A stretch of DNA of 32,936 nucleotides, taken from Microcaldota archaeon (lineage in GTDB: Archaea; Micrarchaeota; Micrarchaeia; Norongarragalinales; Norongarragalinaceae). The notes beneath the pieces were generated by a model, which saw only the letters and a list, made by a program, of their open reading frames with translations, did no database searches and was not told the DNA's origin. Of this stretch, positions 1 to 32,936 are shown one piece after another; the stretch's first letter is position 1, and every line of letters begins with the position of its first letter. The position numbers were made by a program, and so were the translations under genes. The stretch is taken from contig JACRGH010000015.1 in the NCBI GenBank assembly GCA_016212375.1, positions 1 through 32,936 of the forward strand, read 5' to 3'.

Positions 1-26
1 TCGCGTACGTATTTTTCGTCTGTCAT
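1..26 (-). CDS. Possible 5' end of a gene running off the window
   Basis: An ATG on the minus strand at 26 opens eight codons (M-T-D-E-K-Y-V-R) that stay open to the window edge. No Shine-Dalgarno site is seen in front of it. The segment is too short to recognise or to test for coding. It lies downstream of ribD in the same orientation, so it could be the next gene, but the roughly 200-base gap argues for a separate transcript. It is listed only because the window cuts it. Confidence 0.25.
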
Positions 27-240
27 GGCGGGTGGGCCTTTTTTTGCGCGGGGCGTCCTGGTCGGGACGCCCAAGCAAAAGAGGTACGAAAAAGTAGAAC
101 TTACGCCTTTCGGTCGACCTACAAAACTAAACCCTTACACTCAAAGGTAATTGAACGCCGGGGTAATTTGGACTGAGGCATCGCGTTTTACTTTTTTTTC
201 TAAAGCCCGGGGCGGAAGTCGCTTGGTTTTTTCTCGTTTC
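27..240. other. Intergenic region with a GC-rich hairpin
   Basis: No convincing gene is seen here. Bases 51-58 (GGGCGTCC) and 65-72 (GGACGCCC) form a perfect 8-bp stem with a 6-base loop. On the minus strand this hairpin follows the end of ribD by about 170 bases and precedes the ATG at 26 by 25 bases. It could be a terminator-like or leader structure. No tRNA-like T-arm is seen. Confidence 0.4.
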
Positions 241-1392
241 CTATTTTTTGAAAACCACGTGGAAAACCGCGTCATCGCCCACGGCTTGGACGGTTGCGCC
301 AATAAATCGGATTTCCCGTCCGCGATAAAGCGAAACCCCCTCGGGCCCGGCTAACATTGGTGCCACGACGAAATACGCCTCGTTGATACATTCGGATTCC
401 AAAAACTCCGTTGCCACCTGCGACCCTCCTTCCACCAGGACACTGCGGATGCCGCGTCTGCCTAATTCGGCCAATAGCGCATCCAAACGGACGTGACCAT
501 TTCCCATCGCGGGGCCGGTCCAGACGTCGATGCCGGCTTTTAGGTAGGCGTCTTTTTTTCCCCGGGGGGCCTTATTGGTGCAAATCATCAGTACCGGTCC
601 GTTTTGAAAGACCTGGAATCGGCGCGGATCCAGTTCCAACCGTGAATCCATGATGATGCGTAATGGCTGCTCGTTTTTTGGAAGGGCGCGACCATTCTTT
701 CGGACGCTCAGGCGCGGGTTATCCGCCAAAATAGTACTCTTGCCGACCAAAATCGCGTCATGCTCCGTGCGGAGGCGTTGGACGTTTCTTAGCGCTTTTG
801 GATTGGAGAGCCACCGGTTGGACACCGTGATTTTTCCATCCAATGAGACCGCCATTTTCAGCGTGACCCACGGGCGTCCGGTTTTAATCCAGTGGAAAAA
901 AAGGCGGCTCAAATGCTCGGCATTCGTTTTGAGCACGCCGACGTGGACCGCTATTCCGGCTTTTTTCATGCTGCGGATTCCGGCGCCGTTCACTTTGGGA
1001 TTTTGGTCTAAAGCGGCAACGACGACCCGCCGGATTCCGGCGGAAATAAGCGCTTGCGCACACGGCGGCGTTTTTTTGTCGGCGTGGTGACAAGGCTCCA
1101 TTGTGACGTACGCCGTGGCGCCGCGGGCCCGTATTCCCGCGTGCATTAAGGCCAGCGCTTCAGCGTGGGGTCCGCCAAAGCGTTGGTGGGCGGCCTTTGC
1201 AACGACGCGGTTATTCTTGACCAAAATGCAGGCCACGCGCGGATTCGGCGCGGTTTTGCGAAGGCTTGCGCGTTGGGCCAATCCAAGTGCGCGGCGCATC
1301 CAATAGTCATCGTTTTTCAAGGCCGATTTTTTGGGCGCGGTCAGGCGTCCTTTTTTTTTTCTATCGCCGTTTCCGGTCAATCTTTTGGGCAT
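241..1392 (-). CDS. ribD: Bifunctional riboflavin biosynthesis deaminase/reductase RibD
   Basis: Catalyses two consecutive steps of riboflavin synthesis: deamination of the GTP-derived diaminopyrimidine, then NADPH-dependent reduction of its ribosyl side chain. The N-terminal half is a zinc deaminase: His76-Ala-Glu78, then Pro100-Cys101 and the second zinc Cys111 after PP. The C-terminal half (about 175-383) is a RibD reductase domain, with the '[17 protein letters not shown]' opening and a late '[14 protein letters not shown]' segment. Length 383 aa is normal for the fused bacterial enzyme. Most archaea have only the stand-alone reductase, so this fused form is bacterial-type. The ATG at 1392 overlaps the end of ribBA by 16 bases, implying coupled translation. 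The first 30 residues are a Lys/Arg-rich extension; Met32 ('MRRALGLAQ') is closer to the usual family start. Confidence 0.93.
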
Positions 1393-2651
1393 AGTAATGC
1401 CGGCCTCGGTTTTTTCCCGTTTTTTGAACTAGACCCATTTCCGCGCAAAGCGTGCTTGAACTTGGTGCGTTTGGTTTCCAAATAGGCCGCGCTTTCAGCG
1501 GTTGCCTGGATTTCAAGGGGCACGCGGGCGACCACGTGGATGCCGTGTTCGGTCAAGTCCGTGATTTTTTTAGGATTGTTCGTGAGCAAACGCACTTTTT
1601 GGGCTCCCAACTCCTTCAAGATTTGTGCCGCGACCCAATAATCCCGTAAATCCGCGGCAAAACCCAAATCCAGGTTGGCCTCCACTGTGTCGCGCCCGGC
1701 ATCCTGCAATTCATAGGCCTTGATTTTGTTTTCCAAACCGATGCCCCGGCCTTCCTGGCGCAGGTAGACCAAAATGCCGAATGGTTCGGCCTGGATGCGG
1801 TGCATCGCTTCATCCAGTTGCGCTTTGCAATCGCACCGCTGGGAGTGGAACACCTCGCCGGTCAGGCATTCGGAGTGTACGCGCACCAACGGAATGCGGT
1901 CTTCGTCTTTGGCACTGCGTCGGTCATGGCCCCCCGGTTTACCTTTGACCAATGCAACCGTTTCGCTTTTCTCCCCCATTGCCCGGTAGGTGTGGATTTG
2001 AAATTCGCCCAAAGACGTAGGCAGGCGGGCGGACGCCGTTTTGTAGACCAATTTTTGGTGCGTCCGGCGGTAATTGAGGACCTGTTCGACCGTCACGGTC
2101 TTAAGGTTGTGCTTATTTCCATACGCTTTCAATTCCTTGAGGTCCGCCATGGTGCCATCCGGATTCATGATTTCACAGATGACGGCCGCGGGCTGCAATC
2201 CGGCCAATTGCGCCAAATCGCAACCGGCTTCCGTCTGGCCGATGCGCTCAAAAAGCCCGTTTTCCCGAGCGGAAAGCAAATTAAGGTGCCCGGGTTGAGC
2301 TATGTCGTCCGGGCGGGTTTTAGGATCCAAAAGCAATCGGATGGCGGCGACACGGTCCTGTGCCGACGTGCCGGAACCGCCGTTTTTGCTGCTGACGTTG
2401 ATGGCAAACGGCGTTTGGAACGCCTCGGTATTTTGTTGCACCATCAGGGGGATGCCCAGTTGCTTGCGTCGGGATTCGCGGACGGCCAAGCAGACGAAAC
2501 CGCGCGCCTCGTTGAGCATGAATGCCACGTGCTTGGGCGTAATCTTCTCGGCAGCGACCATGATGTCCCCTTCCCCTTCGCGGTGCTCGTCCAGGAGGAT
2601 GATTGCTTTTCCTTTTCGCAAATCATCAAAAATCGGTTTGAGGTCATCCAT
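1377..2651 (-). CDS. ribBA: Fused RibBA: DHBP synthase / GTP cyclohydrolase II
   Basis: Fused protein for the two entry reactions of bacterial riboflavin synthesis: ribulose-5-phosphate to dihydroxybutanone phosphate (residues about 1-200) and GTP opening by GTP cyclohydrolase II (about 205-400). The cyclohydrolase half looks intact: zinc cysteines Cys262, Cys273, Cys275, then the RQEGRGIGL motif at 298-306. The synthase half keeps Arg24-Glu25 and Glu27-Gly28-Asp29, Cys54, His122 and Glu160. At the usual 'GHTEA' metal-binding position it reads GQTEA, with Gln139 encoded by CAG. This corresponds to E. coli RibB His153, counted from memory of that sequence. The REN triplet is also REG. The C-terminal 30 residues are a basic, low-complexity tail. 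It sits 7 bases after ribH in the same operon. Confidence 0.93.
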
Positions 2652-2658
2652 GGCGGGT

Positions 2659-3144
2659 TCAGCTTTTTTTTGAAACGTTTTTCATTTGATTGGCGGTCAG
2701 AACAACCGCATCCAGCGCGCCTTGGGCATATTCAGTTGCGCGCTCGTGCGCTTGGTCCGATGTGACGCCCGGTCCGATGATGCCGATGCCCACCGGTTTG
2801 TTGGCCAAAAGCGAAAGCTGAACCAATGCAGAGGTGGCGCTGCGGACCACGACATCGTCGTGTGCGGTCTGTCCTTTGATTACCCCCGCCAACACCACGA
2901 CGCCATCAATATGCTTATGCTGCAACAGCGTCTGGGTCAATAGGGGGGTTTCCAAGGCTCCGCGGGCCGAACGGACCTCGGCAATACGGACTCCAAGCAC
3001 CTTCGCCCTTTTTTCGACCACTGCTTGCATCTGTTCGGTCAACGCGGAGCGGAACAAACTGCGCACCAGTCCGATGCGTAGGCCTTTGGCGTTAGTGAGT
3101 GCCTGGACCTGGTTGCCCACGATTTCAAACTCGCGGATGCTCAT
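2659..3144 (-). CDS. ribH: 6,7-dimethyl-8-ribityllumazine synthase RibH
   Basis: Condenses the RibD/phosphatase product with dihydroxybutanone phosphate to form lumazine, the direct riboflavin precursor. Family signs are the '[17 protein letters not shown]' segment with the active-site His about residue 96, and the late 'SDQAHERA' segment, equivalent to the common eQA-xxRa motif. I chose the ATG at 3144 (161 aa). It has a clear AAAGGAG ribosome-binding site at 3154-3160, and its ATGA overlaps the stop of ribC by four bases, so the two are translationally coupled. A longer reading to 3246 would only add a basic stretch inside ribC. Length is slightly above the usual 140-155 aa. Confidence 0.92.
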
Positions 3145-3689
3145 TTGGTTTGGCTCCTTTTTTTGTTCACGTTTTGATTTTCGGATAATCCGCCGACGTC
3201 GTCGCGACCTTGGCGCAAGCCAAGTCCTGCCCGGTTGGTAAACCATTGCGGTTCCAAAAGCATCCGGGCGGCGTTTCGGGCATGCTTGCGCGTCCGGTCG
3301 TCGAAAAGTGCTGACAGCTCGTTTTCATTGCGTGCCTCGTTTTCGTGGACAAAGACTTCGATGATGTGCTTGGAGGTGGCCATTTTGGCCATCTGTATTC
3401 CCAGGCTTGCCTCATGCGCGCACTGACGGTCGATTTTTGCGCCACCGACCATGCCCAACGCCATCGCGATATCGGCGCCGTCATCGAGTTGTCGCTTGCA
3501 TTCGACCGCGAGGTCCTTGATTCCCGGCACGGTAACCCGGACGGTGCGTACGTCAAACGCAGCCAATTCTTGGAGGGCGGCATTGCCCATGTTGAAACGG
3601 GAAAATGTGGTATCGATGATTGCGATTAGGGGGTTGATTTTTTGTTTGGACGTCATATCGGCCGATGATTTGGCACGCGTTTTTGGCAT
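3141..3689 (-). CDS. ribC: Archaeal-type riboflavin synthase RibC
   Basis: Dismutates two lumazines to riboflavin. This is the archaeal, lumazine-synthase-like riboflavin synthase (MJ1184 family), unrelated to bacterial RibE. Diagnostic segments are 'IAIIDTTFSRFNMG' near the N-terminus, 'TVPGIKDLAVECKR' in the middle, 'MALGMVGGAKIDRQCAHEASLGIQ' and 'KHIIEVFVHENEA'. The 182-aa length exceeds the usual ~155 aa because of a 12-residue basic N-terminal extension and a polar C-terminal tail of about 30 residues (after 'GLGLRQG'). Met12 (ATG at 3656) is an alternative start. A TATA-like box at 3711-3718, 22-29 bases upstream of the ATG at 3689, suggests a leaderless mRNA and supports this start. 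Confidence 0.92.
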   Translation of the reverse strand: MPKTRAKSSADMTSKQKINPLIAIIDTTFSRFNMGNAALQELAAFDVRTVRVTVPGIKDLAVECKRQLDDGADIAMALGMVGGAKIDRQCAHEASLGIQMAKMATSKHIIEVFVHENEARNENELSALFDDRTRKHARNAARMLLEPQWFTNRAGLGLRQGRDDVGGLSENQNVNKKRSQTK

Positions 3690-3710
3690 TAGACTTATGG
3701 GTTGCCCGGT

Positions 3711-3758
3711 CTTTTTATGGGCTTCCTAAAAATGCGTAACTACTTATTTTTGAGTAAT
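3711..3758 (-). promoter_or_regulatory. ribC promoter with candidate RbkR operator
   Basis: Read on the minus strand, ATAAAAAG at 3718-3711 is a TATA-like box placed for transcription starting at or near the ribC ATG. Just upstream, 3739-3758 is an imperfect palindrome on the plus strand: ACTACTTA, spacer TTTT, TGAGTAAT (6 of 8 arm positions symmetric). A similar 8-4-8 element lies at the rbkR start, matching at 13 of 20 positions. RbkR proteins are known to bind palindromes before riboflavin genes; assignment of this site is inference. Its place upstream of the TATA box would suit activation or interference with factor binding rather than simple blocking of RNA polymerase. Confidence 0.45.
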
Positions 3759-3760
3759 CA

Positions 3761-3779
3761 GTCCGATGCATGGTCGGAC
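3761..3779 (-). terminator. Short perfect inverted repeat after rbkR
   Basis: GTCCGA (3761-3766) and TCGGAC (3774-3779) form a 6-bp perfect stem with a 7-base loop, 19 bases past the rbkR stop and next to the candidate operator. It may end the rbkR transcript. No T-run follows directly, so the terminator label is tentative. Confidence 0.25.
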
Positions 3780-3797
3780 CAAGGGCCGAACGCGACG

Positions 3798-4412
3798 TCA
3801 AATCAATTCAAGCCGGAGCGCATCTTTGTCCTTGACGCCCAATGCCTTACGCAGGAAAACCGGCGAGAGCAATTCCACCACGTCTTCCGGATAATGCGTC
3901 CGCTCCGGCACGATGATGGCCCCGTTGGCAGTTTTTTTGTTGGCCCGGATGCGGCAGGGGTAGCAACGGGCCGGTCCGAAGGTGCGCTCTTTTTCCTTGA
4001 AACCGTCCAGGCGGAGGCCCGGATTTTGGCGCAAGCGTCGGCTGGCCTGCATGGATTGCGGCTCCTTGATACGGAGATTCAGGGTGCCGGGGTAGGGCTC
4101 GAATCCCAAAAGGCCGGAAAATTGGTCCTGGTATCCGGGCTTTGATAAGTAGTATTTCCCTTCACCCACTCCGGAAAAGACGCGGCCTGAAAGGGCGGCG
4201 GGGTGGTTTTTCTTCAACTGGCTAAGGTAGGTCGCCCCATTTTGGGTGATGCGGTAGTCGCGGTCTTTCTGGATCATGCCTTCTTTTCTCAATAGAAAAA
4301 GCCAGCGGGACGCCGTCTGCTGGGACGTTCCTACCTCTTGGGCTAATTTGTCGGAAGATGCAATCGGGCCGCAATCCAGGCGCATCAACGCGTGGAGCCA
4401 CGTGGGTTTCAT
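3798..4412 (-). CDS. rbkR: RbkR: HTH regulator fused to CTP-dependent riboflavin kinase
   Basis: Bifunctional archaeal protein: an N-terminal winged helix (about 1-80; recognition-helix region 'SQQTASRWLFLLRKEGMI') joined to a CTP-dependent riboflavin kinase (DUF120 family, about 86-204) that makes FMN. Kinase signs are the 'GRVFSGVGEGKYYLS' loop, 'GTLNLRI', the late 'PERTHYPEDVVELLSPVFLR' segment and a C-terminal 'LGVKDKDALRLEL'. RbkR is an established transcriptional regulator of riboflavin genes in archaea, and this copy sits directly before ribC-ribH-ribBA-ribD in the same orientation, as expected. The start at 4412 is preceded at 4437-4444 by a TATA-like TTTATGTA, and a candidate operator lies between the two, suggesting autoregulation. 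The 204-aa length is normal for the fused form. Confidence 0.9.
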   Translation of the reverse strand: MKPTWLHALMRLDCGPIASSDKLAQEVGTSQQTASRWLFLLRKEGMIQKDRDYRITQNGATYLSQLKKNHPAALSGRVFSGVGEGKYYLSKPGYQDQFSGLLGFEPYPGTLNLRIKEPQSMQASRRLRQNPGLRLDGFKEKERTFGPARCYPCRIRANKKTANGAIIVPERTHYPEDVVELLSPVFLRKALGVKDKDALRLELI

Positions 4413-4414
4413 AG

Positions 4415-4444
4415 ATAACTCATTATTGGGTACGGCTACATAAA
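4415..4444 (-). promoter_or_regulatory. rbkR promoter with overlapping candidate operator
   Basis: The TATA-like box is 4444-4437 (TTTATGTA on the minus strand), 25-32 bases before the ATG at 4412. Between box and ATG lies ATAACTCA-TTAT-TGGGTACG (plus strand, 4415-4434). It has the same 8-4-8 layout and 13 of 20 bases in common with the element at 3739-3758. Binding here would cover the transcription start, which fits self-repression. This is inference from two sites only. Confidence 0.4.
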
Positions 4445-4557
4445 CCTAAGGGTAAAGGGACCGCAGCGGTTGTTCTTGGCGGGCGTTGTCGCGACTTCCG
4501 CTGCGTCAACCTGGTCATGGGCATGTCGGTGGCACTTGGCATTTAAAAAATTCGATT

Positions 4558-4845
4558 TCAGATGCCGACCATGAGGATGATGACGGCCGCTACGATGAAC
4601 AATGTATAGCCTTCCCCAACTCCGGCGGGCAAAATGACGATGAAATAGTACAATAAGGCCAACAGGAAGAGGGGGGCCAACAGGGGAAACGCGTCCATCA
4701 TGGCGCCCATGAGCTCAAATGGAATCTGCAGGAACATGGCGGAACCCCACACCAGGCCGACGCTACCGATGGCCGTGTGGTTGGCAAACGCCAAAAGTAA
4801 CACGAACGTCACCAAAATCCAGGTCGTTTCAGTCGTCGTCTGCAT
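4558..4845 (-). CDS. Small membrane protein, paralogue A (95 aa)
   Basis: I do not recognise the family. The protein is 95 aa, almost entirely hydrophobic, with about four predicted membrane segments (roughly 9-26, 28-50, 54-73, 76-95) and almost no charged residues after the N-terminal 'TTTETTW'. It aligns without gaps over its full length to the next gene upstream (4980-5267); by hand count 49 of 95 positions are identical, including 'QIPF', 'GAM', 'FPL.AP' and 'VGEG'. The strictly conserved Glu in VGEG, inside or next to a membrane segment, may be functional. The pair looks like a tandem duplication. It stands after the riboflavin block and before a cluster of other small membrane proteins. 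Function unknown. Confidence 0.75.
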   Translation of the reverse strand: MQTTTETTWILVTFVLLLAFANHTAIGSVGLVWGSAMFLQIPFELMGAMMDAFPLLAPLFLLALLYYFIVILPAGVGEGYTLFIVAAVIILMVGI

Positions 4846-4856
4846 GTGGATTCAAC

Positions 4857-4940
4857 TTATTCGCTTTTTTTTGTTTTCTTTTTTTTCATTTTTTTGCGGA
4901 AAACCGTGGCTTTTTTCGGACGGTTTTTTTTCATTTTCAT
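4857..4940 (-). CDS. Possible Lys-rich microprotein (27 aa)
   Basis: In the gap between the two 95-aa genes, an ATG at 4940 opens 27 codons ending at a TAA at 4857. The product is extremely basic (about 14 Lys and Arg, one Glu). An AAATAT stretch about 20-28 bases upstream could act as a TATA box. The region is a purine-rich tract on this strand, and homopolymer A runs alone will read as Lys, so this may be chance. No homologue is known to me. Confidence 0.2.
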   Translation of the reverse strand: MKMKKNRPKKATVFRKKMKKKKTKKSE

Positions 4941-4979
4941 TTTTTTTTATCGCGTTTGATATTTCGGTTTTTTTTCAAT

Positions 4980-5267
4980 TCAGACGCCCAACAGCAGGAT
5001 GATGAATCCGGCCAGGATGAACATCTGCAATCCTTCGCCCACGGCGTCCTTGATGATGACGTTGTAAAAATACAAAAAAGCCAGGATGAAAATGGGTGCG
5101 AAAAGCGGAAAAGTACGGAGCATGGCGCCGACCAGGGTGAACGGGATTTGGAAAATCATGCCCGCGGCCCACGCCAATGAAACCCCGCCAAGCGGGCTTC
5201 CGCTGACAAATGCGGCAAGTCCTACGAATGCCAGCAGCATCCAGGTCGTATCGGTGTTCGTTTGCAT
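4980..5267 (-). CDS. Small membrane protein, paralogue B (95 aa)
   Basis: Unrecognised 95-aa membrane protein with about four membrane segments, the gapless paralogue of the gene at 4558-4845. The start is set at the ATG at 5267 because it gives 'MQTNTDTTW', which matches the paralogue's 'MQTTTETTW' and the same total length; a longer reading to 5327 adds only an Arg-rich stretch. The conserved 'FQIPF', 'VGAM', 'FPLFAP' and 'AVGEG' segments are present. An AATAAAC stretch about 37-44 bases upstream and the stronger TATATATA at 5372-5380 are possible promoters. The latter may be shared with the divergent small membrane gene on the plus strand. Function unknown. Confidence 0.75.
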   Translation of the reverse strand: MQTNTDTTWMLLAFVGLAAFVSGSPLGGVSLAWAAGMIFQIPFTLVGAMLRTFPLFAPIFILAFLYFYNVIIKDAVGEGLQMFILAGFIILLLGV

Positions 5268-5371
5268 CCGTTGGGCAGTCTCTCCGTTGGTCCGGTTTGC
5301 GTCGTTTATTCCCCGTCGTCTTGCCAAATCCGGGCTCTAATTTGAATCGCAATTCAATGGGGTCCGGCCAC

Positions 5372-5380
5372 ATATATATA
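5372..5380. promoter_or_regulatory. Strong TATA-type element in divergent intergenic region
   Basis: ATATATATA lies between the divergent small-membrane-protein genes (minus, start 5267; plus, start near 5462). It is the clearest TATA-like run in this part of the window. On the plus strand it predicts a start near 5400-5406. On the minus strand it would leave a leader of about 80 bases. It could serve either gene or both. Confidence 0.5.
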
Positions 5381-5461
5381 CTTTGCCACTATTAAGTAGT
5401 AACATATTTGGTCGTGCGCGTGGGAGTATTGGCTTGCTTATCCAATAAACCCGACGTCGAG

Positions 5462-5812
5462 ATGGAAGGAAAGTTTAAGAGTCCAATCGGTGCTAATGCT
5501 TGCATGGCCGAGCTAATGGAAGCGTTTGACTTCGTTGCTACGCTCATCGTTTTTTTCATGACGTATTCTCGGCTGTTCTACCCCGAAGTCATCAACAACA
5601 AGATTGTCGCGTTGTTGGTGACATTCATCGTCATGTTCGTCCTCGTCATACCCTTTCCCATCGTCAAATGGATCATGTTCGTCGGTTTGTTCAGCTACGG
5701 ATTCTTTTGGGGCTTCCGGCCATGGGAATGGGGCTTCACGGATGCTGAAAGCGTCGGAGACCAACAAGGCGGTTTCGGCCAACCCTATGTTGCGCACGAG
5801 CACGACCTTTGA
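5462..5812 (+). CDS. Small membrane protein (about 116 aa), unknown family
   Basis: Not recognised. It has about three membrane segments covering 'FVATLIVFFMTY', 'IVALLVTFIVMFVLVIPFPIV' and 'IMFVGLFSYGFFWGF', followed by a short acidic, Gly/Gln-rich tail ending in HEHDL. The start is uncertain. ATG 5462 gives 116 aa. ATG 5504 gives a more typical membrane-protein N-terminus ('MAELMEAF') and has TTTAAGAG 23-30 bases before it. A TTG at 5408 lies near the start predicted from the TATATATA box. It is the first plus-strand gene of the small-membrane-protein cluster. A stem of ATTTGCCG (5862-5869) with CGGCAAAT (5890-5897) after it may end its transcript. Function unknown. Confidence 0.6.
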   Translation: MEGKFKSPIGANACMAELMEAFDFVATLIVFFMTYSRLFYPEVINNKIVALLVTFIVMFVLVIPFPIVKWIMFVGLFSYGFFWGFRPWEWGFTDAESVGDQQGGFGQPYVAHEHDL

Positions 5813-5861
5813 GTCCAACGAGGCCGGACTGGTCCGTACCCCCTACATCTGCCTCATTTCA

Positions 5862-5897
5862 ATTTGCCGAGGTTTTGGGCTTTTTTCGCCGGCAAAT
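5862..5897 (+). terminator. Inverted repeat between small membrane genes
   Basis: ATTTGCCG at 5862-5869 pairs perfectly with CGGCAAAT at 5890-5897 across a 20-base loop that contains a run of six T. It lies 50 bases after the gene ending at 5812 and before the promoter of the next. A terminator role is likely but unproven. Confidence 0.35.
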
Positions 5898-5899
5898 CA

Positions 5900-5913
5900 A
5901 CGCTTAAAAGCGT
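5900..5913 (+). promoter_or_regulatory. Palindromic TATA-like element before 5932 gene
   Basis: ACGCTT-AA-AAGCGT is a perfect 6-bp inverted repeat whose centre (CTTAAAAG) looks like a TATA box, 19-32 bases before the ATG at 5932. A palindrome centred on the TATA box could let a dimeric repressor block TBP, or the symmetry may be chance. Confidence 0.4.
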
Positions 5914-5931
5914 CAACCCCGTATTGAACCC

Positions 5932-6234
5932 ATGGATTTCACATTCCTGTTCATCATTATCCTGATGCTTTTAGCACTCAAATCGGGCCTGACTATCGTG
6001 GCCGCCGGTTTATTGGTCATATTGGTGTTCACCTCGAAAAGCAAGTGGTTGCTTATGGCAACCGTCGTGGGTGGCGCGTTGGCGCTGGTTGCCGGGTATG
6101 GCGGCGTCAGTTCGTCGTTTGACAATCCAGTTACCTTGGCTATTTTAGCTGGGCTTTTTATCATCCTGCTGATTCTGGCGCGAAGCGATTCGGAAACCCC
6201 GTCGCCCCAAGGATACATGCCGGGAATGATGTAA
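5932..6234 (+). CDS. Small membrane protein with GLT hairpin core (100 aa)
   Basis: Unrecognised 100-aa membrane protein. It has about four membrane segments: an N-terminal hairpin with 'KSGLTIVAAGLLVILV' (residues about 17-32), then two more segments (about 39-57 and 69-83), and a short polar tail ending near 'SPQGYMPGMM'. The GLT at residues 19-21 matches the GLTF core at the same distance from the start in the next two genes, so I group them as distant relatives. The start has a TATA-like palindrome 19-32 bases upstream and no Shine-Dalgarno site, suggesting a leaderless message of its own. Function unknown. Confidence 0.65.
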   Translation: MDFTFLFIIILMLLALKSGLTIVAAGLLVILVFTSKSKWLLMATVVGGALALVAGYGGVSSSFDNPVTLAILAGLFIILLILARSDSETPSPQGYMPGMM

Positions 6235-6323
6235 CCGGTTTTCCGGCATCATCGCCCGGATTCAAACGGTCCCTACAGCCTCATGCTCGAATACCTTCTG
6301 GACCAAATCGATTTCCCGTAAGC

Positions 6324-6330
6324 TTTTATA
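6324..6330 (+). promoter_or_regulatory. TATA-like box before 6354 gene
   Basis: TTTTATA, 24-30 bases before the ATG at 6354, is spaced for a leaderless transcript. It would serve the 6354, 6726 and probably 7121 genes. The preceding gap (6235-6323) holds no gene that I can support. Confidence 0.5.
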
Positions 6331-6353
6331 CGTCCAGCCAAGTAATACCCCTT

Positions 6354-6722
6354 ATGAGCCTATTGATTGTCGCCGCATTGCTTGGCATTGCATATATCCT
6401 GATGGAATCGGGGTTGACTTTTTTCGCACTTATCACATTTTTAGTCGCCATCCTGCATGCGTTAACCTCCCAAAATCGAGCGTCCTATGCTGGTGGAGGC
6501 CATGGCGCAGCCGGAGGGCCACCCAAACAACGACCCGTAATCGTCACCACCACCGGCGGGGACATCCACAATCCCATGAAAATCGCGGTCAAGCATACTT
6601 GGGATGGATCGGACGCGTATTCCGACTTCGTGTTTTACTTGAGTCACTGCATCGCTTGGCCGTTCCGCGTCATTTCCCGCATCATAACCGGAAGACCTGG
6701 CGCTATACGGAAGAGTCACTGA
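6354..6722 (+). CDS. Small membrane protein with GLTF core and KH-W tail, copy 1 (122 aa)
   Basis: Unrecognised. The N-terminal 40 residues form a membrane hairpin with GLTF at residues 20-23. A Gly/His/Pro-rich linker (46-60) follows, then a short beta-type stretch 'PVIVTTTGG'. A C-terminal region has 'NPMKIAVKHTW' (73-83) and an amphipathic or membrane-associated end. It is a clear paralogue of the next gene: similar length (122 versus 123), the same position of GLTF, the same layout, and P..(I/L).(V/L)KH.W in both tails. The two lie 3 bases apart and are surely co-transcribed. The long polar middle suggests a membrane-tethered protein interacting outside the bilayer. Function unknown. Confidence 0.7.
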   Translation: MSLLIVAALLGIAYILMESGLTFFALITFLVAILHALTSQNRASYAGGGHGAAGGPPKQRPVIVTTTGGDIHNPMKIAVKHTWDGSDAYSDFVFYLSHCIAWPFRVISRIITGRPGAIRKSH

Positions 6723-6725
6723 GCC

Positions 6726-7097
6726 ATGAACCTCGTACTGATTGTATTGTTGTTGGGCGGCGCGTTCATCTTTGAGCAGATGGGCTTGACCTTTGTCGCC
6801 ATCCTGTTGGTCATCCTCACCGTCCTATTGTTGGTTACGGGTAGCGGTTCGGACTCGGGGCATGGCTCAAAACAGAACGTGAACATCACCGAGCCGTTCG
6901 GACCGGATGGGCCAATCGTAGTAGAGAACAAGGTTCCGGATGTGCCATATCCGTTGATGTTGAAACTCAAACACGACTGGCACGATTACCGGCAGTTTGA
7001 ATATTCGTTCATGAACTTCGGCTCATCCATGAACAATCTGGGCAATTTCTTTTGGATGCTGCTGTCAGGCCAGCGGCCGCCCAAGGAAGACCATTGA
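6726..7097 (+). CDS. Small membrane protein with GLTF core and KH-W tail, copy 2 (123 aa)
   Basis: Paralogue of the gene just upstream: N-terminal hairpin (about 1-38) with GLTF at residues 20-23, Gly/Ser-rich linker, 'GPIVVENKV', then 'YPLMLKLKHDW' (75-85) and an aromatic, Asn/Phe-rich end 'FMNFGSSMNNLGNFFWMLL'. The ATG lies 3 bases after the previous stop, so it relies on reinitiation or coupling. No known domain is recognised. The repeated pattern of hairpin, flexible linker and KH-W tail in adjacent genes suggests proteins that assemble together, for example as subunits of one membrane complex. This is inference. Confidence 0.7.
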   Translation: MNLVLIVLLLGGAFIFEQMGLTFVAILLVILTVLLLVTGSGSDSGHGSKQNVNITEPFGPDGPIVVENKVPDVPYPLMLKLKHDWHDYRQFEYSFMNFGSSMNNLGNFFWMLLSGQRPPKEDH

Positions 7098-7120
7098 TTT
7101 GACAATAAGGGTTTTTTTTC

Positions 7121-7561
7121 ATGGAACGGAATGTATATGGCGGTTTGCTGGGCGTGGCCGTTTTGGGCCTATTGCTCAATTTTGAATGGCTTTTCCTGAC
7201 GTTCATCCTGCTTGCCGGCGGCCTTTTTTTGGCCGAGCGGCTCAGTTCCCCCGCTCCGTCGTTTGTTGGTGAATATTCTGGCGGTCCGGACGTCCCGGGG
7301 CAATATGCCGCTCCGCAGGCGCCCATCGTCATCCAATCCGCCACCCAGTCGCCATCATCCAACATGATGATGGATATGATTAGTAACCTGGTGCAAGAAA
7401 GTGCGACGTACCAGCGGCCCAATTCGCCTTGGAAGAAAATGACGGGCCAAATGGACAAGATTGGCGGCCGTTTAAAAAAGATGGAGCACACCTTGGAACA
7501 TTTGGAAAAACACGCCAAAGACGCGGACAAAACCGGTCACGGGGGAGGCGGCCATCACTGA
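7121..7561 (+). CDS. Small membrane protein with coiled-coil and His-rich tail (146 aa)
   Basis: Unrecognised. It has an N-terminal membrane hairpin (about 6-40, 'LLGVAVLGLLLNFEWLFLTFILLAGGLFLAERL') comparable to the GLTF hairpins upstream. Next come a Pro/Gly/Ser-rich linker (44-83) and a Met-rich helix ('SNMMMDMISNLV'). A charged helix likely to form a coiled coil (about 104-135, 'KMTGQMDKIGGRLKKMEHTLEHLEKHAK') leads to a tail ending G-H-G-G-G-G-H-H. The tail could bind a metal. It follows the 6726 gene by 23 bases in the same direction and probably belongs to that operon. Function unknown. Confidence 0.7.
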   Translation: MERNVYGGLLGVAVLGLLLNFEWLFLTFILLAGGLFLAERLSSPAPSFVGEYSGGPDVPGQYAAPQAPIVIQSATQSPSSNMMMDMISNLVQESATYQRPNSPWKKMTGQMDKIGGRLKKMEHTLEHLEKHAKDADKTGHGGGGHH

Positions 7562-7650
7562 TTGCCGCAATGAATAAACTGAATATTCGGCACTTTGAAA
7601 AAAAGAAGCCAAGCGTGAGTATGCCCTTATTTTTCTCGATTTTTATCCCG

Positions 7651-8169
7651 TTATTTTAATCTCAACAAAACATCCCGTTGCGATTGCAGAATCTTCTGGT
7701 TTATGTCCTGCAACGCTTTCAGTAAGGCTATGGTCTGGTCCAATTTCTGTTCCACCGTGTCCAAATCTCCCGTAAGCGAAGTCTTGGAAATGGGCCGCAT
7801 AAGCGAGACGGCCGATTCGGCCATGTCGGATGAGCCAGCCGCCGATTTTTCATTTGCCTGGACCGTTTCTTCTTTTTCACCCTGGTCGGAGACGCGGGTG
7901 AACGAAAATCCGGATTTCTCGGAACCGCCAAATAATTCTTTATCCTGGCTCCCGCCCTCATCCGTTGATTCGGGCAAAGTCGGAGCAGCGGTGGGGGCAC
8001 TTGTCGCTTTAGGTGCCGGGCCGCTGGTTGAAACGGGCTTCATCCGGTCTATGGCTTCCGCAAACACGGTATCCGGGTCCTCGATGCCCAACTCTTTCAG
8101 GTTGTCCTTGATTTGCTGCTCGCTCATGCCGGCGTTGAGCATTTCGCGGATGATTGATTTGAGGTCCAT
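7651..8169 (-). CDS. Small soluble protein with N-terminal helical module and coiled coil
   Basis: 172-aa protein of unknown function, convergent with the membrane cluster. Residues 1-40 form a compact helical module ('SIIREMLNAGMSEQQIKDNLKELGIEDPD'), of a kind often seen as a short regulatory or oligomerising domain. The middle (about 45-115) is low-complexity, Ser/Pro/Ala/Glu-rich and likely disordered. The C-terminal 45 residues ('DLDTVEQKLDQTIALLKALQDINQKILQSQ') have the heptad pattern of a coiled coil. No membrane segment or signal is seen. CTTAAAAC, about 27-34 bases before the ATG at 8169, may be its TATA box. Confidence 0.7.
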   Translation of the reverse strand: MDLKSIIREMLNAGMSEQQIKDNLKELGIEDPDTVFAEAIDRMKPVSTSGPAPKATSAPTAAPTLPESTDEGGSQDKELFGGSEKSGFSFTRVSDQGEKEETVQANEKSAAGSSDMAESAVSLMRPISKTSLTGDLDTVEQKLDQTIALLKALQDINQKILQSQRDVLLRLK

Positions 8170-8274
8170 GGTCGCATCAGCTTTTTTTGCAATTCGGCTG
8201 TTTTAAGGAAAGACGAAAACCAGCTTAATTAACGTTCAGTGGGAGGCCGGGAAATGAATGTCGAGGGCTTTCGT

Positions 8275-9819
8275 TCAGGACAAAACCACGATTCCGGACA
8301 AATGCAACGCCAACACCGCCATAAATGCGTAATCCAGAACGAAAACCGCGGTTTCCATCTTCTTGAAATCCGAAATTAGGGCAACGGCACTTGCACCGGC
8401 CAACCCGAATGCCACGCCGATGGGCCAAAACAGTCCGGAAAGCCAGGATGCCCACAAAACGGCGAGCAATATTAAAATGGCGATGATATTTTTGGCCGTT
8501 TTTACGCCCAACCATCCGGGCAAGGTGAATACCCCGTTTTTACGGTCGCCTTTTGCATCTTTGAGGTCCTTGAACTGGGACGCCAGAACAACAAATCCGA
8601 AAATCAACGCCGTAAGCATTGAGGCTTTGGGCGTATCCAGTCCGGTTTCCGGTTGCGCCAAACCGACGGTTAGGCCGGCCAAGAATACTGAAAGAGAGCA
8701 TCCGGCTAGAACCATGGAGGCCAAAACGAAATGCCGGCGCAAACGGAGGGGTGGAACCGAGTACACGATGGACAATGCACTTGCAAAAAGCATCAACGCT
8801 GCCGCGACATAGCCTGCGGCCCATGCACACAAGATGCCGCTTACGTAAAATAGTGCAATCCGGGCGAACGGCTGTGCATCGGTTTTCTTTTTCGGCGACG
8901 TTATCCGGTCAATCCCGATGTCAAAATAATCGTTGAGCCAAACCGCGGCCTGGAACGCCAAAAAAATGCCGGCACAAAGGCTTGCCAGCGGCAATACCGC
9001 CCCCCAACCAATGTGGCCCCATGACGCTTTGCCAATAAGGGCACCCATGAGCACTAAGCCGACGTAATGCAATGACCGCTCCAGTCGCAGTTGTGCCAGC
9101 CATTCCGCGGTCGTGGTTTGGAACGTTGTCGTTTCGTAAGCCCAGTTTGCCTTTGAAGCCCATAAAACCGCGATTGCAAACATGAGCGCATACGTCGAAA
9201 CTATTTCGCGGAACAAAAAGACGTCGGGAAACACATGACCGAACTGTGCCATGAAAAAGCCGGGTAAAAACGCCTGGACGATGACGAAAAGATAGAACAA
9301 CGCGGCGACCGCCACCGTTTTCACGGCGTTGCGGCTTGCGTGCCACACATACGCCGCCGCGACCAAGATCGCCACCAAAACCTCGATTCGCAAACCATTG
9401 GACACGCCGCTACAACTGGCACAAAACGACGTAAGTCCGTCCACAAAGGAACCGGGATTGAACATGTACGTCAAGGAAAAGCCCGAACCGGAGGACAAGA
9501 TGAAGTCCACAAACGGGGGTATCCAAAGCACAGGCGAGAATGCCGTGACCACTTTGAGGGCAGAAACCAAGGGCTTGCCTGAAAAGCGCCACAAAAGAAC
9601 CAGCATGACGCATAAAACGGCTGAAAAGTACAGGAAGAAAAGCAACAAGGATTGTAACGGTTCGACCGTTTTTTGCGCCTCCAGTGTCCATTCCAAGATG
9701 ATGCGGATGAAGACCACGGCTGCAAGGGTCAACACGCACCAGGCGGGTTGGACGTCGGTGTTTTCAATGTCGGAAAAAACCGTCGAAAACCATCTTGAGG
9801 GCGGGTTGGAAAATGCCAT
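8275..9819 (-). CDS. UbiA-family prenyltransferase with extra N-terminal membrane domain
   Basis: The C-terminal half (about 250-514) is a UbiA-type membrane prenyltransferase. The first Asp-rich motif is Asn296-Asp297-Tyr-Phe-Asp300-xxx-Asp304, then 'YSVPPLRLRR' in the loop, and the second motif is Asp418-xx-Asp421-xx-Gly-Asp425. Together these bind the Mg-diphosphate of an isoprenoid donor. In archaea UbiA proteins include the geranylgeranylglyceryl-phosphate geranylgeranyltransferase of membrane-lipid synthesis, but the acceptor cannot be read here. The N-terminal 250 residues are an unrecognised domain with about six membrane segments, which nearly doubles the normal UbiA length of about 280-300 aa. 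The ATG at 9819 is the first in frame. It lies downstream of the hepT gene on the same strand, 85 bases away. Confidence 0.85.
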   Translation of the reverse strand: MAFSNPPSRWFSTVFSDIENTDVQPAWCVLTLAAVVFIRIILEWTLEAQKTVEPLQSLLLFFLYFSAVLCVMLVLLWRFSGKPLVSALKVVTAFSPVLWIPPFVDFILSSGSGFSLTYMFNPGSFVDGLTSFCASCSGVSNGLRIEVLVAILVAAAYVWHASRNAVKTVAVAALFYLFVIVQAFLPGFFMAQFGHVFPDVFLFREIVSTYALMFAIAVLWASKANWAYETTTFQTTTAEWLAQLRLERSLHYVGLVLMGALIGKASWGHIGWGAVLPLASLCAGIFLAFQAAVWLNDYFDIGIDRITSPKKKTDAQPFARIALFYVSGILCAWAAGYVAAALMLFASALSIVYSVPPLRLRRHFVLASMVLAGCSLSVFLAGLTVGLAQPETGLDTPKASMLTALIFGFVVLASQFKDLKDAKGDRKNGVFTLPGWLGVKTAKNIIAILILLAVLWASWLSGLFWPIGVAFGLAGASAVALISDFKKMETAVFVLDYAFMAVLALHLSGIVVLS

Positions 9820-9904
9820 GCGTGAAACGTGCTCCGCGGATTTTCGACCATAATCCGGCTGGTGCGGACAAAGTCAAAAAAAACCAGATTGACCAACTCT
9901 GGCT

Positions 9905-10261
9905 TTAACCCGTTTTGTTTTTTTTGATTTCCTTTTTGATTTTCAAGACGGTGACTTCCAATTCATCCAGGTTTTCGTGGATGGTCTTCCAAATGAATTC
10001 CTTCTTGACGCCGAAGTATGCGTGGATGAGTATATCCCGCATTCCGGTGATTTCTTTCCAAGGCAATTTAGGGTGAGTGGTACGAATCGCTTCGGGAATG
10101 TTCTTGGCCGCTTCCCCGATGATTTCCAGCCGGCGGATGACGGCATCCTGAGTCTGGCGCTTGGCCATGAATCCGGCGAGGTCCATGTTTTCGGTATATT
10201 CGCGGATGCATCCGATGCATTCAAGGATATCCTCCAAATAGACGGAAATGTCGCGTTTCAT
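9905..10261 (-). CDS. hepT: HepT-type HEPN toxin (DUF86)
   Basis: 118-aa all-helical HEPN protein, the toxin of a type VII toxin-antitoxin pair. The HEPN RNase motif R-x4-H-x-Y is present as Arg75-DILI-His80-Ala-Tyr82. In characterised systems the Tyr is the residue AMPylated by the partner MntA to neutralise the RNase. The 'EIIGEAAKNIPEAIR' stretch before it is also typical. Its ATG overlaps the stop of the antitoxin gene by four bases (ATGA), so the two are coupled, antitoxin first. The usual Asn after the motif Arg is Asp here, a common variant in this family. The Lys-rich tail ends at an inverted repeat CCAGA..TCTGG near 9884-9902. Confidence 0.9.
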   Translation of the reverse strand: MKRDISVYLEDILECIGCIREYTENMDLAGFMAKRQTQDAVIRRLEIIGEAAKNIPEAIRTTHPKLPWKEITGMRDILIHAYFGVKKEFIWKTIHENLDELEVTVLKIKKEIKKNKTG

Positions 10262-10539
10262 GTCAAGCGGACCTCTTCCGCAAGCACCCGGTGTTTAAGC
10301 GCAGGTTTGAGGGTATCGTATTCAACCAAATCCACTTTGCGGCCCAGTGCCTTTTCAAGATCGAGTTTCAGTCCGATGAATTCAAAAAGGCCGATGTTTC
10401 GGTCAAACCGGACCAAGATATCGATGTCGCTGTCCTTGCGCATTTCGTCCCGTGCCGCGGAACCGAACAACCCGGCCCGGCTGACGTGATGCCGGTCCAG
10501 AATTAAGGCGATTTTCCGTTGGATTGTTTTGACGTCCAT
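10258..10539 (-). CDS. mntA: MntA-type minimal nucleotidyltransferase antitoxin
   Basis: 93-aa nucleotidyltransferase with the GSxxR/DSDIDIL signature (Gly26-Ser27, Asp38 and Asp40), the antitoxin that AMPylates HepT in characterised systems. Length and gene order (mntA then hepT with ATGA overlap) are typical. Just upstream, TTTAAAAT (10565-10558 on the minus strand) may be the TATA box, about 19-26 bases before the ATG. A 13-bp near-perfect inverted repeat (10571-10610) stands directly upstream of it and could be an operator for autoregulation. Confidence 0.9.
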   Translation of the reverse strand: MDVKTIQRKIALILDRHHVSRAGLFGSAARDEMRKDSDIDILVRFDRNIGLFEFIGLKLDLEKALGRKVDLVEYDTLKPALKHRVLAEEVRLT

Positions 10540-10570
10540 GATAATCTTCCTGACATTATTTTAAACTATA

Positions 10571-10610
10571 CTAAACCATGAAAGTTTCCCGACTCGGTTT
10601 CATGGTTTGG
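10571..10610. promoter_or_regulatory. Long inverted repeat upstream of mntA-hepT
   Basis: Arm 10571-10583 (CTAAACCATGAAA) matches the reverse complement of 10598-10610 at 12 of 13 positions, with a 14-base loop. It abuts the presumed TATA box of mntA. The likely role is an operator bound by the TA complex; a transcript hairpin is the alternative. The rest of the gap to 10746 shows no gene that I can support. Confidence 0.5.
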
Positions 10611-10746
10611 TAGATAGCAATGCGCGACTATTCCGTCGTCTTATTTTCGCGGATTGCTATATCTTGTTTATTCGTTCTTTTACTTCTTCGTTTTGAGTTT
10701 TGCCTTATGCAATACTGGGTTGAATGGATTTTTTGTAGTGCATCGT

Positions 10747-13700
10747 TTATCCTCCCGCAATGGTCCACAACGCCCCTTTGCAGGCAAACGCGGTCGCCGT
10801 ACCGAAGGACCAGGACAGGCATCCGCCCAAATCACCGATGCTGATGGACGTGATGACGTTCGAGGCAAGGTTGACGGCCGTAATGGCAGGCGAACTTGCC
10901 CCCATCATCCCGCTTGTTGCAGCTGAAAGGCCGGCGGTTACAATTCCCGTGACAATACCCGCTAACGCGCTGGTCGTAGACACAGTTGCAACCGTAATTG
11001 CGCCCACAAGTGGGGTTAACGCAGGTGCCGCTAAAGTTGCAAGAGCTTGAGTACTTGCGGCTGCAATTGTTGAACCGGATCCAATAACCGTTCCCCCTAT
11101 GCTTACCGTAGCGGTTGTCGTAGTAAACGCAGTCGCAATCGCCGGTCCAATCACGAAGAACGCCAATGCCATCAGCAACAACGGCAACAAAATTTGCAGC
11201 AGCCCATACCCCCCGCCTTTCTTGCATCCGCAGTCCTTGCTGCAGCCCAAATCCTTGACCCAGTTGAAGTCTTTTTGGCCCGTGTAATGGCCCAGCGGAT
11301 CCCAATGGTGCAGGGTCTGGACGTCCACATGGTATTTGTGTTTTTCATCCCGGGCAGGCACGCCTTGCGGGAATTGGTTCCCACAGTAGTCCCCTCCGGT
11401 TCCAGGCTCGACCAACGCAAAAAGATGGCCATCAGGCGTTACTCCGTACCCCGTGCCTTGTTTGATTCCGGAGCCTAAACCGCCGAGCAAGGACATTTCC
11501 ACGCCCGGACGCTTCGGACCGCCCGAATACTGCAAAATCGAGTTGAAGCACGAACCGTATTGGGAGGAGTGGTCCACGAACGTCGTTTCACACAACCGCG
11601 TGTTCCATTGGGTGCCCTTACGGCATAAGTCAGACCGGGCGCCGATGTAATTCGTGATGGGCAAGTCCACGGCTTTGGCAGTGGATGTCCAGACCACGCC
11701 TTGCGCATCCATCGAACTGTAATCGCGGATGAGATGCACGCCCTGTTGCGGGAATAACGTTTGGTCATACGGGTAGTCTGAGCCACCGCAACCGTCCACG
11801 CTCAACATCCTAGGCATGGAATCCAAGGCACCGGCCGCGTTTTTCGAATTGACGATGTACGACGCGGCAAAGACCGGTTTTCCGTTGGCTGAAGACTGGT
11901 ATTGGTCGGCCGATTCTTGGTACGCGTCTGAAAACAGCGAAGCGGGCGAGAAGGATTTGCCGTGGCCTAAAAAGACCGTGTCCATCCGGACCGGCACGAC
12001 CGGCGTGGTGTTCACCCAGTTGTTGAAAATGGTGTTGGTCGTCCCGGTCGGCACGTAGCTTGCACCGCTTGCCAAACACAAGGGGGATGGGTTGCAGTTG
12101 GGCTGGTTGCAGTAATTTTCGCAGGAGGAGAAGCAGTATTTTGCCACTGCCAAAAAGCCGGAAGAACACGTGTAGCTTCCGGGTGCAAATGGGTTGGGTG
12201 TAGCCGGTATGATTGTCGAGGCGCCAGCCGTATTTGCATTGATGAATCCATTATCCGTCGGCCCGGTCACGCACGTGGGCATGTTCGGATACAGCGGGTC
12301 GGACGCCGGATTTAGCAATAGCGGGCACATGCCGTTGCGGCAGCGCTGGATGTCCGCGGGCGTGGCAATGGTGCGTGGGATTAGATTGCCGTTTACGTCG
12401 CCGGGTGAGAAGAATAACGCTTCGCTGACCGCCATAATCTGGCCGGTTGGACACGCGTACTTCGCGGGAGCCGGGGTGCACCCGAACGACCCCCCGCCTA
12501 ATCCATTGCCACAAGTAACGGCCGGAACATACGTTGCATTCGATAGGGATTCAGTGGATTGCCATAACCCGTCATTGTTGGCATCGAGCGCACAATCCGG
12601 GGACGTGGCACTTGATCCCATGAACGTATTGACCGGTTCGACAACCAATGGGCATGCACCGTTGCTTTGACAAAGCGAGAATTCGACGCTGGTTATAGAC
12701 GTCAGGGGGGTTGCCGGGTTGTAGTAGGTGAATTGGTTGCCGGCGCTTTGGAACGCATTCAGGGATGAAAATTGCACCTCGCATTTGCGGCCGCTCAAAA
12801 CATCGCCGTAATTCAGGACGGTCACACCAGTGCCAGTAAGGCCAATCTGGTTAGCCGCATCCTGATACGCGACGGGCAAGGCGGATTTAAGGGTGCATCG
12901 CTGGTCGCATTGATATACATGGCTCGTGGATTCATAGGTGCACGCACCATACTTCACCGTATGTTGCTGAGTCGTATTCGTGCACGACGGGTTGTAGGTG
13001 TTGTTGCAAAAAGTGCAGCTGTCTTGGCGGAAATCCATCTGTACGGTATTGTTCTTCCACGCATCGATGCTCTCGCGGCAACAACCCGGCAAGGTATATA
13101 GCGAAGAAAGACATTGTTGGGTCTGTTCGCAATACCGCGTCACCGCGCTTGAGCGCCAATACGCCGTCCGATTGGCCAACGCCGGCACGGACCCGCTCAA
13201 CGCGATGGCCGCCCCCGTATCCAAGAATGTGTTTTCCGACTGCGATGCGCTCAACGTGTTTGCCAATGCCCGCGTGTAATCCTGGAATCCTGGAATATTC
13301 AAGTCAATGGATTGATAAATGGCTGCCAACGCCAGGCTGTAACGGGAAATAGGCGCAACCGGACTTCCAGACGCCACGCCTAGGTCCAAAATCGGATGAT
13401 CCAAATCCATTCCGTCAAAGGCCTGGATGTTACCTCCATTGGGGTTGATGGCCACCACTTGCGTGCCCGGACCGTCGAATTTGAGGGCGAAGTTGGATGG
13501 TTGTTTGAACACGATGGTGCGCGGGCCCAATTGCTTGAGGTTCGTCACGGCCCACAACTGTGGATAAAGCCGGCCGATGGAGGAGTACATCGTATACACC
13601 GGCGAGAGGTAGATGCTCGAATCGGATACGTCGTTCAAGACGTGCAGTGTGACGTTCCGGCGGACGGTCTGATCGCCAGTAAATCCGAATTCCAACGTGA

Positions 13701-16700
13701 TTTGGGAACGCGCAATGGAATTTCCGTTCACTTTGAATTTTTGCGGACAGGTACTCCGAAGTTCCGGACTGTAACGCAAGAAATACTGCTGGCCGCCGTA
13801 CAATGTCTTGCCTAATGCGTCGCATCCGAAAATGGCCCCGGTTTGGTCCGTTTCACAAATTTCATAGCACGTGTGCGACCCATCACTGAGGGATGCGCGC
13901 GTCAACACTTGGCCGTAATCCGGAATGGATATGTTCAGGATGGTCGCATCGGCCGGGAAAATCGGAGATACGCGGAAAGCCAAATCGGTGCACCCTTTAC
14001 CTAACGTAAACGGCGGATTGGCGCTGACGTTGTACTTTATTCCGATGTAACCGTTGCATGTATCCCAACCCGGCGGGAACGGGTCCGAGCCATTGAATGA
14101 AATATCCGAACCACCGATGGACACCGCCCGACTCAACGACGTCGATTGACCGGGTAAATCGCGCGTGATGGAAATGCGCGAAGAACCGCTCGTTACCGGG
14201 ACCAAGAATCGCGCCAACCCGGTCATGCTTTGCCCGATATTCAATACCGGAACGCTTGCAGTGGGTTGGACGTCATACAATTGCAATGGCGCGCTTGCCT
14301 GGACTTTGGGCGACAGTGTGCCCCCGGTCAAGGCCGTGATGCGATACGTCGCATTGACGAATCCGACGTCGCACTTGCCCTCCAAAATATGGCTGGAGGT
14401 GCAATTGCCGGTGGATAAGGCGGAAAATGTGGCCTCATCGGACAATTGGTTTTCGCCTTGGCCCAACACCGATTCAACAATGGCAAAATCATTGGCCGCA
14501 ACGCCGTAGCCGTCTACCTGGACCAAACCGGAATGCATCAAAGTCGAATTAAAACCCGATAGGGTCAATGACAAATTGGCCGTTCCGTTTTGCAGCACCC
14601 GGCCCTTCGCCACACCATCCATACGAAGTGGCAGGCCAAAATTGGTGCATCGGCCCAATTCGCTTAAGTTCAGTGAAAACGAGGATTTCCACACGGCAAA
14701 GGGGACGCCGCGTCGTAGGTCACACATCATACCGGTACCCAAGGTCGATGGTCCGATAAAGGGTGTGCTTGCGTTGAAAAGCACGAGGTTTTCAGACGGC
14801 GCCCCAAATGATAAACGGGCGGACGAATTGGGTGCCGTGAACAATTCCAGTGAGTAATACACATAAAATGGTTCAAGCCGCGTGGCATTATCCACCAGGA
14901 TTTGGTTGCGTACGTCAATTGAATCCGTTCCTTCCGCCTCCCCTTGGGCAAACCGAAGCGTCAAGCAGGCCTGACCATTGCAGGTGGTGCCTGTGCTTTT
15001 GACAGTGAAATTTTGGGCATACGCCCGTGCCGGACAACCGGATGGATGCGTCTGGCCGGGCCGGGTAGTCAAGGATGGGTCATACGGATTACGCAGATAG
15101 TCCGTTCCGCGTACGATGTAGCTCCGATAAGCCAAGGATAGCGTCTTGGTTTTGGTCCTTGGTTCCAACGCCATCTGGGAATCCAGTGTGACATTGAACG
15201 TCACCGATCCGTTGGTCGCGCCATTGTAACGGACGTCGACCCACGCGTTCTGGCTGTTGGCAAAATTGACCGGCGATGCATAACAACTATCCGCGTAAGA
15301 CCCCTTGGTATCAAAACCTGCCGGGTCCACCCCCGTTATGGTGACGTCATCATTCTGCGTATTCATGACTACGCCGGTTTGTTGCGCATCCTTGGAAAAA
15401 ACTTTGACACGTGCCAAATAGGAATGGCCTGGTTTCAACGGAACGCCTGCCAATTGGTTGCGTTCATTGAACAGCCCGATCCATTGGATGAACGTATCAT
15501 TCAACGCGCTGGAATTGACAAGATATAGCGTGACGTTGCGCTCGATTCCCTCATATAGGTTAAACATATCCGGCGTTCCGACATAGCCTTCCGCGGACAC
15601 CGTAACGCCGACATCCTCTCCGGAAACCATCGTCAACATGCAGCCGTTTCCAAGACATGCACCGACGTTCCGTGAACCCACAAACGATTGGAAACTGGCG
15701 TTGGCGACGTATTGGCGCGACAGGGGATCATACGCGAACGCCCGGACTTGGAACGGTCGTTTGGATAAATGGAGTTGCAACCGGTTCACGCCCTGGACCA
15801 ACGTGGCATTGGCGCTTCCGCTTTGATCATACGTCGATGCCGTTACATTGACCACTGTTCCGACCAGCATCCCGGAAAACAACGCCTCGCCTGTGCCGGA
15901 TGCGGTCTTTTGGTCCGACACATACCACGCACCGAAATACGTCTTGGCTTTGAGTACCATGTCCGAATAGGATGCATTCGCACCGGATTCCTCGACAGCA
16001 TGCGCCAAAACGCGCGACTCGTTCCCACCCAAGCCACATTCCGGATTCGTATCAAGGGAGTCACAGGTGCCGATGGATCCGTTGTTGGCCGGAAGGACGA
16101 TGACGGCGGTCTGATTGACGGTGAACGGCGCGGAATAATTCGACAAAAATCCGGTTGCCGAGGCAAATGCGAAATACGAACCGTTGCCAACGGTCAGGGC
16201 GACCAGCCCACGGTCATCCGAGTAATCCGAATACAACACTTCTTCCCGACCCATGAGAATTACGTTCACACGGGCACCGGCAATGGCGGAACCGTTTTGT
16301 GCAATGACCTTGACCCCCGCCCAGTTGGAATTGCTGCACCAGTTCGGCAACAACAGGCAGGTCTCATTGCCTGGGCCGACATATCCACCCGAGCCGTTGA
16401 CCAACGTGATGGAAACCCGGTTGGTCGCGGGCCGGATGGGTATCACGGTCGCGTTTCCAAAATAGGGGATAAACCCTTCGGCAAATGCATCCACGTACAC
16501 TTGGCGGCCCACAAGCAAGTTCGGCACCAACCCCGAGCCTTGCACCACATCGACGTATTCAATGGCGCCTTGCGTCCGGGCGTCGTACACCACGGCCCGC
16601 CCATCCAACGGCGTTCCGTTAATGTCTTTTACTATAATCAACAATCGTCCAGTAGGGGAATCCGGATCCGGGTCTGAAAAAGTCAGGTTGGTTTGGTTGT

Positions 16701-17328
16701 CCCCCGGTCCGAGGTACCAATTTTCGGGATTACCAGTAGTATTTTCACCATAGGGCCAATCCGTCGAATTGGGGTCTTGCAAACTCACATTATAGAGGGG
16801 GTCGTCCGGATTAACGCCTGATTCAAAAAAGGCCGCACGGCATTTCGTGGGCGTGTCGCACGTAAGTTCCAAGCGCACGTTGGTTTTAAGTGCGGAATCA
16901 AATGTTTGGCTCTGTTCCTTGAACCCGTCTTTTTGCGCCCGGATGGACAGTGTCTTTTTTGGCGCATTGTCGAATTTGACTCGGCCTTTGACCGTTTTTT
17001 TGGAAAACAGGACGCCGGTTTCATCCGAAAGTTCCACCGTCGCCCCTTCGAGCGGCACGGGATTGGCAACGCCTAATTTGCCCAATACCACGACCTGGAT
17101 GCTGGGCGGTTGCTCCGCCGTCAGCACCAAAAGCGAGCCGCCGACCAGGAGTAAAAAAAGCAGTAACGCAATCAAAAAGGAGGGTATGCCTTTGGATTCA
17201 ATCGGGTCCACGAAATAATCATAGACGGGTACGGAGAATTTTTCCTCCAAGTCATCCAACGCCTTGTAGTACCCTTCCTCAAGCAAAAAGTAGGCCTTCA
17301 AAATAGGCTTAAGAACTTCCCCCAGCAT
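10747..17328 (-). CDS. Giant membrane-anchored surface protein (about 2193 aa)
   Basis: Unrecognised as a whole. A cytoplasmic N-terminal helix of about 48 residues precedes one membrane segment ('FLIALLLFLLLVGGSLLVL', about 50-70), so the bulk is outside. The next ~600 residues read as successive small beta domains resembling carboxypeptidase-regulatory/Ig-like folds (e.g. 'AIAGARVNVI...DDRGLVALTVGNGSYFAFASATGF'). The middle (about 600-1350) is further beta-rich sequence. The region about 1400-1900 is Cys-rich. A DxNxDG acidic loop (Asp-Ala-Asn-Asn-Asp-Gly) may bind calcium. The last ~160 residues follow a 'CSKDCGCKKGGG' cluster and are very hydrophobic Ala/Thr/Gly/Ile sequence. Many Asn-x-Ser/Thr sequons suggest glycosylation. 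ATG 17328 is preferred; a TTG at 17346 is possible. It may be an adhesin or cell-envelope component, which is inference. Confidence 0.85.
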   Translation of the reverse strand: MLGEVLKPILKAYFLLEEGYYKALDDLEEKFSVPVYDYFVDPIESKGIPSFLIALLLFLLLVGGSLLVLTAEQPPSIQVVVLGKLGVANPVPLEGATVELSDETGVLFSKKTVKGRVKFDNAPKKTLSIRAQKDGFKEQSQTFDSALKTNVRLELTCDTPTKCRAAFFESGVNPDDPLYNVSLQDPNSTDWPYGENTTGNPENWYLGPGDNQTNLTFSDPDPDSPTGRLLIIVKDINGTPLDGRAVVYDARTQGAIEYVDVVQGSGLVPNLLVGRQVYVDAFAEGFIPYFGNATVIPIRPATNRVSITLVNGSGGYVGPGNETCLLLPNWCSNSNWAGVKVIAQNGSAIAGARVNVILMGREEVLYSDYSDDRGLVALTVGNGSYFAFASATGFLSNYSAPFTVNQTAVIVLPANNGSIGTCDSLDTNPECGLGGNESRVLAHAVEESGANASYSDMVLKAKTYFGAWYVSDQKTASGTGEALFSGMLVGTVVNVTASTYDQSGSANATLVQGVNRLQLHLSKRPFQVRAFAYDPLSRQYVANASFQSFVGSRNVGACLGNGCMLTMVSGEDVGVTVSAEGYVGTPDMFNLYEGIERNVTLYLVNSSALNDTFIQWIGLFNERNQLAGVPLKPGHSYLARVKVFSKDAQQTGVVMNTQNDDVTITGVDPAGFDTKGSYADSCYASPVNFANSQNAWVDVRYNGATNGSVTFNVTLDSQMALEPRTKTKTLSLAYRSYIVRGTDYLRNPYDPSLTTRPGQTHPSGCPARAYAQNFTVKSTGTTCNGQACLTLRFAQGEAEGTDSIDVRNQILVDNATRLEPFYVYYSLELFTAPNSSARLSFGAPSENLVLFNASTPFIGPSTLGTGMMCDLRRGVPFAVWKSSFSLNLSELGRCTNFGLPLRMDGVAKGRVLQNGTANLSLTLSGFNSTLMHSGLVQVDGYGVAANDFAIVESVLGQGENQLSDEATFSALSTGNCTSSHILEGKCDVGFVNATYRITALTGGTLSPKVQASAPLQLYDVQPTASVPVLNIGQSMTGLARFLVPVTSGSSRISITRDLPGQSTSLSRAVSIGGSDISFNGSDPFPPGWDTCNGYIGIKYNVSANPPFTLGKGCTDLAFRVSPIFPADATILNISIPDYGQVLTRASLSDGSHTCYEICETDQTGAIFGCDALGKTLYGGQQYFLRYSPELRSTCPQKFKVNGNSIARSQITLEFGFTGDQTVRRNVTLHVLNDVSDSSIYLSPVYTMYSSIGRLYPQLWAVTNLKQLGPRTIVFKQPSNFALKFDGPGTQVVAINPNGGNIQAFDGMDLDHPILDLGVASGSPVAPISRYSLALAAIYQSIDLNIPGFQDYTRALANTLSASQSENTFLDTGAAIALSGSVPALANRTAYWRSSAVTRYCEQTQQCLSSLYTLPGCCRESIDAWKNNTVQMDFRQDSCTFCNNTYNPSCTNTTQQHTVKYGACTYESTSHVYQCDQRCTLKSALPVAYQDAANQIGLTGTGVTVLNYGDVLSGRKCEVQFSSLNAFQSAGNQFTYYNPATPLTSITSVEFSLCQSNGACPLVVEPVNTFMGSSATSPDCALDANNDGLWQSTESLSNATYVPAVTCGNGLGGGSFGCTPAPAKYACPTGQIMAVSEALFFSPGDVNGNLIPRTIATPADIQRCRNGMCPLLLNPASDPLYPNMPTCVTGPTDNGFINANTAGASTIIPATPNPFAPGSYTCSSGFLAVAKYCFSSCENYCNQPNCNPSPLCLASGASYVPTGTTNTIFNNWVNTTPVVPVRMDTVFLGHGKSFSPASLFSDAYQESADQYQSSANGKPVFAASYIVNSKNAAGALDSMPRMLSVDGCGGSDYPYDQTLFPQQGVHLIRDYSSMDAQGVVWTSTAKAVDLPITNYIGARSDLCRKGTQWNTRLCETTFVDHSSQYGSCFNSILQYSGGPKRPGVEMSLLGGLGSGIKQGTGYGVTPDGHLFALVEPGTGGDYCGNQFPQGVPARDEKHKYHVDVQTLHHWDPLGHYTGQKDFNWVKDLGCSKDCGCKKGGGYGLLQILLPLLLMALAFFVIGPAIATAFTTTTATVSIGGTVIGSGSTIAAASTQALATLAAPALTPLVGAITVATVSTTSALAGIVTGIVTAGLSAATSGMMGASSPAITAVNLASNVITSISIGDLGGCLSWSFGTATAFACKGALWTIAGG

Positions 17329-17373
17329 ACCAGCATAAATCGTCAAGCCAATAAAAACCCTCTTGATTCACCC
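17329..17373. promoter_or_regulatory. Compact divergent promoter between the giant gene and argS
   Basis: Only 45 bases separate the two ATGs (17328 minus, 17374 plus). A single AATAAAAA run (17350-17357) lies about 17-24 bases before argS and, read as TTTTTATT, about 22-29 bases before the giant gene. It may be a shared TATA element that fires in both directions. Confidence 0.4.
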
Positions 17374-19248
17374 ATGTACGCCCTGCATTCCACTAAAAGC
17401 GCCGTCCAAACCGCCGCCGACTCGGTCATCCGCGCATCCGCCCAAAAATCGGGCCAAAACTCTGTGGAAACCACGGTCATCAAAAGCCGCAACCCCGCAT
17501 TGGGCGATTTGAGCATTCCCGTCTTCAGCTTGGCGTCCGCCCAAAAAAAGACGCCGCAACAAATCGCCGAACAATTGTGCAATACTAAATGGCCCGACGT
17601 GGTTGCCGAAGCTAAAGCGGAAGGTGGATTCGTCAACCTGTACTTGTCCGAAATATTCTTCCACGCGGTTTTGGATGAAGCGGCGGATGCGCAGTATGGC
17701 CGACAAACGCCCATGGGCGAGGTCCAGCGAGATGAAAAAAACGGAAATAAAACAGGAAAAACGTTAAAAAAATCCGCACGTGAAGAAAAAGGAAAAGAAA
17801 TCAAACCGACTGAAAACCCCACCATCCTGGAATACTCCCAACCCAATCCCGGCAAACCCATGCACTTGGGGCACATCCGTTCCACCATCATTGGCGACGT
17901 GTGCGCCAATGCCTTGGACCTGCTGGGCCGGCCTGTCGTGCGCCTGAATTACCTCAACGACCGCGGCGCGCACATCGCCGAACTGATTACCGCCATGGAG
18001 ACGTTCAAGGATTTGCCCAAAGTGACGGATGAAAAAAGCCTGTTGGCATATTACGTCAAAATCAAGGCGGAAATCGAAAAAGACCCCGCCCTGAAGGAAA
18101 AGACCCGCCAAGTCCTCGAACACCTTAAGGACCACGAAAAACAACTGGTGAAAATCCGGGAAATGAGCTGGGTGGCATTCAAACGCAACTACGATGCACT
18201 TGGCGTCAAGTTCGACGACATCCCGTTTGAAACCACGTTGGAATCGGATTCGCGCGCCCGCGTCCAAGAATGCCTCGACAAAGGATTGGCCAAACAGGAG
18301 CCGGACGGCACCATCATCACCCAATTGGAACCGGAGCTGTCCAACACAGTCCTGCTACGAAGCAATGGCACGCCCCTGTACTTCACCTCGGATTTGGCGC
18401 TCGCCGACTGGAAATGGCAAAAATACCCCTTCTCACAAAGCTGGATCTTCACCGCGGCCGAACAAAACCTCCACTTCCGCCAGTTGCAATTGCTTTTGAC
18501 CAAGATGGGCCGGCCCTTCGCCTCCAGATACGGGCACAAAGGACATGGCCTGATTCGTTTGACCGAAGGCAAGCTTAGTACCCGTGCCGGACGGGTCATC
18601 TTGTTGGAAGACATCATCCACGCGGTTGAAGAGGAAGCCAAAACCCAGATGACGGCACGCAATCCCGACGCCAAGGACCAACCCGATTCAAAATCCGACT
18701 TGACCATTGCCAAAGCCGTGGGCATCGGAGCTCTCAAATACGGCGTCTTAAAAGTCAAGCTCGAAAAAGACATCACGTTTGATCCGAAAGCCGAAGTGCA
18801 ATTCGAAGGGGATACCTCGGCGTACATCCAATACGCGCACGTGCGGGCCTGCGCCATTTTGGAAAAGTTTGCCGCCCAAGCCCCTGGAAAAGAAAAAGCC
18901 AAAAACGCCAAATCGTCAAAAAACAACCCCAACGCCCAAAACGGGCCCAATTTGCCTACGGTGCCCACCAAACTGGACTTGAACGACTCGGAAAAACAGC
19001 TCCTTTTGAAATTGGCCGAATTTCCCGACGTCCTCGAATACGTAGCCACGACCATGCAACCACACGCCTTATGCGAGTACGCCATTTCCGTGGCAAAGGC
19101 ATTCACCTCCTTTTACGCCGTTTCGCCCGTACTGACGCCGGAAAATGAAGACCTCAAAAGCCAACGATTGCACATCGTGGCGTCCACCAAAAACGTCTTG
19201 GCCTTGACGTTGGGCGTGTTGGGGATTGACGCGTTGGAGAAGATGTAA
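17374..19248 (+). CDS. argS: Arginyl-tRNA synthetase
   Basis: Class I aminoacyl-tRNA synthetase charging tRNA-Arg. The N-terminal Add-1 domain (about 1-110) is followed by the catalytic core, with the HIGH-type motif His164-Leu-Gly-His167 preceded by 'EYSQPNPGKPM'. The KMSKS-type loop is reduced to Lys400-Leu-Ser-Thr-Arg. The core also holds 'YFTSDLALADWKW' and 'TSAYIQYAHVRACAILEKF', and ends in a DALR-type helical anticodon domain. At 624 aa it is longer than the usual ~550-590. The excess is two Lys/Asn-rich inserts: about 112-147 before the HIGH motif, and about 505-530 before the anticodon domain, the latter with Pro/Asn/Lys repeats. No Shine-Dalgarno site is seen; a leaderless transcript is likely. 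Confidence 0.96.
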   Translation: MYALHSTKSAVQTAADSVIRASAQKSGQNSVETTVIKSRNPALGDLSIPVFSLASAQKKTPQQIAEQLCNTKWPDVVAEAKAEGGFVNLYLSEIFFHAVLDEAADAQYGRQTPMGEVQRDEKNGNKTGKTLKKSAREEKGKEIKPTENPTILEYSQPNPGKPMHLGHIRSTIIGDVCANALDLLGRPVVRLNYLNDRGAHIAELITAMETFKDLPKVTDEKSLLAYYVKIKAEIEKDPALKEKTRQVLEHLKDHEKQLVKIREMSWVAFKRNYDALGVKFDDIPFETTLESDSRARVQECLDKGLAKQEPDGTIITQLEPELSNTVLLRSNGTPLYFTSDLALADWKWQKYPFSQSWIFTAAEQNLHFRQLQLLLTKMGRPFASRYGHKGHGLIRLTEGKLSTRAGRVILLEDIIHAVEEEAKTQMTARNPDAKDQPDSKSDLTIAKAVGIGALKYGVLKVKLEKDITFDPKAEVQFEGDTSAYIQYAHVRACAILEKFAAQAPGKEKAKNAKSSKNNPNAQNGPNLPTVPTKLDLNDSEKQLLLKLAEFPDVLEYVATTMQPHALCEYAISVAKAFTSFYAVSPVLTPENEDLKSQRLHIVASTKNVLALTLGVLGIDALEKM

Positions 19249-19252
19249 CCTC

Positions 19253-19257
19253 GGAGG
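19253..19257 (+). promoter_or_regulatory. Shine-Dalgarno site of the 19269 gene
   Basis: GGAGG, 11 bases before the ATG at 19269 and just after the argS stop. It is one of few strong ribosome-binding sites in the window and the main argument that the following short frame is translated. Confidence 0.6.
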
Positions 19258-19268
19258 ATTACCCAAAA

Positions 19269-19643
19269 ATGTCACACCAAATCATCATCAAAGCCGTGCC
19301 AAAAGCACTCAAGGCGTTATTACCCGCATATCTGATGGAAATTGAACATACCGTTTTGCCTTCCGAGGCGGATTTCGTCCGGATGCACGCGGAGTCCGGC
19401 TACCATGCGGGTGAGCCGCCGAATTACTTCACCCAAAACCATCACGTGAACCAGCCGGTCGGAGGCCCATTTTTGGTCAACGGCCCCCTGGACACGCAAC
19501 ACACTTGGATTGATTCGCCAATCGGTGAAGGAAGAAACAAACGGACAATAGCCGCGCTTTTGGCCTTACCCCACCCGACCAATCCTTCGAATAAAATCCT
19601 TTTTGCCTTTTTGAGGAAAAACCAAAATACGCGAATGCATTAG
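19269..19643 (+). CDS. Hypothetical protein downstream of argS (124 aa)
   Basis: Not recognised. The frame begins 20 bases after the argS stop with a GGAGG site, and its first 80 residues use codons like the neighbouring genes, with polar conserved-looking stretches ('PNYFTQNHHVNQPVGGPFLVNG'). The last ~40 residues ('LLALPHPTNPSNKILFAFLRK') read less like a folded domain, so the true end could lie earlier through a frameshift or recent change. It has no membrane segment or signal peptide. The cluster of His residues near 56-60 might bind a metal, but nothing else supports that. It converges on tpiA, leaving 25 bases between the stops. Confidence 0.5.
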   Translation: MSHQIIIKAVPKALKALLPAYLMEIEHTVLPSEADFVRMHAESGYHAGEPPNYFTQNHHVNQPVGGPFLVNGPLDTQHTWIDSPIGEGRNKRTIAALLALPHPTNPSNKILFAFLRKNQNTRMH

Positions 19644-19668
19644 GAATTTTTTTCCGAATACGCAAAAA

Positions 19669-20328
19669 TCAACCCAAAAACTCTTCCAACCATTTGTCCG
19701 GATGCTTGGACTTGGCAAAGGCACTGGCCAACAAAACGCCGTCCGCACCCAGCTTTATGGAGAGGTGGAAGTCATTGCGCGTCGAAACACCCGCACCTAC
19801 CATGGCTAAGACTTTGCGGTCCACGGCCTTGATAGCCGCCACGCCCGCTTTGACCAAATCCGGTTGCGCATTGGACACGGAAACACCCGAACCAATCAAC
19901 TCGGGAGGCTCAATCGCGACGGCCCAAGGTCCAAATGCAGATACCTTTTTGGCTTCCTCAACCGAATCGGCGCACACGACCGTCTTAAGACCCAACTCCT
20001 GGGCGGCCACGACCGTTGCCTTGATTTGGGCGTGCGGCAATTTGCGTTCCGAATGATTCAGAAGCGTGCCTTCAAAGCCCAACGCTTTTAACGATTCCAG
20101 CGGCACCGAGCCGGTAAATGCGCCAAAACCGTTGGCATCGGCATGTTGGGCGAACAAAAGCGGCTTGCTTTTCTTGCGCTCCGAGGCGACCCAACCGGCA
20201 TCCAAATGCGACGGGCACAAAATGAGTTGGTGTTCGGTTTTTGCATCCTGGCACGCCTGCAACAACTGCAAAGCATTGCGCTGGAAGCTTTCGGAATACG
20301 TCTTTAGGTTGAAAATGACCAACGCCAT
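19669..20328 (-). CDS. tpiA: Triosephosphate isomerase (archaeal type)
   Basis: Interconverts dihydroxyacetone phosphate and glyceraldehyde-3-phosphate. Catalytic residues are visible: Asn7-Leu-Lys9 at the N-terminus, His92 in 'LLNHSER', and Glu140 in 'IEPPELIGSG'. The phosphate-binding 'GAGVSTRND' and 'GADGVLLASAF' segments follow. The 219-aa length is that of the short archaeal enzyme rather than the ~250-aa bacterial one. The ATG at 20328 lies 6 bases after the stop of the upstream surface-protein gene at 20335, so the two are probably co-transcribed although unrelated in function. Confidence 0.95.
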   Translation of the reverse strand: MALVIFNLKTYSESFQRNALQLLQACQDAKTEHQLILCPSHLDAGWVASERKKSKPLLFAQHADANGFGAFTGSVPLESLKALGFEGTLLNHSERKLPHAQIKATVVAAQELGLKTVVCADSVEEAKKVSAFGPWAVAIEPPELIGSGVSVSNAQPDLVKAGVAAIKAVDRKVLAMVGAGVSTRNDFHLSIKLGADGVLLASAFAKSKHPDKWLEEFLG

Positions 20329-20334
20329 GAAAAA

Positions 20335-21369
20335 TCAAAGCCCTTTGTGCCGGCGTTTCATTCCGAAAAGATAGAACCCAGCTGAAGCTGCCACCAATAT
20401 GATTAGCAACGGAATCAACAAGCCCCCGAAATCGATCCCTCCTTTTGGCGCGGGGGTAATTTGTGGGCTAGGTGCGACGGTCACCGAAGCGGATGCCGTT
20501 GCGCTTGGCCCTGTTGGAACCGACGCCACGACCGTTGGAACCGAAGTTGGTGCGGATACCAGGCACGCATTCATTTCACAACCGTTCGAGCATGCGGTAA
20601 AATTCGACTGGCAAGCATCCGTACCGCACACGTAGGAAACACGGCCGCGGCCTTCACAGGAGGGCGTGTGGACTCCGGTGGAATCCAGGCAAAACGTACC
20701 CAAATTGGAACAAAACGACTTCTTGGTCGCCGGCACTTGGAAACGGGCTTGCTTGAATCCGGTGGCCAGGTAGGTCCCGTTGCCCCCATCCAAGATGATG
20801 TAGCCGTTCTCGACAACGGAACCGTTCACATCCGCTGCGACAAAAACGCGTGAAACCGTTCCGAAATTCGGAATCCAAAAACCGTCCGCAACTTCGGTTT
20901 CCATGGATAATGCGCTGATGCGCGTGAAATTCAAATCAGCGCCGGTTGCATCAAAAAAACGGCCCTCCAACGTCGTGGAAGAAACGGTCAGGTCCGCCAT
21001 CTTATCCACTCCGCAATACCACGGAATGCGGGACCCGTTGAGGACCTGGTAATAAAACTGTGAAATTCCGGGCGTGTATTGGTATAGGACCGAGCCTGCG
21101 TTCACGTTGCGCGGACCATACGGGGCGATGGCCGCATACAAATAACCGACCGTCACCTCACCTGGGAAATGGAACCCGTCCAGGCGCCCGGAAATGACCC
21201 GGAGGCTTGCGATGGAAGTGTTGTAATCGAACGCATCCGCCGGCAATTTGGTGAACCCGTTATAATTGAAGGTCAGAAAATCGGTGCAATCCGCGGACGC
21301 GCCCACCCATGCGGGCAAACCGGCGAAAAGAACGCCTAACACCACGGCCGACAATACCACGTGACGCAT
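20335..21369 (-). CDS. Secreted, C-terminally anchored surface protein (344 aa)
   Basis: It has a signal peptide (Arg-His then 'VVLSAVVLGVLFAGLPAWVGA'), a beta-rich ectodomain (about 25-210) and a small Cys-rich segment (about 210-265, with regular cysteines 'CGTDACQSNFTACSNGCEMNAC'). A Pro/Ser/Thr/Val linker (about 270-305) leads to a membrane anchor 'LLIPLLIILVAASAGFYLFG' and a basic tail, the layout of an archaeal S-layer-associated or adhesin-like glycoprotein. Several Asn-x-Ser/Thr sequons are present. I chose ATG 21369 over the GTG at 21375 because a TATTTAAATT box (21391-21400) lies 22-31 bases before it. No specific family is recognised. Confidence 0.8.
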   Translation of the reverse strand: MRHVVLSAVVLGVLFAGLPAWVGASADCTDFLTFNYNGFTKLPADAFDYNTSIASLRVISGRLDGFHFPGEVTVGYLYAAIAPYGPRNVNAGSVLYQYTPGISQFYYQVLNGSRIPWYCGVDKMADLTVSSTTLEGRFFDATGADLNFTRISALSMETEVADGFWIPNFGTVSRVFVAADVNGSVVENGYIILDGGNGTYLATGFKQARFQVPATKKSFCSNLGTFCLDSTGVHTPSCEGRGRVSYVCGTDACQSNFTACSNGCEMNACLVSAPTSVPTVVASVPTGPSATASASVTVAPSPQITPAPKGGIDFGGLLIPLLIILVAASAGFYLFGMKRRHKGL

Positions 21370-21390
21370 AGGCACTGCTAAGGAAGAAGG

Positions 21391-21400
21391 AATTTAAATA
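21391..21400 (-). promoter_or_regulatory. TATA box of the surface protein-tpiA unit
   Basis: TATTTAAATT on the minus strand, 22-31 bases before the ATG at 21369. It is one of the best TATA matches in the window and implies a leaderless message. The rest of the gap up to 21494 holds GC-rich sequence with no gene that I can support. Confidence 0.6.
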
Positions 21401-21494
21401 CCCAATCGGGGGCCCGAATCACGGCGCATAAACCGACAAAGCCCCGCGGCACACGCGCGCCAAAACGTCGTCAACCGGGACGGCCGGTTCCAAC

Positions 21495-22241
21495 TTATTT
21501 TCCGCGGACCTGTTCCAGCACATCGCCAGCCGTTACGTCCACTCCCCTTCGTTCAAAGAACTTGGCCACGTTGTGGCAATCCCGCAACAAGAACTCCTCG
21601 GCGCGTTGGTGCTGGCGCATCACGGCCTGCGCCCAGTCGATGAACACCACTTGTTCATGGTACAGGATATTGAACGGGCTCAAATCCGCATGAACCAATT
21701 TGGCGTTTTGATACGTCTTTTTGAAGTTGTCCAACACCTGGTCATAGACTTCGCGGGGGTTTTCCATCTCGGTTTGTTCCAATAAGGGATAGGCAATTCC
21801 CTCCTCGCCCAAAAACTCCATTACGACGACATTTTCCTTGAACGCGTACGGCTCCGGTACCCTCACGCCGGCGGAAGTCGCGGCTTTGAGGTTGGCAAAT
21901 TCCTTCCGGGTCCACAATTGGATGCGCGAGCGCAATGTGTCCCGCATGGAAAAGCGCGGGTCGCCATCCAAATAGTCAGCGAACTTATGGAATGCCGTGG
22001 TTTCGTACTTGAAAATCTTGACCGCCACATACGTGCCGTCGGCCTTGGTGGCCCGAAAGACAAAACTTTCCTTGCCCGAAGAAATCGGATAATCTAAGGA
22101 TTTGAACGCGCCTTTGTCCAAAAAATGCACCAATACCCGGACGGTCTTATCGTCAAACACCTTGTGCGCAATCAGATTGCGCTCGACGACCTGCTTGTCT
22201 TCCTGGTGAGGGCGTTTTTTCTTGCTCCAACGGTGGGCCAT
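21495..22241 (-). CDS. rio1: RIO1-family serine protein kinase
   Basis: Atypical kinase of the RIO family, acting in late small-subunit ribosome maturation. Visible motifs are the flexible P-loop 'SSGKESFVF' (54-62), Lys75 in 'VAVKIFK', the catalytic loop 'VHADLSPFNIL' with Asp186 and Asn191, and the metal-binding Asp202 in 'VFIDWAQ'. It has no activation-loop insert, as usual for RIO. Length 248 aa is typical. Neighbours aIF1A and aIF2-beta lie upstream on the same strand; an aIF1A-rio1 pairing is common in archaea. The gap of 142 bases before it (22242-22383) has no clear gene. Confidence 0.95.
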   Translation of the reverse strand: MAHRWSKKKRPHQEDKQVVERNLIAHKVFDDKTVRVLVHFLDKGAFKSLDYPISSGKESFVFRATKADGTYVAVKIFKYETTAFHKFADYLDGDPRFSMRDTLRSRIQLWTRKEFANLKAATSAGVRVPEPYAFKENVVVMEFLGEEGIAYPLLEQTEMENPREVYDQVLDNFKKTYQNAKLVHADLSPFNILYHEQVVFIDWAQAVMRQHQRAEEFLLRDCHNVAKFFERRGVDVTAGDVLEQVRGK

Positions 22242-22383
22242 GGTAGCTTTGGGCCGATGCGGGGCTTAAAGCCGACGGTTCCGGACGTTCCAAAACAACC
22301 GGTAATGCGAAAAGGCAAACGCGCAGCTGAACCAACAAAAACAAACTGAAAAAATGAAAAGAAAAAATTCGGTAAAATCGAAC

Positions 22384-22701
22384 TTACATTTTCAACAATC
22401 CACGGCTTTTGAGCGCCTCAGATTGCACTTTCGTGTAACGGAACGCGATGTCGCCTTTTTCGTCACCCTCGACGGACCAAGGCGTGACGATGACGTAGTC
22501 CCCGGCACGCACCCAGATGCGGCGGCGGATTTTGCCAGGCACCCGGCACATACGGTCCTTGCCGTCGCTGCATTGCACGCGCATGCGTGCGCCGCCGGTC
22601 ATTTCCGTGACGATACCAATAATCTCACCCGGACGCGGGGCCCGAACACGAATGGGGGCGTTGGGGTCGACGGGTCCATGGGGGCGATGTCCGAAACTCA
22701 T
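22384..22701 (-). CDS. eif1a: Translation initiation factor aIF1A
   Basis: Archaeal homologue of eIF1A/IF1, which binds the A site of the small subunit during initiation. It is a single OB-fold ('GEIIGIVTEMTGGARMRVQCSDGKDRMCRVPGKIRRRIWVRAGDYVIV'), with a basic flexible N-terminus and a short helical C-terminus. Length 105 aa is normal. The start overlaps the end of aIF2-beta by four bases (ATGA), so translation is coupled. Confidence 0.95.
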   Translation of the reverse strand: MSFGHRPHGPVDPNAPIRVRAPRPGEIIGIVTEMTGGARMRVQCSDGKDRMCRVPGKIRRRIWVRAGDYVIVTPWSVEGDEKGDIAFRYTKVQSEALKSRGLLKM

Positions 22702-23099
22702 ATACGTACCGGCCTCGAGGCGCCGCAGGCTTCACACACCAAGGTGTTGACCGGCGCGGCGTAGACGATGTGCGTGTCCGGCTTTCCGCATTCGCGGCAG
22801 AGCACGCACTGATCGATGTAGTAAGTCAATTTTTCATTCAAAACACGCGGAGGCGTCTTGGAATCCAACGTCAGGCGGCCGGCGGCGACGTTGCCGCGCG
22901 TGGCCAGTTCCTTGAACAAAAATTTGGACAGCTCTTCCGGTTTTCGGCGTAAACGTTGGCAGATGATGTCGAAGTTCTTGATGATGGTCTTATTGCCTTG
23001 CAAAAGGATGTCCGATACTGGGGGCTCGAAACGCTCACCGGTGGTCTTTTTGGCCGGCATCTTGGCGTACAAGTTGTCCAACATCTGCGAATAATCCAT
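22698..23099 (-). CDS. eif2b: Translation initiation factor aIF2 beta subunit
   Basis: Beta subunit of the archaeal initiator-tRNA-carrying factor aIF2. The central alpha-beta domain (about 25-95) includes 'NKTIIKNFDIICQRLRRKPEEL' and 'KFLFKELATRGN'. The C-terminal zinc ribbon has Cys101-x2-Cys104 and Cys122-x2-Cys125. I chose ATG 23099 ('MDYSQMLDNLYAKMP') because it matches the family N-terminus and gives the usual length of 133 aa. An upstream extension to 23249 reads as a hydrophobic stretch atypical of the family, and a TATA-like TTTAATATAG (about 23251-23260) would start transcription inside it. Confidence 0.93.
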   Translation of the reverse strand: MDYSQMLDNLYAKMPAKKTTGERFEPPVSDILLQGNKTIIKNFDIICQRLRRKPEELSKFLFKELATRGNVAAGRLTLDSKTPPRVLNEKLTYYIDQCVLCRECGKPDTHIVYAAPVNTLVCEACGASRPVRI

Positions 23100-23261
23100 C
23101 AATAACCAATTCCAATTTTTTTCCAACGATGCGCGCACCGGTTGTTTCAAACTGCGGCAACTTGAAACTGATGCTCCAAAAATAATAAAGCAAAACAGCA
23201 ATGACGACCCGATTTGAGCGTCCTTACCAAGTATAGAAGGCATTTTCAACTATATTAAACC
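23100..23261 (-). promoter_or_regulatory. Leader region of the aIF2-beta / aIF1A unit
   Basis: On the minus strand a TATA-like element near 23251-23260 predicts a start near 23230. That leaves a leader of about 130 bases, long for this window. The leader contains a perfect 7-bp inverted repeat, GTTTCAA (23144-23150) with TTGAAAC (23162-23168). It may form a regulatory hairpin or be chance. Confidence 0.35.
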
Positions 23262-23293
23262 GGCGGGATTTCAATGCCCCAAGACAAAACCAA

Positions 23294-24085
23294 TCAAAAA
23301 TGCAAAACCGCTTTAGCACCCATGGCCAAAACGGTGAACAGAAGCGAGCCAAAAACGATGGGCGGCAGGCCCGGGTAGTAGCCTTTCTTGCGCTCCATGA
23401 TGTACAGCAAGGAGCCTAGGCCTGCAGCGGCGCCAAACGCCGCGGCAACCGCGACAAACAATCCTACTGAATTCAGAAGCGAAACCGACAAGACGATGGG
23501 CACCACGAAGTCCCCGGACCCCAGCATCACCTGTTGCTTTTTATGGCTGAAGTTGACCGTCAAACTGGTCTTTTTCTCACTCATTCGTTCTGCAAGGACA
23601 ATCATATGCTTGGTCAGGAATACGGCGATGAAATCGTAGCCCGAAATCAGGACGGCAAACAGAAGCACCGGAACCAGGCCAATTTGCGAGCCTAAAAAGC
23701 CGCCCACCACCACCGCGGCGAACATCAACAGGTACGGCCGGATTGGTTCATAGACGAATCGAACAGCCAACAAGCCCAAAGAAAGGGCCAAGGTCACCAA
23801 GTCATCAAAAAACAGTGAAATGAACAGATTCGCCGAGGCAAACATCATCAGCGCCTCCAACCCCTTCAGAAGCGCGTTGCCTTTGTAGAATTTCAAAACC
23901 AACAACAAAAGGCCCGTCGTAATCAGGATGCCGATGATCAACGAAACCGCATTGGCCGGATCGGACGGATTATCGTAGGTCTGGATGCCGGTGGCGATGA
24001 ATAACGATCCAACCACTAAGCCGATCATCATGCAGCACATGAACGCGGCGAGCAGTTGGACGGCGACGAAACGGATGGAAAACAT
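23294..24085 (-). CDS. Presenilin/SPP-like GxGD intramembrane aspartyl protease
   Basis: Multi-pass membrane protein (263 aa, about nine segments) of the A22 presenilin/signal-peptide-peptidase family, which cleaves substrates inside the bilayer. Both catalytic motifs are seen: Tyr150-Asp151 in 'SGYDFIAVF' and Gly189-Ser-Gly-Asp192 in 'LGSGDFVVP'. A 'PGLPPI' stretch near 238-243 is in the place of the family PAL motif. ATG 24085 is chosen; an in-frame TTG at 24100 is less likely. It lies 77 bases downstream of a giant secreted-protein gene on the same strand. Processing of signal-peptide remnants is the expected role for an SPP-like enzyme, but the substrates are unknown. Confidence 0.88.
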   Translation of the reverse strand: MFSIRFVAVQLLAAFMCCMMIGLVVGSLFIATGIQTYDNPSDPANAVSLIIGILITTGLLLLVLKFYKGNALLKGLEALMMFASANLFISLFFDDLVTLALSLGLLAVRFVYEPIRPYLLMFAAVVVGGFLGSQIGLVPVLLFAVLISGYDFIAVFLTKHMIVLAERMSEKKTSLTVNFSHKKQQVMLGSGDFVVPIVLSVSLLNSVGLFVAVAAAFGAAAGLGSLLYIMERKKGYYPGLPPIVFGSLLFTVLAMGAKAVLHF

Positions 24086-24162
24086 GGGGGGGAAACACAA
24101 TCTCTAACAAACCGTATAGTTTGGCGATTATAATTTGGACAATCTAAGTCAAGTTTGCATTA

Positions 24163-27100
24163 CTATATTTTCTTGCCATTTTGATAAAACTCAAACCTGA
24201 CTCCATTGAATTGCTGATGATAATATGATTTATGTGCAATTATTTCTGCGGGTGTCAAGCCAGGTTTAAATGCAACATTAACCCGGTAAATCTGATTAGG
24301 GTCTGCTTTCCCGATGAAATTATTTTCAATCTGGTATTCAGTATTAATACCCACTGCATCCGTCGTCCTAACCGGCGCTGAAAATTCAAAGTTTAACGCA
24401 TCCCCTAAAGTTTCAGGTTGCTTCGAAAGTGTTGCCCGTCCTGAATTATAATACTCAAAATCCAAACCAGGTTCGACAGGAATTTTTACATTAGGCTGGC
24501 GTTGTGCATTAAAGCCACCAATTAAAATATTCTTTAAAACTCCGATTACTTCGGTCTTCCCATCTATTTCCCAATGTTGGGCAAATGCGGGCTCGACGCT
24601 GAATTTCGAATCTATTTTTGAAACACGCAATGGATAAAAATTCTGGAATTTATTCTCTGACATCGAGTCATGCACCATGATAATGTGGGGTTTTGGACTA
24701 TCAAAAGGCTGTAAATCGGCCATTTGGGCCAATATGGATTGTTTCAACTCAGTCGGATCCATTTGCATATTCAAGGGTTTACCGTCGGGCGCATTCTTCG
24801 GAAGGAAACTCTCCGCCGGAAGCGTGCGTGCCTCATCCAGCGAGCCTTTGAAGAATACGGGCGTCGCTTGCTGATCCGAGGGGGTCGTGGGCTCTTCAGC
24901 AGGAACGGGTTTTTCTTTAAGATATTTTTCCAAGTTTTCGCGGTTGCGTTCATATACCTTGGGCTGTGCTTCAATGCCATCCTTGGCGTAAGTTTGTTCA
25001 GACACGCGGGCCATTATACTCGCTTGTTCAAAATCACCAGTAGCGGACGTATAAATTGCGTGACCATACCCCAACCAAACGTCGGGAGGGTGAAAATCAG
25101 TCATGCTCAAGCCGGGATTTTCTTCATATTCGCGGGACTTTTGTAGGGCCTTTCCAAGGATGCGGTTGGATTCATCGGCCCTATTTACATCTTCGAACCC
25201 CGAACGATACCCGTCCAGAAAATTTGAAAGGACTTCGTAATCCGCCCGTTTTCCAAATTCAAAATCGTGCAACAGCATTTCGTACAGAAGTGAAACTTCG
25301 GGTGGAAGTTCATGTAGCTGGCCCAGGCTTACGTCGAACAGTTTAACCGTCCGCTTTACTGGATCATAATTCTCATTGTTTTCACGATCCATCAAAGTGA
25401 CGACACTTTCAATTACCCCTTCTTTCAAGTTAGCAGTAGTCAAAGCTCGCATCGCAGCGGACCTTCCTTCATCGAAAGCGGCGGCATGAAGCTCATCAAC
25501 AGTAGCCTTTCCGCGAAAACTCCGGGCGGTTTTACCCGGAGTATATTCCTGTATCTGGATAGAAAAGCCGGATTCAGAATCAAAATGTTCATTGAATATC
25601 CGGCTCGATATCGCGCGTATTGAATCCGGTTTTGGATTAAATGTATTGTCCTGGAGATGTTCCAACATCAATTTTGGATCCGAATCCACTTTAGTCAATA
25701 CACGCTGTGCCTCAACAATTCGGTTAACATCTGCTTCAGTGTAACTACCAATTTGTTTTCGGATATTATCTTTAGTGAATAACTCCTTACCTGTTTTTAC
25801 GATTACAGGCACGTCATTTCCCCCGACTTCCCCGGCACTAACCAGGAACGCAGTTCTTTCGGCCCCAGCCCCCATAACCTGGGGCCGCACATCCATTGGT
25901 TCACCGTCATAAGAATCCCGGGCGGCCTTAAAATCGGCCGCCAATTTTTCGTTGAATTGACTCAAAACAGTTTGACGCGCTTCAAATTGCTTGAACGCAT
26001 CCGAATTATCCGGTTTTGGCTTGGAATATTTTCCAAAAAAATCCAAAACATTCGGTTCCAATACCGGCGTGCCGGGGGTTGTTTCCAATACGATGGGCAT
26101 TTTTGCCAGCGCGAAAACTGGCATCAGACCGTTTTGAACGGCTGCAACTTCGATATCGATTTTTTGTTTTGCTTTCGCGTATTCTTCCGTCGTCTTATCA
26201 GTAGCCAAATCTAAGAATTTAGGATTTTTTTCGGCCATCCGCCGATACCCTTCAGGCGAGATATTGGAAAGGATGAATGCTCCGTCATCTTTTGCAAAAT
26301 CAGCAAATGTTTTTGGAAGCTCCGGGTCCATCGCGGCCATCAGTTTCAACGCGGACGCTTCATCCCAATCCGCCTTCTGGGCGTTCAGCTCGTCGCGCTT
26401 GGCTTGGAATTGCTCACGCACCTTTTGGAATTCGGCTGGACTGTCGGCGGCCTTCAAAGCGGCTTCGAGCACCGGCTTAAGGTAGACGGAGGAATGTTCC
26501 AAAACAGCGCGTCCGGATTTCACCCGAAGTTCTGCCAACCGGGCTTCCACATGCGTTCCGCCTCCCGCAAGTATCTCAGGATGGATCAGTCTACGCAATA
26601 GTTGGAAATCCTTCTCGGCCTTGAAACCGTCCGAAAAATGATTCAAAAGTTCCGGCAACGGATGGATTTTGTGGCCATCCATCGTGTCAAATTTGATTCC
26701 GACCCCGGCCTCCTTGAGGGCTTTTTCGAACGCTTCCTGCTCGTTTGCCACCTGTTTTGAAACGGTATGGGAATCCGGGGCATTGGAAACCTGCACTTGG
26801 AGATACGCGCCATCCGGCTCCCGCACAAGAAGTAAGTCACAATCACAGGTCACTTCGCGGATACGGGCAATGGTTTCTTTTATGGCATTGGCCAACGCCT
26901 CATTGGCCATCTTATGTTCAATGGAACCCGGATTTTCCGTTTCTACTTTTGTGAGTTTGTCCTTCTTTTCCTTGATGACTTTGATTGCGTCAGCAACAAC
27001 CGGCGGAACAATGTAAACCCCCTGCTCATAAGCGACGCGTTTCACGGTCTCCCTTGCGGCAACGGAAGGTACGTCGGTTTTTTTCCGTGTTGCCATGGAA

Positions 27101-28974
27101 AAAAATGCATCCGCGGCATGTTCTGCCAAAGTCGTCCTACCTTCTTTCGATGATGCTTGGTCCACGAACGGCGCCGCTTGGCTCAAGCCCACCGTATCCG
27201 GTTGTGCACGGCCGTCAGATGCCTTCAATCCGGACGGTCCGTTAATCGGAGGTTCAGGGGGTTTGATGCCGTTCTTGATGGCACCGTATTCGTCTGCAAG
27301 TGATATCCGGTCTTTCCAGGAGAAATCCTTACCGACTTCCAGCGTTCCGTGAGCGATTTGGCCGGCTTGGTAGACATTTTGAACGATGGATGCGCCGTTG
27401 TTGCAGGCCTCGGCGATTTGCTCCCGATTGGTTGGATATTTTTCAAAATATTTCAATAGTTCCGGCGCCGACTGGTATGACTCGAAAAGCATGTTGGCCC
27501 CGATTCCTACGTTCACGGCGATGGCCAACGAACGGACGTAAGGGATTTTGTTGGCCAACCCGAGGATAATCGGAGCTTGCCCGCTGAGCGAGAACTGGTC
27601 AATGGCCTGGTCATAGGCGCATTGGCCGAGTCCTTGCACGACTTCGTTGATTTGCTTGGAGTTTGAATCGGCCTTGATCAAATCCTGGTGGGTCGCCTTC
27701 CATTTGTTTTCGAAAACCGACGTCAGGACGATTTTTTCCTCATCATCCAGGAAATAATACGACCCTTTGAAACTGTCCGCCTGGTCAAAATCGGCGCGCA
27801 TGCCGCGGATTTTGACATTGACGAACCGGTCGACCGCGTAAATTTCATCAATGGCTCTTTTCCGGACTTTGGGGTCCGGAGTAAGGTGGGCGTTTTTGAC
27901 ACCATCATAAAACATCACGTCTCGTGCGATGGATGGGATATCCGGGTAATCCCGATGCAACAGAACGTTGGTACCCATGACTGCCCGGGACAAGCGCATG
28001 AAATTGGTTTTTAACAGGTCAAACGAATTATCAATAAGTAGCGATTGACCGTCGTGGCGCCTCGGATCCGTCCGGAGGCACCTCGTACTGGGACTTGATA
28101 GTAATTCAATCGAAGGCACTTCACCTCGGATAGCATAGGCTGAAACCGACCCCAAGGGGGCGTTGTCTTTGATACAAACGGCAAGCAAATGGATACCGGC
28201 GCGGTCGTCGGCCGATAATGCGGTTTCCTCTAGATATGGATATAGCGCAGGCGAAGTCAAAAAGCGGTATTTCAAGTGGGTGAACGCATCCAAAGCCACG
28301 CTCAGGGGCACGTCCTTGATTTTAGTCAAACGGAGGAAATGATTGTCAATGGTTTCCTCGTAGACGGAACGGGAAGGCTTCAATTTCTTGATGTAAAGTT
28401 CAAACAAACCGGAAACGACGGGGTTGCCATAATAATAGGAGGTCGACTCGTAGTTTAAGTCGCCTTGGGATTGATCGATGTCTTTCGGATTGACCCGCTG
28501 GTATAGGTTCATGGAATTGGTCGCCAATTGGCGTGCCGGCACCTTCATCGCCACATCATCGACGCAATCAAGCCCGAGTTCTCCATAATCGTTCCTGGAA
28601 CCGGCATCGGGCGTAATGAACGACCGCATGATTTCTTTGAGTCCATCCGGTGTTTTCGCTTTGTCGGATTCGAGGCAGCGGATGATGCCGCTGACGGCCA
28701 AATAGGATTCGGAATGCAAATCGTTCTGTTGCCCGGGTTTGTTGACCCATACCCCGCCCTTGGTCCTGAAATGGAGGAGGTTATCGGCGGCCAAAACGGA
28801 TTCCGCAATCTTGTTGTCCTTTTGGTCCAAATCGTCCCAATATTGCTGTTCCAAATAGAGATGTTTGAGGGCCAAGGTCCGGTATCCGGCATAGTTGAAC
28901 TTATCCGTCGGGTCAAGAGCAAATACGACAGTGCTCAAAAGCAGGATGGAAATGAGGAAGTACGTCTTGTTCAT
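24163..28974 (-). CDS. Giant secreted protein with possible degenerate kinase-like segment (1603 aa)
   Basis: It has a signal peptide ('YFLISILLLSTVVFA', about 5-19) and no C-terminal anchor, so it is predicted to be exported and released or loosely held. Residues 20-500 are largely helical and unrecognised. Residues 640-960 are charged, partly coiled-coil sequence. A segment about 1034-1220 recalls a protein-kinase fold: a Gly-rich loop 'MGAGAERTAFLV' (1034-1045), 'VPVIVKTGK' (1055-1063), a hinge-like 'IQEYTPG', then 'LMDRENNEN' with Asp1196, and 'VKLFDVSLG' with Asp1214. The two Asp are 18 residues apart, as in true kinases, but the HxD and DFG motifs are not intact. The C-terminal 250 residues are beta-rich. 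It is 6 bases downstream of the 28981 gene, so one operon. Local GC is lower than in the housekeeping genes. Confidence 0.85.
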   Translation of the reverse strand: MNKTYFLISILLLSTVVFALDPTDKFNYAGYRTLALKHLYLEQQYWDDLDQKDNKIAESVLAADNLLHFRTKGGVWVNKPGQQNDLHSESYLAVSGIIRCLESDKAKTPDGLKEIMRSFITPDAGSRNDYGELGLDCVDDVAMKVPARQLATNSMNLYQRVNPKDIDQSQGDLNYESTSYYYGNPVVSGLFELYIKKLKPSRSVYEETIDNHFLRLTKIKDVPLSVALDAFTHLKYRFLTSPALYPYLEETALSADDRAGIHLLAVCIKDNAPLGSVSAYAIRGEVPSIELLSSPSTRCLRTDPRRHDGQSLLIDNSFDLLKTNFMRLSRAVMGTNVLLHRDYPDIPSIARDVMFYDGVKNAHLTPDPKVRKRAIDEIYAVDRFVNVKIRGMRADFDQADSFKGSYYFLDDEEKIVLTSVFENKWKATHQDLIKADSNSKQINEVVQGLGQCAYDQAIDQFSLSGQAPIILGLANKIPYVRSLAIAVNVGIGANMLFESYQSAPELLKYFEKYPTNREQIAEACNNGASIVQNVYQAGQIAHGTLEVGKDFSWKDRISLADEYGAIKNGIKPPEPPINGPSGLKASDGRAQPDTVGLSQAAPFVDQASSKEGRTTLAEHAADAFFSMATRKKTDVPSVAARETVKRVAYEQGVYIVPPVVADAIKVIKEKKDKLTKVETENPGSIEHKMANEALANAIKETIARIREVTCDCDLLLVREPDGAYLQVQVSNAPDSHTVSKQVANEQEAFEKALKEAGVGIKFDTMDGHKIHPLPELLNHFSDGFKAEKDFQLLRRLIHPEILAGGGTHVEARLAELRVKSGRAVLEHSSVYLKPVLEAALKAADSPAEFQKVREQFQAKRDELNAQKADWDEASALKLMAAMDPELPKTFADFAKDDGAFILSNISPEGYRRMAEKNPKFLDLATDKTTEEYAKAKQKIDIEVAAVQNGLMPVFALAKMPIVLETTPGTPVLEPNVLDFFGKYSKPKPDNSDAFKQFEARQTVLSQFNEKLAADFKAARDSYDGEPMDVRPQVMGAGAERTAFLVSAGEVGGNDVPVIVKTGKELFTKDNIRKQIGSYTEADVNRIVEAQRVLTKVDSDPKLMLEHLQDNTFNPKPDSIRAISSRIFNEHFDSESGFSIQIQEYTPGKTARSFRGKATVDELHAAAFDEGRSAAMRALTTANLKEGVIESVVTLMDRENNENYDPVKRTVKLFDVSLGQLHELPPEVSLLYEMLLHDFEFGKRADYEVLSNFLDGYRSGFEDVNRADESNRILGKALQKSREYEENPGLSMTDFHPPDVWLGYGHAIYTSATGDFEQASIMARVSEQTYAKDGIEAQPKVYERNRENLEKYLKEKPVPAEEPTTPSDQQATPVFFKGSLDEARTLPAESFLPKNAPDGKPLNMQMDPTELKQSILAQMADLQPFDSPKPHIIMVHDSMSENKFQNFYPLRVSKIDSKFSVEPAFAQHWEIDGKTEVIGVLKNILIGGFNAQRQPNVKIPVEPGLDFEYYNSGRATLSKQPETLGDALNFEFSAPVRTTDAVGINTEYQIENNFIGKADPNQIYRVNVAFKPGLTPAEIIAHKSYYHQQFNGVRFEFYQNGKKI

Positions 28975-28980
28975 GGGGAA

Positions 28981-31900
28981 TCATCGGACCTCGGTCATTC
29001 GGACGAACGTATCTTGATTCACTTGGATGCCGCTTTGCGTGGCGTATGAAAATGGTTTGAGCAATTCTTTTGGCGTGTCGGGAGTGATGCTTCCCAAAAA
29101 CAGCCGGCCGCTCGATTGGGGTATGTTAAGTGAAAGCTGGTACACGCGACCCGGTTTCAAATCCACACCCCATCCGGCCAAACTGCCCGCGCATATGCCT
29201 AGGCTTTCGTCATCGAGGTCATCGAATACACCGGTGCGTAGGAGTGTGGTTTCTTTGTATCCAGATGGATAAAGCGTTGAAATGGAATCATCCGAAGCGT
29301 GGCTACTGACGGCGTTGGCACGGGAAAGGACGGAATTTTCAAAGTCCGTCAATGCGGCCGTGGCTTGCCCGCAGTTGCAGTAGCCGTTAGCGCAATCGGT
29401 GAAATGAAGCGAGCGGGCTTGCTCTTTTGCCGGTTCTGCCAAGACGTCTTCTTCCGCCCACGACGTGTCCGATACTAATTCCTGGCGTTCAAACGTCAAT
29501 TGTTGGCCGGACGGATACGTGTTGATGGTGACCGAACATGCGGTAGTTGCGTCTACTGGAGCAATTTCCACCATGACGATTGACTTGCCAGACACCGCCT
29601 TGCTGAAGACCGAACCGCAAGAAAAGGTCAACGATTGGGCGTAATTGTTTGTCAAGAAAAGCGTTTTCTTTACGGATTTGCCGTTGGACGCGTAAAAAGT
29701 CACACTTTCGGGAGAAACGTAGGCCAAATGGTTGGGCTGGATATGCTTCACGGAAACCGTGAACGGCATATCGACGCTTTGTTTGCCGAATTTGGCCGTG
29801 ACTTTACCAGTAATTTTATCCCTCGGAATATCGATATTGCCACCTTTCCAAAGGGAACGAGCGTCGAGCGTCACGGTAGCGCTATACGTACCGGAATCCT
29901 CATCCGGAGTCAATTCCACGGATGAACTTCCTCCCGACAAATCCGAAGACAAAGAAAGCGAAGGCGTCGAATCCGAATCCAAGGGAATGGGCAAATTGAA
30001 TTTCTGGAAAGGTACCAATTCGCTCAGAGTCGCATCGGCGGAGGGTTCATCCCCGAGTTTTTCGGTTAAGACCGAAGAGTATACCCTATAATTCACTCGG
30101 TGGAGTTGGGTGAACGAGGTAATCGATTTTTGCGTGTGCCGGGGGTCGTCCGGATAGAATTCGCCCACCGTTTCGTATCCTTTTGTTACAAGAAATGGGA
30201 TTTCAAGCGATTTGGATTGGAAATCCCCTTGCGGTAATTCAAACTGGCTTGCGGACGTGGAATCATAAGGCGCATATTCGTTGAAATTGATATATTTAGC
30301 GCCGACATAATTAGAAATAAAGCCGGAGTTGAACGGCAGGTTGTACCACGCCAAGTCGGAAACAGCAGACAAACCGCGAGAATATCCGGTGAAATCCAAA
30401 TCTAATTTTTTGATTTTCCATTGCCCAATCGCATATTCATATTGGAACATCTGAGGCAATAATTCTTTGGAATTACTCGTGATAATTGGAACCCCTTGTT
30501 CGGTAACGTGTATTTTTGGCGTAAGCGGGTCAACATCGTCTAGCGAATAATAGGTATCTGGAAGTACTGAGACTCGAATCGGGTCAAGGATTACGCCGAA
30601 CCTTGACGCAATTTGGATGTAATCCCCGGCAGGAATCAGATTATAATCGGTGTCAGCATTCATTACCAAGATTAGACCATCGTTCGTTTTTTCCAGTTGG
30701 GTGTTGACCGCGGTTTTAATTGATTCAGGCCACGTAATTCCGGCCATGTCGGAGATGGGTTGGTAAGTGATTTTTCCCTGCTGCAGCCATCCCGTAGCAG
30801 TTTGACAGGATGGACAGTTAGTTGTAGAGATTAAGTACACTTGGGGGGATGGTTTGGTTTTTATCGTATGGTCGAATGCGATGGCCGGATAGAATTGGTA
30901 ATATAATTCCAAGGAATATTTTCCTGAAACATAAGGTTCCGCGCTGAAAAGAAAGTGGAGGTTGCCTTGGGAATCTGAAACCGCATCATTTTCGCGTGAA
31001 CTTAGGACTTTGTTCGAACGCGTGGTGAAAAGGGTTTTTTGCGAGGACGACGACGTGCTATCGACTCGGGATCCGGCGTATTTTCTCACCCATTTGTTCA
31101 AATTTTGAATGAAAAACCGTCCAAAAAATTCTTTATTGAAAAATGGATCCTGGAAGTATTGGTCCAAGCTTTTCTTGTAGGTAATCTGCCAATCCGACCA
31201 AAAACCTGCTTTTCCATATTTGATGTCATAGTATACGGAATCATATTTCTTTATCGGGTTGAGCCAAGGGTATTGCAGGGGTAGCGAGTCATAAATCATT
31301 TCCGGGTTTATGAAATATCCATCGTTTTGCTGGACCAACGGAAATGGGAAATATTTCATGAGGGCAACCGTCTTGCCTCCAGCTACGGAAACATATTTCA
31401 GCGGACTGGGATCAACGACATCATCCGTAGTCCCAGATAAGGTAATAGTGGTCACGGGCGCCGTTCCTTCGCAATGGGGCGCTACCCAGTTTCCAGTCCA
31501 TTGGCGGATAAGATAAGATGAATAACCTTGTGGATTAAGCGTCTTACCCCCGTCTTCAGAATAATAGAGGTTACGGTTTTCAGAAAAGTATTGCCGTCCG
31601 CGTGACTGACCGGTAAATCGGATGCTGTCTTCTGCGACCACAGATACAGAATTGGGAAAGGCGTATTCATTCTGGACCTTGCCGTTCTGGTCGATTTTTA
31701 CCATGTAGAGTCTAGATGAATTTTTCGAAGTCGCCCCCGAAGTCAGTGAATTTGAAAAGTCGATGGAATACAATCGGTAGTAAGAATATATTCCACCATC
31801 CGAGGCGGGGGCCATGCCTTGGAATTCCGATTGAAAAATTGAACCTTGGAAATTGTAATAGCTGACAGAGGGTGTGAACGGCATATCCCGTTCATCCAAT

Positions 31901-32781
31901 ACGCATTTTACCGATTTACCGCCGTTTTGTTTATACCCCTCTTTATCTCCTAACGGGTTGTCAGGATAACTAAACGGGGTATCTATCACTTCACCAAAAC
32001 TTGCGCAATATGAATATTCAACGCAAGTAATTTCGTTTTTAGTATAATACCCATTCGCACCAAGAAATTGCCGTAATCCGGTCTTCCTACAATATTCGTT
32101 TTTGGGGATTTCCAAGACTCCGCCGTAATTTGTTGGTTTGAAAACTTTACGTGGGTTTGCGCATTCCGACGTGGCAACCTCCTTTGTTGGCGGATTGCAT
32201 AAACAGGCCCAGGTAGTGCAGGTGTACTCAGTTGTGCTCTTTTGCGTGCATGAACTAAACCGTGGATCCTTGGTGCATTCGATATTCGAACAAGTTACGA
32301 GTTGGCTTGAACAACCTAGACTTACTTTCGTCGTTCCCACCTTTTTACTTGGACACACGGTGGGTCCATGGCATATTTCCTTGCCAGTTGCAAGGACGGG
32401 GTAGCCATTGGAATCATATCCAACAACGCCGACTCCGTCTATGTACCGAGAGTAAGTACAGGTGATAACCGGCGTGACGCAAAAATTGCTGTCATCACAT
32501 ACTTCGGTATATCTTGTTGCTGGCGGAGTCGTATATACTGAGGTATATGTCACCGCACTTTTAGCCGGGCTTTTGAATTCGGCATCAACTTTTTTCCATG
32601 TTTTACCGTTGTCGGATGACATGGCAAGTTGCGTGGTGACTTTCCATTGGGATGCACGAAGATAATACGGCGTAGAAGTAAGTGTTTCGACGCTAGGTTG
32701 TTGATAGGCAACGTAGAGGTTGCCGGCGTTGTCGCGGATGAATCCGTTGGGTGGGATGAAGAATCCTTTGCCGCTATCCAC
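28981..32781 (-). CDS. Giant Asp-box surface-type protein with CPSC motif (1266 aa)
   Basis: Unrecognised large protein with extracellular character. Two Asp-box (BNR/sialidase-type propeller) sequences, 'SSDNGKTW' near 55-62 and 'YSEDGGKTL' near 409, suggest a beta-propeller N-terminal half. A Cys-rich region (about 95-245) contains paired cysteines. Near 648-680 a thioredoxin/glutaredoxin-like strand-turn carries Cys656-Pro-Ser-Cys659 ('LISTTNCPSCQTATGWL'). The region from about 940 onward is Ig-like beta sequence, ending near a 'CANGYCNCG' cluster. No catalytic sialidase residues are assigned. The only available start is a GTG at 32781, with an in-frame TAA at 32812-32814, and no signal peptide is visible. 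The N-terminus may therefore be truncated, frameshifted or misassembled. It precedes the 1603-aa secreted gene by 6 bases. Confidence 0.8.
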   Translation of the reverse strand: MDSGKGFFIPPNGFIRDNAGNLYVAYQQPSVETLTSTPYYLRASQWKVTTQLAMSSDNGKTWKKVDAEFKSPAKSAVTYTSVYTTPPATRYTEVCDDSNFCVTPVITCTYSRYIDGVGVVGYDSNGYPVLATGKEICHGPTVCPSKKVGTTKVSLGCSSQLVTCSNIECTKDPRFSSCTQKSTTEYTCTTWACLCNPPTKEVATSECANPRKVFKPTNYGGVLEIPKNEYCRKTGLRQFLGANGYYTKNEITCVEYSYCASFGEVIDTPFSYPDNPLGDKEGYKQNGGKSVKCVLDERDMPFTPSVSYYNFQGSIFQSEFQGMAPASDGGIYSYYRLYSIDFSNSLTSGATSKNSSRLYMVKIDQNGKVQNEYAFPNSVSVVAEDSIRFTGQSRGRQYFSENRNLYYSEDGGKTLNPQGYSSYLIRQWTGNWVAPHCEGTAPVTTITLSGTTDDVVDPSPLKYVSVAGGKTVALMKYFPFPLVQQNDGYFINPEMIYDSLPLQYPWLNPIKKYDSVYYDIKYGKAGFWSDWQITYKKSLDQYFQDPFFNKEFFGRFFIQNLNKWVRKYAGSRVDSTSSSSQKTLFTTRSNKVLSSRENDAVSDSQGNLHFLFSAEPYVSGKYSLELYYQFYPAIAFDHTIKTKPSPQVYLISTTNCPSCQTATGWLQQGKITYQPISDMAGITWPESIKTAVNTQLEKTNDGLILVMNADTDYNLIPAGDYIQIASRFGVILDPIRVSVLPDTYYSLDDVDPLTPKIHVTEQGVPIITSNSKELLPQMFQYEYAIGQWKIKKLDLDFTGYSRGLSAVSDLAWYNLPFNSGFISNYVGAKYINFNEYAPYDSTSASQFELPQGDFQSKSLEIPFLVTKGYETVGEFYPDDPRHTQKSITSFTQLHRVNYRVYSSVLTEKLGDEPSADATLSELVPFQKFNLPIPLDSDSTPSLSLSSDLSGGSSSVELTPDEDSGTYSATVTLDARSLWKGGNIDIPRDKITGKVTAKFGKQSVDMPFTVSVKHIQPNHLAYVSPESVTFYASNGKSVKKTLFLTNNYAQSLTFSCGSVFSKAVSGKSIVMVEIAPVDATTACSVTINTYPSGQQLTFERQELVSDTSWAEEDVLAEPAKEQARSLHFTDCANGYCNCGQATAALTDFENSVLSRANAVSSHASDDSISTLYPSGYKETTLLRTGVFDDLDDESLGICAGSLAGWGVDLKPGRVYQLSLNIPQSSGRLFLGSITPDTPKELLKPFSYATQSGIQVNQDTFVRMTEVR

Positions 32782-32845
32782 GGTAATGAGTGTATCGGGT
32801 AGTGGTCCCGTTTAGCGTTGGTGAATTCGGGAACCGAAAAATTTT

Positions 32846-32921
32846 TCGCCTTTGACGACGTGGCTTTTCCAACAATCGTTGTGCAATGATTGGAAAAACC
32901 AACGCCGCGGCTCAAAGGCGA
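32846..32921. repeat. Large imperfect inverted repeat at the right edge
   Basis: The left arm (about 32846-32873) begins TCGCCTTTGA and ends GGCTTTTCCAA. The right arm (about 32890-32921) begins TTGGAAAAACC and ends CTCAAAGGCGA. The arms pair at both ends, with a few unpaired bases in the middle. Beside it, GAAAAATTTTTC (32836-32847) and TTCGG-GAA-CCGAA (32826-32838) are further palindromes. On the minus strand a short frame G-V-H-Y-Y-R-L ends at a stop at 32912-32914 inside the repeat, so this could be the terminator of a gene outside the window, or the end of a mobile element. No transposase is visible. Confidence 0.5.
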
Positions 32922-32936
32922 TAGTAGTGAACCCCA

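Follow-up and report, generated by a model that had tools for sequence, protein, structure and literature searches.

The window (32,936 nt, the entire contig C70 of genome G000, which comprises 1.34 Mb and is 82% complete) carries five neighboring plus-strand genes for small membrane proteins, and the question raised by this locus is whether these proteins are subunits of one membrane assembly and, if so, of what kind. The original prediction had presented the five genes as a cluster of related hairpin proteins. All five open reading frames were confirmed, and the cluster is real, but the five genes make up about half of the set. C5a, C5b, and S13 in the window, as well as M0 to M3 and GP elsewhere in the genome, had not been included. 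The members of the set located in the window are:

4558 to 4845, minus strand: C5a, a duplicated membrane protein of about 95 amino acids with three to four predicted transmembrane helices
4980 to 5267, minus strand: C5b, a paralogue of C5a
5504 to 5812, plus strand: P1, 102 amino acids, two to three transmembrane segments, related to M2 by profile
5932 to 6234, plus strand: P2, 100 amino acids (MDFTFLFI...), two predicted hairpins
6354 to 6722, plus strand: P3, an N-terminal transmembrane hairpin, a linker, the motif P..(I/L).(V/L)KH.W, and a C-terminal amphipathic helix
6726 to 7097, plus strand: P4, a paralogue of P3 with an identical layout
7121 to 7561, plus strand: P5, a member of the P3/P4 family with a hairpin and a longer charged tail, probably a coiled coil
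7651 to 8169, minus strand: S13, a soluble protein of 172 amino acids with an N-terminal helical domain and a C-terminal coiled-coil-like helix, both predicted from the sequence

Coding status of the small genes

The start of P1 had been placed at position 5462, which is not common to the relatives; because their starts lie at or close to the corresponding methionine, 5504 was adopted. In comparison with the sister species (L023), dN/dS was about 0.09 for P1, 0.13 for P2, and 0.10 for both P3 and P4, and P5 showed a dN of 0.12 with saturated dS. P1 to P5 are under purifying selection and are therefore functional coding genes. C5a shares 62% identity with the copy of the next species, with a dN/dS of about 0.14. 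A single scan of genome contigs recovered just one very close relative, a Candidatus Micrarchaeota genome with 80% identity at P4.

Duplicated building blocks

Repeated duplication of a single architecture had been proposed for these genes. Duplication was borne out, although it involves two blocks (P3/P4/P5 and M2/P1) plus the C5 pair instead of one. The paralogy of P3 and P4 was recovered directly, as the P4 query retrieved P3 in its own genome (E=7e-7). Both proteins have GLTF at residues 20 to 23, and their tails (PMKIAVKHTW in P3 and PLMLKLKHDW in P4) fit the predicted motif. P5, for which only a similar hairpin had been suggested, turned out to be a true member of the P3/P4 family in profile-profile comparisons with disjoint member sets (probability 96%, E=4e-9), with a score of 56.6 against a maximum of 28.5 among 200 block-shuffled controls. 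The family is characterized by an N-terminal transmembrane hairpin that turns near residue 20, followed by a flexible linker and a P(I/V)(I/V)V motif; most P3/P4 members also have a motif resembling IP...K..W and an amphipathic helix at the C-terminus.

The kinship proposed for P2 was only partly upheld: a weak hairpin resemblance is present, but a clear link to the P3/P4 family was not obtained. Over the first 32 columns only, P2 scored 26.0 against P5 (control maximum 23.1) and 20.0 against P3/P4, the latter not reaching the highest control score (25.6). P1 lies outside the P3/P4/P5 family and groups by profile with M2 (score 36.1, with 200 controls reaching at most 24.6; non-overlapping member sets); in genome G021, the P1 profile matches a stretch that overlaps the M2 match (E=6e-5). 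A further duplicated membrane gene is found on the opposite strand in C5a and C5b, which are 52% identical in the alignment.

Predicted topology and structure models

Hydropathy analysis gave two to four transmembrane segments in the M, P1, P2, and C5 proteins and none in S13; most P3/P4/P5 proteins have an N-terminal hairpin of one to two segments. AlphaFold2 models of P4 and P2 were built from shallow alignments and are of low confidence. The P4 model contains helices at residues 2 to 18 and 22 to 39, a disordered linker, and a helix at residues 90 to 114 (mean pLDDT 56, about 80 in the hairpin), and the P2 model contains helices at residues 3 to 18, 21 to 34, 38 to 56, and 66 to 87 (mean pLDDT 67). 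The C-terminal helices are amphipathic. Because the tails of the P3/P4/P5 family and of M3 are charged, the positive-inside rule suggests that they are placed in the cytosol.

A conserved gene block

Gene calling and family profiles on loci from the order revealed the conserved layout DUF424 - M0 - M1 - M2 - M3 - P1 - (P3-like) - P2 - P3/P4 - P5, with S13 and GP in divergent orientation beside the block and C5 inserted at varying places. Among the fetched loci of the order, P2 was adjacent to P3/P4 in 20 cases, M1 to M2 and M2 to M3 in 16 each, P1 to P2 in 15, P3/P4 to P5 in 13, M0 to M1 in 12, and M3 to P1 in 11; S13 and GP were found as a divergent pair in 12. The median same-strand gap within the block was 18 nt, and 65% of these gaps were shorter than 30 nt. 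The gene order is maintained across several families of the order, while other flanking genes differ among them. The DUF424 gene, annotated as of unknown function in Pfam, is kept beside M0 in L032, L033, L127, L132, L137, L141, and L144, suggesting that this neighborhood is old.

Members of the window's genus have the block broken up and distributed over several places. In G000, contig 29 carries M1 to M3, contig 55 carries M0, and GP is found on contig 64. Since the modules are split in some genomes, including this one, the strict logic of an operon encoding a complex is weaker there.

Other genes of the window were also identified. A set of riboflavin genes (241 to 4412, minus strand), kept beside the cluster in the genus, includes a CTP-dependent riboflavin kinase (3798 to 4412; PF01982, E=3e-40), which is preceded by probable RibD-, RibA/B-, and RibE-like genes recognized by inspection only; in the window these genes adjoin the block, and the sister species has them between M3 and C5/P1. 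Norongarragalinales and Anstonellales are described as biosynthetically rich orders (PMC12892359), and the riboflavin genes would be compatible with an order of that type. A UbiA-type prenyltransferase with an extra N-terminal transmembrane region (8275 to 9819; PF01040, E=6.5e-20) adjoins S13 in the genus, and the sequence patterns of a small gene pair at 9905 to 10539 resemble those of a HEPN/MNT (nucleotidyltransferase) module. Very long open reading frames at 10747 to 17346, 24163 to 28974, and 28981 to 32781 (2199, 1603, and 1266 amino acids) probably encode surface proteins; the first shows weak CarboxypepD_reg matches and has homologues beside the cluster in L023 to L025.

Distribution in the phylum

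The phylum sample consisted of 301 genomes, comprising 29 species genomes of the window's Micrarchaeota order and 272 genomes outside it. P2 was found in 24 of the 29 and in none of the 272. Within the order, P1 and P3/4/5 were each present in 24 genomes, M0 in 22, M2 in 23, M3 in 25, and S13 and GP in 26 each, the P1 and M3 counts coming from searches within the order only. Outside the order, the matches were weak or partial (M0, 5; M2, 3; P3/4/5, 4; S13, 1; GP, 7 partial), and those of the partial GP matches that were examined proved to be HerA-type ATPases whose P-loop is intact. Neighborhood conservation, which the original prediction had named as a check, is strong across the order.

Many of the gaps in this distribution are probably explained by genome incompleteness. 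In G015 (91% complete), contig 12 carries P3/4 (377 to 550) followed by S13 and GP, and P1 and P2 would be expected at the start of the contig. G005 (88% complete) belongs to the window's family, which otherwise has the cluster, and none of the eight component profiles was found in it; it is a real or an assembly exception.

GP, a degenerate HerA-type protein

GP proteins (410 to 580 amino acids) have no significant Pfam match of their own; one member gave a match to the central domain of HerA (E=0.1). With hhalign, GP aligned with intact HerA-type ATPases over 260 columns (probability 96.7%, E=4.6e-10) and with HerA at a probability of 92.7% (E=4e-7), which identifies it as a homologue with the RecA-like core of the HerA/FtsK-type P-loop superfamily. 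In all 13 copies examined in the order, Walker A and the acidic pair of Walker B are lost, and the Walker A loop is replaced by GGSKQER, GGTRESR, GNGKKER, and similar sequences. HerA-type ATPases outside the order (L145 to L147) have GSTGTGKS and DEAH intact. Judged from its sequence, the loss of these motifs makes GP a pseudo-ATPase, which would not be expected to bind ATP.

The HerA-type ATPases with a C-terminal transmembrane tail found in other Micrarchaeota (L145 and L146) share the core fold with GP. However, GP differs from them in the absence of Walker A (GSTGTGKS) and of the DE of Walker B, in its N-terminal region, and in its linkage within the genome to S13 and the membrane genes. 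In Micrarchaeota genomes, HerA-type Walker A regions (GGTGSGKS, GASGSGKT) were also observed within giant open frames that reach 12,373 codons (L152:10410-10709, G019:C12, and L149:2798-3097, G029:C6).

Search for known relatives

Scans of Pfam, NCBIfam, PHROGs, and PADLOC (the libraries varied by family) gave nothing above noise for the membrane proteins that were run, and PDB profile searches with P2, M2, P1, M0, S13, M1, and P3/4/5 returned no significant match. M0 was considered as SpoIIM/DUF95, and this assignment was rejected; PF01944 exceeds its cut-off in other genes of the order, and M0 compared with those gave an hhalign probability of 0.1%. A defense or viral origin was rejected, as no family matches were obtained, and a mobile system is disfavored because the genes are nearly universal in the order. 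Remote relations to cellular families may be hidden from the searches used.

No description of the block was found in the literature. The claim that no described system has this form stands insofar as no established family was found for the membrane parts. The accessible parts of Castelle et al. (2021; PMC8204110) describe DPANN lineage-specific families as mostly membrane or extracellular and without predicted function, and the block resembles such families in these respects. It is not described in those parts, and it differs from such families in general, as there presented, in that about ten families here form one conserved syntenic block.

Weighing the explanations

The conserved gene order, the operon-like distances between genes, the agreement in distribution, and the recurrence of hairpin units argue for one membrane assembly, and we assign a probability of about 0.5 to the reading that the genes encode a single hetero-oligomeric assembly of scaffold type that is located in the cytoplasmic membrane and is specific to the order. 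Homology to a known family with established function, or lack of conservation outside this genome, had been named as grounds for abandoning such a view; neither was found, because the cluster is conserved outside the genome and searches gave no established family for its membrane parts. Since the genes stay together in the order and have almost no counterparts in the rest of the phylum or in family databases, the block probably builds one machine that has not previously been described. Conservation, duplication, and the absence of a known family all agreed with the idea of subunits of one assembly; the assembly itself we infer from gene order and co-occurrence, and the biological role is likewise deduced. 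Any specific role is proposed with much lower confidence than the figure above. Alternatively, the products could be separate small membrane proteins that form no single complex and whose genes have stayed close together because genomes in this order rearrange slowly. The modules DUF424-M0, M1-M3, P1-P5-S13, and GP do come apart in some genera, and housekeeping neighbors (DUF424) are conserved beside the block as well. Nevertheless, the gene order persists across families whose other flanks differ, and the operon-like gaps, the matching distributions, and the recurrence of one type of small membrane protein make this explanation less likely.

Less probable still is a machine for DNA transfer that derives from type IV secretion or resembles Ced/Ted but has diverged strongly, with the hairpins as pilin or pore subunits and GP as a descendant of VirB4/CedB/HerA. 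Ced and Ted are domesticated type IV secretion systems for archaeal DNA import. Ced consists of CedA, two small proteins with two transmembrane segments (CedA1 and CedA2), and the VirB4/HerA-like ATPase CedB, and its parts have no recognizable sequence similarity to those of Ted (PMC9905601). The block likewise combines small two-transmembrane hairpins with a protein of the HerA/VirB4 superfamily. However, the P-loop of GP is degenerate in 13 of 13 copies, the TraG/VirB4 P-loop domain PF19044 exceeded its cut-off in only five of the 29 genomes of the order and in none of the window's family, and the cluster contains no CedA/VirB6-like channel with six to seven transmembrane segments, the count being at most four by hydropathy. 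An active T4SS/Ced motor was rejected on the basis of the GP motifs and the VirB4 distribution. As to pilin-type features (VirB2/CedA1), a hairpin is present in the low-confidence P4 model, but solved pilins in the PDB gave no profile match, the block contains several small-protein families, and the predicted cytosolic tails are long (about 80 residues in P3/P4). Mrp-type complexes and the membrane arms of hydrogenases contain small multi-transmembrane subunits, and the tandem subunits of 80 to 150 amino acids resemble these; an ion-translocating or antiporter-like complex is nonetheless very improbable, given that the cluster revealed no large proton-channel subunit, that conserved charged residues are few in the predicted transmembrane segments, and that Pfam and PDB matches did not rise above noise. 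Because membership in Ced/Ted failed, we favor the scaffold-type membrane assembly.

Proposed organization and significance

In the scaffold-type assembly, most subunits would be short transmembrane hairpins or proteins with three to four transmembrane segments, several of them arising from the duplicating P3/P4/P5 and P1/M2 blocks. The predicted topology would place the charged, amphipathic tails of the hairpins on the cytosolic face, where S13, through its helical domain and coil, may link them to GP. Because its ATP site is lost, GP would probably serve as a structural ring or docking platform and not as a pump; that a dead HerA-type protein is kept across the order suggests such a function. 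The scaffold would organize the membrane or envelope; it may be a station for secretion or envelope assembly that draws its power from a different enzyme.

In DPANN archaea, lineage-specific membrane families are frequent but usually lack context, whereas roughly twelve are tied together here by gene order and near-universal presence. An unannotated stretch thereby becomes a complex that can be tested, and its named parts form a defined set for co-expression, co-purification, or modeling. It would be unusual for a membrane complex to have a conserved HerA-type pseudo-ATPase at its edge. The fullest form of the proposal, a membrane nanomachine without described relatives in which about ten small subunits sit on a catalytically dead HerA-type ring in nearly every member of the order, is possible but rather doubtful. 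If true, it would mean that a DNA-pump ATPase has become a structural platform, perhaps in place of a conserved function that served the envelope, secretion, or division in the order.
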